The notes: generated from the letters alone by a model not told the origin. Shown: positions 1 to 64,000, numbered from the stretch's first letter. The stretch is DNA of 64,000 nucleotides from a virus (IMGVR_UViG_3300048625_000025:1-64000), one strand, 5' to 3'. Numbers and translations are program-made.

Positions 1-40
1 CAAGTAACTGGCCGTCTGTTTTATTAACTAGGTATGACAT
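1..40 (-). CDS. 5' end of a further virion gene, cut by window edge
   Basis: A minus-strand ATG at 40 opens a frame that stays open to base 1 and reads MSYLVNKTDGQLL. It begins six bases after the stop of the preceding minus-strand gene, the spacing expected of the next gene in the same baseplate/fibre operon. The opening resembles the 'NKTDG' start of fibre or baseplate-attached proteins in T4-like marine phages, but thirteen codons are too few for a firm family call. The rest of the gene lies outside the window. Confidence 0.6.
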   Translation of the reverse strand, partial: MSYLVNKTDGQLL

Positions 41-46
41 ACGTTA

Positions 47-730
47 TTATCCGATCGCGCTTAGGTTAGTCAAGGCTTGAATACGCACTGTATAGTCGAT
101 TTGAATTTTGCGGTTAAGAGCTTTTTGTACTGGGTGGAATACCACGTGAGTAAGCATTTTTCCAGCAGTACTGAACAAACCTAGTTCATCAAAAACAAAG
201 GCTTCAGTTAAGTTCTGGCTATTGTCGAACGCTGCTTGACTTGAAGGCTCGCCGTAGTCTAATAGACATGTTACTAGAATGTCTGTAAACACTTGCCCAG
301 GAATATGACGGATTTCCATCTTATTATTAGTTGGGTCTAAGTTAGCAATGCTAGTATCGTCAACGTTTTTACTAAATGTTTGATTATACAATGCAGCGTT
401 TTGACTGTTTGTGTTAGTTGGCAAGTAGTTAATAACGCCAGTTGGGTCAACACTTGTACCACCGTTACCAAAATTCATTACGTTAATGAAGTTTCCGCTT
501 TTGTCAGCTAAACTGTAGGCCATTGCTTCACTGATATTTTCGTAGTGAATAGCGTTTGGCTTATCAATAAACACTTCCCCTGTTTCTGGGTCCGAAATTT
601 TAATGTGACCGCGGATAGTCATGTTGCCTTGTTCATCAGGCTGCTTAACTACCGCAGTAACGGCATTGTTTTCTGGTTGTACGTCTGTCATATTTTTATC
701 CATATCTGTATTTATTGTATTCATTATCAT
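47..730 (-). CDS. Virion structural protein of the baseplate operon, function unknown
   Basis: A 227-residue protein that I do not recognise beyond its place at the end of the baseplate operon. The N-terminal 35 residues are polar and probably flexible. After them comes a compact region (about 37-225) rich in beta-strand-like sequence, including 'GHIKISDPETGEV' and a C-terminal 'RKIQIDYTVRIQAL'. There is no signal peptide or membrane segment. The ATG at 730 overlaps the stop of the upstream giant gene (ATGA), favouring translational coupling. However, an AATAAATA late-promoter motif at 709-716 lies inside this reading frame and would place a transcript start exactly on the in-frame ATG at 703, so a 218-residue form from a separate promoter is possible. 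The position next to gp6 and a giant fibre/baseplate gene suggests a baseplate or fibre-attachment role. Confidence 0.8.
   Translation of the reverse strand: MIMNTINTDMDKNMTDVQPENNAVTAVVKQPDEQGNMTIRGHIKISDPETGEVFIDKPNAIHYENISEAMAYSLADKSGNFINVMNFGNGGTSVDPTGVINYLPTNTNSQNAALYNQTFSKNVDDTSIANLDPTNNKMEIRHIPGQVFTDILVTCLLDYGEPSSQAAFDNSQNLTEAFVFDELGLFSTAGKMLTHVVFHPVQKALNRKIQIDYTVRIQALTNLSAIG
709..716 (-). promoter_or_regulatory. T4-like late promoter motif AATAAATA
   Basis: The minus strand reads AATAAATAC here, matching the NATAAATA late promoter class used with gp55, which is encoded in this window. With T4 spacing (motif -13 to -6), transcription would start at 703, which is the A of an in-frame ATG of the downstream gene, giving a leaderless message. 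Confidence 0.45.
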
Positions 731-3700
731 GGTGTATAACTTGGGCTAGCTTTAAGGAACGTTACTTCGCTTGTGGTAGATCCCTCAAATCCTGTCCCAT
801 CTGCTACGTTAGCTGTCATGTTTAACCATGATTCAGTTGTGGTACTTCCGGGAACAATTTGTTGCATACTAGCATCAACAACGCGGCTACCAGCAACATG
901 AGTTAACGGGGCGCCTGTGCCATCAACACCACGACGGATCTGACCTAACACATTATTTACAGTATCAATTGTGTAATATGTGATCTTTTCGCCGTTAATA
1001 AACACAATACCAGGATGACCCTGTTCTGCGTTAGGTGCAGGTAATACGCTAGCATTTGTTACATGAACGTTACTATCACTTAGGGATAAGTCGGCGATCA
1101 AAGTGGTTGTATTTGCATCCGTAATACGGTGATACTGCACTTGACCGTTCATGTTTTGGAACACTCTGTGCCCAAGAGTTACGGTGTTGCCAGAAATCTT
1201 AGTAAATACTGTCATCGACAATGTGTCGTATACACGTCCAGGAATCAACTCTTCAGGAGCATGGCTGCTGAATGTGTCTACGTATGCACCACCATCGATA
1301 TTAATATCTTCTGGGCGGGTACCTAATGCACTATCAAGGTAGCTACTAGAAATTGTACCATCAATCTTGCTGGTATCAGTATAATCTAAGTAACGTAGGG
1401 TTACGTTTGCACCAACGCTTTCATTTGATACTAGGGCAGTATCTAAGATCATTGTGTTTGCGCTTACGTCAACAATACCAAATACCTTGTTATTGTTAGC
1501 TGACCCAATCACTGTAATTTGTTGGTTCAATTCGTAACCTAATTCAATGAAATCAACATTTGCATTAGTGCTAATGATACTTGAGTTTGCGCTAAAGAAT
1601 GCCACAGTTGCACCAACATTGACGTTGCTTGTAAAGCTATCAAATTTGCCACCAGTTACATTTACCCCTGGATACTCGGTGCCGTCGATTAGCATAGAGA
1701 CCACACGAGCTGGCATACCAACACCTGGCTGATAGTAGCCCATTATACGATCGTTTGCTCTGATTAGTGCGTTACCAGCATTAACAACTTCAAACAAACT
1801 AGAATCAAATGTTGCATGAGTGTTTGCATTTGCAGCCACTGGCTTGTAAATGATATTGTTGTATGTAACTAAGTTGCCACTTGCTAGCCAGATGTTACCT
1901 GTACCTGTACCAGTTGACACCGTTGCAGAATACGCTGTATTTGCAGCCCAGTCCACTACGTTGCTTGTAAAGTTAGTGCGGTCAAATTTAATAGTTGTAT
2001 CAAATGTACGCACTGTATTGTAGCTGCTGGCAGGATCTGGCTTAAAGAATACGTTCTTTAACTTAGGTACAAGAATTGCACCAGTACCGTTACCGTTAAC
2101 AGTAACAACCGGAGGAGTAGTAAAGCCTGAACCAGGACTAATAATAGTAACGCTTGCAACGTTTCCGTAAGTGACGTTAATTGTTGCATGTGCAACTACG
2201 CCTGAACCATTGCCGCCCGATACTTCGACGTTCGGAGTCAATGTATAACCAGTACCACCATTTGCGATGTCAATTTCGACTACGCTATAGGTGTGATTGT
2301 TATTCCAGTCTGCATAATTTGCAGTAGTTAACAACTCAGCGTCGGTTGTGTATGTGCCGTCTGGACTGCGGAATGTACTAGACACTGTGTCGTAGTACGA
2401 CGGCAAGTCAAAGTCTGTTGCACCTGCGTGTAGGTAATCAGTACCTCTGTATAAAGGTACGTATTCACGGATTTGTGTGCGATATGGCTTAACTTCGTTA
2501 ATGTAGTCTTCGTAGAATGTTTGGTTGTCTTTAACATAGCTAGGGTATTGCACAAGATCACGAATCTTGTGTAGTACACGGATAAAGCTGGTCTTAAAGA
2601 TCCAATCAGTGGACTTTTGTTCGCTGAAAATATAGTTCACTAATCCAAAGAATAGCTTGTTAAATTCAACCTTAATTTCCTTAGTAAAGATGTCATTGTA
2701 CACACTATCAAAGATGTAGCGAACTTCTTGGTTAGGGTTTTGGTCGAATCGAACAGTGTCAAAGTTGTCGTTGTCGAACGCCATGTTACCTGATTCCAGG
2801 TCATAGATGCTGCTTGACAACTCGATAGTTCCATCTTGGATACCCACTTGAGTTAACGATAAATCGCTAGCAACACGGTAGTACACAAATCGTCCAGCAC
2901 CATTGTCGTTCAACTTGATAGTGTCGCCTGCTGTTAAAGCTAGCTTATCAAGTTGGTAATAACGATCAATGGTGTGTGTTGGCTTTTGAGTGTAGTCAAA
3001 ATCAGTTGCATACCAATCAATCTTTGTCCAGTAGATGCTGGTGGCAAAACTTTGAATTCTTACTAAGAACCAGCTTTGAGTTGCAGAAATCCATTTAAAG
3101 ATTGTCCATAAGCCACTATGCTCACTGTCAGACTCAATTAAGATCTTATAGCCATCAGCAAGAGCTGATGTTACAATGTAATCTAATTCAATGCGCTCTG
3201 CAATCTTAGCATCCCATTCGCCTGTACCAGCAGCCGGAATTGGCGCCCCTGCTTCTAATGTAGAAATGTCTCTGCTGTCAACAATCGGGTACAATGCAAA
3301 AATACTGTTTACGTATTTTACAAAATTCTCTAGTGCTGCTAAACGATCCACGAACATAGTTTGGCGAGGACGAATATCAATACCTACCTGTGCAACCGCA
3401 GTTAGCTCCGGATCTGGTACTACTAATCCCGCACGGTCAAGCCCAGATAAACTGTCTTGCATCTTGGTAATAATACGAGTCGGAATTGGTGTCGCATCGC
3501 TGTTCTCTTCAACTAGCTGATATTCGCTATGAATAATGTTTGTGCTAGTTGCAGGGCTGTAATCAATATGCAACACTGCGTCTGTTCCTGTTAAGAACGA
3601 GTTCACGTTGTACAAACTAATTGCATTTTTAGCCAATGCAGCAACATAAGAGATCCCTTGGTCTTTTGGATTCTTAATAATTTGTTGGATTGTGCTTACA

Positions 3701-6700
3701 CTGTTTGTTCTGTTAGTTTTGATAACATCAACAGTGGTTTTATCACTTACCCAGAAATAATACAATGTCTTAAACAAGCCAGTTGCTGCATCAACAAATG
3801 TATAGCTAACAAATGCGCCGTTTGAGTCATCTCTAGGAATTCCGTTGCCGCCACTTTCAACATACTTGCTTGGCAATACGCTGCTCTCAACCCACTCGTA
3901 TACCTTAACATTGCTGCCAGGGAACATATCACCCCAGTGCTTGCTACGGTACACAATATCACCTTGTTCGTAATCAATAAAACGCATTTGATCTGTGTCC
4001 CACCATGTCTTGCCAACTTGTGCATTTGTCCAGTGGAATGTTGTATCAAACTTACTAGTAGGGCCAGTGTCGACACCAGTACCGTCGTTGTAAATTGCTG
4101 GGTCAGTTATGCTTGCATAATCAATGTCTTGTTGTGCAACACCCAACAACTTGCCTTTAACTGGATCAAAGTAATCTAGTCTAGCAGTAATGTTCTGTGT
4201 CTTTGTGTTATAGATGTACAACTTGTCAATGCTGTTTGGCTCAACACGAGTTTCATTGAAACGAATCAAGTCCCACCCTTGTGTGCCCATTGTGTTTTCA
4301 AACGCATAGATGCTACCGCCACGTGCAGTAATTGAGTAATCATTGATTGCGCCAGCAACAATGTAATTACCAACAATGTCAATTGACGCACCAAAGTTAA
4401 AGTTGTCATCAAGTGCCGGTGCCTGCAACTGTTGTACGTAAGCAAACAATGCTGGATTATCAATTGATTCAAATGGGTTGTCCATCAAATCGTAAATGTA
4501 TACCGCACCACTGTTGGCAATAGCATCCTTAAAGTTCAAGCTACCAACGTCAAATGTCGTTTCGGTTGAATCAAACGATGTTCCGTTGATAGTCTTAGCA
4601 CCTGTGCTACCAATAGCCAATGTTGTGGCATTGTCGCTAATAGCAAGAGCCGAACCAAAGAATTCGTTTTCATTGCTCATTGGGTGTGTGATAGTTTGAG
4701 TCTGAACAAAGATTGTTAGTCCCAAATCAACTAATGCTGTTCCTGTTCCAGGAGCCAGTGTAGTTCCGCTGCCCGGCAATACGTCTAGTTTATTACTCTT
4801 AGTTAACACACCAATGTTGTTAAACGAAGTAACACGAGCAGACACAATCTTCAAGTGACCGTTGTCATCAAATGCTGTAATACCGGGAATACCAGCACCG
4901 TTAATCTTACTAACAACGTGCGCCAATGTATTGCTAGTGAACTGAATTTCAACTGTGTTAACACGGATACTGTGACCTGGCGTAACTGTTGGATTAGCTA
5001 CTGTACCAATAATGGATCCGTATAGACGACCTTGGTTTGCAAAGGTGTATACTGCGCCGCTTCTGTAGTACGGCAAGTTAAAGTACGGAGCACTAAAGTA
5101 AATCTTAGTAGTGTCTGGACTAATAACTACCTTTGTACCAAAGCGTTGACCATCAGTTGCAGTACTGCTAGACAATGTTTGAATCAAGTTAAACTGGTTA
5201 GTCTCAATGTTAATCAATGTACCTGCTGTCGGAGCTACTACAAATTGAACGTTGTTACCGACGATATTGTAATCAACTCCTGCAATTTGTTCTACATTAT
5301 TTGCTGTTACTCTGCGTGTGCTACCGATTTGTCGCACAGGGATAAATGTGTTATTCGACCCGTTTGCATAGAAGCCTTCAACCATACGGTCATATACGTA
5401 GCCCTTACCAGCATTAGCAACGCTGCCGACTGTTGCAGTGTTTGCACCAATTGCAATTTGATCTCCTGCAGGGTTACATGCAACGCTAGTACCAAACCCG
5501 TTGCCCTGAATCCATGTATCGATTAACTTGTAACGAGAGTGTACTGTTACTAGGATTGGGCCAGCCGCAGGCGGGGTGGCCATGCCGTTAACTAAGAATC
5601 GGATCTTGTATGTTCCACTAACGTCGATAATTGTAAAATCAACGTTAGGAACTAACGTCGTATCACCGTTAACTAGCAGCTCACTTGGATCTGTAATTGT
5701 TTGATTAGTTAATGTAAAGTCATTATTGCTACCAGTGGCTGCAAGAGTTTGGATATTAGTAGAATCAGCAAACAATCCATAAGCATACACTTTTCCTGCG
5801 CCCGGCGCACCAATGTACAACCAGTTACCATTCTGACTAACTGCAAGACTTGCGCCAAATAAGTCGTTTGCTTGTCCAGTTGGTACCGTTATGACTTGAC
5901 TCATTGACACGCCAGTTGCTACGTCTACAGAGTATACGTACACATAACCAGTGTTTGACAAACTTCTTGGGGCTGCAATTACAAACGATCTATCGCTAGC
6001 ATCAATTACTTGTCCGAAGCCGCTAGTACCTGTGCTACCAACTACGAAATTACTGTTTTCTAACCATTCGCCATCGGTTGTCTTTAAGAAGATCGCTGCT
6101 CGACCGGTGCCGCTATTTGGAGCGCCAGCAAACATAATCTTACCATCGCTTGAAATTTTCAAACTTTGACCAAAGTTGTCTTGGCCCTGGTATTCACTGC
6201 TGTTTAGATAAATCTTAGTTGCAGATTCCCATGGGCTAGTTTTATTGTAGACTCCCCAGTTACCTGCTGCATCCAATGTATCAACCCAGACTTTGTCGTT
6301 CTGTACCCATCCGTATGGCGGAGTATGTGAGTCGATTTCTGTTGGGTTTGCCATACGACCACTTGCTAACTTAAATAAAATTCCGTTACCCGACACTGTC
6401 TGTAACTGACTTAGTAGTTTGTAGTTTTGGCGCAATCCAATTGTGAAACTGTTAATTCCATTAATGGCATACACTTGGTAGAAGCCATCAAATCTATCAT
6501 CAAATCTACGAACTGCAACAATATCACCGATTGATAAATTGTGCTCTGCACTTGTGGTCACTGTTGCGTAATTGTTGATGCTGTATGACAATCCTGTGAC
6601 CGCACACTCTGTTTCGCTTACTCGGTAAACATCCCAGTCTCCGCTAAACCCTTTTGCAGCCCAGATAGTAAATCCAGTACCAATTTTGTTTAACACGTTT

Positions 6701-9700
6701 CCAAGGTCTGCAAAATTTTGAATGTCAAAAATAGTAGCATCTACGTCATCAATGTTTACATAACCAGCAGTTGGATAGCCCACGTCATCGGCAGTTGACA
6801 CATAATCACCAAACATGTCGGGAGTGTGAGTTAAAGAACTTCTGTATACTTCTCGAGGGTAGTAATGTGCTACTCCACGCAATGGAACTTCATTATCTTT
6901 TAGAAGCTGTATCGGTGCAGGATTGTTAGTTATAATCGCTTCGTCGAGTTGCAATTCAACAAAACGATCGCTATCAGTTGCGCCGTATTCGCCGACACGC
7001 AATGCCCACTCTTCTGATACGGTAATCTCGTTGCTAATGTTAGCTAGCTGCGCTTGCGCCAATGCAAGGATCGCGTTCTTTGTACCTTTTTGCTTAATAT
7101 ACCCTTGGTAGAATTTGCTTTGTGTTTCTACATCAAGTGCTAAGTCAGTTAAGTACTGACGCTCTCTGAATCCAGTAATACCGTTGCTATAGAAGTTTAG
7201 TTCTTCATCAACTGGTTGATTGTTAATGTCGTAGATAGATTCAAATTTTGCAGCGTTAGTAGCAAAGTTAGGCAACAGACCAGTCTTGATGCTGTTCTGG
7301 TCAATTTGCTTCCACTGTTTAATATCAAACAAATCAGCCGCAACTACTTTGCCTAATGCAACATAGTAACTATTCTTGTATGAAACTAACGAACCTTTTT
7401 TGTAGTCCTTGCCTTGTTGCCATTCATCAACTTTGTTGTTGTTGTAGATGAAGCCAGCCGGGTTAAGTGCTCCAGACCAATCAGCAGTCTTGCTACCAAT
7501 TAGTTTCAAGCGGTATTGTCTGTTACCAGTGTCTGGACTATAGATAATATCGTTAAACGAAGTCTTGTTATCAAATATTAATACATGTTCGTACTGCACT
7601 AGGTGCAATTCCGCAAACGCAATAGTCTGACCTTTAGTGGTTGAGATATTAAATTTATTGTCTTCGCGGATCACTGAGAATGCACTAGGTTTAATTACAC
7701 TAAAGTTAGGATCCATTACTTTAGATCCTGTTGGCAAGTTTGTGATCTCGTCCACTACTGTGTTAGTTGACTTTACTGACAACGATTGGTTAACTGGACT
7801 CAAGATGATAACATTACCAGCTTGCCATCCTTGTTGTGCCCAAGTTAAAAATTCTCGTGCGCTCAATATCCAATCTTGCTTTGCACCTAAGTCATTATCA
7901 AATTCTGTAAATACAAAACCTTGGCTTTGTAATTGACGTTGGTAGCTTACCAAGAAGTCAACTACTTCTTGTGTTGTTTTAAATTCAAATCCGTACGGAA
8001 CACGTACACGAACTTTCTGATAGTCTTTGTATATTACGCCTCTTGCTTTACCAGCAGTAATCGTATAGGCGTTGTTATTAGATAGGCTAGGTACGATTGT
8101 AAAGTAAGGGCTGCTTAGGTTGTAGCCGCTTACTGTGTAACCATTCTGACTACGCTCAACAATAACTGCACTGTACGCAATCTTATTAGTAGGAACTGAT
8201 TTAAACAGTTCAACGCGATAGTTATCGTCAGGGATAATAATACTGTCACTAGTTGAGTTTGGGCTACCTTGTTCCGCTAGCAAGTTAATATAACGCTTGT
8301 CTGTAAAACCTGCTGCTTTGTAGCTCAACTGTACGTTTAAGTTTTTCAGGTAAGTTTTAATTTTAGCCTGCGGTTCGCCGATGCCTAAGTTCTTTAGGTA
8401 ATCGCTAATCCAGTTAACATATCCAGCAGTGCGTTGGATATTGCCATTGGAATCTACTGCACCGTTTACTTCTAAGCTAGTAGGAGTAAGGTGTTGGTTA
8501 CCTGGGCTTACTAGGTATTGTGCAATGTTATTATTGTACTTGTAACGGTCAATGTTAGCAAAGTTTGAGAAGAAGTAGGCAGGCTTTAACAGAGCCAATG
8601 TTTGCATTAAAACAAACGGATAATCGCTGCTACGGCGCCATGCAGTTTCAACTGGGCCAAAATCGCCCACTGCATAGCTCGAGTTTGCCTTCGAACTATC
8701 AAAATCTAGTACTGCAAATTTTTCAGGGCTGCGCAAATTACCGTTGTCATCTACGGGGATAATATTCAATAATCCAGGACGAGCAAACTCAGCGTAGATA
8801 CCTGCACGGTCTCCTGCATGGATATAACCTAAACTCAAGTCTGTCCATAGTACTAAGTTACCACCTGTGTATGGTGCGGCACCGTAACGGTCATCCCAGT
8901 AATCTGGCTTCTCGGTGAAACCTAACATTTCCCATGGATGTGTGTGAGGACGATCTGTATCGTAGAAATAATCAAAAATTGCTCTCCATGTGCCCGGTAA
9001 GTAATCACCTGTTAGCACATCTTTGAAATTTTTGTAGTTCCAAGTCCAAGGATTGTTACTTTGGAAATAGTTATTTGTAGTGTAGTCAAGTCTGTTGTTA
9101 CCAACCCAGCTCAAGAAATTTGAGCTTAACACTTGGTTAAATTCAGCTAGGCTGTAATCTGTTACACGGAAACGTCCAGGGAATTGGCTTCCTGCTTGCA
9201 CAACCAATGGTGTCAACTCTTGCTTAATGTTGTTGTAGATTCTACGTTCAAATTCAAGCAAGATAGCATCGCGGTAATCACCAAACGCAGGTGTAATGCT
9301 TCCGTCGTGTCCTTGGATTACATCAACTGGACCACTAGCAAATGTATCGTCGGAATAGATCATCGGAACCGATGAAGTCCACATACCCATCTTAGATGGT
9401 GTTTCAGGAATATAGTTACCGTCGGTATTGCTATATTCTACGATAGTGATAATGTCGTTGTAGTTTAAGTTGAACGAATCAACCACAGTGATAGTAGGTC
9501 TGTCACTGTTAAACACATAGTCTCGACCTTTAACTAGCAATTCTTTTGTGGTTGCACCGTTAACTGTGCGAGTCAAATATACCAGCACCGCAAGATTGCT
9601 TAACTCAGTATCATTAAAGATCTTAGTTAATTCGTATTCACGAATTCGTGGATCTAATACAGTATACAATGGCAGAGTAGTTTTGTTTTGTCCCCACGGA

Positions 9701-12700
9701 GCCATATCGCTATAGTACCAAGGGAAGTTGGAGTTCTTTACTGCATTGATTGTACCAATGATAGTATCAAGAGAACCGGCAATGTCGTTTACATCTATTT
9801 CAATTTGAGTTGATAGCTCAAGGATTTTATTCTTGAACTTGGCATATTCTTTTTGTGCGTTACGTAGTCCGTCAACAAAATTCATTGTCCCGTCAACTAA
9901 GAACAAGCTGCTGTACACCACTGGGCTAGCATGTTTTAAAATGTTGCCACCATTGGCTTTGATGTTGATGTCTCGTAGGTTGTTATTACCTGGTACTGTA
10001 CCAGTTACTGATTGAGAATTTTGACTTAACGTAATCAAGTGATTACGAATTTGTCCCAATGTCAATGATGTAAAGTTTCCGTTTAGTGAGTTATTATCTA
10101 AGTTAGATGGAACTTGGTAGTATCCTAACTTACTAACACTGCTGCTATAGATTAACAAGTCAACGCTATCACCGACTGCCAACAATGTTGGGTTAATCAA
10201 TACTGCATATCGTGCGCCAATTTGTGTTAATCCAAAGTTAGTTACATCAATTACTTTACTGTTTACAAGAACTTTAACGTTAGGAATATCCGCGCTTGGG
10301 TTCGGCAATATGTCAATTTCAAACAAGTTATTAGTTCCATCAGCAGTGTGACGAATAATCTGATATTGCTTGCTTTTCTCTGTTGTCTTTGTCCAGATGT
10401 TTGTAGTATCGTGTGTATCAATTGCAGTTGTTACATGTAGATATCCAGTGTTAATGCTCTCAACTTTAGTTGATGGACTAACTAGGTATGTAAACGTGTC
10501 AACATCAAAGTTGTTTTCGTATTGAATATCACCCACGTTGTTAAACGTACGGTAGCTTAATGGGAATCCAAGCACTAGGTCATTTGCGCCTGTGCCTGGC
10601 TTATAAGAAAATAACTTGGTACCTGCAAAGCTGGTGTTAACATAATAGTTTGTATCACCAAAGCTGTTTCCTGCTTCGTCGTACATATCAAACAACGGTG
10701 CTTGGTTTACTGCTGTTTTTTGTTGGGCAGTGTGCCAGCTTGTGCCATCATACCAGATTTCTTTTCCAGCACTTGTGCCGCCAGTCACTAATAGGTTATT
10801 ACGGGCAACAATCTCTGCATCGTCTGCCTCAACAATGTTACCGATGTATTGTTGGACGTTAATGTTTTCACTAATGTCTACAATTTTAAACACATAAATT
10901 TTACTTCTAACAGTTGGACTCGAATCGTTAGAGAAAATTACTCTATCGCCGTGTGTTAGTGTCAGTGTAATACCACTGTTGGTTACAGTTAATGTAGTGT
11001 CGTTGTCTGTGGCTTTGTTTTCAATTTGAGTGTAAGCATTGGTAATGCTAGTATCAAAAATGTCAATTGGGTTCTTGGCAACAAAACCGTAGTTAAACAA
11101 TTGAACGTCTGGTTCAAATTCAATGATAGAACGGCTTGCTCTTAGACTTTGATCTAAGACTAAGTCTTCGTTGTTGTATGCTGCGGTAGCTTTTAACACG
11201 TCAACGTGGAACCAGCGATTGCTACGGCTCCATGCGTTAACACTTAAACTGCTACGGTTAATGGTCAAATAATCGTGAGTGGACAAGTTTGGTAGCTCAG
11301 GTGCAATCAATGCCGCAACCGGAACCAATCTAATGGCAGACCCAACGCCTTCAACATAGTATTCGTTATCTGCGTACCCGTTAATTGCTGTAGTATCAAA
11401 TCTAATACGAAGTCCGTTAGTAAACACTACACCAGTTGGACTAATGTACGACTTCTGTCCTACAATGTCCGACGCTGGATCAATTACTGCACTTGCTGGG
11501 TCTACTAGAGAAATAATACCAGCTGACAATCCGCTCAATGAGTTTTGATAGAACAATGTCTTCAACGGAGCAGTTAATAATGGTACTTCTTTATAGAATC
11601 CAGTGTAGTCAAGGAAGAAGTTCTTGCTTGCATTTGTATTACCAGACTTAATGTAAACACGTTCGTTCTTGTTTACGATCTCTGCTGGCACCAAAGTGAT
11701 GATGTCAGTGTTTTGATCCACTTGTACTTGCCAAGTTTTAGAACGGTCGGCGGTTGGAACTACATCGTTATTTGTTAGTGCGCTAGTCCAGTAGTATTCG
11801 TCGATGTTACTACCAACAAAAATAATTCTCTTACCGTTAATTGCAGCAGAAACACCATCAAAGCCATTAAACTGAGAGATAAAGTCTGCAGAGGTTGCAC
11901 CATTGATGTCTCTGAATGCAATAGTAGTAGCATAGTCAACACTTTGTGACAATGGCATATCAGTGTAACGCGATTGACCGTTTGGTTGCGGTACAATAAA
12001 CTCAACTGATCCTGTTGTGGCTCCGTTGTTTGCTACGCCAAGAACTTGTCGCACGTTAATGTTTGGGTGGTCGCTGTCAAATCCACTAGTGCCGGGTTTA
12101 GCTTGGATCCAGAATTCGCCAGCCTTAACGTTAAAGGTGTACTTGCCACCGTATGCTAGTGTAATGTTTGGGTTGTTATCTGCGCCAGCTTTACTTGCGA
12201 AGTTGTATGCACCGGTAGTAGAATCAATTGTTACATCCCAAGAGTATTCAGTTGGTACACCGCTGGCACTGATCATAACAGACTCAGGGCCATTTTCAAT
12301 CCAGTAGTACTGCGAGAAGTTAATAAACTTGTCAAAGTCAAACTTACCGTCAAAGCTGTACATTTCATTAGAGAACAAACGGCTATGGTTGTCAACATTA
12401 CCACCGTAAAATTTAATCTTGTTAATTAAATCAACATAGCTGCTATAAAAATCAACAGTGTCAGTTTGTGGGTTAACGATTACAGTACTTGGCTCAAGTT
12501 GATAGTTTTGACGAGCTGCATCAATTTCGCTGATGTAGCTGTCAGTTGTTTTAAACGTCGGCGCAAACTTTCTACCAATGTATCCATTGACCTTTTTAAA
12601 ATTAGGTTCACTAATTAATTGGTCTAGGGTCGCGTTAAGAAATTTCTTGTTTGTATCGGTCTGAAAAATCTCAGGTAAAAAGTTAATTGTTTTTGTAGCT

Positions 12701-12705
12701 GCCAT
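727..12705 (-). CDS. Giant (3,992 aa) baseplate/fibre protein, positional gp7-like
   Basis: At about 12 kb this is by far the largest gene in the window. In the T4 order the gene after gp6 encodes the baseplate wedge protein gp7 (about 1,030 aa). Proteins of this type in aquatic T4-like phages are often much longer and are annotated as virion structural proteins. The N-terminus (1-140, 'INFLPEIFQTDTNKKFLNAT', 'GYIGRKFAPTFKTTDSYI') is the recognisable conserved head. Residues about 2170-2790 contain repeated FG-GAP/beta-propeller-like blades of the type 'NFGQSLKISSDGKIMFAGAP', 'FGASLAVSQNGNWLYIGAP' and 'FGTSVACNPAGDQIAIGA'. Residues about 3480-3550 hold two glycine-rich 'GGTGYT..P' beta repeats like those in the structural gene at 43576. 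It starts 20 bases after the gp6 stop and its own stop overlaps the next gene. No enzymatic motif was seen. Assignment as gp7 is by position only. Confidence 0.85.
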   Translation of the reverse strand: MAATKTINFLPEIFQTDTNKKFLNATLDQLISEPNFKKVNGYIGRKFAPTFKTTDSYISEIDAARQNYQLEPSTVIVNPQTDTVDFYSSYVDLINKIKFYGGNVDNHSRLFSNEMYSFDGKFDFDKFINFSQYYWIENGPESVMISASGVPTEYSWDVTIDSTTGAYNFASKAGADNNPNITLAYGGKYTFNVKAGEFWIQAKPGTSGFDSDHPNINVRQVLGVANNGATTGSVEFIVPQPNGQSRYTDMPLSQSVDYATTIAFRDINGATSADFISQFNGFDGVSAAINGKRIIFVGSNIDEYYWTSALTNNDVVPTADRSKTWQVQVDQNTDIITLVPAEIVNKNERVYIKSGNTNASKNFFLDYTGFYKEVPLLTAPLKTLFYQNSLSGLSAGIISLVDPASAVIDPASDIVGQKSYISPTGVVFTNGLRIRFDTTAINGYADNEYYVEGVGSAIRLVPVAALIAPELPNLSTHDYLTINRSSLSVNAWSRSNRWFHVDVLKATAAYNNEDLVLDQSLRASRSIIEFEPDVQLFNYGFVAKNPIDIFDTSITNAYTQIENKATDNDTTLTVTNSGITLTLTHGDRVIFSNDSSPTVRSKIYVFKIVDISENINVQQYIGNIVEADDAEIVARNNLLVTGGTSAGKEIWYDGTSWHTAQQKTAVNQAPLFDMYDEAGNSFGDTNYYVNTSFAGTKLFSYKPGTGANDLVLGFPLSYRTFNNVGDIQYENNFDVDTFTYLVSPSTKVESINTGYLHVTTAIDTHDTTNIWTKTTEKSKQYQIIRHTADGTNNLFEIDILPNPSADIPNVKVLVNSKVIDVTNFGLTQIGARYAVLINPTLLAVGDSVDLLIYSSSVSKLGYYQVPSNLDNNSLNGNFTSLTLGQIRNHLITLSQNSQSVTGTVPGNNNLRDINIKANGGNILKHASPVVYSSLFLVDGTMNFVDGLRNAQKEYAKFKNKILELSTQIEIDVNDIAGSLDTIIGTINAVKNSNFPWYYSDMAPWGQNKTTLPLYTVLDPRIREYELTKIFNDTELSNLAVLVYLTRTVNGATTKELLVKGRDYVFNSDRPTITVVDSFNLNYNDIITIVEYSNTDGNYIPETPSKMGMWTSSVPMIYSDDTFASGPVDVIQGHDGSITPAFGDYRDAILLEFERRIYNNIKQELTPLVVQAGSQFPGRFRVTDYSLAEFNQVLSSNFLSWVGNNRLDYTTNNYFQSNNPWTWNYKNFKDVLTGDYLPGTWRAIFDYFYDTDRPHTHPWEMLGFTEKPDYWDDRYGAAPYTGGNLVLWTDLSLGYIHAGDRAGIYAEFARPGLLNIIPVDDNGNLRSPEKFAVLDFDSSKANSSYAVGDFGPVETAWRRSSDYPFVLMQTLALLKPAYFFSNFANIDRYKYNNNIAQYLVSPGNQHLTPTSLEVNGAVDSNGNIQRTAGYVNWISDYLKNLGIGEPQAKIKTYLKNLNVQLSYKAAGFTDKRYINLLAEQGSPNSTSDSIIIPDDNYRVELFKSVPTNKIAYSAVIVERSQNGYTVSGYNLSSPYFTIVPSLSNNNAYTITAGKARGVIYKDYQKVRVRVPYGFEFKTTQEVVDFLVSYQRQLQSQGFVFTEFDNDLGAKQDWILSAREFLTWAQQGWQAGNVIILSPVNQSLSVKSTNTVVDEITNLPTGSKVMDPNFSVIKPSAFSVIREDNKFNISTTKGQTIAFAELHLVQYEHVLIFDNKTSFNDIIYSPDTGNRQYRLKLIGSKTADWSGALNPAGFIYNNNKVDEWQQGKDYKKGSLVSYKNSYYVALGKVVAADLFDIKQWKQIDQNSIKTGLLPNFATNAAKFESIYDINNQPVDEELNFYSNGITGFRERQYLTDLALDVETQSKFYQGYIKQKGTKNAILALAQAQLANISNEITVSEEWALRVGEYGATDSDRFVELQLDEAIITNNPAPIQLLKDNEVPLRGVAHYYPREVYRSSLTHTPDMFGDYVSTADDVGYPTAGYVNIDDVDATIFDIQNFADLGNVLNKIGTGFTIWAAKGFSGDWDVYRVSETECAVTGLSYSINNYATVTTSAEHNLSIGDIVAVRRFDDRFDGFYQVYAINGINSFTIGLRQNYKLLSQLQTVSGNGILFKLASGRMANPTEIDSHTPPYGWVQNDKVWVDTLDAAGNWGVYNKTSPWESATKIYLNSSEYQGQDNFGQSLKISSDGKIMFAGAPNSGTGRAAIFLKTTDGEWLENSNFVVGSTGTSGFGQVIDASDRSFVIAAPRSLSNTGYVYVYSVDVATGVSMSQVITVPTGQANDLFGASLAVSQNGNWLYIGAPGAGKVYAYGLFADSTNIQTLAATGSNNDFTLTNQTITDPSELLVNGDTTLVPNVDFTIIDVSGTYKIRFLVNGMATPPAAGPILVTVHSRYKLIDTWIQGNGFGTSVACNPAGDQIAIGANTATVGSVANAGKGYVYDRMVEGFYANGSNNTFIPVRQIGSTRRVTANNVEQIAGVDYNIVGNNVQFVVAPTAGTLINIETNQFNLIQTLSSSTATDGQRFGTKVVISPDTTKIYFSAPYFNLPYYRSGAVYTFANQGRLYGSIIGTVANPTVTPGHSIRVNTVEIQFTSNTLAHVVSKINGAGIPGITAFDDNGHLKIVSARVTSFNNIGVLTKSNKLDVLPGSGTTLAPGTGTALVDLGLTIFVQTQTITHPMSNENEFFGSALAISDNATTLAIGSTGAKTINGTSFDSTETTFDVGSLNFKDAIANSGAVYIYDLMDNPFESIDNPALFAYVQQLQAPALDDNFNFGASIDIVGNYIVAGAINDYSITARGGSIYAFENTMGTQGWDLIRFNETRVEPNSIDKLYIYNTKTQNITARLDYFDPVKGKLLGVAQQDIDYASITDPAIYNDGTGVDTGPTSKFDTTFHWTNAQVGKTWWDTDQMRFIDYEQGDIVYRSKHWGDMFPGSNVKVYEWVESSVLPSKYVESGGNGIPRDDSNGAFVSYTFVDAATGLFKTLYYFWVSDKTTVDVIKTNRTNSVSTIQQIIKNPKDQGISYVAALAKNAISLYNVNSFLTGTDAVLHIDYSPATSTNIIHSEYQLVEENSDATPIPTRIITKMQDSLSGLDRAGLVVPDPELTAVAQVGIDIRPRQTMFVDRLAALENFVKYVNSIFALYPIVDSRDISTLEAGAPIPAAGTGEWDAKIAERIELDYIVTSALADGYKILIESDSEHSGLWTIFKWISATQSWFLVRIQSFATSIYWTKIDWYATDFDYTQKPTHTIDRYYQLDKLALTAGDTIKLNDNGAGRFVYYRVASDLSLTQVGIQDGTIELSSSIYDLESGNMAFDNDNFDTVRFDQNPNQEVRYIFDSVYNDIFTKEIKVEFNKLFFGLVNYIFSEQKSTDWIFKTSFIRVLHKIRDLVQYPSYVKDNQTFYEDYINEVKPYRTQIREYVPLYRGTDYLHAGATDFDLPSYYDTVSSTFRSPDGTYTTDAELLTTANYADWNNNHTYSVVEIDIANGGTGYTLTPNVEVSGGNGSGVVAHATINVTYGNVASVTIISPGSGFTTPPVVTVNGNGTGAILVPKLKNVFFKPDPASSYNTVRTFDTTIKFDRTNFTSNVVDWAANTAYSATVSTGTGTGNIWLASGNLVTYNNIIYKPVAANANTHATFDSSLFEVVNAGNALIRANDRIMGYYQPGVGMPARVVSMLIDGTEYPGVNVTGGKFDSFTSNVNVGATVAFFSANSSIISTNANVDFIELGYELNQQITVIGSANNNKVFGIVDVSANTMILDTALVSNESVGANVTLRYLDYTDTSKIDGTISSSYLDSALGTRPEDINIDGGAYVDTFSSHAPEELIPGRVYDTLSMTVFTKISGNTVTLGHRVFQNMNGQVQYHRITDANTTTLIADLSLSDSNVHVTNASVLPAPNAEQGHPGIVFINGEKITYYTIDTVNNVLGQIRRGVDGTGAPLTHVAGSRVVDASMQQIVPGSTTTESWLNMTANVADGTGFEGSTTSEVTFLKASPSYTP

Positions 12706-12724
12706 TATTATCTCAATTTATGTC

Positions 12725-15700
12725 TTATACAATATTTAACCCAGATGCAGTCTGGTTCAATTGTGATGCGGTGATTGCGCTGATAATTTGTACGTTATCA
12801 ACTGTAGCTGCACTAGTAATGATTTCATTTGGCTCTGCATTGATTTGATACAGGCCGCCAAATTGTCCTTGTCCCGAACTAGGAACAATGATAATACTAC
12901 TCACGTTAGGAGTTAGTTTGTTATGTAGATATGCGCTCAACTCAGAGAAGTAAAACGTTTCGCCAAAGTCCCAGTTAGTGATGTCAAAGTATGCGTTAAT
13001 GGCCGAAATCACTTGACTCTTAATGTCATTGTCGCTTACTGTAACGTTAGGGTTTTTAACGATTTTAAATGTTGCTTGTAATGCCAGTGGAGCCTTAGCA
13101 CCAAAGATTGGCTTAAACTTAGCAGAGTTATAAATGATAGTATCACTCATTGCTTTTAAGTTCTCTAGGGTACTAAAGTCAACTCGCAATTCTTCAGTGG
13201 TAGGAGCAACTGGCTGCGTGATTTTATTGCTGCTATCACGGATCCATGCTGTGTACAATGTGTTGTAAGTCTTTGTTAACAAATACAAATCCATGATGTT
13301 GTTTGGACTTGGGTCAATGCGACGGTTGTTAGGACTATTGTGACGGTATTGGAAATACAAGTCTTGGCGACCAACACGGGCAATATATTGAGTATTCTCA
13401 ATTAAGTTTCCGTTAGTTAGTACATAGAATTTGTTTTCAGTAAATGCGTAGAAGATCTGTGTCTCGTTATATAGACTTGCATTTAATGAAATTGCTGTTT
13501 TAGTTCCGTAAGTAGCAACAATCGTGCCAGCATCAACTACTACGTAATCAACGAAGCTGCTGTAACTTACCACTTGCTTGAAGTATACATATTTGTTAAA
13601 TGTATTAACTGCTGGAGCCACTAGAGTTTCAAACAATGTAGGATCATCAGGGATACCATCGTTATTTGAATCAGGGAAAGTAATCAATACTTTCTTAGTG
13701 TCTTGGTAGCCGTCGGCTTGCACAATGCTGTTATATACATACCAATTTTGATCAACTGACAGCGCCGCAGAAGAATCAGGCATGCTGTTAGTCTTCAAGA
13801 TCTTAATGTGGTCTTTAAGAATCAAGCCAGTGTTACTGTCGTAAGTTTTAACTTTAGGGTCAAAGTAGAAACGAGTTTCTAGTACACTCTCGATATAGTA
13901 ATACAAATTACGCTGAGTAATAGTGTACTGACCGTTGTTGTAAGTGAATGCCAAATACCAGCTGGTATCTACTGCTGTACCTGCAGAAGCCAGATCGTAA
14001 TCGCCTAAACTCAAGTTAGTGTTAGGAATAATGTTCCATGTTGGTTGAGCACCAGCTGTTGCAACAGAATAGCTTACGCCAAAGTTTTTGTTAGCTTGAA
14101 TCTGACTTGCAATATTTGAAATTAAAGAAGTTGTCCAGTCATTCTTGAAGACAGGAATAATAGATTCAATTATTGCATCAGTTGGAACAATCTGACTCAC
14201 TACCAATGTCGGCGATGATGTAGAATCAACCGACGCATAAATGTAAGTCTTGTCAGTGTTTAATGTAGGAGTACCTGCTTGCAACTGATTGTTCTTGTCA
14301 AAGTAAAATCCTGTAGGCGGCACAAATTTAATCAATGCACCCATTGTAATGTATTGATAGTTGCCTGTTGCACCGATACCAATGTTAGTACCTGAGTTAA
14401 AGTAACCAGTGGTTGTCCCGTTTGCAATAGAAACTTTAGTCCAATTTGCAGTTGTAGATGGAACAAACGTTGCCGCCGTGTTGTAATACAAATGCACAGA
14501 CTCTTTGGTTGCAATCATTGGTTTGGCAACGTTAAATATAGTCTTGTTAATGTCGTTAATCGTTGAATATGTAAACGATGTTGTGGTATTCTGATAGTTC
14601 TTATACACCATGCCATCTTGTGCAAAGATGTTGGTACTAGAATATTTTCCGCTACTGTCAACTACATCAAGGTAGCGACTGATACCCGAGCTAGAGCGGT
14701 TTACTGCTTTAACTTTTAAAATGTTGTTAAAGCTAGTGAACGGTAATGTATTGTAGTCTTCGCCAGTCACCATACGGTTTTGAGTATAGTACTGTTGAGG
14801 TGCTTTTGTGCGGATATCGTTAATAGACTCTTTTGCACTGCTGTTTGTAACTGTGTAGTTCAAGCTAGCAGAGATAGTTAGAGTTTCGATGCGGTTAGTA
14901 CGGCTAACGTAACTGATGCTAAACGACACAGCCTGCATTTCGTCGGGAGTAATCTTGTAGTTCAATCCGTTGCTTTGACGGTAGTACAAACGGAAGTTAC
15001 CTTGTGGTACGTTTGCAAAGGCGCCGTCACCAAATACCAAGTCAATTTGGTCGTTTGCACGAGTTGCTACTTGGAATAGGTTACGCTGACTTTCTTGGTT
15101 GTATACTACGTTCAATCCGCCAATGGCTGGAATCTGTGTCCACTTAGCGCCAGGAATGTTTGACGATGTTAATTGGTATAACCAGACGTCAATGTCGTTG
15201 ATGTTGTCAAAGTTAATGTTAGCAACACGGTTAGGCAAGCTATCAGTTAGAGAAAAGTCCAAGCTCTTTAATTCACCTTGCTTAAAGTAAACAAAGAAGC
15301 CTGTGTTATTTGATCCGTTGCCTTGGTTGTCATTACGAGACAAGATGTTAAACACACCCGTTGGCTTTGGATCTTTTTCGTAGATATAGCTTTGGTTATA
15401 GCTGGTTGCACTAACTGCCTCAAACGGCATGTTCACTCCTTCAATAGAAGATGTAAACTTGTAAACTGGTAGTACCCCAGGAACAATACTAATGCCATAC
15501 TCATCAGTTAATACGCCATTGATTGTGTTGCTTGCGCCGGGCTTGCCTACTACTTGACTGCTTAACAAGGATGCGTTAATAATAGAAGTAAATTGCTCTA
15601 ACCAGTTTTCGTTTGCAGCATCATTCCAGCTAATTAGCAAGTTAGCTAAGTTTAGGCCGTTGCTGTCAGTAATTGTTTCGGTCGTGCTTACACTGTTAAT

Positions 15701-16057
15701 TTTTAAATAACCAGTGGAAGGTAGGTTTCGTTTAGGATTGTAGCTGATTAGCTTGGCTAGCTTTAATACGCTATCACGACGTTCTGCTGTATCTAAGAAG
15801 TTTTCACGTGCGTTCAAATCTGTACGGAAAGCAAGTGACTGCCCTAGGAACGCAATCAAGTCAATTAATGCGATGTATTCGCTGCTCTCAGTGAAGTCGT
15901 TGAAATCTTCAGGATAATAAGTACGCAAATAGTCAATCATTGACTTGCGTAGCGTTTCGTAATCATAACTTTGGAAGTCCGCATTGCGGAAAGTTTGATA
16001 CAATTTTGTCCAATCCTGTTGGACAAGTAAACTCGTTTGACGTGTTGTAGTAGCCAT
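12725..16057 (-). CDS. 6: Baseplate wedge protein gp6-like
   Basis: A 1,110-residue protein matching the gp6 baseplate wedge family by position (gp25, then gp6, as in aquatic T4-like phages) and by sequence. The N-terminal region has 'DFQSYDYETLRKSMIDYLRTYYPEDFNDF', split here as DFQSYDYETLR and YYPEDFNDF, followed by a long beta-rich section. The gp6/J-like signature 'QQYYTQNRMVTGEDYN' lies near residues 415-430, and a conserved C-terminal block contains 'YFDITNWDFGETFYFSELS'. T4 gp6 is about 660 aa, so this protein carries roughly 450 extra residues, mostly between the middle and C-terminal blocks. gp6 forms the ring dimers that hold baseplate wedges together. It is preceded by a late promoter motif at 16075-16082 and an AAGG-type ribosome site. 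Confidence 0.88.
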   Translation of the reverse strand: MATTTRQTSLLVQQDWTKLYQTFRNADFQSYDYETLRKSMIDYLRTYYPEDFNDFTESSEYIALIDLIAFLGQSLAFRTDLNARENFLDTAERRDSVLKLAKLISYNPKRNLPSTGYLKINSVSTTETITDSNGLNLANLLISWNDAANENWLEQFTSIINASLLSSQVVGKPGASNTINGVLTDEYGISIVPGVLPVYKFTSSIEGVNMPFEAVSATSYNQSYIYEKDPKPTGVFNILSRNDNQGNGSNNTGFFVYFKQGELKSLDFSLTDSLPNRVANINFDNINDIDVWLYQLTSSNIPGAKWTQIPAIGGLNVVYNQESQRNLFQVATRANDQIDLVFGDGAFANVPQGNFRLYYRQSNGLNYKITPDEMQAVSFSISYVSRTNRIETLTISASLNYTVTNSSAKESINDIRTKAPQQYYTQNRMVTGEDYNTLPFTSFNNILKVKAVNRSSSGISRYLDVVDSSGKYSSTNIFAQDGMVYKNYQNTTTSFTYSTINDINKTIFNVAKPMIATKESVHLYYNTAATFVPSTTANWTKVSIANGTTTGYFNSGTNIGIGATGNYQYITMGALIKFVPPTGFYFDKNNQLQAGTPTLNTDKTYIYASVDSTSSPTLVVSQIVPTDAIIESIIPVFKNDWTTSLISNIASQIQANKNFGVSYSVATAGAQPTWNIIPNTNLSLGDYDLASAGTAVDTSWYLAFTYNNGQYTITQRNLYYYIESVLETRFYFDPKVKTYDSNTGLILKDHIKILKTNSMPDSSAALSVDQNWYVYNSIVQADGYQDTKKVLITFPDSNNDGIPDDPTLFETLVAPAVNTFNKYVYFKQVVSYSSFVDYVVVDAGTIVATYGTKTAISLNASLYNETQIFYAFTENKFYVLTNGNLIENTQYIARVGRQDLYFQYRHNSPNNRRIDPSPNNIMDLYLLTKTYNTLYTAWIRDSSNKITQPVAPTTEELRVDFSTLENLKAMSDTIIYNSAKFKPIFGAKAPLALQATFKIVKNPNVTVSDNDIKSQVISAINAYFDITNWDFGETFYFSELSAYLHNKLTPNVSSIIIVPSSGQGQFGGLYQINAEPNEIITSAATVDNVQIISAITASQLNQTASGLNIV

Positions 16058-16074
16058 ATCTATACCTTATTCAG

Positions 16075-16082
16075 TATTTATG
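16075..16082 (-). promoter_or_regulatory. T4-like late promoter motif CATAAATA
   Basis: The minus strand reads CATAAATAC in the 45-base gap between gp25 and gp6. With T4 spacing the transcript would start near 16069, leaving a leader of about 12 bases containing AAGG before the gp6 ATG at 16057. This would give gp6 and the giant gene their own late transcript in addition to read-through from upstream. Confidence 0.6.
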
Positions 16083-16102
16083 GCGTGTAAAAAGTGGTAC
16101 TA

Positions 16103-16477
16103 TTAAGACATAGTTAGCGTTTGACTATTTTTATCAAACGCTAACGTCATGCTTGTTGTGGTGTTACCTGGCTTGTAAGTCAATGCTATTTGCAGTTGCA
16201 ACCCGTTGCCTAGCTCCTGGATAATAACCTCATCCACTGCAATACGCGGATCGTACCCTACAATCGTTGTTACATCATCAAGGATAACCTTTTTAGTTTC
16301 CTCAGTCAATGGTTCAAACAATATGTTCCAGATAATACTACCAAAATTTGGTTGCATTAACTTCTCCCCTTTGCGAATCATGAAATGATTTAAGAGGTTG
16401 CGTTTAACCAAGTCAAGATCTGTTAATCTAAACTTCTTGACTTGGTTAATTGTGTTAAATCCGCGATAAGTTACCAT
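16103..16477 (-). CDS. 25: Baseplate wedge protein gp25
   Basis: A 124-residue protein, close to the length of T4 gp25 (132 aa). It belongs to the gp25/GPW family, a lysozyme-like fold without enzymatic role that nucleates sheath assembly on the baseplate. The family signature is clear: 'RKGEKLMQPNFGSIIWNILFEP' covers residues about 35-56 (shown here as two parts, RKGEKLMQPNFG and SIIWNILFEP), followed by the conserved 'DPRIAVDEVII'. The arrangement gp5, gp25, gp6 matches other T4-like baseplate clusters. The ATG at 16477 has no Shine-Dalgarno sequence. Instead a CATAAATA motif ends five bases upstream, so the message may be leaderless if that promoter is used. Confidence 0.93.
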   Translation of the reverse strand: MVTYRGFNTINQVKKFRLTDLDLVKRNLLNHFMIRKGEKLMQPNFGSIIWNILFEPLTEETKKVILDDVTTIVGYDPRIAVDEVIIQELGNGLQLQIALTYKPGNTTTSMTLAFDKNSQTLTMS

Positions 16478-16482
16478 AGTAA

Positions 16483-16490
16483 TATTTATG
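16483..16490 (-). promoter_or_regulatory. Late promoter-like motif CATAAATA overlapping the gp5 stop
   Basis: The minus strand reads CATAAATA with the TAA of the upstream spike gene embedded in it. By T4 spacing the transcript would begin exactly on the A of the gp25 ATG at 16477. It may be a real leaderless promoter or a chance match in AT-rich sequence at a stop codon. Confidence 0.4.
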
Positions 16491-19400
16491 CTGTGCTATT
16501 GCCGGGTAAACTCTGGATAGTTGCTAAATTAGCTGGGCGTAGCTCGGGCTTTAACTGAATGTGAGGTGGATCGCCTGCAGGGTCAAATCTGTATAAGCCG
16601 TACTTGGCTAATATGCCCATGCTCTCCATTGCGATTGCATCTGCAACCCCAATGTCTGCTGCAATACCTAGACCGTGATTGCCAACTGTCTTAACTGGTC
16701 TGCTAATATTACCGTATGGGGTAACGTTAACTGTTGGGTTCCCCGGCAACTGACCGCCAGCAGCAATCCATCCATCGTAAATTGATGTCTGCTCATCCTG
16801 TGTACGCACTGTGCTGCTAATAGTAACTTTCTTGCCGGTTGCTGCTTTGTAGTCACGGGCTGCTTGTAGCAATCGATCCTTAAAGTCAACGGTTGCAACA
16901 TCAAAGTGAGCTGCATCGCCGCTGCGGTTTGTGAATGTAAACACTTCGTTGGGATCAATACCAGTGGTAGATGGAGTTATAGTCCCAACTGCTCCGCTAG
17001 CTGCGCCAGCAGTTGATATACTTAATACGTCAATCGCATATCGACCTTGATTGTATGCAGAATCTGGTGTTTGCTTCTGCTCATTGGTGATGTTATTACC
17101 CTGTTCTCTCCAGAACTTAGCTTGGTCAGGCGGACTACCGCTAAAGAATCCACGCTCACTGTCTCGTAAGAAGTATGCAACACTCATCATGCCTGCAACG
17201 GTACACACATCGTCTTCAATTTGAATACCTCGATTACTTACTAACGCTGTATAGTAATCGTTGAGAATTTTCTCCATTAGCGTGTCTTGTGTTCCTTTTG
17301 CACTAGTAAATCCCGCTGCATCACTAATACCATCTTTGCCAGTCCATGCACCAGCTTGGAATATAGCAGCACCTTTGTACTTTTTAACGTAGTCAGATTT
17401 GATGTATCCGTTGTCACGCAATAGATTAGCGTTGACTGCATAACGACCGATTCTGTTTAGGTCTGTATCTTGTGCAGCATAGTCTGAATTGGATTCTGCA
17501 AATCCAATTTCGATCATCAGTGCTTTCATTTGCGTAGGAATCAGTCCCGGAATCTTAGATTCAGTTGAAGTAATTGCGCCCGGATTTGGGGCATCTTGTT
17601 TCTTCATTGATTCGCCTGGTGCAGGACTTACTACTGACTTGCTCTTTGCAATGTCTGGCCCCGGATCTAGTTTAGTAGATCCTGTTGTTACTGGGTTTCC
17701 GCTGCCGTCGGTTAGAACGCCACCTGATCCTGTTATAACGATTCCGTTAGTGTATTTTTGTGTGTACGCAGAGAATTTAGCAACCCTGTCAGGTAGCCCG
17801 TTTGTACCACCGTTAACAATTCGAGTTACTGCGGTTACATCGCCCCAGTTGACGCCGGCGGTTCTGCTTTTCTTAAACTGGAAGAAGAAGAACAATACTA
17901 GCTTTGCTGCTGTTGCTGGATCTGCTGCTAACTGTGGCTGGTTAACCAAGTCAATGTTCAAGTAAGCTCCTGCTTGGGTATATAAGTCACGACCTGTGAT
18001 CTGAATAAACCCGCGGCCTTTGTACTTTAGTCCATCGCCCGGCTGTGTGTTGCCTAAATCTGCACGACCTTCATATTTCTGGAAGTAGCTGTCTGCTCCA
18101 AGTTCGGTTAAGAACTGGAAGTTACCGGACTCATGGGCACACTGTGCCATAATCGCTGCAATTTGTATTCTATCAGTTAGCCCATATCCAGTTAATGTAG
18201 ACTCAAGCATTGCCTCATTGCTTCCCCCACTTGGGGTAATGTTATTGATGTTAGGTGGCAATGTTTGTCCTGGCGGAGCACACACGCTAGTAGGTTTAAC
18301 TGGCTGTGGTGCCGCAGCAAACTGACTAACTGCTTTCTTTGTTGCACCTTTGCCCGGACCACGTGGCCACGGCTCGTGCGATGGAGTAATTGTAGCAATG
18401 CTTTCAAATACGTCCGCTTGGTTTGACCAAATACCCTTTTTGTCATCCCATCCGGTATCTGTTTGTTTGTTTGTTTTAATATCTGCCACTGGCGTAACTG
18501 CTGCCGGAGCTTCGGTATTAAGCAATACTTTGCTGCCTTGCAGTGCTAGTTTACCATCGCTTAACCATCCGCCATTGGCAGACTGCAAACTCAGCGCACC
18601 GTCTGCTAATACTCCAACTTTACCAGACTGGATGCCCACACTGTTGCTGGCTTTAATTGTGTAATCTTTGGCTTGGCTGTTAATCGACACATCGGCTTTC
18701 ATCTTAATAGAGCCACCGCTGTGCATGTTAATGTCTTTTCCTGCGTGAAGGTTAAACTCACCATCAGTGCGCATGTTAATGCCTGCTGCACTGAATACGT
18801 TAATATGTCCGCCACCAGTAAACTCAAGCCACACACTGCCATCACTGTTAGCAAGATACACAACGCGGTCACTGTCGTTCATTAGCAACTGATGCCCACC
18901 TGCTGTTCGTAAACGCATTAACTGATCAGCACCAGTTGATGATCCATCGTCCATAACAAAAGTGTGGCCACCCTTACGACCTGTAATCGCAGTATCTGCT
19001 TCCGTTAGTGTACCGGCTTTCAACTTAGCTTGATATTGAGGGTTATCCATCGGATCATTAAGCGGTCTACCAGGAGTACTAATACCAAATACAGTGCTAG
19101 GACTTTCTCGCTGGCTGCTAGATCCAATTGCACCACGGAGTCCGTCTCTGTCTAGTCCCTGCTGGATCAAAATGTTTGCCTGGAACTCATGCACAGGCTT
19201 AGGGTTGTTAGTCCAACCTGGTTTAATCGCACCTGTTGAGTTTTCGTTAAATTCTGCCACTGGCCAAATGCTGGTATTTGGATCGTACTTTTCTTTAAGT
19301 CCTGCGGTTGTTAAGTTGTTGTCAACTGATCCACCTGTTCCCATTGCTGGAACCATGTGATGACTTAAATTAGGGTTAATACAAGCAAACCAGAACCCTC

Positions 19401-19752
19401 TGTTAGGGTCGCCTGCAATGAATGTACAGATTACTTGGTTACCAATGTCGGGCACTACTGCCCACATGCCATAGCTATGAGATACGTCTGTAAACTTGTT
19501 GTTTTGTACGTTGTCTGGTTGGAATGTTGTTCCATAGAATGGACTAGCATAACTTACTGTGCGCCAGCTAGACGGGTCATCGCTTTTACCACCCAAGTCA
19601 GGAATCCATACTTGCAAACGTCCTGCCCTAGTAGGATCATTATTGTTTCTAATAATTCCAATGAAGGGCCCCGAGTCAATTCGTACCCCGGGAGTGTCTT
19701 CGCGGCGTACCCGCTCTGGTAATCTATTAACTAATCTTTTATCTGAACTCAT
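16486..19752 (-). CDS. 5: gp5-like baseplate spike with GH19, lysozyme-like and M15 peptidase domains
   Basis: A 1,088-residue central spike. Residues 1-170 look like the gp5/VgrG OB-fold ('GVRIDSGPFIGIIRNNNDP', 'GRLQVWIPDLGG'). Residues about 260-415 are short repeating beta-helix strands ('GGHTFVMDDGS', 'GGHINVFSAAGINMRTDGEF'), the needle. Residues about 500-670 match glycoside hydrolase family 19 (chitinase/endolysin), with the two expected glutamates in 'CAHESGNF' and 'KYEGR' and the conserved 'KYKGRGFIQITGR'. Residues about 735-885 form another globular region ('MIEIGFAESNSDY', 'YKGAAIFQAG') resembling a lysozyme-like or transglycosylase fold. Residues about 935-1077 match the M15 peptidase (VanY/endolysin) fold, with zinc ligands in 'NHGLGIAADIG' and 'PPHIQL'. 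T4 gp5 is 575 aa with one lysozyme domain before the needle. Here the hydrolases lie after it. The middle domain is the least certain. Confidence 0.85.
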   Translation of the reverse strand: MSSDKRLVNRLPERVRREDTPGVRIDSGPFIGIIRNNNDPTRAGRLQVWIPDLGGKSDDPSSWRTVSYASPFYGTTFQPDNVQNNKFTDVSHSYGMWAVVPDIGNQVICTFIAGDPNRGFWFACINPNLSHHMVPAMGTGGSVDNNLTTAGLKEKYDPNTSIWPVAEFNENSTGAIKPGWTNNPKPVHEFQANILIQQGLDRDGLRGAIGSSSQRESPSTVFGISTPGRPLNDPMDNPQYQAKLKAGTLTEADTAITGRKGGHTFVMDDGSSTGADQLMRLRTAGGHQLLMNDSDRVVYLANSDGSVWLEFTGGGHINVFSAAGINMRTDGEFNLHAGKDINMHSGGSIKMKADVSINSQAKDYTIKASNSVGIQSGKVGVLADGALSLQSANGGWLSDGKLALQGSKVLLNTEAPAAVTPVADIKTNKQTDTGWDDKKGIWSNQADVFESIATITPSHEPWPRGPGKGATKKAVSQFAAAPQPVKPTSVCAPPGQTLPPNINNITPSGGSNEAMLESTLTGYGLTDRIQIAAIMAQCAHESGNFQFLTELGADSYFQKYEGRADLGNTQPGDGLKYKGRGFIQITGRDLYTQAGAYLNIDLVNQPQLAADPATAAKLVLFFFFQFKKSRTAGVNWGDVTAVTRIVNGGTNGLPDRVAKFSAYTQKYTNGIVITGSGGVLTDGSGNPVTTGSTKLDPGPDIAKSKSVVSPAPGESMKKQDAPNPGAITSTESKIPGLIPTQMKALMIEIGFAESNSDYAAQDTDLNRIGRYAVNANLLRDNGYIKSDYVKKYKGAAIFQAGAWTGKDGISDAAGFTSAKGTQDTLMEKILNDYYTALVSNRGIQIEDDVCTVAGMMSVAYFLRDSERGFFSGSPPDQAKFWREQGNNITNEQKQTPDSAYNQGRYAIDVLSISTAGAASGAVGTITPSTTGIDPNEVFTFTNRSGDAAHFDVATVDFKDRLLQAARDYKAATGKKVTISSTVRTQDEQTSIYDGWIAAGGQLPGNPTVNVTPYGNISRPVKTVGNHGLGIAADIGVADAIAMESMGILAKYGLYRFDPAGDPPHIQLKPELRPANLATIQSLPGNSTA

Positions 19753-19764
19753 ATATATTCTCTG

Positions 19765-22572
19765 TTATGCAAACGGGTTTTGTGGCTCAGAGCTTGAATT
19801 GTCTTCAGCTAGTTGAGTGTCTACATCTATCTCAGGTGCGCCATCTAAATCATCTGCAATTGATTGCCCTTCATTGCTGGCGCTAGTTTCTTCGCTGTTG
19901 TTATCGTCGTCCTGCCCGGCTTCTTCGTCTGGCGTGTCAAACAATTCATCAACATCAATTGGCTCGTCTTCTTGTTCTTCATTCTGTTTGCGCATCGCTT
20001 CAAACGGATCTTCATCGTCAGTCTGCTGATTGATTAAACGTGGGTCTGTTTGAGCAAAGTCTCTACGTGCTTTTTCTGCTTTTGATTGAGCACGCTCTTG
20101 TTCGTTAGGAGTGTCTTGATCAAATACGCGAATGCAATCAAGTGTCTGTATAAATTGGCCTTTAGAGAACTCGCTCTCCACTGTTAAAATTTTGTAATAG
20201 CCACTGAAACCAGCATTTGTGTATCTAGTATCTTTTCTAGTTAGACCGGTTTTATCATCCATGTCTACTGGAGTTGTAAAATTAATCTTACAGAAAATCT
20301 CTACACGATCCATGTTTAATGTTCCGGGCATGATTAACGTTTTAGTATCTGCATAATCACTGTGACCGGGGTTTGCATAAACATCATCTTGTTTAATAAA
20401 ATGAGGGTCGCCAAGAATCTTTAATTTAACGTTAAGCATATCACCACGACTTGATGCTGCAATACTCTTTGTTGCATTAGCGACTAATACAGACTTTGCA
20501 GAATCGGCGTTAGTGGCTGTTGCTTGTGCATCTGCACTCACTGGTTGTGTAGTTGCCTTGGCTACTCTGTCATTGTGTGTTGGCTGATTTTTTAAATTGT
20601 CTTTGCTAGCATCACCCGAGTCTGCGTTTGCAGCGCCACTGGTTGCTTCTGTTTTCTCACGGTTAACAACTACCGTAGTATAGTAAGCTGTGTCAAAGTC
20701 CAAGGAAAACTCTAAGATATCAATGTTTTTACCAGTGTAAATGTAGTTGTATTCTTTAACTGCACCTTTAGGTTTTGCAACTGGTAAGTTGGGACTCTTG
20801 CTATTATAGTAATCGTACTTCTTAACGTAGAAGGTAGTCAGCTTTGCGTACTCATTGCGCTTGTCGTCAAAGTCTAACAATTCAACTTTTGGTACAATTT
20901 TATAATACTTAACAGTAGTATCAGTTGGGAGAGTATTCTTGTCGCTTAGTGGGTCAACTACCTGATCTTTAATATACTTGCTGTTACGCATAACCATGTT
21001 AATAACATCAACTACGCTAGTACCGGAGCTAATGTTAAACGACATAGTATTTGGATCAAAGTCGTTAGTCGGAGTCTTGCTGCTGGTGCTAGCATCTTTT
21101 CCCTGCTCTGACGCCTTATCGGCTACAGTCATCTTAGATCTGTACAACGGCACTTTAGTAGGGTCAACAATCTCTGAATTTAACTCGGGATCAAATTCAA
21201 ATTTAATTTGGTTAGCCACAGTTACGTGCGCACCATCAACTGCACTCTGTTGCCATGCGTTATATGCACCCGGATAGCTCTTAACCGAGTAAGGTGCGTT
21301 AATTGTTTTTTCTGCTGCGGCTAGTGCTTTTTCGTCGCCGCCTAATCCAACACGCTGCCCTGGAGGTAGGATATCATTACCGTCATCGTCTTTAGTAATA
21401 CCCGCTGCTAAAATTGCATCGCTGCGAGCTTGGTTCTTTTGTTGAATTTGCTTAGCCATCTCCCCTTGTTCCATGCCATTGAAGAAGTCGCTAACTTTAG
21501 TAGCTTTGATTTCAAAGTTTGCAGGAGTGGAGTTTACAGATTCTAATAGAGCACCGTGGTTAAACGGAATTGCTTTCATTGCGTATTCTGTGCCTTTAGC
21601 AGTTACTCGAATTTTCATCTCTAGTAACTTGATAGGAATACGCTTTTGTAACTCGTGGATTTTAGTGTGTTGTTTGCCCAGGGCGTCTGAACCAAAGAAA
21701 TTAATTTCAAGCAAATATGGCTGTTGCAAATAGTTCTTGCCATTGACCTTGGGATCAGCGCATACATCAATGATTCTATCAAGCAACGTAATGCCGTACG
21801 GCTCAATGATAGTAAATGACAAATCGATAGCATTAGTGTTACGAGACTGTGAGCTCGGTCCAATAATGGTTGTCATCTTAAGATTTTCAAAATAGAAGTC
21901 GTCGTGGAAGAACTTACTACGGTTAGAATGTTCCCCGCCGCCGCTACTAATTAAACTGTACGTCGGTTGCCATGCACCTTTAAGTTCGCCATTTATTAAA
22001 CTCTTGTACGCATCCTTGCTTAATACAGACAGCGTAATGCCGTAAGTAGATGTAGCATACGAATGCAACGGATTTCTAGTAGGCGTAGGTTTTTCAATAT
22101 CAGATGATGATGCTACTGCGGTTGTGCTATCGCCTAGCTGTGTCTTAGATTCGGGACTTGCTGACTCGTTGGATGCGTCTTCGTCATCGGCTGCATGTCG
22201 AGCATTAAAATCAGCAACGTCGTCTTCAGTAGGAGAGTCGTCTGAGGAATCAATGATGTCAGATTCCTCATCACTAATCGGTTCGTCATCGCTTTGTGTG
22301 GCTGCTAACTCATTAGCAGCTTCACCGTCTGTGACCGGTGGATCTACCGGAACCGCTGGAGCCACAATTGGCTCATTAACTGGGGTCGCTACACTGTTAA
22401 CTGCGGTGCCTGCATTTTGTGATGCAGCAGAATATAACCCAAGCTGTTGTGCTGTTGCTGCTTCATCTGCTGCAAGAATTTGTTGTTGTGCGGATTTTGA
22501 TAAAGACCCAAACTCGACTTCTTGTCCAGTAACTGGATCAATTACTAGGGTGAATTTACTAAACGTTGCCAT
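19765..22572 (-). CDS. Baseplate hub structural protein (gp27-like by position)
   Basis: A 935-residue protein between gp53 and the gp5-like spike, the place expected for the hub that the spike plugs into. Its ends are disordered and acidic: residues about 45-165 are rich in D, E, S and A, and the C-terminal 120 residues are again acidic with many D/E/N/Q. The folded middle begins near residue 170 with 'YGITLSVLSKDAY' and includes 'DDFYFENLKMTTIIGPSSQSRN' (given as DDFYFENLKMTTIIG and SSQSRN) and 'SFTIIEPYGITLLDRI', with a further block near 700-800 ending 'SGYYKILTVESEFSKGQF'. That last block resembles phage hub proteins that wrap the tail axis. T4 gp27 is only 391 aa and I cannot show homology directly, so the gp27 link is by position and predicted role. 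Confidence 0.7.
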   Translation of the reverse strand: MATFSKFTLVIDPVTGQEVEFGSLSKSAQQQILAADEAATAQQLGLYSAASQNAGTAVNSVATPVNEPIVAPAVPVDPPVTDGEAANELAATQSDDEPISDEESDIIDSSDDSPTEDDVADFNARHAADDEDASNESASPESKTQLGDSTTAVASSSDIEKPTPTRNPLHSYATSTYGITLSVLSKDAYKSLINGELKGAWQPTYSLISSGGGEHSNRSKFFHDDFYFENLKMTTIIGPSSQSRNTNAIDLSFTIIEPYGITLLDRIIDVCADPKVNGKNYLQQPYLLEINFFGSDALGKQHTKIHELQKRIPIKLLEMKIRVTAKGTEYAMKAIPFNHGALLESVNSTPANFEIKATKVSDFFNGMEQGEMAKQIQQKNQARSDAILAAGITKDDDGNDILPPGQRVGLGGDEKALAAAEKTINAPYSVKSYPGAYNAWQQSAVDGAHVTVANQIKFEFDPELNSEIVDPTKVPLYRSKMTVADKASEQGKDASTSSKTPTNDFDPNTMSFNISSGTSVVDVINMVMRNSKYIKDQVVDPLSDKNTLPTDTTVKYYKIVPKVELLDFDDKRNEYAKLTTFYVKKYDYYNSKSPNLPVAKPKGAVKEYNYIYTGKNIDILEFSLDFDTAYYTTVVVNREKTEATSGAANADSGDASKDNLKNQPTHNDRVAKATTQPVSADAQATATNADSAKSVLVANATKSIAASSRGDMLNVKLKILGDPHFIKQDDVYANPGHSDYADTKTLIMPGTLNMDRVEIFCKINFTTPVDMDDKTGLTRKDTRYTNAGFSGYYKILTVESEFSKGQFIQTLDCIRVFDQDTPNEQERAQSKAEKARRDFAQTDPRLINQQTDDEDPFEAMRKQNEEQEDEPIDVDELFDTPDEEAGQDDDNNSEETSASNEGQSIADDLDGAPEIDVDTQLAEDNSSSEPQNPFA

Positions 22573-22575
22573 AGA

Positions 22576-22878
22576 TTAGATTCCTAATTCAGCAACAAGG
22601 GTTTCCTTCTTGGGAATGTAAATAGTCACACCTGGCTTAAATCCAAATACTGGATCTTTAAGAACATTGGGATTTCGTGCAATAAACACCCACCACAATG
22701 CGCTGTCACCGTACAAGTCGTATGCCAGCATGTCAGGGCGGTATTTGTAAACACGGTCAATGGTGTAAGACACATCATCAGATTTCTTAGAAATAGCACG
22801 GTATTCTAATAGGTCTAGAAATTGTCCAAATTTATTAGTTGCTGCGTAAGGGCTAGCTTTGTTGTATGTAGTTGTCAT
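22576..22878 (-). CDS. 53: Baseplate wedge protein gp53
   Basis: A 100-residue protein with the gp53 core: 'DRVYKYRPDMLAYDLYGDS', then 'ALWWVFIARNPN' and 'DPVFGFKPGVTIYIPKK'. In T4, gp53 is the last wedge protein to join and links wedges into the six-fold baseplate. T4 gp53 is 196 aa, whereas this form retains essentially only the conserved C-terminal core, as in other aquatic T4-like phages. The terminal 'PGVTIYIPKKETL' is LysM-like in character. It starts in an overlap with the stop of the upstream gp48/gp54-like gene and ends three bases before the hub gene, so the three are translated as a coupled set. Confidence 0.9.
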   Translation of the reverse strand: MTTTYNKASPYAATNKFGQFLDLLEYRAISKKSDDVSYTIDRVYKYRPDMLAYDLYGDSALWWVFIARNPNVLKDPVFGFKPGVTIYIPKKETLVAELGI

Positions 22879-23753
22879 TAAATGTATCCACCTTTGCCAT
22901 TGATAAGTTTGCCAGCAGCAAAATCTTCAAGATTGAAGTTGTCGTATAAATTGGCTCTAGAGTAAATTGGCTGTAAACTTATAGTCAATGTGCTATTTGT
23001 TGGTACTCGAGTAGTCATCCCCGACACTGGTCTACCTGCATCTTGTGCTACTGCTTGGCCGCCACCTGTTGGTATTGCTAGATAATCAACATCCTGAGGC
23101 ATAGTGTGCGCAAAACTAGTAACTACGCAAGGTACATTTGGAAAATAGTGGCTACCATAACCTGTTAAAAACACCATTGGTGGAGGATTGCCTACTTTGT
23201 TACCTTGCCCAAAGAACATCTTTGTTGCTGCTCTAAAGAAATAAATTGCTGCCATCAAGTACTGTCCTTCTGCAACAGTTTGAACAGTAAAGTCGCCGCT
23301 GATGCTGATTGCTTGAACTTCTGAACCTTCGTAGAAGTAATTGGTATAATTACTATGTGTAAGGTTTTGTGAGCCGTAACGTGCTGCATGTGTAACACTC
23401 ACTTGAGGAGTGTAAGGGAAAATAACCCCTCCTGTTGGCGCTAGCGGATTCATAATACCCGCATCTTCTGGATTTTTGTAAAAATAGTCTGCCGACTGAG
23501 CAAGACTAATTTTCAATCTCCAGTCGGTGTCGCTAGTGGCAAATGAAACATTTGGGGCACTAGAATTCGTAGCAGATGTTTTTGCTCCGCCTTTTAGTAA
23601 TCCTGCTGCTTTTAAACGGGTTTGTGCAGGGTCAACAATGTTGAGTGCTTTTCTTATTACAGGATTGGACTCAGCAGAAGTTATTGCGTCAGCAACGCTC
23701 TCCTTAGCTGTGTTAAACATGCTAGAAACGGACGAAAATAAACTGTCTGACAT
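22878..23753 (-). CDS. Baseplate tail-tube initiator, gp48/gp54-like
   Basis: A 291-residue protein heading the baseplate operon. Residues about 75-290 form a tail-tube-like domain ('DWRLKISLAQSADYFYKN', 'GVIFPYTPQVSVTHAARYGSQ', 'GDFTVQTVAEGQYLMAAIYFFR') and the protein ends in 'GKLINGKGGYI', typical of the gp48/gp54 group in aquatic T4-like phages. These proteins cap the baseplate and start polymerisation of the inner tube. Size fits (T4 gp48 364 aa, gp54 320 aa). Which of the two it corresponds to cannot be decided here. The N-terminal 70 residues are polar and alanine/serine rich. The gene is preceded by a late promoter motif at 23776-23783, divergent from gp55. Confidence 0.75.
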   Translation of the reverse strand: MSDSLFSSVSSMFNTAKESVADAITSAESNPVIRKALNIVDPAQTRLKAAGLLKGGAKTSATNSSAPNVSFATSDTDWRLKISLAQSADYFYKNPEDAGIMNPLAPTGGVIFPYTPQVSVTHAARYGSQNLTHSNYTNYFYEGSEVQAISISGDFTVQTVAEGQYLMAAIYFFRAATKMFFGQGNKVGNPPPMVFLTGYGSHYFPNVPCVVTSFAHTMPQDVDYLAIPTGGGQAVAQDAGRPVSGMTTRVPTNSTLTISLQPIYSRANLYDNFNLEDFAAGKLINGKGGYI

Positions 23754-23763
23754 ATGATTTCTC

Positions 23764-23792
23764 TTGCTATTGTAGTATTTATTTGTTATATT
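23764..23792 (+). promoter_or_regulatory. Sigma70-like promoter for the gp55 transcription unit
   Basis: TTGCTA at 23764-23769 and TATATT at 23787-23792 are separated by exactly 17 bases, matching four and five of six consensus positions of a host sigma70-type promoter. It lies 33 bases upstream of the gp55 ATG, whose AAGGA ribosome site is at 23808-23812. An early or middle promoter is expected here because gp55 must be made before late genes are transcribed. Confidence 0.5.
23776..23783 (-). promoter_or_regulatory. T4-like late promoter motif AATAAATA for the baseplate operon
   Basis: The minus strand reads AATAAATAC, with a predicted start at 23770 and a 17-base leader before the first baseplate gene (ATG at 23753). 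The motif lies inside the spacer of the opposing sigma70-like promoter of gp55, so early rightward and late leftward transcription would compete for the same DNA. Confidence 0.6.
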
Positions 23793-23824
23793 ATGTACTA
23801 TTATTATAAGGAACGTGTTAAAAC

Positions 23825-24694
23825 ATGAAACACAACTATCTCAACAACAAAGACATCCTAAAGGAAATTCATAAAAGTAAGAACACCTATTGTTGCTACA
23901 CTCAACCAGAATATGGCGATTACGACATCATCTTACCGGATTTGAAAAGACTAAACAAGGCCAATATCTTAGAAGGTCGCACTAATAGAGCAGAACGTTT
24001 AGCAAAAGCAGCACATGAACTAGCTACCGCAGATGGCACAAAGCGTAAACTAGATGAATTTGCAATCGAATTGGACACTATTGCCGAGTCGGACGTTATT
24101 TTTAGGGTAATGAGTTGGGAGCATGTACCACTTGACGATAGTAAAAAAGGCAAAAAAGTTGCTGCATGGGTAGACGAGGATGACGAAATCCTAAGCGAAT
24201 ACGACGAACCCGAAGAAGCAAAAACTACCAAATACACCAAATGTAACTTTCCTCCATTCTTGCATTATAAACTTAACGAAGCAGGCGAGCCTGTTGTAGT
24301 TGGTAGAAGCCACTGGAAAGGTACCTTAGAAGACGGCGTATATAGCAAGGATCATGGCGCAATGACCCGCAAGCTAGCGCACATGTTTATGAAATTATGC
24401 GAGCGTTACGCCACACGCTCTAACTGGAGAGGATACACATACAATGACGAAATGCGAAGCCAAGCCCTACTTCAACTCAGCCAAATCGGACTCCAGTTTG
24501 ACGAATCCAAATCGCAGAACCCTTTTGCGTATTATACTGCCGCTATCACTAACAGTTTTACTCGTGTCTTGAACATCGAAAAGCGTAACCAGAATCTGAG
24601 AGACGATATCTTAGAAATGAATAACCTAAACCCAAGTTATACTCGTCAAGGTATGGGCGGTGGCGGCGGCGGAGGGTACGATGGCGATGAGTAA
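23825..24694 (+). CDS. 55: Late-transcription sigma factor gp55
   Basis: A 289-residue homologue of T4 gp55, which binds host RNA polymerase core and directs it to TATAAATA late promoters. The decisive block is 'NWRGYTYNDEMRSQALLQLSQIGLQF', given here as NWRGYTYNDEM and SQALLQLSQIGLQF, followed by 'NPFAYYTAAITNSFTRVLNI', near residues 199-245. This is almost identical in pattern to T4. T4 gp55 is 185 aa. Here about 80 additional residues lie before the conserved block, including an acidic stretch near 115-140. The C-terminus is a glycine run (GMGGGGGGG) followed by YDGDE, where T4 gp55 carries its clamp-binding tail. Multiple NATAAATA motifs ahead of virion genes fit its activity. The glycine codons also hold the ribosome site of the next gene. 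Confidence 0.95.
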   Translation: MKHNYLNNKDILKEIHKSKNTYCCYTQPEYGDYDIILPDLKRLNKANILEGRTNRAERLAKAAHELATADGTKRKLDEFAIELDTIAESDVIFRVMSWEHVPLDDSKKGKKVAAWVDEDDEILSEYDEPEEAKTTKYTKCNFPPFLHYKLNEAGEPVVVGRSHWKGTLEDGVYSKDHGAMTRKLAHMFMKLCERYATRSNWRGYTYNDEMRSQALLQLSQIGLQFDESKSQNPFAYYTAAITNSFTRVLNIEKRNQNLRDDILEMNNLNPSYTRQGMGGGGGGGYDGDE

Positions 24695-25631
24695 CCTTAT
24701 TCCGTTATTGTATCACTCTGGTAACCATGGAAATTGGTTACTGTGGTGCTTAAATTACTTTGGAATCAAGGAATACTGCAATATGCCTATTCCGTTGGAT
24801 TTAAATAATGCATCACACAATCACATTTTTAGAAAAGAAAACAACAACGGTGTAACAATTGATGATTATTTCCAATGGAGATCTTGTATCAGGTCTGGCA
24901 CTGCTCGAAATTCGAATATTGTCTTAATGCACCCACCATTGAAATCCAACGACTATAAAAATTTTGTAGATTGCGTTGGAGAAGATTCGTTACATATGAT
25001 CTCAATAGTGTCGTCCCCTGAGCACACACTAACGCAATTAAATAACGCATTCTTTAGAGCTGCATTTGGTGGGATTTTTTGGGGGCATGTGTGCTCAATG
25101 ATTGTTGCAAATTCTTTATTGTATAAGGAAATTTATAATATCAACATCCCACGGGTGCCTTCAAAGGCTGCAAGCTCTCAAATTAAGCATCTCCCGGCAT
25201 GGATCCTCAGGGAAATACTTAGCGGACTAGACTTAGTGTCACTATCTAAAACAGCGCACCCAACTAAGTTAGATGCTTGCCCCGGAAATGTTTTTAAAAT
25301 TAGTCAAATAGATTTCTATCAAAATTTCGAAGACACAATTTGTGAGTGCATCCAATGGCTAGGTCAACCATATACGTTGCAGAACCAAGATAAGATGTCT
25401 ACAATACATACACATTGGATGTCTACGCAAACGCATATAAACAAAGATCAATTAGTTAATAACATCATCCAAAATATCGATTCCACTGTTAACTTTAACT
25501 GGGATACTTTAAGTATTTTGGACGAATCTGTAATACAACATCAACTTGGCAAAAAAGGAATTAGGTTAAAAGTGTACAATCTTAATATGCTACCCACTAA
25601 TCTAACCGATTTACGAAAAATCTGTGAATGA
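24681..25631 (+). CDS. Protein of unknown function between gp55 and gp47
   Basis: I do not recognise this 316-residue protein with confidence. It is cytosolic, rich in aromatic residues, His, Asn and Cys, with no membrane segment. Notable points are the N-terminal 'YHSGNHGNWLLWCLNYFGI', 'LHMISIVSSPEHTLTQL' near the middle, and a C-terminal helix-rich half with 'TICECIQWLG' and 'MSTIHTHWMS'. The layout (an N-terminal nucleotide-loop-like 'SGNHGNW', later His/Trp motifs) is vaguely like sulfotransferase-fold proteins, but the standard PAPS loop is not convincing. I chose ATG 24681 because GGAGG at 24671-24675 precedes it by five bases, rather than the GTG at 24660. The gene overlaps gp55 by 14 bases and its TGA overlaps the gp47 ATG, so it is co-translated with replication and recombination genes. 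It looks more AT-rich than its neighbours. Confidence 0.75.
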   Translation: MAMSNLIPLLYHSGNHGNWLLWCLNYFGIKEYCNMPIPLDLNNASHNHIFRKENNNGVTIDDYFQWRSCIRSGTARNSNIVLMHPPLKSNDYKNFVDCVGEDSLHMISIVSSPEHTLTQLNNAFFRAAFGGIFWGHVCSMIVANSLLYKEIYNINIPRVPSKAASSQIKHLPAWILREILSGLDLVSLSKTAHPTKLDACPGNVFKISQIDFYQNFEDTICECIQWLGQPYTLQNQDKMSTIHTHWMSTQTHINKDQLVNNIIQNIDSTVNFNWDTLSILDESVIQHQLGKKGIRLKVYNLNMLPTNLTDLRKICE

Positions 25632-26644
25632 GTAATTTATTTAAAAAAGCCGCAATCTTTACTGACATCCACTTTGGCTTAAAGTCAAACAGCACTCTAC
25701 ACAACGAGGACTGTTTGAACTTTGTCAAGTGGGCCACAGCCAAAGCCAAAGCAGAAGGTTGCGAAACCTGTTTGTTTTTAGGCGACTGGCATAACAACCG
25801 CGCAAGCATTAACATCCTAACACTAGGGTATAGCCTGCAAGCATTGGAGCATCTGAATGCAAATTTTGAACGTGTGTATTTTATTCCTGGTAACCATGAT
25901 TTATACTATCGCGATAAACGTGACGTTCAGAGCGTGGAGTGGGCGAAGCACCTCCCTAATATTCAAATCTGCAATGATTGGTTTAGCGACGGTAATGTCA
26001 CTATTGCCCCTTGGCTTGTAGGCGACGATTATAAAAAGCTGAAGAAGATGAAGGGCCAATACATGTTTGGCCATTTTGAGCTTCCGGGTTACTTAATGAA
26101 CGCAATGGTTGCCATGCCAGATCACGGTGAGTTAACTGGCGACGACATGCAGGGCTTTGGTCATGTGTTTAGTGGACACTTCCATAAACGACAAACCCAA
26201 CGCAACATTACCTACATCGGAAATGCGTTCCCCCACAACTATGCAGACGCCGGCGACGACGATCGAGGATTAACTATCTTAGATTGGGGCAAGGATCCCG
26301 AATATCATTCGTGGCCAGATCAGCCCAAGTACCGTGTGTTCCAACTTAGTGACGTTATCACTCATACTGAAAAGATGTTGCAACCCGGTATGCACTGCCG
26401 TGTTAACTTAGACATTGATATCAGCTACGAAGAGGCAACGTTTATTAAAGAAACGTTCGTTGATACATACAAATTACGCGAGCTTACTCTTATCCCAGCT
26501 AAGGTTACTGACTTAACTGAATATGAAATTCAAGGCAATATTGAATTTGAATCAATTGATCAAATTGTTACTGGTCAACTTACTAATTTAGACAACGGCA
26601 AATTCAATAAAAACCTACTACTCGATATCTATAGAAACCTCTAA
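25628..26644 (+). CDS. 47: Recombination nuclease subunit gp47 (Mre11/SbcD-like)
   Basis: A 338-residue metallophosphoesterase, the length of T4 gp47 (339 aa). It pairs with gp46 to resect DNA ends for recombination-dependent replication and host DNA breakdown. Metal-binding motifs are all present: 'TDIHFG' (D13, H15), 'LGDWHNN' (D53), 'PGNHD' (N89, H90, D91) and 'GHFHKR' near 181-186. Its ATG overlaps the stop of the upstream gene, and its TAA overlaps an ATG that starts a short remnant of the gp46 5' end, followed by the inserted HNH gene. In most relatives gp47 and gp46 are directly adjacent. Confidence 0.95.
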   Translation: MSNLFKKAAIFTDIHFGLKSNSTLHNEDCLNFVKWATAKAKAEGCETCLFLGDWHNNRASINILTLGYSLQALEHLNANFERVYFIPGNHDLYYRDKRDVQSVEWAKHLPNIQICNDWFSDGNVTIAPWLVGDDYKKLKKMKGQYMFGHFELPGYLMNAMVAMPDHGELTGDDMQGFGHVFSGHFHKRQTQRNITYIGNAFPHNYADAGDDDRGLTILDWGKDPEYHSWPDQPKYRVFQLSDVITHTEKMLQPGMHCRVNLDIDISYEEATFIKETFVDTYKLRELTLIPAKVTDLTEYEIQGNIEFESIDQIVTGQLTNLDNGKFNKNLLLDIYRNL

Positions 26645-26679
26645 TGTTTAAGATCAAAGATTTAACTGTAAAGAGGTAA
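26644..26679 (+). pseudogene. Relic of the original gp46 start, left upstream of the HNH gene
   Basis: Twelve codons reading MFKIKDLTVKR-stop. The same sequence, with a few silent or conservative differences, begins the intact gp46 at 27288 (MTFKIKDLTVKN). The ATG overlaps the gp47 stop (TAATG), the position where gp46 normally starts. This indicates that the homing gene inserted just inside gp46 and brought or recreated a duplicate gp46 5' end downstream. Confidence 0.8.
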
Positions 26680-26683
26680 ATAC
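26676..26683 (+). promoter_or_regulatory. GTAAATAC motif upstream of the HNH gene
   Basis: This resembles the phage late promoter with G in place of A at one position. If active, transcription would begin near 26688 and the leader would hold the AAAGGAG ribosome site before the HNH ATG at 26701. Homing endonuclease genes often carry their own late promoter. Confidence 0.35.
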
Positions 26684-26700
26684 CCCAAAGGAGTATTTCT

Positions 26701-27291
26701 ATGGCTAACGCAAGAATCTACACAACAAAAGAAATAGAATTAATTAGTAACCCATTATTGGCCGCAGCCGAAATAGGAAAATTGCTAAACATACACCCGC
26801 AAACAGTATATCGATTTAGAAAGCAACAAGGAATCATTATCCCAATCGGAGCTAAACCTGGAAAACCAAATATTAAAAAAATACGGCAAGTTACCCGTAG
26901 TTGCATTTGTAAAGATTGTTCAACTTCGTTTACCGTTAACCAAGCCTCCAAAAAAAGATTTTGTTCTCCACGATGCCAGATGCTTACACAAAATCCATCG
27001 TATAAGGGGATGCTTAGGCCAATTCGTAATCCAAATATCGAAGAATATACTAGGTATGCAAGAAAAGTACACGGACTTAGTCAGAAGATGTATGAAAAAC
27101 ATAAAGATGCAATTAACCCTAATAACTACCCAAGGACATTATGCGGTGTAGAAGGTGGATGGCAATTAGACCATATAACCCCTATTAAAGAGTGCTTCGA
27201 AAAAGGGCAGAGTCCGCATGAAGCAGCACAAATCAGCAATCTCAGAATGCTACCATGGAAAGATAATTTAATGAGGCAATATAAAGAATGA
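26701..27291 (+). CDS. HNH homing endonuclease inserted between gp47 and gp46
   Basis: A 196-residue free-standing homing endonuclease. Residues about 18-45 contain a helix-turn-helix-like 'AAEIGKLLNIHPQTVYRFRKQ' (parts AAEIGKLLNIH and PQTVYRFRKQ). A zinc-ribbon-like region has 'CICKDCSTSF' and 'KRFCSPRCQ'. The C-terminal HNH core is 'WQLDHITPIKECFEKG' followed by 'NLRMLPWKDNLMRQ'. Such enzymes cut a phage allele lacking the insertion and spread by repair. It has a strong AAAGGAG ribosome site, and its TGA overlaps the ATG of gp46 (ATGA), so gp46 translation is coupled to it. The sequence looks more A-rich than the flanking genes, consistent with recent gain. Confidence 0.9.
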   Translation: MANARIYTTKEIELISNPLLAAAEIGKLLNIHPQTVYRFRKQQGIIIPIGAKPGKPNIKKIRQVTRSCICKDCSTSFTVNQASKKRFCSPRCQMLTQNPSYKGMLRPIRNPNIEEYTRYARKVHGLSQKMYEKHKDAINPNNYPRTLCGVEGGWQLDHITPIKECFEKGQSPHEAAQISNLRMLPWKDNLMRQYKE

Positions 27292-29060
27292 CTTTCAAGA
27301 TCAAAGATTTAACCGTGAAGAATTTCATGAGCGTAGGAAATGCCACGCAAGCCGTCAACTTTGACCGCAATGACTTGACGCTAGTACTTGGTGAAAACTT
27401 AGACTTAGGCGGCGACGATACTGGCGCACGTAATGGCACAGGTAAAACAACCATCATCAATGCACTAAGCTTCGCCTTGTACGGTAATGCACTTACTAAC
27501 ATCAAGAAAGATAACTTGATCAATAAGACCAATGGCAAAGGCATGTTGGTTACCATTGATTTTGAAAAGGATGGTATTGACTATCGCATTGAGCGCGGGC
27601 GCAAGCCTGGCATTATGAAGTTCTTTGTGTCAGGTACTGAAAAAGAAATTACCGATGAGGCCCAAGGCGACAGCCGCGAAACTCAAGCAGAGATTGAGCG
27701 TATGTTAGGTATGAGCCACGATATGTTTAAGCATATCCTTGCACTCAACACCTACACTGAACCATTCCTTGCACTCAAAGCCAATGATCAACGCACTATT
27801 ATTGAGCAGTTGTTGGGCATTACCTTGTTAAGCGAGAAGGCAGAGTCATTGAAAGAACTGTCTAAAGCCACTAAAGATGCAATCACACAAGAAGAATATC
27901 GCATCAAAGCAGTAGGCGATGCTAACAAGCGTATCGAAGAACAGATTGGTAGTCTGCGTAGACGCCAGAAAATGTGGACAGAGCACCACGATCGTGATGT
28001 GCTACAGTTCCAACGTGCCTTTGATGAGTTAAGCACGTTAGACATCGAAGCTGAATTGCAAGCGCACAAAGAACTTAGCGAGTACAATCAGAAAGTCAAA
28101 GACATTAATGAGCTAAACAAAGCCCTTAAACGTGCAGAGTTAGATCAGGACCGTGAACGTAAGCTCTACGCTCGCATTGAGCAAGAAGTTGCTGCATTAC
28201 ATGAACACAAGTGTCATGCGTGTGGCCACGAGCTGCATGATGAAAATCACGAAACACAATTAGCAGCCAAACTAAAAGAATTAGAAACTGTTACCGTTGA
28301 CTTTGAAGCTCTAGGTTTTCAAATTGTAGAACTAAAGAATGCCTTAGCCGAATTTGGCGAAGCTGGTGCGCAACCAAAAGTCTATTACGATCGCGAAAGC
28401 GATGCGTTTGAACACCGTAGCAGTATGGCTAGCGTACTTGCCCAATTGTCTGCAAAGGAAAAGGAAGCCGATCCTTATGCAGAGCAAATTAAAGAAATGA
28501 GTGAGCAAGCGTTAGAAGAAATCTCATACGATGTAATGAACGAACTTGTGAGTTTGAAAGAGCACCAAGAGTTCTTGCTTAAATTGTTAACTAATAAAGA
28601 CAGCTTTATCCGTAAGCGCATTATCGATCAAAACTTGAGCTACTTAAATGCACGTTTAGGACAATACTTAGATCGCATTGGCTTGCCGCATACTGTAAAA
28701 TTCAACAACGACTTATCAGTTAGCATTACCGAACTAGGGCGCGATCTAGACTTTGACAACTTGTCACGTGGCGAACGTAACAGATTGATTTTGTCATTGA
28801 GCTGGGCGTTCCGTGATGTTTGGGAAAGTTTATATCAACCCATTAACCTGTTGTTCATTGACGAGCTAGTAGACAGCGGCATGGACACCAGTGGTGTTGA
28901 AAATGCACTAAGCATCCTTAAGAAGATGAGTCGTGAAAGCAACAAGAGCATTTGGCTTGTGTCGCACAAAGATGAGTTAGCGGGCCGAGTTAACAACACA
29001 TTACACGTTGTTAAGGAAAACGGCTACACCAGTTATAATACAGACATAGACATTGTTTAA
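27288..29060 (+). CDS. 46: Recombination nuclease ATPase subunit gp46 (Rad50/SbcC-like)
   Basis: A 590-residue SMC-like ATPase (T4 gp46 is 560 aa), partner of gp47. Walker A 'GARNGTGKTT' lies at 46-55. Two coiled-coil arms flank the zinc hook 'HKCHACGH' (C309, C312). The ABC signature 'LSRGERNRL' is near 490 and Walker B 'NLLFIDELVD' near 520. All the residues expected for ATP hydrolysis and dimerisation are visible. The first eleven codons duplicate the stub at 26644-26679 upstream of the HNH gene, so the present 5' end was probably co-converted with that gene. The last bases overlap the next gene. Confidence 0.95.
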   Translation: MTFKIKDLTVKNFMSVGNATQAVNFDRNDLTLVLGENLDLGGDDTGARNGTGKTTIINALSFALYGNALTNIKKDNLINKTNGKGMLVTIDFEKDGIDYRIERGRKPGIMKFFVSGTEKEITDEAQGDSRETQAEIERMLGMSHDMFKHILALNTYTEPFLALKANDQRTIIEQLLGITLLSEKAESLKELSKATKDAITQEEYRIKAVGDANKRIEEQIGSLRRRQKMWTEHHDRDVLQFQRAFDELSTLDIEAELQAHKELSEYNQKVKDINELNKALKRAELDQDRERKLYARIEQEVAALHEHKCHACGHELHDENHETQLAAKLKELETVTVDFEALGFQIVELKNALAEFGEAGAQPKVYYDRESDAFEHRSSMASVLAQLSAKEKEADPYAEQIKEMSEQALEEISYDVMNELVSLKEHQEFLLKLLTNKDSFIRKRIIDQNLSYLNARLGQYLDRIGLPHTVKFNNDLSVSITELGRDLDFDNLSRGERNRLILSLSWAFRDVWESLYQPINLLFIDELVDSGMDTSGVENALSILKKMSRESNKSIWLVSHKDELAGRVNNTLHVVKENGYTSYNTDIDIV

Positions 29061-30003
29061 CCTACAAGACATTCATATCGAGATCAGCAGCAAGTGTACA
29101 CTAAAATGTCCACGCTGCCCTCGTACTGAATTAAAGCCCGAACAACTGAATAGAGAAATAACGCTACATGAATTCATGTTGGCGTTTCCTCCGTCTATGC
29201 TAACTAACATGAAGACATTCTTGTTCTGCGGCGATGTAGGCGATCCAATCTATGCAACAGAGTTCCTAGAAATCGTTGAGTATCTAAAACTCAATCGCAT
29301 ACAAGTTAAGATTGTAACCAATGGTAGCTACAAGAGCGTAGACTGGTGGGATCGACTAGGGCACATGCTAACAGAGCATGATGCAGTTACATTTAGCGTA
29401 GACGGGTGGGATCAAGCGAGCAATGAACTATATCGAGTCAATAGCAATTTTGACAGTATCATTGCTGGTATCAAGAGTCTACGTGCAGCGTCGCCGTGTA
29501 GGATCATTTGGAGTTACATTATTTTTAACTTCAACGAGCACCACACCAGGGAGATCAAAGAAGTTGCACGGGCTGCGGGAGTCGACGAGTTCAATGAGGT
29601 GCATAGTACCAAGTTTGACGGTCGCTATGCAGTTAACGGGGTCGATCCATTATGCCCTGAGATTGTTATTAATGTGCCTAACTATCAAAAGAAAAAAGGC
29701 GCACTCAGTGCCCGTGGCATGGTAATTGATATCCAGTATCAAAAGGATGTGCATAGTTGGGCCAAGTGCTTGAACTGGAAAAAGGAAATGTTCATTAACG
29801 TTAACGGACTAGTGTTTCCCTGTCCTTGGTTCAACAGCGGATATCAGCAAAACGATTTTGTCGAAAAGTATCGCGATCGTTTAAGTATCAAGACACGACC
29901 CTTGTCTGACATCCTTGCGGATCCATTATGGGAAGAGTTTTTAACTAGATTAGAACTGTTCCCGTTAGAAGTTTGTAATATAAAGTGTAGAAATGATCGA
30001 TAA
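29053..30003 (+). CDS. Radical SAM protein with C-terminal cysteine cluster
   Basis: A 316-residue radical SAM enzyme. The iron-sulfur motif CX3CX2C is at C15, C19 and C22 ('SSKCTLKCPRC'). Further parts of the barrel are 'FLFCGDVGDP' (the glycine-rich SAM-binding strand) and 'VKIVTNGSY'. A C-terminal SPASM/twitch-like cluster comprises 'KCLNWKKEMFINVNGLVFPCPW' (KCLNW and GLVFPCPW) and 'VCNIKC'. Such proteins usually modify peptides or small molecules, and the substrate is unknown here. No ATG precedes the first cysteine motif. The frame can begin at TTG 29053, overlapping the gp46 stop, which suggests coupled translation from a weak start. It overlaps a second radical SAM gene by 11 bases, so the two probably act together. 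Confidence 0.85.
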   Translation: MFNLQDIHIEISSKCTLKCPRCPRTELKPEQLNREITLHEFMLAFPPSMLTNMKTFLFCGDVGDPIYATEFLEIVEYLKLNRIQVKIVTNGSYKSVDWWDRLGHMLTEHDAVTFSVDGWDQASNELYRVNSNFDSIIAGIKSLRAASPCRIIWSYIIFNFNEHHTREIKEVARAAGVDEFNEVHSTKFDGRYAVNGVDPLCPEIVINVPNYQKKKGALSARGMVIDIQYQKDVHSWAKCLNWKKEMFINVNGLVFPCPWFNSGYQQNDFVEKYRDRLSIKTRPLSDILADPLWEEFLTRLELFPLEVCNIKCRNDR

Positions 30004-31225
30004 AGTATTTTGTAATGTGCCATGGAAGGAAGTGCATATCAATGCAGATGGCACTTATCATACCTGTGGAGCACAGCCCAACCGTGTATATGGGACGCCT
30101 GCGGCTGCACAGTACAATGTACATATCATGACTATACCCGAGTGGGTTGCTAGTGAACACCAACATGCTGCCCGTGTTAACAAATTGTCGGGCATCAATG
30201 AGCCCCTGTGCGCTATGTGTTATCATGAAGATGCAATGGGGTCTAGTAGCAAACGAGTTAAAGAAAATCACAAAGACGGAATTGATCCCGTTAACTTCTA
30301 CAAAACATTTGATCAACGCAAGTACGAAAATATTGCACCACGTATTAACAGCTTTCATATCAGCTTAGGTAACGAATGTAATCTTGCTTGCAGAATGTGT
30401 ACGCCAATGGCTAGCAGTAAGATTGCAGTCCAAGAAATTAAAGCAGGGACCTTTAGAGGTGCTGCCCGTATGAACTGGACTGAAGATCAACAAGCATGGG
30501 ATCATGTAACTGACTACATCTGCGGGTCAAAAGACTTGGAGTTTGTACACTTAATAGGTGGAGAACCCTTACTTAACCCTCGCTTTGAACAGCTAATTGA
30601 CCGCCTGCTACTTGCGGGCAAGAACAACATATATCTAGGATTTACTACCAACGGAACGGTGTTTAATCAATCACTGATGCAGAAACTAAACGCATTCAGA
30701 CACGTAGACGTTGGTGTTAGTATTGAATGCACCGGGGAACTTAACGATTTGATTCGACAGGGTTCGAGTACGCAAACAGTATTAGACAATATTGATTTAT
30801 ACCTAAAGCATCGCAAACAAGGACACGTCTATGTTACAGTACGTGCAGTACCTAGCGCACTGAGTGTACACACATTAGACGATTTATACCGCTGGTGTGT
30901 ATCAAGAGAAGTTGATGTAATGACTAACATGTTAGTTCGTCCAGCATATCAACAGATACAACACTTACCACAAGATATTAAAAAACGGTTGCTTGAACAA
31001 TATAGCAAATGGGAGCATAGCGAACCTGCACCAGCAGATAGCAACCCACGCGACCCTACATGGTTCAAGCAACACATAGACAACGAAATTAAGGCAATCA
31101 TCAAGGCACTAGAGCTACCAGGCGATCCTGTTTTAACGCAGGAATTGTACGAGAAGCTAACATTATGGCAATGGCTTAAACAGCCCCAAATAACAAATTA
31201 TTTTACTACTAGCATCAAGGCATAA
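29993..31225 (+). CDS. Radical SAM protein, twitch/SPASM type with N-terminal cysteine region
   Basis: A 410-residue radical SAM enzyme. The order is unusual: an N-terminal cysteine region (C7 in 'KVFCNVPWKEVHI', a Cys in 'YHTCGAQPN', C73 and C76 in 'PLCAMCYHED') resembles an auxiliary-cluster (SPASM/twitch) domain. It is followed by the radical SAM core with CX3CX2C at C129, C133 and C136 ('NECNLACRMC'), 'HLIGGEPLLNP' and 'LGFTTNGTVF'. Proteins with this layout occur in aquatic T4-like phages without assigned substrate. ATG 29993 overlaps the upstream radical SAM gene by 11 bases. The two are different enough (barrel versus cysteine region order) not to be a simple duplication. Confidence 0.85.
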   Translation: MIDKVFCNVPWKEVHINADGTYHTCGAQPNRVYGTPAAAQYNVHIMTIPEWVASEHQHAARVNKLSGINEPLCAMCYHEDAMGSSSKRVKENHKDGIDPVNFYKTFDQRKYENIAPRINSFHISLGNECNLACRMCTPMASSKIAVQEIKAGTFRGAARMNWTEDQQAWDHVTDYICGSKDLEFVHLIGGEPLLNPRFEQLIDRLLLAGKNNIYLGFTTNGTVFNQSLMQKLNAFRHVDVGVSIECTGELNDLIRQGSSTQTVLDNIDLYLKHRKQGHVYVTVRAVPSALSVHTLDDLYRWCVSREVDVMTNMLVRPAYQQIQHLPQDIKKRLLEQYSKWEHSEPAPADSNPRDPTWFKQHIDNEIKAIIKALELPGDPVLTQELYEKLTLWQWLKQPQITNYFTTSIKA

Positions 31226-31258
31226 CTATAGAACACATGGCACTAAAACTAATCTAAC

Positions 31259-31687
31259 ATGACCTGGATATATCAAGGCGCACCCGTCGAAGAATTACCC
31301 GAAGACTGTGTTGGGTTTGTTTACTTAATTACAAATAATCTATCTGGCCGAAAGTACATAGGCAAAAAACTAGCCAAGTTCTCTAAGACAACTGTAAAAA
31401 CAGTGAAATTAAAGAATGGCACGAAAAAGAAAAAGAAAATCCGCTCAAAGATCGATAGCGATTGGAGAGAATATTATGGTTCAAGCACAGAGTTAACCTC
31501 AGACATTACAAAATTAGGCACCGAAAACTTTTCCAGAGAGATACTTCACATTTGCAAATCAAAGGCTGAATGTAGTTACATTGAAGCTAGAGAGCAATTC
31601 GAACGTAAAGTATTAGAAACAACAGATTATTATAACGGACAGATTTCTGTTCGTGTCCATGGCTCCCACATCATAAACAAAATTTAA
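31259..31687 (+). CDS. GIY-YIG-type Seg-like homing endonuclease, small
   Basis: A 142-residue protein with the opening of a GIY-YIG nuclease: 'GFVYLITNNLSGRKYIGKK' near 19-37, where 'VYLI' and 'YIG' stand for the GIY and YIG strands. A lysine-rich loop follows (KLKNGTKKKKKIRSK) and then 'DWREYYGSS'. A glutamate in 'YIEAREQF' could be the metal-binding residue. Similar short proteins in T4-like phages are called Seg-like homing endonucleases. No convincing ribosome site is seen upstream. It is the last gene before a stretch of more than 500 bases without coding capacity that looks like a structured RNA, which begins five bases after its stop. Confidence 0.75.
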   Translation: MTWIYQGAPVEELPEDCVGFVYLITNNLSGRKYIGKKLAKFSKTTVKTVKLKNGTKKKKKIRSKIDSDWREYYGSSTELTSDITKLGTENFSREILHICKSKAECSYIEAREQFERKVLETTDYYNGQISVRVHGSHIINKI

Positions 31688-31692
31688 GACAC

Positions 31693-32198
31693 AAAGTCTA
31701 AGCAGGATACACAGTATAAGGCAAGCGCCAGCTAAAAGTCGGGCGCCTAGGAAAACTGGACCTCGGGTCACAGGGACGGAAGACTCCACGCTGTATGGAG
31801 CACTCAGCAACTATCCTTAACAGGACGACGATCGGATATGCCTTCATAAAACCGGTTTTGCTGTTTGAAAAGAATTTAATCAAGGCTAAAAGAAGGGAGA
31901 AAAACCCTAACGTTTATATATGTGTTAGCGTATGTATATAAACTGCCGTCGTATAAAGACGCAACTCGAGGTACCGGACGACCGCCTCTGTAATTGTTGT
32001 AACGCTAAGTGACTGTGCTACTCAGATGAAGTTCAATCATTTTTTGCCCTGCTCGGGCAAAGTGTGACCAATTAATCTAGATGAAGTATTAAATCGCTTC
32101 GCTCTGTATGTAAGCTAACAAATTAAAACTTTAACCTATGTTGTGAGCTGATAAGCGAAACAACAGATGTCGTAGACATCTTTAAACCCTTAGACTTT
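31693..32198 (+). ncRNA. Candidate large structured RNA (~506 nt), unclassified
   Basis: This interval between convergent genes has no open frame of note but dense pairing. AAAGTCTAAG at 31693-31702 is perfectly complementary to CTTAGACTTT at 32189-32198 and would close the whole element. Inside are hairpins 31725-31729/31742-31746, 31784-31788/31796-31800, 31912-31923/31932-31943 (12 bp), 31968-31977/31982-31988 (bulged), 32043-32049/32055-32061 (7 bp), 32098-32103/32154-32159 and 32165-32171/32175-32181 (7 bp). The loop of the 12-bp hairpin (TTAGCGT, 31925-31931) is complementary to ACGCTAA at 32002-32008, a 7-bp pseudoknot. Two U-G pairs in the 12-bp hairpin exist only in the plus-strand sense, favouring that orientation. 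Size, closing helix and pseudoknot recall GOLLD/ROOL-type ornate phage RNAs, but I cannot match it to either, nor to tmRNA, RNase P or intron cores. Confidence 0.65.
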
Positions 32199-32218
32199 AA
32201 TAAATGAATAACTGAGAC

Positions 32219-32437
32219 TTAGAAGAACGGAAGTCCTGATTTCTTTGTTGTTTCCATGTTATCGTTAACGATTTTATCTATAAGTTCTCTTTCCTGCTGG
32301 CTTAACAGCATGGCATCGTTGTAACTTATACCGCCGCGCATATACCAACATATACGCAGCACTTCCTCTTTCATGGCTTTTGTTTCTTTTTCATAACCCT
32401 CAATGAGGGCCATGCTGTCTTCTGCGTTGAGAATCAA
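32219..32437 (-). CDS. Small -1-frame ORF after gp26, probable frameshift extension
   Basis: A 72-residue helical frame ('YEKETKAMKEEVLRICWYMRGG', shown as YEKETKAMKEEVL and RICWYMRGG, then 'SQQERELIDKIVNDN'). It has no ATG at the overlap: the frame meets the gp26 stop through a TTG at 32437, and the first ATG is at 32413 without a clear ribosome site. It is in the -1 frame relative to gp26 and is open back through the slippery heptamer at 32449-32455. It is therefore likely to be made mainly as the C-terminal part of a gp26 fusion of about 354 residues, like the T part of G/GT tail-assembly chaperones. Independent translation from 32413 remains possible. Confidence 0.7.
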   Translation of the reverse strand: MILNAEDSMALIEGYEKETKAMKEEVLRICWYMRGGISYNDAMLLSQQERELIDKIVNDNMETTKKSGLPFF

Positions 32438-33282
32438 AAGCCTTTGGCGAAAAAATTAGAGTAATCAAACTCCACAGCTAGTTTGAATTGATGGCCACAC
32501 TCATTGCAGGTAGCGTCATGTGGCTTGATACCAGCTTCAGCTGCGATGCTTTCCATACGTGTGTTGATTTTACGCATTACACCAGCTTCTGCGTTTGCGT
32601 AGTATTCTCTAATGTGTGCAGGGTTTGTAACCACAATCCCGTCAGCAGTGATGCTTTTAGTACATGCCACAATGTTGTCTAAGTTAAGACTAATCATTTT
32701 CTTAACATGCTTATCGTACTCTGCAATACGCAATTCTTCATCTAGGTCTGGATTAGCAAGGGCCTGGATTAATTTCTCTTCTTCTAGTTTAACACCGCCT
32801 GATTTGCTTACTTGCGAGTAAGGCATGGGCTTTAACTGAATAGTCAGCGTTTCGTCTGCTGCAATTGGGGTAACGTAGTCTGGAATTTTTACCTTAGACA
32901 ACGACTCTGCTAGATCGATATCATAGTCGTTTTCTTCTTCACATGCAGGGCACTTGCTGCTAATAGGCATGTGTTGCCCGTAGCTAGCGATGCGAATTGC
33001 AATTAGCGTAGAATCAACGTCAATGCTTGGCATAGCCCATGCATCTTTAATGTTCGGGCAGCAGCTTTCAATCACTTGCACTACGCTAGTTCCGTTAACT
33101 AGTGCGTCTGGAGTGCGTAAGATGATTTCATCTTTAGTTGTCATTGGTAACACTGGAAGTTCTCCTGTACCCGGAAGCTCTAGCGCACCGTCTGCCCAGT
33201 ACTTGCCACCGCTGGTTAACTTAATGTACATTGCAGGTTGGCGAAAGTGACGAGATAGTGGGTTGATGCTTGAATTTGGCAT
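32434..33282 (-). CDS. 26: gp26-family baseplate hub/tail assembly protein with zinc ribbon
   Basis: A 282-residue protein of the T4 gp26 family (T4 gp26 is 208 aa). The conserved N-terminal part reads 'GKYWADGALELPGTGELPVL' (residues 26-45), 'PMTTKDEIILRTPDALVNG' and 'VIESCCPNIKDAW', followed by 'IAIRIASYG'. Two CX2C pairs (C111/C114 'CPAC', C259/C262 'CNEC') probably form a zinc ribbon bridging the helical middle domain. I chose ATG 33282: a TCCT/AGGA ribosome site lies just upstream, and longer readings would overlap the tape measure. It has a late promoter at 33317-33324 opposite that of the tape measure. Its last codons carry a slippery site leading into the next ORF. The tape measure neighbourhood supports a tail-assembly chaperone role. 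Confidence 0.85.
   Translation of the reverse strand: MPNSSINPLSRHFRQPAMYIKLTSGGKYWADGALELPGTGELPVLPMTTKDEIILRTPDALVNGTSVVQVIESCCPNIKDAWAMPSIDVDSTLIAIRIASYGQHMPISSKCPACEEENDYDIDLAESLSKVKIPDYVTPIAADETLTIQLKPMPYSQVSKSGGVKLEEEKLIQALANPDLDEELRIAEYDKHVKKMISLNLDNIVACTKSITADGIVVTNPAHIREYYANAEAGVMRKINTRMESIAAEAGIKPHDATCNECGHQFKLAVEFDYSNFFAKGF
32449..32455 (-). promoter_or_regulatory. Programmed -1 frameshift heptamer T TTT TTC
   Basis: On the minus strand the gp26 codons AAT TTT TTC form the X XXY YYZ heptamer TTTTTTC, five codons before the gp26 stop. A -1 slip here continues CGC CAA AGG CTT TTG ATT into the 72-residue ORF with no stop. The -1 frame is closed by TAA immediately upstream of the heptamer, so the slip window coincides with the slippery site. 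The predicted fusion is 278 + 76 residues. Confidence 0.7.
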
Positions 33283-33291
33283 TTTATTTCC

Positions 33292-33299
33292 TATAAATA
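33292..33299 (+). promoter_or_regulatory. Late promoter TATAAATA for the tape measure gene
   Basis: An exact T4 late promoter octamer. By T4 spacing transcription starts near 33305, leaving a 30-base leader before the tape measure ATG at 33335. It forms the left half of an inverted repeat with the promoter of gp26. Confidence 0.8.
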
Positions 33300-33316
33300 T
33301 AATTGATACTAATGTA

Positions 33317-33324
33317 TATTTATA
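33317..33324 (-). promoter_or_regulatory. Late promoter TATAAATA for gp26
   Basis: An exact T4 late promoter octamer on the minus strand, with a predicted start near 33311 and a 29-base leader before the gp26 ATG at 33282. CTATAAATAT at 33291-33300 and ATATTTATAG at 33316-33325 are perfect inverted copies, so the two genes share a symmetric divergent promoter. Confidence 0.8.
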
Positions 33325-33334
33325 GGTAAAAACC

Positions 33335-35821
33335 ATGGCTGATGTAAATCTGGACGAAGAGTTAGAAAAGTTTAAGAAGATAAGCGAAGTATATCGGCAC
33401 ACCATTGAGAAAAATATCGCAACAGAGCTTGGTAAGGGCAAAAGTGAAGCCGACGCTAAGAAGACTGCGCTGGATTTTGCTAAGAACATGGAATCAGCCA
33501 ATAAGATGTTCAAGCGATCGTATGATCAAATTGACGCTAGCTTAAAGGGCCTTAAGGAAAAGTTTAAAAGCGGAGGAATGTCAGCTGATGATCTTGAAGA
33601 ATCACTGGCTAGCTTACGCAAAGAAGTAAACAATACCGCGGACAAAGAGAAGAAAGCTGCACTAATTGCTGAGAAAGCAATACTCGAAGAAGCCAATGCT
33701 AGAAACAAATCCAGCGAAATCTTCAAGAACTCAATGGGTACACTGGCAGGCACTGTGCTTAAAGGGGTTGCAAGCTCGTTTACTAGATCTGCAACAGCAG
33801 CTCTAAGTGGTGGTGATGCACTGTCTGTGGCATCTGAGTTTATGAAAGCCAATATTGACACTGCTAACTCAGCAACACAAGTTGGTGCAAAGGCTCTTGG
33901 GGATTTTGGTGCAGCCACAGCAGGTGCTGGTGGCAAAATGGGTAAGTTTGGTATAGCTGCGTCAGTTGCTGGCGCCGCACTAGGATTCCTAAGTAATACT
34001 GTAAGTGAATTAGCTAAAGCTGGTATTGGCTTTATGCTGTCACAGACTCAAAAGCTAATCGGCGGCTTCCAAACAATGAGTGCCAGTGGTGCGATGTTTG
34101 CCGGCGGCATGAAAGAAATGATTAGAACTGCTAACTCTGCAGGACTAACACTAGAACAGTTTTCTAAGGCAGTTGGAGAGAACAAAGATGCACTGTCCCA
34201 GTTGGGAATGGGCGTAGGTGAAGGCAGTAAGAAACTAGCTAAAGCAATGGAAGCTGGTGGAGCAAGTGCCCGCAAAGGCATGATGGCTCTAGGCATGGGC
34301 ATGGAAGAGCAAGCAGGAGCTTATGCTCAAGTTATGGCTCAGATGGCCGGACCGAGCGGGAAGCTAAATGCAAGCAATGAAGAAATTGCTGCACGTACAG
34401 AAACATACGCAAAGAATTTAAAGCTATTGTCTGACTTAACTGGCGAAGATATGAAAGCCAAGCAAGAGCAGATTAGACAAGAAAATGATAACTTGGCATT
34501 CCAGCAGCAATTAGATGGAATGACAGAGCAAGAACGTATCAACATCACTGAGAGTATGAAGGGTATGAGCGAAGTTCAGCGCAAAGCCCTGCGTGAGCGT
34601 ATGATCTACGGCACTGTTATTAGCAAAGATGTTGCTATTGCAGAAGCAACTAACAGCGGACTGGCCAAGTCTAACCAAGAGTTTGCTAACCTGGCAGCAG
34701 AAGGTAGACTAAACTTAGATAACACCCTTAAGGTGCAAGGTGAGAACTCAGACGAAATCCACAAAGGTGCAATGGCTAACAAAGCATTGGCACAAGCTGG
34801 TAACGCAGGTAATGCTGATGCAGCAGCCGCAGCCCGTGATCAAATGAAAACTGATCAGCTGACACGTAAGTTGCAAACTGCGGCAACTGAAGAAGAGCGT
34901 AAGAAGATCCTTGAACAAATGAACGAAGGCAAGGGCGGCAAGCGAGAAGAAGTTGGACTACAAGAAACTCAGCAGCGTTTTGCAGTCGAAATGGAAAAGA
35001 TTGCAGCACAGAACTTGCCACAGTTTGCAAAAGCAATTGATACAACTATTAAAGACATTGAAGGTTCTGTTAAAGAGCTTGCTAAACTGGGAATTAACGC
35101 AGGCACACAGTCGCCTTTGTTAACAGCAATGGCAGGTATTGTGTCAGCATTAACTGCGATAGTACCAGTGCTGTCATTATTTGCTGCAAAAGGCGGAGCA
35201 AGTGGTGGCATTAGTGGTGGCGCAAAAGAAATGGCTAAGAGTGCTAAGAGTGGTGCAGGAGATTTCCTAAAAAGCAACAAGGGATCTATTGCTGGTATGG
35301 TGGGCGGCCTAGCCCTTGATAAGGGTGCCGACATGGCTAAAGAATCAGGGCACGAAAAACTTGGCGCCGGACTTGGTGTTGGTAGTGCAGCACTATCTGG
35401 TGCTAGTATGGGTGCCATGTTTGGCCCAATGGGTGCATTAGCTGGCGGCGTTCTTGGCGCAGGCTATGGACTATATCAAAACTGGGGCGGACTAACTGGA
35501 TCAAAACCAGACAAAGCTGCTACCCCAACTGGATCGTATGCTAACGGTGGTATTGCTAGTGGCCCAATGACTGGATATGCGTCTATGCTGCACGGCAAGG
35601 AACTAGTGCTACCAATGAAAGAAGACGGTGGCCTCAAAGAAGGGTCTGCTGGAATGAGCGAACTCTTAAAGATGTTTGGGGCAAACAGGTCAGCTACATC
35701 GGATTCGTCTAGTGAGTTAGCCTCACTGTTTAAAGAGCAACTGTCTAGAACAGAAGACTTAATTAGAATTATGGGCGATAATAGGGACATTACGGAACGT
35801 CTTATGCGTAACATGAGTTAA
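33335..35821 (+). CDS. Tail tape measure protein
   Basis: An 828-residue protein with tape-measure features. The N-terminal 130 residues are charged and helical (coiled coil). Long alanine/glycine-rich helical stretches follow (about 140-260, and about 600-720, the second rich in GG motifs such as 'GGLALDKGADMA' and 'GAGYGLYQNWGG'). A C-terminal block 'YANGGIASGPMTGYASMLHG' followed by 'KELVLPMKEDGG' is characteristic of tape measures in many tailed phages. It sets tail length, sits inside the tube and helps DNA entry. The functional equivalent in T4 is gp29 (590 aa), so a longer tail is predicted if scaling holds. The gene has its own TATAAATA promoter and faces the gp26 chaperone-like gene. 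Confidence 0.85.
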   Translation: MADVNLDEELEKFKKISEVYRHTIEKNIATELGKGKSEADAKKTALDFAKNMESANKMFKRSYDQIDASLKGLKEKFKSGGMSADDLEESLASLRKEVNNTADKEKKAALIAEKAILEEANARNKSSEIFKNSMGTLAGTVLKGVASSFTRSATAALSGGDALSVASEFMKANIDTANSATQVGAKALGDFGAATAGAGGKMGKFGIAASVAGAALGFLSNTVSELAKAGIGFMLSQTQKLIGGFQTMSASGAMFAGGMKEMIRTANSAGLTLEQFSKAVGENKDALSQLGMGVGEGSKKLAKAMEAGGASARKGMMALGMGMEEQAGAYAQVMAQMAGPSGKLNASNEEIAARTETYAKNLKLLSDLTGEDMKAKQEQIRQENDNLAFQQQLDGMTEQERINITESMKGMSEVQRKALRERMIYGTVISKDVAIAEATNSGLAKSNQEFANLAAEGRLNLDNTLKVQGENSDEIHKGAMANKALAQAGNAGNADAAAAARDQMKTDQLTRKLQTAATEEERKKILEQMNEGKGGKREEVGLQETQQRFAVEMEKIAAQNLPQFAKAIDTTIKDIEGSVKELAKLGINAGTQSPLLTAMAGIVSALTAIVPVLSLFAAKGGASGGISGGAKEMAKSAKSGAGDFLKSNKGSIAGMVGGLALDKGADMAKESGHEKLGAGLGVGSAALSGASMGAMFGPMGALAGGVLGAGYGLYQNWGGLTGSKPDKAATPTGSYANGGIASGPMTGYASMLHGKELVLPMKEDGGLKEGSAGMSELLKMFGANRSATSDSSSELASLFKEQLSRTEDLIRIMGDNRDITERLMRNMS

Positions 35822-35827
35822 GCAACG

Positions 35828-35835
35828 GTAAATAC
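35828..35835 (+). promoter_or_regulatory. GTAAATAC motif just before the GIY-YIG gene
   Basis: A late-promoter-like sequence ending three bases before the ATG at 35839, with no Shine-Dalgarno sequence in the gap after the tape measure stop. If it is a promoter, the transcript would start at the first codon. The same GTAAATAC string precedes the other homing gene (26676) and the desaturase (42610). Confidence 0.35.
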
Positions 35836-35838
35836 ACA

Positions 35839-36384
35839 ATGACACAAGCTATTTTCTACGTATATCGGTACTTAACTGAAGACGGAACTCCATATTATAT
35901 CGGAAAAGGTAAAGGGAACCGTATCCACGCACCCCATAAACATGTAACGGTCCCTGCCTTACACTGTAGAGAATTGATTTGTACAGATTTAACAGAGGCC
36001 GATGCTCTTCAAATTGAAATGCAGTTGATAAGAAAATATGGTAGAAAATTAGATGGCGGCGTTCTTGACAATATAAAATTAAATCAGTGGGCATGTACAT
36101 CGGGATGGCATCATAGTGCTGAGACTAAGATAAAAATATCAGAATCTAATTTAGGAAAAGTTAGATCTGCGGAAGCAATAAAAAATTATAGTAAGCCTAA
36201 GTCAATCCAACATGCAAACAAAATTAGAAAAGCTAACATTGGATTAACGAAATCAATGGAAACTAAACAAAAAATTTCAGAAACTAAAAAAGGAACGATT
36301 CCTTGGAATAAAGGGATAACCGGAACTTCCTGGTCTGATACAAGAAGAGCTGCTTATTTAAACAATAAGGCAAAGGAAATTTAA
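35839..36384 (+). CDS. GIY-YIG homing endonuclease with NUMOD3 motifs
   Basis: A 181-residue free-standing homing endonuclease. The nuclease domain occupies residues 1-75: 'IFYVYRYLTEDGTPYYIGKG' (residues 5-24) gives the YVY/YYIGKG pair, followed by an arginine ('GNRIHAPH') and the catalytic-type glutamate in 'LQIEMQLIRKYG'. Residues about 92-165 carry NUMOD3-like DNA-binding repeats ('HSAETKIKISESNLGK', 'SMETKQKISETKKGT', 'PWNKGITG'). It sits between the tape measure and the portal gene, where relatives usually have none. Its last codons contain AAAGGA (36372-36377), which serves as the ribosome site for gp20. The sequence is visibly A-rich relative to its neighbours, a sign of recent acquisition. 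Confidence 0.9.
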   Translation: MTQAIFYVYRYLTEDGTPYYIGKGKGNRIHAPHKHVTVPALHCRELICTDLTEADALQIEMQLIRKYGRKLDGGVLDNIKLNQWACTSGWHHSAETKIKISESNLGKVRSAEAIKNYSKPKSIQHANKIRKANIGLTKSMETKQKISETKKGTIPWNKGITGTSWSDTRRAAYLNNKAKEI

Positions 36385-36385
36385 T

Positions 36386-38092
36386 ATGGCCGGGTGGAAA
36401 AAGTATTTCAAGAGCGCAAACTTACCGTCAAACGTAAGCCCAATGGCCAATGGTCGTTTAGCTGATCCTGGCTATCGTAACTATCAAAGCACACTACCAG
36501 AAGTATATATCGGTCACCCTAACCGTGTTGAGCGTTACAATCAGTATGAACAAATGGACATGGACAGTGAAGTTAACGCTGCACTAGACATTTTAGCTGA
36601 GTTCTCTACACAAAAGAACATGGAAAACAACACAGCGTTTAGTATCCATTTCAAAGACAAGCCAACTGACAACGAAGTAAACATCATTAAAGAGCAGCTA
36701 CAGCAATGGGTCGCTCTAAACGAATTCAACAAACGCATCTTTAAGATTTTCCGTAATGTTATCAAGTACGGCGATCAAGTGTTTATCCGCGATCCAGAAA
36801 CATTTAAGTTATTCTGGACTGAAATGAGCAAGGTTACTAAAGTTATTGTTAACGAAGCAGAAGGCAAAAAGCCTGAACAGTATATTGTTAAAGACTTAAA
36901 CCCTAATTTCCAGAACTTAACAGTTACAGCAGTTAGCACCAGTGACACATTCACTAACCACCCACAAGTAGGCGGTCCGAGCGGTAGCTATGTGCAACCT
37001 AACAGCCCATCAAGCGGTGGTGGACGCTTTGCGCACCAACAAAACGAAGCAGTTATCAACGCAGAACATGTGGTACACATCAGTTTAACAGAAGGCTTAG
37101 ACGTATATTGGCCGTTTGGTAACAGCGTATTAGAAAACGTTTTCAAGGTGTTTAAGCAAAAAGAGTTGCTCGAAGACAGCATTATTATCTACCGTGTGCA
37201 ACGTGCTCCGGAGCGTAGAATCTTTAAGATTGACGTAGGTAATATGCCAACACATATGGCTATGGCATTCGTTGACCGTATTAAAAACGAAGTTTCACAG
37301 CGCCGAATCCCTACACAAACAGGTGGCGGTGCCAACATGATGGATGCTACGTACAATCCATTGAGCACAAACGAAGATTACTTCTTCCCTGTAACAGCAG
37401 ACGGTCGCGGATCTAGTGTTGATACACTACCCGGCGGTCAGAACTTAGGCGAAATTACAGACTTGCGTTTCTTTACTAACAAGCTATTCCGTGGGTTGCG
37501 TATTCCGTCTAGCTATTTGCCAACAGGCTTAGATGATGGAACTCAAAGTGCCAATGACGGTAAAGTCGGCACAGCAATGATCCAAGAATGGCGCTTCAAC
37601 CAGTATTGCAAGCGTTTACAGTCAATGGTAGTAGACAAACTTGACCAAGAGTTTAAGATGTTTATGCGTTGGAGAGGCATTAACATCGACGGTTCATTGT
37701 TTGATTTGGTATTCGAAGAGCCACAAAACTTTGCAAGCTACAGTCAAGCGGAAGCCGACCAAGCACGAATTGCAACGTTTACTAGCTTAGAAGCGTTCCC
37801 ATACTTCTCTAAGCGTTGGTTGATGACTCGTTACTTAGGTCTAAGCGAACAAGAGATGAATGAAAACGAACAACAGTGGAACGAAGAACAAGGCGACGTA
37901 GAAGCAGCACCAGCACCTGGCGCAGACTTACGTAGCGTTGGCGTTACACCAGGCGGTATTGCAGGAGACTTAGAGTCTGTTGCCCCTGCCCCTGAAGAAG
38001 GGCCACCCGGCGCACCCGGAGTAGGTCCAGCACCTGGAGCACCAGCAGCTGGTGGTGCAATGGCCCCGGGCGGTCCTCCCGCAGCAGCGTAA
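36386..38092 (+). CDS. 20: Portal vertex protein gp20
   Basis: A 568-residue portal (T4 gp20 is 524 aa). It forms the dodecameric ring through which DNA is packaged and to which the neck attaches. Conserved blocks include 'VERYNQYEQMDMDSEVNAAL' (residues 49-68), 'GDQVFIRDPETF', 'HISLTEGLDVYWPFGNSVLE', 'IIYRVQRAPERRIFKIDVGN', 'MMDATYNPLSTNEDYFFP', 'PGGQNLGEITDL' and 'LRIPSSYLP'. The C-terminal 60 residues are a proline/alanine/glycine tail (APGADL, GPPGAPGVGPAPGAP) not found in T4. It starts two bases after the stop of the GIY-YIG gene and begins the head cluster 20-67-21-22-23. Confidence 0.95.
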   Translation: MAGWKKYFKSANLPSNVSPMANGRLADPGYRNYQSTLPEVYIGHPNRVERYNQYEQMDMDSEVNAALDILAEFSTQKNMENNTAFSIHFKDKPTDNEVNIIKEQLQQWVALNEFNKRIFKIFRNVIKYGDQVFIRDPETFKLFWTEMSKVTKVIVNEAEGKKPEQYIVKDLNPNFQNLTVTAVSTSDTFTNHPQVGGPSGSYVQPNSPSSGGGRFAHQQNEAVINAEHVVHISLTEGLDVYWPFGNSVLENVFKVFKQKELLEDSIIIYRVQRAPERRIFKIDVGNMPTHMAMAFVDRIKNEVSQRRIPTQTGGGANMMDATYNPLSTNEDYFFPVTADGRGSSVDTLPGGQNLGEITDLRFFTNKLFRGLRIPSSYLPTGLDDGTQSANDGKVGTAMIQEWRFNQYCKRLQSMVVDKLDQEFKMFMRWRGINIDGSLFDLVFEEPQNFASYSQAEADQARIATFTSLEAFPYFSKRWLMTRYLGLSEQEMNENEQQWNEEQGDVEAAPAPGADLRSVGVTPGGIAGDLESVAPAPEEGPPGAPGVGPAPGAPAAGGAMAPGGPPAAA

Positions 38093-38098
38093 ATTCAA

Positions 38099-38106
38099 CA
38101 TAAATA
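38099..38106 (+). promoter_or_regulatory. Late promoter motif CATAAATA in the gp20 to 38123 gap
   Basis: CATAAATA is followed by a second related motif, GTAAATAC, at 38108-38115. Predicted starts are 38112 or 38120, leaving 11 or 3 bases before the ATG at 38123. No Shine-Dalgarno sequence is visible there. Confidence 0.5.
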
Positions 38107-38122
38107 AGTAAATACACTATAT

Positions 38123-38365
38123 ATGTTTATAACTGAATTATTTGACGGCAGACAAGCAGGTTATCGTTCTGAAGAGGACGATAACAGCATCCAGCATCTT
38201 AAAGATATGCGTAAAACTAAGCTAACCTTTGCTCACCTAAACAAGCTGAGAATGGCAAACGATGTACGCAAATTCGAACACGAAGACAAATTGAAGAAAG
38301 TTACCAAGCAGTACAAAGCTCCGGCCGCTGACGCTGGAATGGGTGCTATGCCTGGTGGAATTTAA
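38123..38365 (+). CDS. Small conserved head-cluster protein
   Basis: An 80-residue basic, helical protein between the portal and the gp67-like core gene. The middle reads 'LTFAHLNKLRMANDVRKFEH' and 'KLKKVTKQYKAP', with a short glycine/proline tail (GMGAMPGGI). Small proteins with a comparable 'LNKLRxxxxxRKFE' pattern sit at this spot in aquatic T4-like phages, and their function is not established. A prohead core role is likely from position. It has its own late promoter motif and no clear ribosome site. Confidence 0.7.
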   Translation: MFITELFDGRQAGYRSEEDDNSIQHLKDMRKTKLTFAHLNKLRMANDVRKFEHEDKLKKVTKQYKAPAADAGMGAMPGGI

Positions 38366-38466
38366 TTATTCCGACAAAACGATTCAAAAAACCCCCATTT
38401 AAAGCAGTAATCTGCGTAGATTAGTAAATATCATTACAAGCCATATTATTGAAAGGAATTTTTAAT
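38366..38466 (+). promoter_or_regulatory. Intergenic leader of the gp67-like gene with hairpin
   Basis: This 101-base gap contains a perfect hairpin TAATCT-GCGT-AGATTA at 38408-38423, directly followed by the promoter-like GTAAATAT (38424-38431), then AAAGGA at 38452-38457 nine bases before the ATG at 38467. The hairpin lacks a T run, so it is not an intrinsic terminator. Confidence 0.4.
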
Positions 38467-39552
38467 ATGAACAAATACGAACAGTTGATTGAATACATCA
38501 TCAACGATCAAGAAGACAAAGCCCGCGAATTATTTCACAACATCGTTGTTGAAAAGAGCCGCGACATTTACGAAAGCCTAATGGACGAAGACCAAGTTGA
38601 TGAAAACATCGACCAGTACGACCAACAAGGTGACTTAGCTGCTGACATCCAGAACGATGAAAACGGTGGACTAGGTGAAGGCGACGAAGAAATGGACGAC
38701 ATCGAATTAGACGGTGGCGATGATATGGGCAACGACGACGGTTTCGGCGGCGACGAGTTCGGTGGTGCCGACTTAGGTGGTGACGACATGGGCGGCGAAG
38801 GCGATGTTGACGGCAAGTTCCAAGACATTAAATCTGCAATCGATGAATTGCAAGCTGAATTTGACAAGCTAATGGGCGGCGAAGGCGATGGCACTAGCGG
38901 CACTGGCTCTGATGAGTTTGGTGGCGAAGAAGGTGGCGACATGGGCGATGAGTTCGGTGGCGAGCCAGAAGTTGGCGCCGAGGAAGAAGAAGAAAGCATG
39001 TACGAAGCAAAAAGCGGTTCTGGTAACCCATTTGCTAAAAAAGGTTCTGGCGTAAGCGGTTCTGGCAAGTCTGGTAGCGGCGCAAGCGGTTCTGGCAAGT
39101 CCGGTTCTGGTAACCCATTTGCTAAAAAGGGTTCCGGCTCTGGTAAAGTAATGTCAGAAACTGAAATGATGCGTGAATACGTAGAAAAGATTTCTGCTCC
39201 TTCTAACACAGAATTTACTCCAGTAGGTACTGGCACTGGTGGCGACAAAGCTGCTGGCCTAACTAAAGGTATCGTTGCTGGTAAGAACGACATGGGTGGT
39301 ACAACTGCTAATATCGCTAAAGGCGGTAGCGAAGCTGCTCCTGATGGACAATCTCCAAAAGGTAAAGCTGGCGGGTTTGTTAAGCCTGCACAAGAAATTG
39401 AAGTTGCTAAACGCAATGTAAACAAAGTTGGTGGTAATAAAGGCGCACAAGACTTTTATGGCACCAAAGCAAAAGCTAAAACTGGCGAAGGCCAAACTAC
39501 TGACGGTTCTGTTCCTGTAAGCAAGAACAGCATCGAAGGTGGTAAGAAGTAA
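38467..39552 (+). CDS. 67: gp67-like prohead core protein, expanded
   Basis: A 361-residue protein whose first 45 residues ('MNKYEQLIEYIINDQEDKA', 'ARELFHNIVVEKSRDIYESL') correspond in pattern to T4 gp67 ('LIEAIKSNDLVAARKLFAEA'), an 80-residue internal prohead core protein cut up by gp21. As in gp67, a very acidic stretch follows (about 50-200, rich in DD, GG, EE). This copy is over four times longer. It has a 'GSGNPFAKKGSG' element twice, separated by glycine/serine/lysine repeats (about 183-230), then a disordered basic tail. Glutamates in LxE/IxE contexts could serve as gp21 cleavage sites. The start is ATG 38467, chosen for its AAAGGA site rather than the TTG at 38449. Identification is by N-terminus, acidity and position before gp21. 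Confidence 0.75.
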   Translation: MNKYEQLIEYIINDQEDKARELFHNIVVEKSRDIYESLMDEDQVDENIDQYDQQGDLAADIQNDENGGLGEGDEEMDDIELDGGDDMGNDDGFGGDEFGGADLGGDDMGGEGDVDGKFQDIKSAIDELQAEFDKLMGGEGDGTSGTGSDEFGGEEGGDMGDEFGGEPEVGAEEEEESMYEAKSGSGNPFAKKGSGVSGSGKSGSGASGSGKSGSGNPFAKKGSGSGKVMSETEMMREYVEKISAPSNTEFTPVGTGTGGDKAAGLTKGIVAGKNDMGGTTANIAKGGSEAAPDGQSPKGKAGGFVKPAQEIEVAKRNVNKVGGNKGAQDFYGTKAKAKTGEGQTTDGSVPVSKNSIEGGKK

Positions 39553-39565
39553 TTAGGGCAATAAT

Positions 39566-40204
39566 ATGGCTTTGTACCTAAAAGAGAACTTAACTTTTGA
39601 CCGAGCAGGTCTTCAGATTATTTCCGAAGACTCTGCTGACGGGAAGGGTAAGAATCTCTATATGAAAGGGATATTCATCGAGGGAGGCGTAAAGAACGCT
39701 AACCAACGTGTTTATCCCGTTCATGAAATCGGAAAAGCTGTGGAAACCATCAATGAGCAAATCAAGGGTGGTTATTCAGTCCTGGGCGAAGTGGATCATC
39801 CAGACGACCTAAAGATCAACTTGGACCGTGTGTCCCACATGATTGAACAAATGTGGATGGACGGACCATGCGGCTACGGAAAACTAAAAGTCTTGCCAAC
39901 TCCAATGGGTAAACTTGTGGAAGCAATGATTACCAGCGGTGTTAAGCTAGGTGTTAGTTCTCGTGGTAGCGGAAACGTAAACGAAAGCAGTGGTCATGTT
40001 AGTGATTTTGAAATCATTACTGTGGACATTGTTGCCCAGCCAAGTGCTCCTCACGCCTATCCTAAAGCAATTTACGAAGGTTTGATGAACATGCGAGGCG
40101 GCAATCGAATTTTTGAGATGGCGAAAGATGCCACTCAAGATCAAAAAGTGCAAAAGCACCTGAGAGAAGCTATGACAAGCTTCATCAAAGACCTTAAGAT
40201 ATAA
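39566..40204 (+). CDS. 21: Prohead maturation protease gp21
   Basis: A 212-residue serine protease, the same length as T4 gp21. It is assembled inside the prohead and cleaves scaffold, core and capsid proteins after a glutamate (LxE/IxE). The catalytic His is in 'LGEVDHPDD' (H78), the nucleophile region is 'LGVSSRGSGN' (S131/S132), and a conserved 'DIVAQPSAPHAYP' follows. The N-terminal 'LKENLTFDRAGLQII' is also typical. It lies between the gp67-like and gp22 genes exactly as in T4. Confidence 0.95.
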   Translation: MALYLKENLTFDRAGLQIISEDSADGKGKNLYMKGIFIEGGVKNANQRVYPVHEIGKAVETINEQIKGGYSVLGEVDHPDDLKINLDRVSHMIEQMWMDGPCGYGKLKVLPTPMGKLVEAMITSGVKLGVSSRGSGNVNESSGHVSDFEIITVDIVAQPSAPHAYPKAIYEGLMNMRGGNRIFEMAKDATQDQKVQKHLREAMTSFIKDLKI

Positions 40205-40218
40205 CAGGAGAAAACCTA

Positions 40219-41325
40219 ATGTTAGATGCTATCAAACCATTGCTAGACAGCGGCATTATTAACGAAAGCACTCAAACGGCTATTAACGAAGCATGGGAAG
40301 CACGTCTTTCCGAAGCTAAGGAAACAGTACGTGCAGAGCTTCGTGAAGAATTTGCACAACGCTATCAGCATGACAAACAAGTCATGGTAGAGGCTCTAGA
40401 CAAAATGGTAACAGAAAGTCTTACTGCTGAATTAGCTGAATTCCAAGAAGAAAAGCAAGCCCTTGCTGAAGACCGTGTGAAATTTAAACGTCACATGAGC
40501 GAAAGCGCAGGCAAGTTTAACTCTTTCATGGTAAGCAAGCTAAGTGAAGAAATTCAAGAGTTACGTAGTGACCGCAAGGTTTACGAAAACTCTATCGGCA
40601 AGTTAGAAAACTTTGTGATCAAGGCGTTAGCCGAAGAACTAAAAGAATTTGAACAAGACAAACAAGCAGTCGTTGAAACTAAAGTCCGCTTAATTGCTGG
40701 TGCTAAAGAGAAGATGGCAGAGCTACAACAGCAATTTATTGCACGTAGTTCTACACTTGTTAAAGAAGCTGTTGCTAAGAATTTAGAGTCAGAGTTGACT
40801 CAACTAAAAGAAGACATCCAAATTGCTCGTGAGAACATGTTCGGTCGTCGACTATTTGAAGCTTTCGCTAGTGAATTCAGCGTTACTCACTTAAATGAGA
40901 ACAAAGAAATTCAAAAGCTACAATCTGCATTGACACAAACTAAGCAACAAGTTGCTGAGTCTCGTCGTGCTGCTGAAGAAGCTGCAATGATCGTTGAATC
41001 AAAAGAAAAAGAGATTCGTGTAATCAAAGAAAGTTCGGAACGTAGCCAGTTAATGGCAAACTTGATGAAACCTTTGAGTCGAGAGAAGGCCGCAGTTATG
41101 AGCGAACTTCTAGAGAGCGTGCAAACTGCTAAGTTGCAGGGCGCATACGAAAAGTATCTTCCAGCTGTACTAAATAACAAAGCGACTGTCGCTACACCTG
41201 CTCCACAAAAGCAAGTAATGACAGAGAGCCGAGTTGAAGTTACTGGAGATAAGGCTGCTAAAATTGCTGCGGACCGAGTAGACACAAATGTGATCGACTT
41301 GAAGCGTTTAGCAGGGCTAAAATAA
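40219..41325 (+). CDS. 22: Prohead core scaffold protein gp22
   Basis: A 368-residue, almost wholly helical coiled-coil protein rich in E, K, Q and A. It is the major scaffold around which the capsid forms and which gp21 later degrades. T4 gp22 is 269 aa. Between gp21 and gp23 the assignment is secure by order. Typical elements are 'ESLTAELAEFQEEKQALAED', 'FGRRLFEAFASEFSVTHLNE' near residues 213-232, and the C-terminal 'KAAKIAADRVDTNVIDLKRL' (each at or under twenty residues). Several LxE and IxE sites fit gp21 cleavage. AGGAG precedes the ATG. Confidence 0.92.
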   Translation: MLDAIKPLLDSGIINESTQTAINEAWEARLSEAKETVRAELREEFAQRYQHDKQVMVEALDKMVTESLTAELAEFQEEKQALAEDRVKFKRHMSESAGKFNSFMVSKLSEEIQELRSDRKVYENSIGKLENFVIKALAEELKEFEQDKQAVVETKVRLIAGAKEKMAELQQQFIARSSTLVKEAVAKNLESELTQLKEDIQIARENMFGRRLFEAFASEFSVTHLNENKEIQKLQSALTQTKQQVAESRRAAEEAAMIVESKEKEIRVIKESSERSQLMANLMKPLSREKAAVMSELLESVQTAKLQGAYEKYLPAVLNNKATVATPAPQKQVMTESRVEVTGDKAAKIAADRVDTNVIDLKRLAGLK

Positions 41326-41352
41326 TAAACCCTAATTAGGAGAAATGACATT

Positions 41353-42528
41353 ATGACAACCGCATTACTAGAGAGCCGTTGGGGCGAAACAAAAGACGCC
41401 CTACTAGAAGGCTTACAAGGTTCGAAGAGAACTACAATGGGCGTGATCTTAGAGAACACCCGTAAACAATTGAGCGAATCTGCAACAGCAGGTGGTACAT
41501 CCGCAGGTAGCGTGGCTACACTTAACCGTGTAATCTTGCCAGTTATCCGTCGCGTTATGCCTACAGTTATCGCTAACGAAATCGTTGGTGTTCAACCAAT
41601 GACAGGCCCAGTGGCTCAGATTCATACACTACGTGTACGTTATGCTGATGGCACAACAGGTCCAGACAGCAGCCAAAATACTGGCGCTGGTGACGAAGCA
41701 TTGAGCCCATTCAAGATTGCTACTCAGTACTCAGGTACAGGTACAACTGGTAAGGCTTCAAGCACAGCTACTTTAGAAGGCGTACCTGGTAACCGTATCA
41801 ACGTACAAATCTTGAAGCAAGTTGTTGAAGCTAAGACACGTAAATTGTCTGCACGTTGGACATTTGAAGCTGCTCAAGACGCACAAGCTATGCACGGTTT
41901 GGACGTTGAAGCAGAAGTTATGGCCGCTTTGGCACAAGAAATCACAGTTGAAATCGACCAAGAGATCCTAGGTTCTCTACGTTCATTGGCAGCTACTGAA
42001 TTCACATTCAACCAAGCTACTGTATCTGGTACAGCTACATTCGTTGGTGACGAGCACGCTGCTTTGGCAGTATTGATCAACCGCGCAAGCAACTTGATCG
42101 CTCAACGCACACGTCGTGGTGCTGGTAACTGGGCAGTTGTGTCTAGTGCTGCTTTGACAGTATTGCAATCTGCTACAACTAGCGCATTTGCACGTACTAC
42201 AGAAGGTACATTCGAAGCTCCTACAAACACTAAGTTTGTTGGTACATTGAACGGTGCAATGAAGATTTATGTTGACGGCTATGCCCAAGACGGACAATCT
42301 GTATTGGTTGGTTACAAAGGTTCGAGCGAAGCTGATGCAGCAGCGTTCTATTGCCCATACGTACCATTGATGAGCTCTGGTGTTGTTCTAGACCCAAGCA
42401 CATTCGAACCAGTAGTTGGCTTCATGACCCGTTACGGTTATGTTGAGTTGACAAACACAGCTAGCTCATTGGGCAACGCTGGTGACTACTTGGCAGAAAT
42501 CGCTGTAAGCAACTTGAGCTTCCAGTAA
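41353..42528 (+). CDS. 23: Major capsid protein gp23
   Basis: A 391-residue HK97-fold capsid protein. T4 gp23 is 521 aa, so this form lacks the extra insertion domain, as in many more distant T4-like phages. Recognisable blocks: 'LNRVILPVIRRVMPTVIANE' (residues about 57-76), 'GVQPMTGPVAQIHTLRVRY', 'KTRKLSARWTFEAAQDAQAM', 'GLDVEAEVMAALAQEITVEI' and 'GYKGSSEADAAAFYCPYVPL'. The N-terminal propeptide contains candidate gp21 sites, such as after 'ILE' and after 'QLSE' near residue 40. It has an AGGAG ribosome site, and the downstream intrinsic terminator closes the head cluster. Confidence 0.96.
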   Translation: MTTALLESRWGETKDALLEGLQGSKRTTMGVILENTRKQLSESATAGGTSAGSVATLNRVILPVIRRVMPTVIANEIVGVQPMTGPVAQIHTLRVRYADGTTGPDSSQNTGAGDEALSPFKIATQYSGTGTTGKASSTATLEGVPGNRINVQILKQVVEAKTRKLSARWTFEAAQDAQAMHGLDVEAEVMAALAQEITVEIDQEILGSLRSLAATEFTFNQATVSGTATFVGDEHAALAVLINRASNLIAQRTRRGAGNWAVVSSAALTVLQSATTSAFARTTEGTFEAPTNTKFVGTLNGAMKIYVDGYAQDGQSVLVGYKGSSEADAAAFYCPYVPLMSSGVVLDPSTFEPVVGFMTRYGYVELTNTASSLGNAGDYLAEIAVSNLSFQ

Positions 42529-42565
42529 TATCTACCCACAGCATCGCAAGATGCTGTCCCCTAAG

Positions 42566-42589
42566 AAGCCCCTTAATTGGGGCTTTTTT
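42566..42589 (+). terminator. Intrinsic terminator after gp23
   Basis: AAGCCCC-TTAATT-GGGGCTT forms a 7-bp stem (42566-42572 with 42579-42585) followed by a run of T to 42589. This is a strong rho-independent terminator placed 38 bases after the capsid gene stop. Confidence 0.92.
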
Positions 42590-42609
42590 ACGTCTACACC
42601 ACTTTTTTA

Positions 42610-42617
42610 GTAAATAC
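42610..42617 (+). promoter_or_regulatory. GTAAATAC promoter-like motif before the desaturase
   Basis: This late-promoter-like motif follows the gp23 terminator. TAAATA ends at 42616, so by T4 spacing transcription begins at 42622, the A of the desaturase ATG. No Shine-Dalgarno sequence lies in between. Confidence 0.4.
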
Positions 42618-42621
42618 TAGC

Positions 42622-43491
42622 ATGAAACAAATTTTTCGATATTCCCCGCTGGACGCATTGTTGTTAATAAATTTAATACTTGTTGGATCTATTCCTTACT
42701 TAGTAGCATGTTACGACCCTCCTGTGTGGGCATGGTTTGTTATTAGCGTATTCCATATATGGTTTATTGTTAACGTACAAAACACCTGCTTACATCATCA
42801 CGCTCATTGCAGCGTATTTGTTTCTGCAACAATGAATAGAATATACGAATTATTTGTAAGCGCAGTCTCGGGATTACCACACCAATTATGGCGTCACGGA
42901 CATTTACTGCATCACAAGCACATTAATGATAAGCCAGTCAATGGTCGAACAAAAGACCCAGTATCAGTTTTTAAATTTAGTAAAACTAATGAGCCTACTA
43001 ATTTTTGGATATACTGCTGGCGCTCGGCACTGTACGGTGATGCTAAGTGGGCATGGGTATCTGTTGTTCCTGATATTTTAAAAGTTAAAGAATTGTATGC
43101 TCGTTTCAAACGAGAACAGTGGGCAGTTAGAATCTATTGGTTGAGTATATTTCTAATAAACCCGGTATACGGTCTATTTTTAATTCCAGTCTATTTTATG
43201 GCGTACTTTGTTAACAATGCAAACAGCTACGGCGAGCATTGGGGCGTATTAGACCGTAGAGGTGATACTACACAAGATTCGATCGGCATCTACAGTACTT
43301 GGTATAACATTTTTGGATTTGGTGCAGGATATCACCAAGAGCATCATCATAGACCGGGTGTACACTGGACGGAGATGCATAATGTTACTAAGTTGCTACA
43401 CCCTGATAGAAAGATTGTTAATGGAATACACATTCTAAACAATCCGTTTTGGAGTCACTTTAAGCTACTGTTTAAGAAAAACGCTAAATAG
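42622..43491 (+). CDS. Fatty acid desaturase-family membrane di-iron enzyme
   Basis: A 289-residue integral membrane protein. The three histidine boxes that hold the di-iron centre are complete: 'HHHAH' (H58-H62), 'HGHLLHHKH' (H92-H100) and 'HQEHHH' (H238-H243). Hydrophobic segments lie near 10-30, 33-55 and 185-215. The family inserts double bonds into acyl chains or hydroxylates lipids and carotenoids, and the exact substrate is not readable. Desaturase genes are known in aquatic T4-like phages and may adjust host membranes during infection. I chose ATG 42622 because an earlier ATG at 42577 would lie inside the gp23 terminator. The gene sits alone between a terminator and the fibre genes, is AT-rich, and is preceded by a promoter-like motif. 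Confidence 0.85.
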   Translation: MKQIFRYSPLDALLLINLILVGSIPYLVACYDPPVWAWFVISVFHIWFIVNVQNTCLHHHAHCSVFVSATMNRIYELFVSAVSGLPHQLWRHGHLLHHKHINDKPVNGRTKDPVSVFKFSKTNEPTNFWIYCWRSALYGDAKWAWVSVVPDILKVKELYARFKREQWAVRIYWLSIFLINPVYGLFLIPVYFMAYFVNNANSYGEHWGVLDRRGDTTQDSIGIYSTWYNIFGFGAGYHQEHHHRPGVHWTEMHNVTKLLHPDRKIVNGIHILNNPFWSHFKLLFKKNAK

Positions 43492-43498
43492 TATGTTC

Positions 43499-43553
43499 GC
43501 TCTTAATTGAGAGTTTATGCTGTACCATCAGCGTAGGCCTAGAACGCTATTTT
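43499..43553 (+). terminator. Possible weak terminators after the desaturase
   Basis: The 84-base gap before the next gene holds two hairpins: CTCT-TAATTG-AGAG (43500-43513) followed by TTT, and AGCGT/ACGCT (43530-43534 with 43544-43548) followed by ATTTTC. Either could end transcription, but both stems are short. AAGGAG then precedes the ATG at 43576. Confidence 0.3.
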
Positions 43554-43575
43554 CATATTTTAAGGAGAAAACAAA

Positions 43576-44490
43576 ATGGGACGTCCTTTAGCAAAAAGAT
43601 TTTTCGGTAACCGTAACGTCGGTACCAACGGTGGTTACACAGCAGATGATGGCATCGGCGGTGAAGGCCTAGCAAGTGCAGCAGTATCGGTTGCTGGTTC
43701 GTATACTACTACATTACCAACAATTACATTTTCGGCACCACAACTACCAGGCGGCGTAACAGCAACCGGTGTTATTGTGTCTAAAGTAATTAGCGCCACA
43801 ATTTCAGGTGGTACAGGATATGGTAACGCACAAACATTTGACTTAACAGTCACTACAGCAGGCGGTTCAGCAGTTCTTAACGTAACTTCCGATGCTGGTG
43901 GTGCAGTTGTTACCGTTAACAGCGTTACAACCGCAGGCTCGTTTACTGCATTGAGCGCGGTAACTGGCGTTTCTGGTGGTACAGGTACTGGTGCAGTTCC
44001 AGTATTAACATACGGTGCATTATCAGTGACAGTTACTAACAAAGGTTCTGGCTACACAGCAGCACCAACAGTGTCGTACACAAACCGTGGTGGTATTACA
44101 GTAAACACTATTACATTAACAACTGACAGTGGTGATGTTGGTTCTGCAACAAACCAAGAAAATGCTATCCTTGCTTACGCTTACGTAACTAGTAACAGCT
44201 TAGTTGCTGATATTAACGCACAAAAAGGTAGCCACCGCTATCGCGTCACAACTAGCGAAGGTACAGCAGTATGTTCTTTAGTTGCAGCTACACCAGCAGC
44301 AGTAGGAGAAATGAGTATTACTGCTACAGACAGCAGCGGCAAGACTTACTATGTTACCAAGCTAACTAGCCACAACGCATTGTTGACACAATACGGTACA
44401 GCCGGGCATGAGTTTGATGACGGTACAATGGTACGTTGGACATTTGATGCAGCTACATTGAACACTACTGTTCAAATTGCTAACGCCTAA
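43576..44490 (+). CDS. Virion structural protein, beta-rich, unknown role
   Basis: A 304-residue protein following the capsid region. Its opening 'MGRPLAKRFFGNRN' resembles a conserved N-terminus seen in structural proteins of aquatic T4-like phages. Residues about 20-180 are low-complexity beta sequence with 'GGTGYGNA', 'SGGTGTGAVP' and 'GSGYTAAPTVSY' repeats related to those near the end of the giant baseplate protein. The C-terminal 110 residues form a compact domain ('RYRVTTSEGTAVCSLV', 'FDDGTMVRWTFDAATL'). A decoration or fibre role is possible, but no enzyme motif is visible. It has a strong AAGGAG site and is followed by a UUCG-loop terminator. Confidence 0.8.
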   Translation: MGRPLAKRFFGNRNVGTNGGYTADDGIGGEGLASAAVSVAGSYTTTLPTITFSAPQLPGGVTATGVIVSKVISATISGGTGYGNAQTFDLTVTTAGGSAVLNVTSDAGGAVVTVNSVTTAGSFTALSAVTGVSGGTGTGAVPVLTYGALSVTVTNKGSGYTAAPTVSYTNRGGITVNTITLTTDSGDVGSATNQENAILAYAYVTSNSLVADINAQKGSHRYRVTTSEGTAVCSLVAATPAAVGEMSITATDSSGKTYYVTKLTSHNALLTQYGTAGHEFDDGTMVRWTFDAATLNTTVQIANA

Positions 44491-44503
44491 TTGTAAGCAA
44501 ACT

Positions 44504-44533
44504 AAAAATAGCACCTTCGGGTGCTATTTTTTT
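44504..44533 (+). terminator. Intrinsic terminator with UUCG loop
   Basis: AAAAATAGCACC-TTCG-GGTGCTATTTTTTT: a 12-bp stem with a stable TTCG tetraloop and a T run. It is flanked by A and T runs, so it could work in both directions. Confidence 0.93.
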
Positions 44534-44556
44534 GGCCCTAAGTAATATTTTGTTAG

Positions 44557-44564
44557 CATAAATA
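44557..44564 (+). promoter_or_regulatory. Late promoter motif CATAAATA for the fibre cluster
   Basis: The motif lies just after the terminator. The predicted start is 44570 with a 14-base leader to the ATG at 44584. It is likely the first promoter of the fibre gene series. Confidence 0.65.
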
Positions 44565-44583
44565 TCTAATAACGGAATGACAA

Positions 44584-45201
44584 ATGTCTCAGAATACAAG
44601 ATTTAACGGCACATGGAATATTACTGGTATCGAATCTACTAGTAACGTCCAGATTAACAACCATACTTTAATTGTTAACGGCAACTTAAAGGTGCTTGGT
44701 ACGGTAGCAAACATTTCGTCAACAAACACGCAGGTTGTTGACAACATCATTACATTAAACCAGGGCGAATCTGGCGCTGGCGTAACAGCAGTTTACTCAG
44801 GAATCGAAATTGATCGCGGTATATCGCCTAAGGTAGCACTTCGTTGGAACGAAGGTACACTAATCTGGGAACTAACTAAAAACGGTGCCACATACGAACC
44901 AATTTACTCAGGTGCACCAGGTATTGCTAGTTTAGGTGATGACCCAAATCCTCAGTTAGGTGCAAACTTAGACGTACTAAGCAGAAGCATCTTTAGTTCA
45001 AACACAGAAATTATCAAACACGACACTAACGTCGCGATTCAAAACACAACAGTGGCACCAAGCGCCCACACTGGGTACAATGTTATCTATAGCCAAACAC
45101 CAAACGGCGGCCGTACTGGTATATTTGTAACAAACGACACAGTACAACAACAAGAATTAATCTCTAAGAACAAAGCACTATTTTACTCTTTGATGATGTA
45201 A
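44584..45201 (+). CDS. Fibre-module structural protein
   Basis: A 205-residue protein. Residues 25-75 ('HTLIVNGNLKVLGTVANISS', 'TNTQVVDNIITLNQGES') match in pattern the N-terminal part of the 1,668-residue fibre at 48072 ('SIVGNLTVTGVSSSVNSTNT', 'YVNDPIVVFNNGY'). The module therefore looks like a shared trimeric beta unit of tail fibres. The C-terminal part ends 'DTVQQQELISKNKALFYSLM'. It opens a run of collinear small structural genes with tight spacing, likely fibre or head-surface components. Specific role unknown. Confidence 0.75.
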   Translation: MSQNTRFNGTWNITGIESTSNVQINNHTLIVNGNLKVLGTVANISSTNTQVVDNIITLNQGESGAGVTAVYSGIEIDRGISPKVALRWNEGTLIWELTKNGATYEPIYSGAPGIASLGDDPNPQLGANLDVLSRSIFSSNTEIIKHDTNVAIQNTTVAPSAHTGYNVIYSQTPNGGRTGIFVTNDTVQQQELISKNKALFYSLMM

Positions 45202-45211
45202 GGAAAAGAAA

Positions 45212-45514
45212 ATGATTACAAGCGTACAACTAACAACTACCGCAGCAAATATTATCTACGGTACTAGCACTCAGTCAAAGGGTATTACAGCGATGTATCT
45301 TTGCAATACCAATGGAACATCAGCAACAGCTAATGTATTCTTGGTACCAGCTGGCGGCACTGTAGCAGATTGCAGAATCTACAGCAATTTAAGCATCGCA
45401 GCATCTGATACACATATTTCAGATTTGGAGCGCATTGTATTAGATGCGGGCGACAGTATCTGGGCAAACGCAAGTGGTAACATTGTAATGACCATTAGCT
45501 CAATGGGAGCTTAA
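45212..45514 (+). CDS. Small virion-associated protein
   Basis: A 100-residue beta-rich protein ('MITSVQLTTTAANIIYGTST', 'GITAMYLCNTNGTSATANVF', 'LVPAGGTVADC', 'DSIWANASGNIVMTISSMG'). The pattern is that of small single-domain proteins that decorate fibres or capsids in T4-like marine phages, where they recur near fibre genes. It has an AAGGA site ten bases after the upstream stop and ends two bases before the next gene. No further function can be claimed. Confidence 0.75.
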   Translation: MITSVQLTTTAANIIYGTSTQSKGITAMYLCNTNGTSATANVFLVPAGGTVADCRIYSNLSIAASDTHISDLERIVLDAGDSIWANASGNIVMTISSMGA

Positions 45515-45516
45515 TA

Positions 45517-45945
45517 ATGGCTCGATTCTTAAAGAACACACAACTTAAAGGTGGTAGCTACGCTATTCAATTACCTCTTGGTACAAGCAGCTTAGGTCCC
45601 GACTTTCCAGTTAACGGACAGATTCGTTACAATCAAACAAATAGTAAAATTGAATTCTTTTACAACAGTGCATGGAACCAAGTTGCTAAAATTGGTACAG
45701 TGGCATTAGTAGTAGATGAGTTCACAGGCGACAATGCTACAGTTAACTTTACCATGAGTCAAAGCGAAAGCAGTGCAAGTAACATCCTAGTTACAATTAG
45801 CGGAGTGTATCAAGCTCCGGTGAACAACTACACAGTGTCTGGCACACAGTTAACATTTACAAGTCCTCCTCCTGCAATTGATGCAAGTGGTAACCCAAAC
45901 AAAATTATTGTTGTACATAACATCAACAGCACAAACGCAGCTTAA
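45517..45945 (+). CDS. Stand-alone fibre C-terminal module
   Basis: A 142-residue protein that is essentially a free copy of a module found at the C-terminal ends of the next two, much larger, fibre proteins. It has 'GQIRYNQTNSKIEFFYNSAW' followed by 'VDEFTGDNATVNFTMSQSES' and 'ILVTISGVYQAPVNNYTVSG', equivalent to 'PGYTRYNTSASMLEYYDGSQ' and 'LVSINGTLQQPTVAYTIGLA' at 45957, and 'PGMFRYNTTLNAIEYFGGSE' and 'IVSINGIIQLPVLAYSITAN' at 48072. It is probably a fibre part or fold-stabilising tip. Gene order (free module, then fused copies) suggests duplication and fusion. Confidence 0.78.
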   Translation: MARFLKNTQLKGGSYAIQLPLGTSSLGPDFPVNGQIRYNQTNSKIEFFYNSAWNQVAKIGTVALVVDEFTGDNATVNFTMSQSESSASNILVTISGVYQAPVNNYTVSGTQLTFTSPPPAIDASGNPNKIIVVHNINSTNAA

Positions 45946-45956
45946 CGGAGAACTAG

Positions 45957-47990
45957 ATGGCAATCGGTAGAATATCAGGTTCAATGCTAGTGTCCAATTT
46001 GGACAGACAAGGCACGGATCTACAGTTCACAACAAACAGTCAGCCATTATTCTACATGAACTTTAGTCAGTTCCGTACTGGCATTAACACAAACGTAGCA
46101 ACACAAACCCTAACAATTAATGGTAACTTGAGTACCAGTGGTATTCTAATTGACGGTAATACTATTTCTGCTTTAAATGGTGGAGCTGTTACCTTTGTTG
46201 GTAACGCGAACTTAGGCCCAATTGGTAACGTTAAGATCACTGGTGGGACAAACGGGTACTTGATCTTTACAGATGGTGCAGGCAACTTGTCGTTTGGTGA
46301 TCCTAGCGTAGTGGTTGGGCAGACTATCAATGCAAACGTTATTTCATTAGGCACAAATGCAACGGGATCTTTCTCTAGTGCATTGTCATTCACTAACACA
46401 ACCAAAGTCACTGATGCGATTGCAAGCCTAAACCAATTAGTTGGTACAGTTACTGATTCAACTGGTTCAGTAATTCATGTAACGGGTAATGTAACCGCAG
46501 GCAACGTAATTAGTAACTTCTACGGCAACGTAGTGGGCAATACTGCTGGAATTCACACTGGCGACGTTAGCGGCAACATTACAGGCACAACCGCTTCGTT
46601 TACGAACGTATCTGGCACATTATTAACAGCAAACCAGCCCAACCTTACCTCAGTTGGAACCCTTGTAGCTCTTAGTGTTACCGGTAACATAGCAGCAGGC
46701 AACATTTCGGCAGCTACTATTAGCGGCAGTCTTAGCGGAACAGTACTTACTCCTGCTCAACCAAACATTACTAGTGTTGGTTCGTTAACAAGTTTGGTAG
46801 TAACAGGAAACGTTCAAGCTGGTAACGTAACTGCAACGCAATTTAACGGCGACACTTTTGGTATTCATTCTGGTAATGCTAGCGGAACAAGTGCTAGCTT
46901 TACTAACATCGCTGGCACATTGACTACCGCAGCACAACCTAACATCACAACAGTTGGTACACTAATTAGTGTAGCAGTAACTGGTAACGTAACCGCAGCC
47001 AACGTTAATGCAACCATGCACGGAAACATTGTAGGACCTACTGCACTGTTTAGTAGTAACGTAACATCCACTGGGTTTATTGCAGTTGGTGCAGGTGCTG
47101 ATAACAGAGACGCCGGCGCGATTGGTTTTGTAAACGACAGTTTTGGTTTCACAACACAAAACAACGATGCGGTGGTAATTTTAAACGAGCAAGGCGTAAC
47201 TGAACAGGTATTGTTCTTAGGTGACACAGGCTTAGGCAACAGTGGGACATTATTAGGAGTAGCAATCGGAAGCACTCCAGTATTGAACTTAACTGGGGCA
47301 GGACATCTAACAGTCACTGGGAACGTAAACGCTGGAACTTTTAACGGAATCCAGCATGGTGATGTTAATACAAACAACATCACTGGTATTAACGGTAACC
47401 TAACAATTACAGTTCCATCTAACCAAGTGGCAATCTTTGCATCAAACACTGCTATGCAAATTCCTGCTGGTCCCGACTCTGCAAGACCAGCAGGAGTTCC
47501 GGGATATACTCGGTACAATACATCTGCATCAATGCTGGAGTATTATGATGGGTCTCAATGGGTTCCGGTTACTAACAAGGTTACTAATCAGACATTCAGT
47601 GGTAACGGGGTCGACGACACATTTGCATTAACACGAACCACTACCTTGCTTGGTACATTGGTAAGCATTAACGGTACACTACAACAACCAACAGTAGCAT
47701 ACACAATTGGTTTAGCAGGGGACACTATTACCTTTGCTGAAATTCCAGTATCAACTGACGTTATTGAAATTCGTTTCTTAGGCGGTGTAACTAGCGTAAG
47801 CGGAACAGTTACTGGTGACCTAAACGTACAGGGTAACGTTACATTAAGCGGTATACTAAAAGCTCCACAAGCAACTAAGGCATCAAATGCCACTGGTACT
47901 GCTGGTCAAATTTGCTGGGATGCAAATTACATCTACATCTGCACTGCAACAAATACGTGGAAACGCACGTTGCTATCTGGCGGATACTAA
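45957..47990 (+). CDS. Repetitive tail fibre protein (677 aa)
   Basis: A 677-residue fibre-like protein. Residues about 170-370 repeat a unit of the form 'TGNVTAGNV..N.YGN', 'GTLLTANQPNLTSVGTL', typical of elongated trimeric beta structures. The C-terminal 170 residues contain the shared module (RYNTSASMLEYYDGSQ, 'LVSINGTLQQPTVAYTIG') and finish with 'GQICWDANYIYICTATNTWK', a small tip motif. CGGAG precedes the ATG. It is followed by a hairpin terminator. It probably forms part of the side or tail fibres that contact host cells. Confidence 0.82.
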   Translation: MAIGRISGSMLVSNLDRQGTDLQFTTNSQPLFYMNFSQFRTGINTNVATQTLTINGNLSTSGILIDGNTISALNGGAVTFVGNANLGPIGNVKITGGTNGYLIFTDGAGNLSFGDPSVVVGQTINANVISLGTNATGSFSSALSFTNTTKVTDAIASLNQLVGTVTDSTGSVIHVTGNVTAGNVISNFYGNVVGNTAGIHTGDVSGNITGTTASFTNVSGTLLTANQPNLTSVGTLVALSVTGNIAAGNISAATISGSLSGTVLTPAQPNITSVGSLTSLVVTGNVQAGNVTATQFNGDTFGIHSGNASGTSASFTNIAGTLTTAAQPNITTVGTLISVAVTGNVTAANVNATMHGNIVGPTALFSSNVTSTGFIAVGAGADNRDAGAIGFVNDSFGFTTQNNDAVVILNEQGVTEQVLFLGDTGLGNSGTLLGVAIGSTPVLNLTGAGHLTVTGNVNAGTFNGIQHGDVNTNNITGINGNLTITVPSNQVAIFASNTAMQIPAGPDSARPAGVPGYTRYNTSASMLEYYDGSQWVPVTNKVTNQTFSGNGVDDTFALTRTTTLLGTLVSINGTLQQPTVAYTIGLAGDTITFAEIPVSTDVIEIRFLGGVTSVSGTVTGDLNVQGNVTLSGILKAPQATKASNATGTAGQICWDANYIYICTATNTWKRTLLSGGY

Positions 47991-48007
47991 TCTAAACCTA
48001 CTTAATT

Positions 48008-48041
48008 CATTCTTTGCCGTAATTGGCAAGGAATGTCTTTT
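48008..48041 (+). terminator. Intrinsic terminator after the 677-aa fibre gene
   Basis: CATTCTTTGCC (48008-48018) pairs with GGCAAGGAATG (48025-48035) through 11 bp with one wobble pair, a six-base loop and a following TCTTTT. The TAAATA at 48045-48050 just after it may be the promoter of the next gene, whose GGAG site is at 48060-48063. Confidence 0.75.
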
Positions 48042-48071
48042 GGCTAAATATGTTATATTGGAGCGTTTGGC

Positions 48072-51000
48072 ATGGCCGTAACTAGAATTAAGAATAATCA
48101 GATCACTGATAGTACAATTACCTATACCAAGATTGCGGCCGGCACATTAGTTGGTAGTAACTTTAACCAGGATTTAACATTAAATTCTAACATTAGCATT
48201 GTTGGTAACCTAACGGTCACAGGTGTTTCTAGTTCTGTTAACAGTACAAATACATACGTTAATGACCCTATTGTAGTATTCAATAACGGATACACTGGGT
48301 CATTGGCAGGATACGATATTGGTATGCTTGTAAACCGTAACCTTGCAAGTCTAGCAGGGTACGGAAGCGTAAACACCGCTTGGGTTTGGGTCGAAGCTGA
48401 TCAAGCCTTTGAGGCAATTACTACAACTGACACTGGTACCGGCATTACAACAATCAACAATAGCGGCTTCGCTAATGTTAAGATTGGTAACCTAAATGCA
48501 GTAAGTGGATCATTCTCAGGAACAATTGAAGCATCGATCTTAAACGGCTTCCACACCGGCACCGCAGCATTTAGCACAGCAACAGCAACTAACTTCTCAA
48601 CCGGTAACGCACAAATTCTTGGCGGCAACGTACAAGGCATTGCATATCTTCAGGCATCTAGTTTTTCAACTGGTAACGCAGATATCACCGGTGGATCACT
48701 AAACGCAATTTCAATTGGCGCAACTACTCCAGCAGCTGGATTTTTTACTACTGCTACGTTAGATCAAACAGTTATTACCGGCAACGCCAGTGTTGGTGGC
48801 AACCTAAGTGTAACTGGTAACATTATTTTAGTTAGCGGTAACATTACAACTGCTAACTCTGCGTTCTTCGTTGGTAACACAGTAACCGGCTTTAACGCTC
48901 TATACGCTGGTATCCCAACTGGATACACAATCCTACCACAGGTGGTAGCTCAGTTCTCTGAAGACTACAACGGGTACGCACAACTTAACACACAAAACAT
49001 TAACGCAGGCGGTAGCGCAACCACTGACTATGTTGCTACTGCCAACAACGGCACTGATACAACATTTTACGTTGACCTTGGTATTGCAGGTGATGGATAC
49101 AATAGCTCAAGTCCCAATAACAGTTTAGGTACTGCACTATTCCAGAATGACGCATACCTATATACACAAGCAAATACGCCATCTAGTTATGGCGGTAACT
49201 TGGTACTTGGTACAACCACTGGGCAGAGATTTGTTAAATTTATAAGTGGCGGCGGTAACGTTGAGCATGTGGTAGCGACTATGGCTCAAGCTGGTACTAC
49301 TTCAACATCAACATCAACTGGTGCGCTAACTGTAGTTGGTGGCATTGGCGCAACTGGCGACATTTATGCAGCTTCATTCAATGGTAACGTTGGCGCATTA
49401 AATGCGTCCATTACTAATTTAACTAGCGGCAACGTACTAATCACAAGCGGATCGGTTACGGGTATCACCGGTGCAGCAACTACCTTAACTGCAACTAACT
49501 TTAGTTCTGGTAACGTTCAGATCACTGGCGGTAATGCTCAAGGACTTGGATTCTTACAAACCACAAACCTTAGCACAGGTAACGCTTTAATTACTGGCGG
49601 GTCAGTTACTGGTATCACTGGTGCAGCAACTACTTTCACAGCAACTAACTTTAGTTCTGGTAACGCACAAGTAACAGGCGGGTCAGTTACTGGTATCACT
49701 GGTGCAGCAACTACTTTCACAGCAACTAACTTTAGTTCTGGTAACGCACAAGTAACAGGCGGCAGCCTAATTAATTTCGATGCTCAATCAAATACATTAA
49801 CTGCAACAAACTTTAGCACAGGCAACGCTCAAATTAGTGGCGGCTTTATCCAGGGCATTAACACTATCCAGGTTGATAATTTCTCAACTGGTAACGCATT
49901 GGTTACAGGAGGCAGCTTAACTGGAGTGACTGGTCAGTTTAATACATTAACTGCGACAAACTTTAGTAGTGGAAATATTGTTGGCGTACTAACTGGTACA
50001 GCAAGCACAGCTAACGTGTCGTTATATCAGAGCGTAAACAATTCTGTAGTTAACACAGACTTCTATCCAGAGTTTACTGATCGTTACACAACTGGCAACA
50101 GCGCAGCATACGTATCGGCAGCATTTAAGATGAACCCATACACTGGCATATTCAGTGCAAGTGGCGTAAATGTTACCGCAGTAACACCATCTAACTCAAC
50201 CGGATCTGGCGCACTAATTGTAACTGGCGGCGCAGGCATTGGTGGCAATTTATATGTTGGTGCGGATGCAGTAGTTGTTGGTAACCTAACAGTTCAAGGT
50301 ACAATGACTGCTATTCAGTCGCAGACATTGGACGTAACAGATTTAAATATTACTGTGGCTAAAGGTGCAGGCAGTGCAGCAGCAGCAAACGGCGCAGGCA
50401 TTACAGTCGACGGAGCAGCAGCTAGCCTAGTGTATGCGTCAGCTACAGATAGCTGGAACTTTAACAAACAGGTAATTGGGCAGTTTACTACCAGTAACAT
50501 TCAAGCTACTGGCGGATCGATTACAGGCATCACTGGTGCAGCAACTACTTTAACCGCGACCAACTTTAGTACAGGTAATGCACAAATCAGTGGCGGTAAC
50601 TTGCAAGGTGTTGGTCACTTACAAGCAACTAATTTCGCAACCGGTAACGCATTAGTTACAGGTGGATCAATTACGGGTATCACTGGTGCAGCAACTACAT
50701 TCCATGTTGATAACTTTAGCAGTGGAAATATTGTTGGTGTACTAACTGGTACAGCAAGCACAGCTAACGTTAGCTTGTATTCTGAAGTAACAGATACAAC
50801 TAACACAGCGAACTTCTACCCAATGTTCACTGATAGATCAACCGTTGGTAACAGCTCTGCATTTGTTACTCCTGGTATCACAATGAATCCAGGAACAAAC
50901 ACAATCCAGGCATCAACCTTTGTTGGTACATTCAACGGTACTGCGGCAATTACAAGTGGGTCTATTACTGGCGTAACAGGTGCAGCAACTTATTGGCACG

Positions 51001-53078
51001 CCACTAACTTTAGTGCATCGAACGTAAGAATTCAGTCTGGTAACATTATTGTTGGTAACATATCGGTAGACCGAATTGCGGCTGGTAATATTTTCTCAGG
51101 TAACGTAAACTTTGATGGCGGAGAAATTACTGGAATTACTGGTAATGCAATTACATTCCACGTTGGTACATTCTCAGCTAACACTGCAAACATCATTGGT
51201 GGTACACTAATCGACCTTACAGATGTTGCAACTAACAATTTCTTTACATCAAATGCCTACATCACTGGCGGCTTGATTACTGGCGTTACAGTAGACGCTG
51301 ATACCCTGAGCGTAACTAACTTTAGTACAGCTAATGCAGTACTAACTGGTGGTAGCATTAACTCAATGGCCATTGGGCAAACAGACCCAAGCTCGGCTAA
51401 ATTTACAAATATTGAGGTCACTGGGGTAGCTACCACTCTTGGTAACCTAGTTGTTGCATCTACTGCCCCTTTATTGAACCCAACCGACGCTGCATTTATT
51501 ATTCCAAATGGTGGCGCAGCTATTGGTGGAGATGCGTATGTTAAAGGGACACTAAACGTAGGTGAAGCATCGTTGACTACAGCATTGTCTAACTCGTCTA
51601 TTGCGGCAGTTAATGCAGTAGGGGATTTTGCACAGATGTATATGTTGAATACCACTAGCACTGGCTCAGCAGACTTCTCTGCATATGGTGACAACGGTAC
51701 AGACACTGGTGGTTGGTCAGACTTGGGTATGACCGGTAGTGAGTTTAACGACCCTAACTATACTATCACTAAGCCAAATGATGGTTATGTAATTGTTCGA
51801 CCACAATTGGGCTTTGGTGGTAACTTAGTGCTAGCAACAAGTGAAGCTGGTACGTTTAATGATGTAGTAATTGGGGTTGGTAGCTTTGACACATCTGCAG
51901 AAGTTGCAAGATTCCATGGCAATACCAGCAACGGCGGTTACCTTCAGTTAACTCAAGGTACTGACGCAACAAGTACCTCAACTGGTGCATTGCGTGTAAG
52001 TGGCGGTGTTGGTGTAAGCGGAAACGTTTATGTAGGAGCAAACCTTTCGGTAGCAGGCACAGGCTTAGTATCCGGCAATGCAGTCCTTGGTAAGGCAGTT
52101 ACTATCAACAGCAGCCAAACAGCAGGGATGGACTTTAAGGTCGCTGGCGTAAACAGCAGCAACCTAATTTGGGCTCGCCCAGATGGCACATACGATCAAG
52201 TCTTGATTGGTAATACTGCAACAGTTAGTACCTTAGTTCGTGGAGCTAAGTTGTTTATTAACAGCAGCGACAGTATGATGTTGCCAGCAGGTACAAGCGG
52301 TCAGCGCCCTGGAAACACAGGTGGTACAGACGTACCGGGTATGTTCCGATACAACACTACACTAAACGCTATTGAGTACTTTGGTGGTAGTGAAGGTGCA
52401 TGGAGTACAGTAAGTACACAGTTCACTTTAATTAGTGACCAGCAGTTTAGCGGAACCGGATCGCAAGTAAACTTTACATTGTCGTCTAATCAGACAACCA
52501 ACAACTGTATTGTTAGCATAAACGGTATCATACAGTTACCAGTGTTAGCCTACTCAATTACTGCCAACGTCCTAACATTTACTACTGCACCGGGTGCAGG
52601 CACAGTAATTGACGTTCGCAAGCTAACAACAACTAACGAAATTACACAGTTATCTAGCTCCAATGGTCACGTTGCTATTGGCACAGATAACACATCGGGC
52701 ATTGAGTTCTATAGTGGACCAACTGGCCTAACCTTGCAGCGAACCATGGACCTAAGCGGTGCATGGGTTGGACAAGCAGCTCCAACATCAGTGACTGGTA
52801 TTAACGTAGTAACATTAGTAGATGCGTTTGCTCTTGCAGCATACCGCAGTGCAAAGTATTTGATTCAAGCTACAGTAACAGGAAAACATCAAGTTATGGA
52901 AGCATTAGTTATCCATGACGGAACAACAGCAACAATTACCACTTATGGTATTGTGCAAACAAATGGAAACGTTGGCGTCTTATCGGCTACAGTAAGTGGC
53001 GGTAATGTTAACGTAAACTTTATAGCCGCTAACGCTAACACTAATGTTCGCGTAAGCAAGGAGTATGTGTTAATTTAA
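48072..53078 (+). CDS. Giant repetitive tail fibre protein (1,668 aa)
   Basis: A 1,668-residue fibre. Residues 1-110 share a module with the gene at 44584. From about 160 to 1100 it consists of many copies of a roughly 27-residue unit of the form 'TGGSVTGITGAATTFTATNF' plus 'SSGNAQV', each probably one turn of a trimeric beta structure. Two neighbouring units at 49596-49757 are identical at the DNA level. Residues about 1170-1325 contain a globular module ('SADFSAYGDNGTDTGGWSDL', 'AEVARFHGNTSNGGYLQL') also present in the 1,347-residue fibre that follows. The C-terminal region has the RYNTTLNAIEYFGGSE module and a last domain ('VVTLVDAFALAAYRSAKYLI'). It likely sets fibre length and receptor contact, with expansion by unit duplication. 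Confidence 0.85.
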   Translation: MAVTRIKNNQITDSTITYTKIAAGTLVGSNFNQDLTLNSNISIVGNLTVTGVSSSVNSTNTYVNDPIVVFNNGYTGSLAGYDIGMLVNRNLASLAGYGSVNTAWVWVEADQAFEAITTTDTGTGITTINNSGFANVKIGNLNAVSGSFSGTIEASILNGFHTGTAAFSTATATNFSTGNAQILGGNVQGIAYLQASSFSTGNADITGGSLNAISIGATTPAAGFFTTATLDQTVITGNASVGGNLSVTGNIILVSGNITTANSAFFVGNTVTGFNALYAGIPTGYTILPQVVAQFSEDYNGYAQLNTQNINAGGSATTDYVATANNGTDTTFYVDLGIAGDGYNSSSPNNSLGTALFQNDAYLYTQANTPSSYGGNLVLGTTTGQRFVKFISGGGNVEHVVATMAQAGTTSTSTSTGALTVVGGIGATGDIYAASFNGNVGALNASITNLTSGNVLITSGSVTGITGAATTLTATNFSSGNVQITGGNAQGLGFLQTTNLSTGNALITGGSVTGITGAATTFTATNFSSGNAQVTGGSVTGITGAATTFTATNFSSGNAQVTGGSLINFDAQSNTLTATNFSTGNAQISGGFIQGINTIQVDNFSTGNALVTGGSLTGVTGQFNTLTATNFSSGNIVGVLTGTASTANVSLYQSVNNSVVNTDFYPEFTDRYTTGNSAAYVSAAFKMNPYTGIFSASGVNVTAVTPSNSTGSGALIVTGGAGIGGNLYVGADAVVVGNLTVQGTMTAIQSQTLDVTDLNITVAKGAGSAAAANGAGITVDGAAASLVYASATDSWNFNKQVIGQFTTSNIQATGGSITGITGAATTLTATNFSTGNAQISGGNLQGVGHLQATNFATGNALVTGGSITGITGAATTFHVDNFSSGNIVGVLTGTASTANVSLYSEVTDTTNTANFYPMFTDRSTVGNSSAFVTPGITMNPGTNTIQASTFVGTFNGTAAITSGSITGVTGAATYWHATNFSASNVRIQSGNIIVGNISVDRIAAGNIFSGNVNFDGGEITGITGNAITFHVGTFSANTANIIGGTLIDLTDVATNNFFTSNAYITGGLITGVTVDADTLSVTNFSTANAVLTGGSINSMAIGQTDPSSAKFTNIEVTGVATTLGNLVVASTAPLLNPTDAAFIIPNGGAAIGGDAYVKGTLNVGEASLTTALSNSSIAAVNAVGDFAQMYMLNTTSTGSADFSAYGDNGTDTGGWSDLGMTGSEFNDPNYTITKPNDGYVIVRPQLGFGGNLVLATSEAGTFNDVVIGVGSFDTSAEVARFHGNTSNGGYLQLTQGTDATSTSTGALRVSGGVGVSGNVYVGANLSVAGTGLVSGNAVLGKAVTINSSQTAGMDFKVAGVNSSNLIWARPDGTYDQVLIGNTATVSTLVRGAKLFINSSDSMMLPAGTSGQRPGNTGGTDVPGMFRYNTTLNAIEYFGGSEGAWSTVSTQFTLISDQQFSGTGSQVNFTLSSNQTTNNCIVSINGIIQLPVLAYSITANVLTFTTAPGAGTVIDVRKLTTTNEITQLSSSNGHVAIGTDNTSGIEFYSGPTGLTLQRTMDLSGAWVGQAAPTSVTGINVVTLVDAFALAAYRSAKYLIQATVTGKHQVMEALVIHDGTTATITTYGIVQTNGNVGVLSATVSGGNVNVNFIAANANTNVRVSKEYVLI
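49596..49757 (+). repeat. Perfect 81-bp tandem duplication in the giant fibre gene
   Basis: Bases 49596-49676 and 49677-49757 are identical, adding one 27-residue unit in frame. Other units nearby are diverged, so this copy is recent. Related but non-identical units lie on both sides and at 50516-50690. Confidence 0.92.
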
Positions 53079-53120
53079 ATTTATAATTTATTTTAACCGC
53101 CAGCAGGGATATATGGAACT

Positions 53121-56100
53121 ATGGCAAACGGAAATTTTGTAGTACACAATGGGCTTACAGTTGGCCTAGCAAACATCGATGCAACAACTGGATCAATTTA
53201 CAGTGATCATCACTTGTTCACTAATGGTGCGTCTATTGTTACAAGTATTAGTAACACTGCTGATATCTCGGCTAATGCAACTGTCGGCCCAGAAGTTGGA
53301 TTAAGTTTAAACACAACTGGCGTATCAGCTGGCATTTACGGCTCTGCCACTCTTGTACCGACTATCGTTGTTGATAGCAAAGGTCGACTTACTGCGGTAA
53401 CTACAAACACAGCCGTTACTACATTTGGATTAATTGGCACTGGCGGAACAGGGTCAGTTACTAGCGGCGGATCATTATCGTTTGCGAGTACAAATGGCGT
53501 ATCGGTTGTCGCAAGTGGTAGCACGTTGACAATCTCTAATCAACAAGATTTGCGAACCACAGGATCAGTAACATTCGCAAATCTTACAATAACTAACGCA
53601 ACACTGTCTGGCGGCACACTCTCGTCGGCTGGTACAGTAACTATATCAAACAGTCAATCGAGTACCAGTACTACCACTGGCGCAATGACTGTTGCTGGCG
53701 GAGCCGGCATTGGTGGCGCACTATATACTGGTGGCCCAATCAATAATGGCGGAATACTATTTAACATTGGAAACATTGTAGCGGCCAGCGGAACAACAAG
53801 TACTAATACCACAACTGGTGCATTAGTAGTACAAGGCGGTGCAGGTATTAGTGGCGCGGTATACGCAGGGTCGGTATTCGATTCGGGCAACCGTGTGGTA
53901 AGCACTAGCAGTGGCACGGGCAACTTAACAATTAGCGGTGCAAGCATTGCATTAACAGCAACGGGCCCCGGAGCAACAACAGTTGGTAGCTCAAGTGCTA
54001 TCCCTGTTATCACAACTGATGCGTATGGTCGTGTAACATCATTAACTACTGCAAGTATTAGCACCACATTAAGTACTAGTGGCACAACTGGTACAGGCAC
54101 AGTGGCATTGGCAAGCCAATCACTTGCTATTACAGGCGGAACTGGTATTACCACAAGCGCAAGTGGACAAGCAATCACAATTACCAACGCTGGCGTAACT
54201 TCACTGGCAAGCAGCGGCGCAGGCAATGTAACAGTGTCATCATCTACTGGTGCAATTACTTTATCATTACCGGCAACAGGCCCCGGAGCAACAACAGTTG
54301 GTAGCTCAAGTGCTATCCCTGTTATTACAACCGATGCGTATGGTCGCATAACTGCTTTAAGCACAGCAAGCATTAGCACCACTCTTGATATTGCTGGTAC
54401 TACAGGTACTGGTGCAGTAGCATTGGCGAGCCAGTCACTGACATTCTCAAGCACTAATGGATTTGTTTCTGCCGTAAGCGGAACTAACGTAAGCCTTTCG
54501 AGTCCTCAAGATTTACGCACAACAGCATCACCGCAATTTGCGGGAATCACTACAAACGGTCCCGCACAAGTTAATGGTACATTGGGCGTAACTGGTATAA
54601 CCACTATCACTGACAATACTACTAGCACAGGCAGTGGTAACGGCGCATTGGTTGTAACAGGCGGCGTTGGGGTCGGAGGTACACAATACATCGGCGGTGA
54701 CCTTCACGTAGTTGGTAATGTATACACGCCGAACCTAATTGCGATCAGCACCAGTACATTAAGCACAAGTAGCCCGATGGTATACTTCCAAGGAAGTCCA
54801 TTCCCGTATAACTTTGAAACCGGGTTCTACGGTCACTTTGTTGGTGGCGCATCTAACGTGTATGCGCATACTGGTTTTGTGCGTAACCATAATAATAACC
54901 ACTGGACATTGTTTAGTAACGTGGCTAGTGAACCAACTGCAACTACTATCAATTTTACAGATCCTGGCCTTATCTACGACACACTAGATCTTGGATCAAT
55001 TAACATTCTAGATATCACTCCGAGCACAACAGTGGACTCGGGTGCATTGGTTGTAACGGGCGGTGTCGGTATCAGTGGAGCAATCAACGTAAACGGCGCA
55101 GCATACTTTGGTTACCAAGCTAGCAACACCCTATTAACTAACCCGAGTATTATTGCCACACAATCAAGTCAAGCACTAGATGCAGGACAGTTCTTTGTGC
55201 AAACAGCATTGATCAACACAAACGCTACAGGCTCGGCAGATATTGTGGCATATCCAAACAACACCACTGATGGTGTTACTGGATTTATGGACATGGGCTT
55301 CACTGGCAACTTGTTTGCAGATCCTGCATATACTATCACTAACGCCAATGATGGTTATTTGTTTGCTAGTGCCGGTGCCGATTCGGGACTAGGCGGCAAT
55401 TTGGTATTAGCAACAGATCATACGGGGGCTTATGGAGACATTGTTGTTGCAACTGGCAGTTTCTTTGCCAACGCAGAAGTTGCACGTTTCCACGGTAATG
55501 CAAGCAATGGCGGATACCTAGCACTGAAACAAGGAACAGCAGCAACTAATACCACAACCGGCGCATTACGTGTAACAGGTGGCGTTGGTGTAAGTGGCAG
55601 TTTATATGCAGGCGGAGTATATACCAACAGTTTAAACTTTGCGAACGGTAGCCCATTCACATCGACTACGTTAGCCAACACTAGCGATATTACTGCTAAC
55701 ATTCCGAGCGGTGCAAATGCAGGATTGAGCTTAACAGCAACTGGTGTAGCAGCCGGTAACTACGGATCTGCAACAAGTATTCCTACTATTGTAGTTGACA
55801 GCAAAGGTCGCGTATCTAGTATCACAACCAATGCTATCTCTAGCTCATTGACATTAACTGGTGATGTAACAGCAAGTGGATCACTAAGTGGATCAATCTC
55901 TGCAACACTAGCAGCAAGTGGGGTAACCGCTGGCGTATATGGTAGTGCAACTAGCATCCCGACTATCACCGTTGATAGCAAAGGCCGCGTGACCAGCGTA
56001 ACTAGCAACGCAGTAAGCACAACTATTTCTTTAGCTGGCACAAGTGGGTCAGGCACAGTAGCAGGTGGTGGCACATTAACTGTTGCTGGTGGCACAGGTA

Positions 56101-57164
56101 TCACTACTGCAATTTCTGGATCTACTGTAACCGTTACAAACAGCGGAGTTACTGCATTATCAAGTTCGGGCGCAGGCAATCTAACTGTTTCGGCATCCAC
56201 TGGATCAGTTGCAGTAACCTTGCCAACAACGGGCCCGGGTGCAACCACAGTGGGTAGCACAACTACTATTCCGGTTATTACAACCGATGCGTATGGTCGT
56301 GTTACTGCGTTAACTACTGCAAGCATTACCTCATCTGGATTCTCGCTAGCTGGCACAAGTGGCACAGGATCAGTCGCTGGCAGCGGCACGCTAACTTTTG
56401 CGAGTACCAATGGTGTAACTGCAACAGCAAGTGGCAGCACTATTACTATTAATGATCCGCAAGATATTAGAACAAGTGCAAGCCCAACCTTTGCTGGTGG
56501 TGCATTTACTGGAAACGTAACCCGTTCGAGCAGACCATTGATTACCAACTTCTCTGGTAATACCGCTCCGGCAAACCCAATCCAGGGCGATGAATGGTTC
56601 CGTGGTAACACTGGTACTATGTACAAATATGTTTACGATAACGTAAGTAGCACCTACAACTGGCTAAACATCAGCAGCGCATTATTTAACGCAGCTACTA
56701 CAGCAACAGCTAACACACTAGCATTGCGCGATGGATCGGCTAACTTAACAGCAGCTAACTTCATTGGTTTAGCGAGCAGCGCAAAATACGCTGACTTGGC
56801 AGAAAACTACGCAAGTGATCAATCATACGAGCCTGGTACAGTGGTTGTGTTCGGCGGCGAAGAAGAAATTACAGCAACTAACTTGTCACATGACACTAGA
56901 GTAGCAGGTGTGATTTCTACTAACCCAGCTTACTTAATGAACAGCGAAGCAATTGGTTTACCGGTTGCGTTTACCGGACGTGTTCCGTGTAAAGTAGTTG
57001 GTATCGTAAATAAAGGTGATATTCTAGTTACATCTGGTATTCCTGGTGTAGCTCAAAGAATGGAGACTGCACTATATAAACCTGGTTGCATTATTGGTAA
57101 GGCACTAGGTGAAAACAGAACTAACAACATAGCTACTATTGAAGTAGTAGTAGGGAGATTTTAA
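53121..57164 (+). CDS. Repetitive tail fibre protein (1,347 aa) with conserved C-terminal domain
   Basis: A 1,347-residue fibre. Repeats include 'GPGATTVGSSSAIPVITTDA' followed by 'YGRVTSLTTASIS', present three times (near 53960, 54280 and 56230), and 'GVSAGIYGSATLVPTIVVDS' followed by 'KGRLTAVTT', also three times. The module 'SADIVAYPNNTTDGVTGFMD' to 'AEVARFHGNASNGGYLALKQ' (about 55130-55620) matches the preceding fibre. The C-terminal 130 residues ('KYADLAENYASDQSYEPGTV', 'RVAGVISTNPAYLMNSEAIG', 'GRVPCKVVGIVNKGDILVTS') form a conserved end domain of fibres in T4-like marine phages, perhaps an autoproteolytic or trimerising cap. Its stop overlaps the next ATG (TAATG), so translation is coupled with the S74-type fibre. 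Confidence 0.85.
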   Translation: MANGNFVVHNGLTVGLANIDATTGSIYSDHHLFTNGASIVTSISNTADISANATVGPEVGLSLNTTGVSAGIYGSATLVPTIVVDSKGRLTAVTTNTAVTTFGLIGTGGTGSVTSGGSLSFASTNGVSVVASGSTLTISNQQDLRTTGSVTFANLTITNATLSGGTLSSAGTVTISNSQSSTSTTTGAMTVAGGAGIGGALYTGGPINNGGILFNIGNIVAASGTTSTNTTTGALVVQGGAGISGAVYAGSVFDSGNRVVSTSSGTGNLTISGASIALTATGPGATTVGSSSAIPVITTDAYGRVTSLTTASISTTLSTSGTTGTGTVALASQSLAITGGTGITTSASGQAITITNAGVTSLASSGAGNVTVSSSTGAITLSLPATGPGATTVGSSSAIPVITTDAYGRITALSTASISTTLDIAGTTGTGAVALASQSLTFSSTNGFVSAVSGTNVSLSSPQDLRTTASPQFAGITTNGPAQVNGTLGVTGITTITDNTTSTGSGNGALVVTGGVGVGGTQYIGGDLHVVGNVYTPNLIAISTSTLSTSSPMVYFQGSPFPYNFETGFYGHFVGGASNVYAHTGFVRNHNNNHWTLFSNVASEPTATTINFTDPGLIYDTLDLGSINILDITPSTTVDSGALVVTGGVGISGAINVNGAAYFGYQASNTLLTNPSIIATQSSQALDAGQFFVQTALINTNATGSADIVAYPNNTTDGVTGFMDMGFTGNLFADPAYTITNANDGYLFASAGADSGLGGNLVLATDHTGAYGDIVVATGSFFANAEVARFHGNASNGGYLALKQGTAATNTTTGALRVTGGVGVSGSLYAGGVYTNSLNFANGSPFTSTTLANTSDITANIPSGANAGLSLTATGVAAGNYGSATSIPTIVVDSKGRVSSITTNAISSSLTLTGDVTASGSLSGSISATLAASGVTAGVYGSATSIPTITVDSKGRVTSVTSNAVSTTISLAGTSGSGTVAGGGTLTVAGGTGITTAISGSTVTVTNSGVTALSSSGAGNLTVSASTGSVAVTLPTTGPGATTVGSTTTIPVITTDAYGRVTALTTASITSSGFSLAGTSGTGSVAGSGTLTFASTNGVTATASGSTITINDPQDIRTSASPTFAGGAFTGNVTRSSRPLITNFSGNTAPANPIQGDEWFRGNTGTMYKYVYDNVSSTYNWLNISSALFNAATTATANTLALRDGSANLTAANFIGLASSAKYADLAENYASDQSYEPGTVVVFGGEEEITATNLSHDTRVAGVISTNPAYLMNSEAIGLPVAFTGRVPCKVVGIVNKGDILVTSGIPGVAQRMETALYKPGCIIGKALGENRTNNIATIEVVVGRF

Positions 57165-58150
57165 TGGCTTTTCCAGTAAGTCCCACAAACGGACAAACAT
57201 ACACAAACAACAACGTCACCTACGTATATGATGCAGGTATGGGCGTATGGGATCCACAAGGTTCTGTTGCTACAGCTAGCCCTGTGCAAAGCGTTGCGGG
57301 TAGAACGGGCGCAGTTACATTAACCGCAGCAGATATTGGCGCAGGCACATTCCCTGGCGCCATTTCCATGGCAAGTACTCTTACTGTGTCAGGCGCAATA
57401 AGTGGACCCGGTACTGGGTTAACTGGCACAGCAGCTGGGTTGAGCATTGGCGGAACAGCCGCGTCAGCAACATCAGCAACTACTGCAACTAACCTAAGTG
57501 GTGGCTCAGTTAGTGCAACAACAGTTACAGCCAGTGGTGCAGTAACATCAGGTGGTAACAGCGGATTCAATAATGCAGTATACTTCAGTGGGGCCAGGAA
57601 CCCAATTTGGTATTTTGGTAATGCGTCAACATACGGTATCAGTTATTTTCAAGGTACTGCGGGCATTGGTAGCGCAGACACAATTGGTATTCATCCAAAC
57701 GGCACCGCTTCGGCCGCTGGGGCGACATTGGGAATTTCAACAAACGGGGTATATTCAATTGTTCCTCTTGCAGTAACTGGTGCAATTACTGCAACCACAA
57801 CAGTTACAGCTTATTATTCCGATGAACGATTGAAGACAAAGATTAGTAAGATTGAAAATGCGCTAGATAAAGTAGATCAACTAAGTGGCTTCTTGTATGT
57901 AGAAAACGATCTAGCCAGGGAACTTGGATTTAACAATACCACACAACAGGTTGCCCTAAGTGCTCAAGCTGTTCAACGAGTACAACCAGAAGCAGTGGCG
58001 TTAGCACCATTTGACAGAGATGTAAATGGCAACAGCAAGAGTGGAGAAAACTACTTAACTGTGCAGTACGAACGACTAGTTCCTTTATTAGTAGAAGCAA
58101 TTAAAGAATTGCGTCAAGAAGTAAATACAATTAAGAAACAACTCAAATAA
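57164..58150 (+). CDS. Tail fibre with C-terminal S74 intramolecular chaperone
   Basis: A 328-residue fibre protein. The N-terminus ('FPVSPTNGQTYTNNNVTYVY') and the glycine/alanine/threonine-rich repeats to about residue 215 form the shaft. Residues about 218-328 match the peptidase S74/endosialidase chaperone domain: 'YYSDERLKTKISKIENALDK' includes the conserved Ser-Asp pair at the cleavage site, followed by 'AQAVQRVQPEAVALAPFDRD' and 'LTVQYERLVPLLVEAIKELR', then a C-terminal coiled coil. Such domains help trimer folding and cut themselves off. It is coupled to the preceding fibre gene by a one-base stop/start overlap. Confidence 0.9.
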   Translation: MAFPVSPTNGQTYTNNNVTYVYDAGMGVWDPQGSVATASPVQSVAGRTGAVTLTAADIGAGTFPGAISMASTLTVSGAISGPGTGLTGTAAGLSIGGTAASATSATTATNLSGGSVSATTVTASGAVTSGGNSGFNNAVYFSGARNPIWYFGNASTYGISYFQGTAGIGSADTIGIHPNGTASAAGATLGISTNGVYSIVPLAVTGAITATTTVTAYYSDERLKTKISKIENALDKVDQLSGFLYVENDLARELGFNNTTQQVALSAQAVQRVQPEAVALAPFDRDVNGNSKSGENYLTVQYERLVPLLVEAIKELRQEVNTIKKQLK

Positions 58151-58153
58151 ACT

Positions 58154-58813
58154 ATGGCAGTATCAATTGACAACAGCGGACTAACATTCAGCGATGGCTC
58201 TAAACAAAACGGGTCACCTACATCCAACAACGACTATGGTCAATTAGTCTCTATTACCACTTTTACAGCCAGCGGCACATATACTGCGCCAACTCCGTGT
58301 AGGAAACTATTGGTTAAAGTACATGGCGCAGGCGGTGGCGGCGCCGGACATTTTGAGAGCGGTGGCGCAGGCGGTTACGCAGAACGATTAATTCATGCAA
58401 TAAGCCCTGGACAGACATTTGCAGTTACAGTAGGTGGCGGTGGCGGCGGGGTTGGATATTACGCAGCAGGCGGCACAGGTGGTACCAGCAGTTTTGCGGG
58501 ATTGGTTACGGCCACTGGAGGCTACGGAGCAAACGCAAACTACAGTCATACTGGCGGACATGGCGGAACTGGTTCAGGCGGCCAAATAACAATCGCAGGC
58601 GGCGGCGGCGTGGGCCACACAAACGGATTCGGGGCATATGGCGCCCGAGGGGTTAGTGGATACTACGGTGGTGGCATGGGAACACGACATAGCGGTGGCG
58701 AACAAATTGGTCCAGGCGCACCAGGCGCGGGTGCCAGTGGCGGAACGACTAGTAACGCCGGCAGCGGCAAAACAGCAGCAGCCGGCATTATTGTAGTATA
58801 TGCTTACTCTTAA
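58154..58813 (+). CDS. Glycine-rich adhesin-like protein, copy 1
   Basis: A 219-residue protein. The N-terminal 45 residues ('VSIDNSGLTFSDGSKQNG') are an attachment segment shared with the next two genes. A small beta domain ('FTASGTYTAPTPCRKLLVKV') and a glycine-rich body follow ('GAGGGGAGHFESGGAGGYAE', 'GGGGGGVGYYAAGGTGGTSS', with later GGHGGTGSGG). The protein ends in hydrophobic 'GIIVVYAYS'. Glycine-rich proteins of this build in aquatic phages are reminiscent of the polyglycine-helix tips of T4-type gp38 adhesins, so receptor recognition at the fibre tip is the probable role. It starts three bases after the S74 fibre stop. Confidence 0.75.
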   Translation: MAVSIDNSGLTFSDGSKQNGSPTSNNDYGQLVSITTFTASGTYTAPTPCRKLLVKVHGAGGGGAGHFESGGAGGYAERLIHAISPGQTFAVTVGGGGGGVGYYAAGGTGGTSSFAGLVTATGGYGANANYSHTGGHGGTGSGGQITIAGGGGVGHTNGFGAYGARGVSGYYGGGMGTRHSGGEQIGPGAPGAGASGGTTSNAGSGKTAAAGIIVVYAYS

Positions 58814-58821
58814 GGAATAAT

Positions 58822-59478
58822 ATGGCAATTACATTAGGTGCAAGCGGCATTACGTTTAGTGATGGATCTTCTCAAACAACAACGTACTCTGACAGAGGTC
58901 AGCCGATTAGTATTCAGATGTTTACATCAACGGGTACATATACCGTTCCGGCTAACTGTACTCGATTATTAGTGCAGGTACAAGGAGGTGGTGGCGGCAG
59001 TGCTGGCTACTGTGAAAGCGGTGGTGCTGGCGGCTACGCAGAAGGCACATACGCAGTCTCTCCGGGTGCAACATATACAGTAACAATTGGAGGTGGAGGT
59101 GGTGGCGTTGGATATTATGCAGCGGCCGGTTCAGGTGGCACAACTAGCTTTGGGTCATTGTTGTCGGCCTCGGGTGGGCACGGGGCAAATAATAACTCCA
59201 GCCATGGCGGCGGACATGGCGGTAACAGCTTTGGTGGAGCACAACTGTCAACCGTTGGCGGAACAGGTGCAGGCCACGGAAATTCAGCAAGTCATGCAGC
59301 AACAGCAGGTGGTGGCGCCAGTTTCTTTGGTGGAACTGGTGTATACAATAGGGGTTCCACAACTGCAACAAATAACGGACCAGCATGGGGATCAGGCGCA
59401 ACTGGTGGACGTACAAATGACGGCGGCGCCGGAACCACTGGCACAGCTGGAGTATGCGTAATAATCGCATACACATAA
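58822..59478 (+). CDS. Glycine-rich adhesin-like protein, copy 2
   Basis: A 218-residue paralogue of its neighbours. It opens 'MAITLGASGITFSDGSSQ' and has the beta segment 'FTSTGTYTVPANCTRLLVQV', then 'GGGGSAGYCESGGAGGYAEG' and 'GGGGGGVGYYAAAGSGGTTS'. The region from about 125 to 200 (GGHGGNSFGG, 'ATAGGGASFFGGTGVY') differs from copy 1 much more than the first 120 residues do, as expected if the outer loops define receptor choice. It ends 'GVCVIIAYT'. AAGGA precedes the ATG. It is almost the same length as copy 1. Confidence 0.75.
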   Translation: MAITLGASGITFSDGSSQTTTYSDRGQPISIQMFTSTGTYTVPANCTRLLVQVQGGGGGSAGYCESGGAGGYAEGTYAVSPGATYTVTIGGGGGGVGYYAAAGSGGTTSFGSLLSASGGHGANNNSSHGGGHGGNSFGGAQLSTVGGTGAGHGNSASHAATAGGGASFFGGTGVYNRGSTTATNNGPAWGSGATGGRTNDGGAGTTGTAGVCVIIAYT

Positions 59479-59487
59479 GGATAAAAC

Positions 59488-60207
59488 ATGGCAGTAACAT
59501 TAGGTGCAAGCGGCATTACATTTAGTAATGGAACAACGCAGACTTCACGATTAAATGGTGGCCTCGCGCTCAACGGGTCGGACCGCGGCGATTTAATTGA
59601 TATCCAGGCATTTAGGCAAAGTGGGACGTGGACTAATCCCGGCGCAACAGTAGTACATGTCAAATTAGTCGGCGGCGGCGGCGGCGGAGCCGGCTATTGC
59701 GAAAGCGGTGGCGCCGGGTGTTATGCAGAAAACGTTTTTGGCGTAAGTGGCGTAGGATCGGTTGCAGTCACAGTGGGCGGCGGCGGCAGCTATGCTGCTT
59801 ACTACTCAGCAGCAGGTCAAGGCGGTACAAGCAGCTTTGGTACATATATGAGCGCTATCGGCGGATATGGGGCTAATCAACAATACAGCCACAGCGGCGG
59901 CCATGGTGGTAATAGTGCGTCGGGTCAAGCAGTGCATGTACAAGGCGGCGGAGGTTGGGGACACACCAACAGCGTTGGTCATGGATCACTTAGCTCGCTA
60001 GGCGGCGCAAGCTATTTTGGCGGAGCACAGGCGCACATACGAAATCACAGTAACCTAGGATGGAACGTGCAACACGGTATATCCACTGGCGCCCCGGGCA
60101 CCGGTGGCCCTGGCAACGTAACAGATTGGGGATACCAGCACCCACGTGGCCACAGTGCTGGTGAATACGGACAAGCTGGATTAGTTATAGTTTACGCTTA
60201 TAGATAA
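59488..60207 (+). CDS. Glycine-rich adhesin-like protein, copy 3
   Basis: A 239-residue paralogue. It opens 'MAVTLGASGITFSNGTTQTS', nearly identical to copy 2, then diverges with a longer linker ('GGLALNGSDRGDLIDIQAF'). The glycine body is 'GGGGGGAGYCESGGAGCYAE' and 'GGGGSYAAYYSAAGQGGTSS', with the distal variable part 'GGASYFGGAQAHIRNHSNLG'. It ends 'GLVIVYAYR'. AAGGA precedes the ATG. The three copies form a tandem family of probable alternative or co-assembling fibre tips. Confidence 0.75.
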   Translation: MAVTLGASGITFSNGTTQTSRLNGGLALNGSDRGDLIDIQAFRQSGTWTNPGATVVHVKLVGGGGGGAGYCESGGAGCYAENVFGVSGVGSVAVTVGGGGSYAAYYSAAGQGGTSSFGTYMSAIGGYGANQQYSHSGGHGGNSASGQAVHVQGGGGWGHTNSVGHGSLSSLGGASYFGGAQAHIRNHSNLGWNVQHGISTGAPGTGGPGNVTDWGYQHPRGHSAGEYGQAGLVIVYAYR

Positions 60208-60224
60208 TCAAAAGGAAAAATGAA

Positions 60225-60647
60225 ATGACATTACGAGCACTTTTACATAACACAGAACAAGGTCGAATTTGCGAAATTCGAGAAATTGGGGAAGAATTTG
60301 AAGTACACACAGATTTTCAATGGGTTGACGTCCCCGATGGAACAACCACACACGATTTATACAACGAAGATGGTACCATTACCAAATTTGATATTACTAA
60401 GCTGCCGGGTTTTGCAGAAACAGCTTACCAGGTTGCTAGAGGTATTGCATATACTCCAGTAGGAAACCAAATGGATATGCTTTTTAAAGAGCTACAGGCT
60501 ACAGGTACGATAAGTAATAGTGGGCCCTGGGCAACGCACATTGCTAGTGTTAAAGCAGCGATTCCGAAAGATGATCCGCAAGCAGTATACGAGTGGAACT
60601 TGCGACATTGGGAATCAATTCAAGCAGGTATGCAGGGCAATATTTAA
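60225..60647 (+). CDS. Small protein following the adhesins, possible fibre-associated
   Basis: A 140-residue soluble protein. The N-terminal half is beta-like ('ICEIREIGEEFEVHTDFQWV') and the C-terminal half helical, including 'PVGNQMDMLFKELQATG' and 'WATHIASVKAAIPKDD'. A 'GNQMDMLFKEL...W..HI..VKAAIPK' pattern recurs in small phage proteins encoded next to tail fibres, where the family resembles tail or fibre-assembly proteins. I cannot assign a function. It has a strong AAGGA site and is followed after 14 bases by the enzyme cassette. Confidence 0.7.
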   Translation: MTLRALLHNTEQGRICEIREIGEEFEVHTDFQWVDVPDGTTTHDLYNEDGTITKFDITKLPGFAETAYQVARGIAYTPVGNQMDMLFKELQATGTISNSGPWATHIASVKAAIPKDDPQAVYEWNLRHWESIQAGMQGNI

Positions 60648-60661
60648 CCCTAAGGTGATTT

Positions 60662-61888
60662 ATGGATTTCAATAAACGGTTTTCGGTCGCACATTACGAT
60701 CGATTTCATGGTGAACACGCTGGCGTATTTTATGAAACAATGAAAAATGCCGACCCAAAGTACTTGGCAAATTTGCACGATGTGTACTTTGGAAAATTCT
60801 TCTATTATGAATACAATGGTCAACAAAAACGCTGCGGCAACCCAATGGGCGTTGAAGCAAGCGACGAGCAAATTGATTATTTGTTCAAGCTACAAGAAGA
60901 AACCGGTGTCGAAATCAGCTTAACATTTAATACAGTTGAAGTGCCTCACGAAGTTGCTTTTGATCAATCAGTAAGAGATCAATTTGTAGAATGGATTGGC
61001 GGCTATTACGATCGCGGCCTGCGTAGTTGCACAATGAGCAGCGAACATATCCTACGCATGGGTATCCTACAACAGCGTTGCCCTGACATGCGTTGGAAAA
61101 GCACAGTGAACCAAATTGTAGCTGACGCACAGCAGTTCATTGATTACGCATACTTGGGCTACAATACTATTCTATTAGATCGTAGTTTGAACCGTAACAT
61201 CCGCGAACTAAAGCGCATCAAAAGGGCACAGGATTACTTAAACAGTCTCAATCCGCAGAAGAAGTTAATGACAAGTTTGCTGGTTGCTGAGGCTTGTATC
61301 TATCACTGCCCGTTTAAGAAAGAGCATGACAGTGTTGGTGAAGTAATTGGTACTGAGTATTTTAAAAGCATTGCAGATTTAAGTTGTAATGGCTGGAGAC
61401 AACATCAAGACTTTGCAGCTCTCCCACGCAGCGGAATTAATTTAGTAGCAGGGCAAGCAGATACATTTAAAGAGTTTGCAGAGCTAGTGGATATTTTTAA
61501 ATATTCAGGGCGACTAACTGCTCCAATGTTTAAACCAGAAGATGCCAAATACATGAAAGCATGTTGGTACTACGACGATGTTAACAAGTTTAAGCAAAGT
61601 ATTAGCTTTGTGGGGAAAACTGTTTATGCAGACGACTTTAACGAAGTAATTGACAATAACGCAGGTCCAATGCACAACTGGATCCCTGGTTGGATTGACA
61701 CTCGACATACCAAAGAAGACTTTAAAACTACCTATAAGCCGTACACAGGAATTTGGGCAACTGATCCGGGTAAACGACTGGAAAAGATTTTGCGCACATG
61801 TCGCAATCAGTGCTGGGACTGTCACGAATGTGAGCGCACATTTGGTATGCAGGATGTTGATTCTGCTCTGCAAATTAGAAAGCAATAA
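60662..61888 (+). CDS. Unknown protein, possibly U32-peptidase-like TIM barrel with Fe-S cysteines
   Basis: A 408-residue cytosolic protein I do not recognise with certainty. Its middle ('WKSTVNQIVADAQQFIDYAY', 'LGYNTILLDRSLNRNIRELK', 'SLLVAEACIYHCPFK') resembles the layout of U32-type proteins (UbiU/UbiV, TrhP relatives): a half barrel, a 'G...I.LDR.LNR' strand, then a CxxxCP cluster. The C-terminus adds 'CRNQCWDCHECERTFGMQDV', four cysteines that could bind a metal or iron-sulfur cluster. U32-family proteins act in hydroxylation of tRNA or ubiquinone precursors. The neighbours are a 2OG oxygenase and a halogenase, and its TAA overlaps the oxygenase ATG, so these three likely work in one oxidative modification pathway. 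The family link is tentative. Confidence 0.7.
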   Translation: MDFNKRFSVAHYDRFHGEHAGVFYETMKNADPKYLANLHDVYFGKFFYYEYNGQQKRCGNPMGVEASDEQIDYLFKLQEETGVEISLTFNTVEVPHEVAFDQSVRDQFVEWIGGYYDRGLRSCTMSSEHILRMGILQQRCPDMRWKSTVNQIVADAQQFIDYAYLGYNTILLDRSLNRNIRELKRIKRAQDYLNSLNPQKKLMTSLLVAEACIYHCPFKKEHDSVGEVIGTEYFKSIADLSCNGWRQHQDFAALPRSGINLVAGQADTFKEFAELVDIFKYSGRLTAPMFKPEDAKYMKACWYYDDVNKFKQSISFVGKTVYADDFNEVIDNNAGPMHNWIPGWIDTRHTKEDFKTTYKPYTGIWATDPGKRLEKILRTCRNQCWDCHECERTFGMQDVDSALQIRKQ

Positions 61889-62484
61889 TGTCTGACATAC
61901 AGATCTTTGATAAAATAATCCCACAAGGGTATGCAGATCAAATTGAATTTGATGTAACCAGTACCCCATTTCCGTGGCACTACATCAATGATGTCACTAA
62001 CAAGAGCTACGGCAATAATTCTGGCATGGTACATCTTGCGTATGACCTTGGCGCAAATCCAAGCGAGTGGTTTCCGTTCATTAAGCCAATTGTATATGCA
62101 ATCACTGAAGCAGCAGGTCACACTATCGAGCAACTGTTACGCATTAGAATTGGATATCTAAGTCAAACACTCAAAGAAGGATATGATCATAATACTCCGC
62201 ACGTGGACTTCACAATGCCACACTATACTGCATGTTACTACATCAGTGATAGCGACGGAGACACAGTGATATTTGACCAAACACTTGCAGAAATACAAGA
62301 ATCAAATATCACTGAGCAGGCACTTTATGATTTTGTGGCAAACAATAAATTTACTGTAGCCCAACGTTGCAGTCCAAAGAAAGGTCGTGTTTGCGTATTT
62401 GATGGTCTTAGATTCCATGCAAGCACTAAGCCAGCAGAGCATGACAGACGATTAGTAATCACAATAAACTACATAGCGAGATAA
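61888..62484 (+). CDS. 2-oxoglutarate/Fe(II)-dependent oxygenase
   Basis: A 198-residue protein with the double-stranded beta-helix iron-binding triad: H105 and D107 in 'NTPHVDFTMPHYTACYYIS', and the distal H177 in 'DGLRFHASTKP', followed by the oxoglutarate-binding arginine region 'HDRRLVITINY'. The length is typical of small phage prolyl-4-hydroxylase-like oxygenases, which are common in aquatic T4-like phages with mostly unknown substrates. It overlaps the upstream gene by one base and is followed one base later by the halogenase start, so the three form a tight unit. Confidence 0.85.
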   Translation: MSDIQIFDKIIPQGYADQIEFDVTSTPFPWHYINDVTNKSYGNNSGMVHLAYDLGANPSEWFPFIKPIVYAITEAAGHTIEQLLRIRIGYLSQTLKEGYDHNTPHVDFTMPHYTACYYISDSDGDTVIFDQTLAEIQESNITEQALYDFVANNKFTVAQRCSPKKGRVCVFDGLRFHASTKPAEHDRRLVITINYIAR

Positions 62485-62485
62485 A

Positions 62486-64000
62486 ATGCACCATAACGTA
62501 AAATCAATTACCATCGTGGGCGGTGGATCAAGTGGATGGATGACAGCGGCGGCAATAGCCAGGCTTCTACCTAACATTAAGCTAACTCTCATTGAGAGTC
62601 CTAACATTCCTATCATTGGTGTGGGCGAAAGTACCATCGGACATATTAATCAATATCTGGCATTAATTGGCATTAAGGACGAAGACTGGATGGCAGCATG
62701 TAATGCAACATATAAGACCAGTATCAAGTTCATTGACTTTAGAGAAAACCCAAAGGAGGAGCCGCACAAGTTTCATTATCCTTTTGGCATCTTAGATTTC
62801 ACAGATAAACCTCGCGGCCCAATGGAATGGTTCCTAGCAGCAGCCGACCGTGGTAATCTTGATCCCAGCAACTTTGCAGAGTTTTATCACGACAGCATAT
62901 TAATGACGGATAAGAATAAAATGACACGAAACGAGGATTACAAAATTCGTGGGTTTAATTTTAGTGAAGACACAGCATATCACATGGATGCCACCTTATT
63001 TGGCGCATGGCTTAGAGATAATCTGTGCTTGCCGAGTGGGATGACGCACTTACTAGATACAGTAACTGATGTTGTGCAGAGAGAAGATGGATCAATTGAA
63101 AAAATTGGGACAGAGAACAGTGGATATCTAGAAGCAGACTTGTTTATTGATTGCACTGGATTTAAGAGTCTGCTATTAGAGCAAACTCTCAAAGAGCCAT
63201 TCACTAGCTTCCATGACACACTGTTAAATGACAGAGCGATTGCTACAGTCATTCCGTATATTGACAAAGAAGCAGAAATGGAAAACTATACATCATGCAC
63301 TGCTATTGAGTGCGGATGGGTATGGAACATTCCGCTATGGAATCGCATCGGCACAGGCTATGTGTACAGCAGCAAACATGCCACTGAAGAAGAAGCAGAA
63401 GCGCAGTTTCGCAAACATCTAAAGAGCAATCGCATGATGTTTCCGGACGCAGAGCGAGCAGAATCATGCGAAGTGCGACACATTAAGATCAAGCACGGTG
63501 TTCATGAGCGTGCATGGGTTAAAAACGTAGTGGGCATCGGTCTTGCTAATGGCTTCATTGAGCCACTGGAAAGTACAGGACTGATGCTAACACACGAAGG
63601 CATTGTTAAATTATGCAATACTCTGTTAATGCGTAACGGCATTGTTAGTAACTACGATGTTGATTTGTTTAACTATGGATTCCAAGAACAGATTCTAGGA
63701 TTCAAAGACTTTATTAGTCAGCACTATGCACTAAGCTGTCGTAACGATACTCCGTACTGGAAAGAAGTTACAGGCGATTTAACGTATTCACGAGCGATGG
63801 GCGGGACTATTAACTTGTCTGGATTGGCACACGATGTACGATCTGCATCTGACTTGGGTATGCGTATGCACCGCACTCGAACATTTGATAACAACATGGG
63901 CGGGATTTTGTATATTGCAGCAGGGCAGGGATACAATCCCGTGGAGCCAAATTATATAAGATATGAGGATGTGAGACGTCACGAGTCGCCTGAACTTCGA
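62486..64000 (+). CDS. Flavin-dependent (tryptophan-type) halogenase, 3' end beyond window
   Basis: An open frame of 505 codons from ATG 62486 to the end of the window without a stop. It matches the tryptophan halogenase family: FAD-binding GGGSSGW at residues 12-18, 'IGVGESTIGHIN' (44-55), the active-site lysine in 'ATYKTSIKF' (K77, equivalent to Lys79 of PrnA), the diagnostic WxWxIP motif 'GWVWNIPLW' (W278, W280, P283) and 'GFIEPLESTGL' with E362/S363, equivalent to Glu346/Ser347 of PrnA. These enzymes use FADH2, oxygen and halide to halogenate aromatic substrates. A phage-encoded member (VirX1, from a cyanophage) has been characterised. All catalytic residues are present, so an active enzyme is likely. 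Substrate unknown. A host or phage flavin reductase would be required. Confidence 0.92.
   Translation, partial: MHHNVKSITIVGGGSSGWMTAAAIARLLPNIKLTLIESPNIPIIGVGESTIGHINQYLALIGIKDEDWMAACNATYKTSIKFIDFRENPKEEPHKFHYPFGILDFTDKPRGPMEWFLAAADRGNLDPSNFAEFYHDSILMTDKNKMTRNEDYKIRGFNFSEDTAYHMDATLFGAWLRDNLCLPSGMTHLLDTVTDVVQREDGSIEKIGTENSGYLEADLFIDCTGFKSLLLEQTLKEPFTSFHDTLLNDRAIATVIPYIDKEAEMENYTSCTAIECGWVWNIPLWNRIGTGYVYSSKHATEEEAEAQFRKHLKSNRMMFPDAERAESCEVRHIKIKHGVHERAWVKNVVGIGLANGFIEPLESTGLMLTHEGIVKLCNTLLMRNGIVSNYDVDLFNYGFQEQILGFKDFISQHYALSCRNDTPYWKEVTGDLTYSRAMGGTINLSGLAHDVRSASDLGMRMHRTRTFDNNMGGILYIAAGQGYNPVEPNYIRYEDVRRHESPELR

Follow-up and report, generated by a model that had tools for sequence, protein, structure and literature searches.

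A halogenase gene and a divergent U32-like gene behind glycine-rich tail-fibre tip genes in a jumbo phage: a candidate tip-modification module

Why should a phage encode a halogenase, and why directly behind its receptor-binding genes? Viral halogenases have been known since the early cyanophage genomes and one of them, VirX1, is a studied biocatalyst; what they do in infection is only guessed at in the literature that we searched. The 64,000-nucleotide stretch of DNA analysed here (the window) represents bases 1-64000 of a 76,315 bp parent record. A 354,098 bp IMG/VR contig is identical to it, and the two ends of this contig are bridged by positions 38503-42301 (3.8 kb) of the window; the phage would thus be a jumbo phage of about 358 kb, if circular. 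It carries T4-like genes for portal, sheath, sheath stabiliser, wedge and fibre. On the plus strand, a tail fibre gene (57164-58150; PHROGs tail fiber families, best match 1e-25), whose product ends in a chaperone-type C-terminal domain, is followed by three genes for glycine-rich fibre-tip proteins: tip 1 (58154-58813; Gly_rich_2, PF21722, 3.6e-8; about 50% identity to tip 3), tip 2 (58822-59478; 54% identity to tip 3) and tip 3 (59488-60207; phrog_863 "tail fiber assembly", 1e-33; PF21722, 2.9e-7), the last being the proposed substrate. Then come, on the same strand, a small YorD/XkdW-like gene (60225-60647; phrog_1787, 5e-21), ORF A (60662-61888; 408 amino acids), a gene for a 2OG-Fe(II) oxygenase (61888-62484) and a gene for a flavin-dependent halogenase (62486-64000), the 3′ end of which is cut by the window and lies near position 64108 in the parent record.

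The preliminary description of this locus had three genes joined by one-base overlap or spacing. Direct reading confirmed both junctions, through which the three are translationally coupled: ORF A and the oxygenase gene overlap by one nucleotide at 61888 (TAATG) and a single nucleotide (62485) separates the oxygenase and halogenase genes (TAA-A-ATG). Dozens of related contigs repeat such tight junctions, as -4, -1 or +1 overlaps (mostly -4 or -1 nt), a recurrence not attributable to chance. The halogenase gene directly follows ORF A or the oxygenase gene in 54 of 54 related loci, and the order and overlap of ORF A and halogenase are kept in all of them at 60-100% identity; four of the loci were reached through a halogenase query, hence the unbiased count is 50 out of 50. 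The oxygenase gene is present in 27 of the 54 loci and missing in 27. As, furthermore, the U32-like gene (ORF A, see below) is absent from the sister clade containing VirX1, an obligate three-gene unit is ruled out: the halogenase occurs in related phages that lack one partner or both, and by the refuting condition set beforehand this counts against the single pathway first envisaged. Within the clade of the window, only the pair formed by the U32-like gene and the halogenase is constant. A YorD-like gene and a glycine-rich tip gene stand immediately upstream in each of the 37 loci whose contigs reach far enough in that direction. Recovery of the full halogenase and of the genes downstream, which had been suggested as a check, yielded a complete protein of 540 amino acids in the parent record (L002, 2487-4109) and indicated that the coupled run stops there. 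An unrelated 245-codon gene (gene X), weakly conserved and absent at many related loci, begins 15 nt further on, followed by a NUDIX gene on the opposite strand and by the sheath-stabiliser and sheath genes; no constant member is found 3′ of the halogenase. Promoter and terminator scans returned matches at chance level only.

The halogenase matches PF04820 (2e-109). Its closest solved relative is VirX1 (6QGM; 3.8e-143 over the full length), with Thal, RebH and PrnA behind. The motifs listed in the preliminary description are all present: the dinucleotide-binding loop GxGxxG (GGGSSG at residues 12-17) is kept in 55 of 56 homologues; Lys77, which aligns with the VirX1 lysine, is found in 56 of 56; and the WxWxIP motif (WVWNIP at 278-283), together with Glu359 and the Glu362-Ser363 pair, is conserved among the same 56 proteins. 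The corresponding catalytic lysine is required in Thal (PMC7948982). With its motifs intact, the protein is predicted to halogenate using FADH2 and halide. No flavin reductase of families PF01613 or PF03358 is encoded in the 354 kb record, and reduced flavin is therefore assumed to be supplied by the host. In a quick tree of 88 phage halogenases, where some very long branches outside this part are placed with little certainty, the halogenases coupled to ORF A form one clade (SH-aLRT 99) that includes one early branch free of ORF A (L077). This clade is the sister of the clade containing VirX1 (SH-aLRT 94 for the joint branch). The VirX1 gene is CPUG_00131 of cyanophage Syn10, identical in sequence to 6QGM. 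Its product shares family and motifs with the window halogenase (46% identity) and it, too, lies behind glycine-rich tips and a YorD-like gene. Unlike the window, the VirX1 locus includes another halogenase and an extended series of oxygenases, and it has no U32-like gene.

The assignment of the second gene to the 2OG-Fe(II) oxygenases is likewise upheld. The AF2 model (pLDDT 90.6) adopts a double-stranded beta-helix fold, and a Foldseek search gave 420 PDB matches with E ≤ 0.001, the best among those listed being 2OG enzymes (SnoN, PolD, PHD2, P4H). The HxD...H triad (His105, Asp107, His177) is invariant in homologues and Arg188 is assigned from its position as the 2OG-binding residue; presence of the Asp in the triad makes the protein an enzyme of the hydroxylase type, not of the Fe-halogenase type. 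Fold and triad are common to PHD2/EGLN1, P4H and SnoN, whereas the sequence is far from all solved structures: a profile search against PDB sequences found no match, and the Pfam score (22.1 bits) is below the curated gathering threshold of 27, which a relative from S-RIM44 exceeds. The protein belongs to phage family phrog_274 (2.7e-38). The label of this family, "DNA endonuclease V / denV", is ruled out by fold and motif; it is a misannotation that has been propagated across cyanophage records.

ORF A had been proposed as a possible U32-type Fe-S protein, and a fold search and a chain of profile matches lend support to the U32 assignment. The AF2 model (pLDDT 85.8, pTM 0.87) has as its best PDB fold the U32 peptidase Mk0906 (5d88; E 2.4e-6, TM 0.64 on the target), although the identity is 10% and other TIM barrels score nearly as well. 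Direct sequence searches were negative: ORF A had no match to PF01136, none in a profile search against PDB sequences, and no significant similarity to E. coli UbiU, UbiV, TrhP or RlhA by hhalign and BLAST. Matches to Cas6_I-A (0.015) and to Scabin-like proteins in Pfam/NCBIfam were at chance level and were dismissed. The connection came from cellular proteins. A metagenome-assembled genome carries an ORF A homologue with 48% identity (L096), and 297 genomes from its phylum, when searched, yielded ten distant cellular homologues with an ORF A-like CxxxC...H, one further Cys and a C-terminal Cx3Cx2Cx2C. ORF A aligns with these by hhalign at 99.4% probability (E 1e-21), these align with the four E. 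coli U32 proteins at 97.7% (E 2e-12), and several of them exceed the Pfam U32 cut-off (PF01136). The chain points to ORF A being a divergent U32-family protein with a cysteine layout of its own. Nine of its 11 Cys are invariant among 41 homologues; the layout comprises CxxxCP...H, with C212, C216 and C242 as CxxxC(25)C, and a C-terminal Cx3Cx2Cx2C (C380, C384, C387, C390). The standard U32 cluster motif, CX6CX15CX3/4C, from which UbiV also departs (PMC6747719), is lacking in ORF A, while conserved Cys lie in the corresponding part of the barrel. Those U32 proteins that have been characterised carry a [4Fe-4S] cluster and are involved in hydroxylation (PMC6747719), and ORF A is predicted to be an Fe-S hydroxylase. 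The U32 family has been described as comprising O2-independent hydroxylases with Fe-S clusters. ORF A has matches in 123 phage records. With it, the U32 family would reach into phages, as a branch whose cysteines are arranged differently. P-SSM4 encodes a homologue with a fused C-terminal domain, which looks like a methyltransferase without matching any family, followed by a 2OG oxygenase of the same family as that of the window. Two ORF A phages (L099 and L100) have glycine-rich tips and no halogenase nearby, which fits a fibre role of ORF A itself.

The place of the cassette behind the receptor-binding genes had been called intriguing from the start, and comparative synteny bears this out. 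Phages of the VirX1 clade have the same order as the window, from glycine-rich tips through a YorD-like gene to the halogenase. Among 83 non-redundant phage halogenases, 57 lie within 2.6 kb of a glycine-rich ORF on the same strand, 19 do not and 7 are cut by contig ends, as against 4-12% of all ORFs at that distance in three whole genomes; these counts are phylogenetically non-independent and part of the loci were found by halogenase queries. The association recurs in separate halogenase lineages. In the S-SRM01 type the halogenase lies between a fibre gene and the "gp37-gp38 adhesin tip complex"; in the L082 type (L082-L089) a glycine-rich ORF ends beside it; and in the actinobacterial phage DSL-LC01 it stands behind collagen genes. 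The P-SSM2 halogenase adjoins genes for L-shaped-fibre assembly, though it does not pass the glycine-rich criterion used for the count. Relatives of the S-CREM1 tip occur in 19 of 50,697 phage records, every one of the 19 having a VirX1-clade halogenase; for relatives of the S-CREM1 YorD-like gene the figure is 20 out of 21 records.

Isolates of S-RIM44 illustrate the behaviour of the block as a whole. In KX349291, the interval between fibre and gp13 holds three tips, a YorD-like gene, two halogenases and an array of oxygenases (two PF13759, one PF13640 and one JmjC_2 enzyme, PF08007, 4.7e-19). The JmjC_2 family is known to hydroxylate His and Arg of proteins, and such an enzyme is also annotated in S-CREM1. 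In KX349295 the whole block is absent and a few short genes take its place; the downstream flanks of the two isolates are 95-98% identical, whereas the upstream fibre has diverged. Database matches in three further isolates (KU594607, KX349292, KX349297) revealed no tip and only a distant, Syn1-type halogenase. The blocks of syn9 (gp41-gp54), S-CREM1 and S-RIM44 all place glycine-rich tips, a YorD-like gene, one or more halogenases and oxygenases between fibre and neck genes. Compared with them the window is compact, with one halogenase, one optional oxygenase and the U32-like enzyme in place of the array.

Since fibre loci are hot spots of insertion and recombination, the enzymes may merely travel with the fibre module, their functions being unrelated to it and the hypervariable locus being exchanged as a unit. 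The fluctuating membership of the oxygenase (27 of 54 loci) would agree with such hitchhiking. Against it, ORF A and halogenase keep order and overlap throughout the 54 loci, the link between tip and halogenase is seen in several separate halogenase lineages, and the S-CREM1-type tip co-occurs with a VirX1-clade halogenase in 19 records out of 19; we consider this explanation quite improbable. The same data bear on a role in auxiliary metabolism, whereby the enzymes would, during infection, hydroxylate and halogenate a free aromatic compound of host metabolism, such as an antibiotic-like or protective substance. Host protection has been proposed, speculatively, for phage halogenases (PMC2984593), and a halogenated amino-acid or sugar metabolite for clusters of the S-SSM6a type (PMC7824862); in vitro, small free aromatic compounds are substrates of VirX1 (PMC8407142), and halogenases with no fibre link do exist (S-PM2, Syn1, S-H38, S-MbCM6, S-B64, HTVC008M and Campylobacter phage CP21). 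The block, however, has no transport, activation or assembly-line genes, its placement between tip genes and neck or sheath genes is constant, and neither the all-or-none co-inheritance with one tip type nor the presence or absence of the entire block in S-RIM44 is expected of a metabolic gene. We therefore regard this role as unlikely. The preliminary description had left the target as either an aromatic metabolite or a virion or surface component; the second fits the comparative data much better, as the neighbourhood lacks genes for biosynthesis or transport but invariably includes glycine-rich fibre tips.

No solved relative of the glycine-rich tip was found by sequence, and a suspected richness in Trp was ruled out (0.9% Trp). 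The YorD-like product is probably an assembly factor or chaperone of the fibre tip. When 54 halogenase-linked tips with less than 70% mutual identity were compared, Glu72, Phe117, Asn130, His135 and His159 of tip 3 were invariant, and Glu81 and Tyr105 were conserved in 98%. Glu72, Phe117, His135 and His159 are mostly absent from seven Gly_rich_2 proteins without a halogenase (His at 135 in 1 of 7, at 159 in 0 of 7), a control that is small and uncertainly aligned. The invariant His, Tyr and Glu residues may have a structural or metal-binding role.

Co-inheritance of the enzymes with one type of tip in many phages suggests that the tip is probably modified chemically. We give about an even chance to the cassette being a phage-encoded module for the modification of tail-fibre tip residues. 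In such a scheme, the glycine-rich tips (58154-60207), the YorD-like protein and the modifying proteins would be co-produced; ORF A, the 2OG oxygenase where present, or both would hydroxylate tip side chains; and the VirX1-like halogenase, using flavin reduced by the host, would then halogenate an activated aromatic or imidazole residue, the first candidates being Tyr105, His135 and His159. The outcome might be a tuning of tip-receptor binding or of tip stability. We infer the tip as substrate, the order of the reactions, the residues and the benefit from comparison of loci and sequences; synteny by itself cannot name a substrate. Phage halogenases that lie apart from fibre genes, and the two phages L099 and L100, with ORF A and tips yet no halogenase nearby, speak against the scheme. 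Flavin halogenases that work on peptides exist (e.g., MibH and SrpI). The active site of VirX1 is unusually open and takes bulky substrates (PMC8407142). Together, these properties make halogenation of the tip chemically possible. The modified component could alternatively be a host-surface glycan or lipid, for instance in a block to superinfection, or a virion sugar, as in decoration of the tip with a small group. Carbamoyltransferases and sugar genes stand beside oxygenases and fibres in S-SSM7 and L100, a glycosyltransferase follows the DSL-LC01 halogenase, and gene X weakly matches the sialyltransferase-like phrog_4603 (0.0035). Flavin halogenases, however, require electron-rich aromatics, the constant core contains no glycosyltransferase, and gene X is the poorly conserved gene missing at many loci, all of which makes a glycan or lipid target very unlikely.

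Each enzyme of the cassette is a member of a known family. The open-access literature explains phage halogenases by metabolism or host protection and phage 2OG oxygenases by DNA repair; it yielded no proposal of fibre halogenation or hydroxylation, and priority for the idea cannot be claimed, given that subscription papers lay mostly outside the search. The fixed partnership with one tip type turns the role of the halogenase into a concrete question, namely whether halogen and oxygen are placed on the tip. More tentatively, and at somewhat less than an even chance, post-translational halogenation of the tip, accompanied by hydroxylation through the U32-like and 2OG enzymes, could be what VirX1 and related halogenases do in nature. 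Three parallel systems, of the window, VirX1 and S-SRM01 types, are available for comparison. If true, the proposed modification would represent a new kind of chemistry tuning phage-host recognition and would settle the purpose of viral halogenases.

The 2OG oxygenase encoded at 61888-62484 of the window belongs to a phage family (phrog_274 / T4-GC 100) whose annotation reads "DNA endonuclease V (denV)". This label is wrong, because the predicted fold and the triad are those of a 2OG-Fe(II) oxygenase. The error is widespread, being carried by many RefSeq cyanophage records.

Directly after the halogenase, at 4125-4862 of the parent record (L002), lies a gene for a 245-residue protein that is fast-evolving and found in only part of the loci. 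Its comparison with phrog_4603 gave a weak sialyltransferase-like match (E 0.0035). Five VirX1-type contigs (L135, L137, L140, L141 and L148) carry an extra, distant halogenase on the opposite strand, past the oxygenase array. Within the window, the repetitive fibre gene at 53121-57164 has two long open frames antisense to it on the minus strand (53654-54454 and 55760-56626); these are probably a by-product of the codon make-up of the fibre gene rather than genes. Positions 38503-42301 connect one end of a 354,098-bp contig to the other, suggesting a circular or permuted phage genome of approximately 358 kb; the remainder of the window is identical to the contig.

Relatives of ORF A occur in other settings. 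One, 48% identical (L096, 5986-7242), lies on the chromosome of a proteobacterial MAG, surrounded by genes for sensor kinases and multihaem cytochromes; a different contig of this MAG encodes a Gly_rich_2 protein. In cyanophage P-SSM4, PSSM4_035 (L093, 7971-9536) fuses an ORF A-like domain to a C-terminal part resembling a SAM methyltransferase, and adjoins a 2OG oxygenase gene. Hypothetical proteins of more than 100 cyanophages match PSSM4_035. Finally, in phage locus L100 (1901-9242) the glycine-rich tips are also rich in Cys, reaching "CSCCCSC". The locus further encodes a homologue of ORF A and a NodU-like carbamoyltransferase, with no halogenase within the 9.5 kb read. This locus is a variant of the tip-associated block, with a putative other chemistry.
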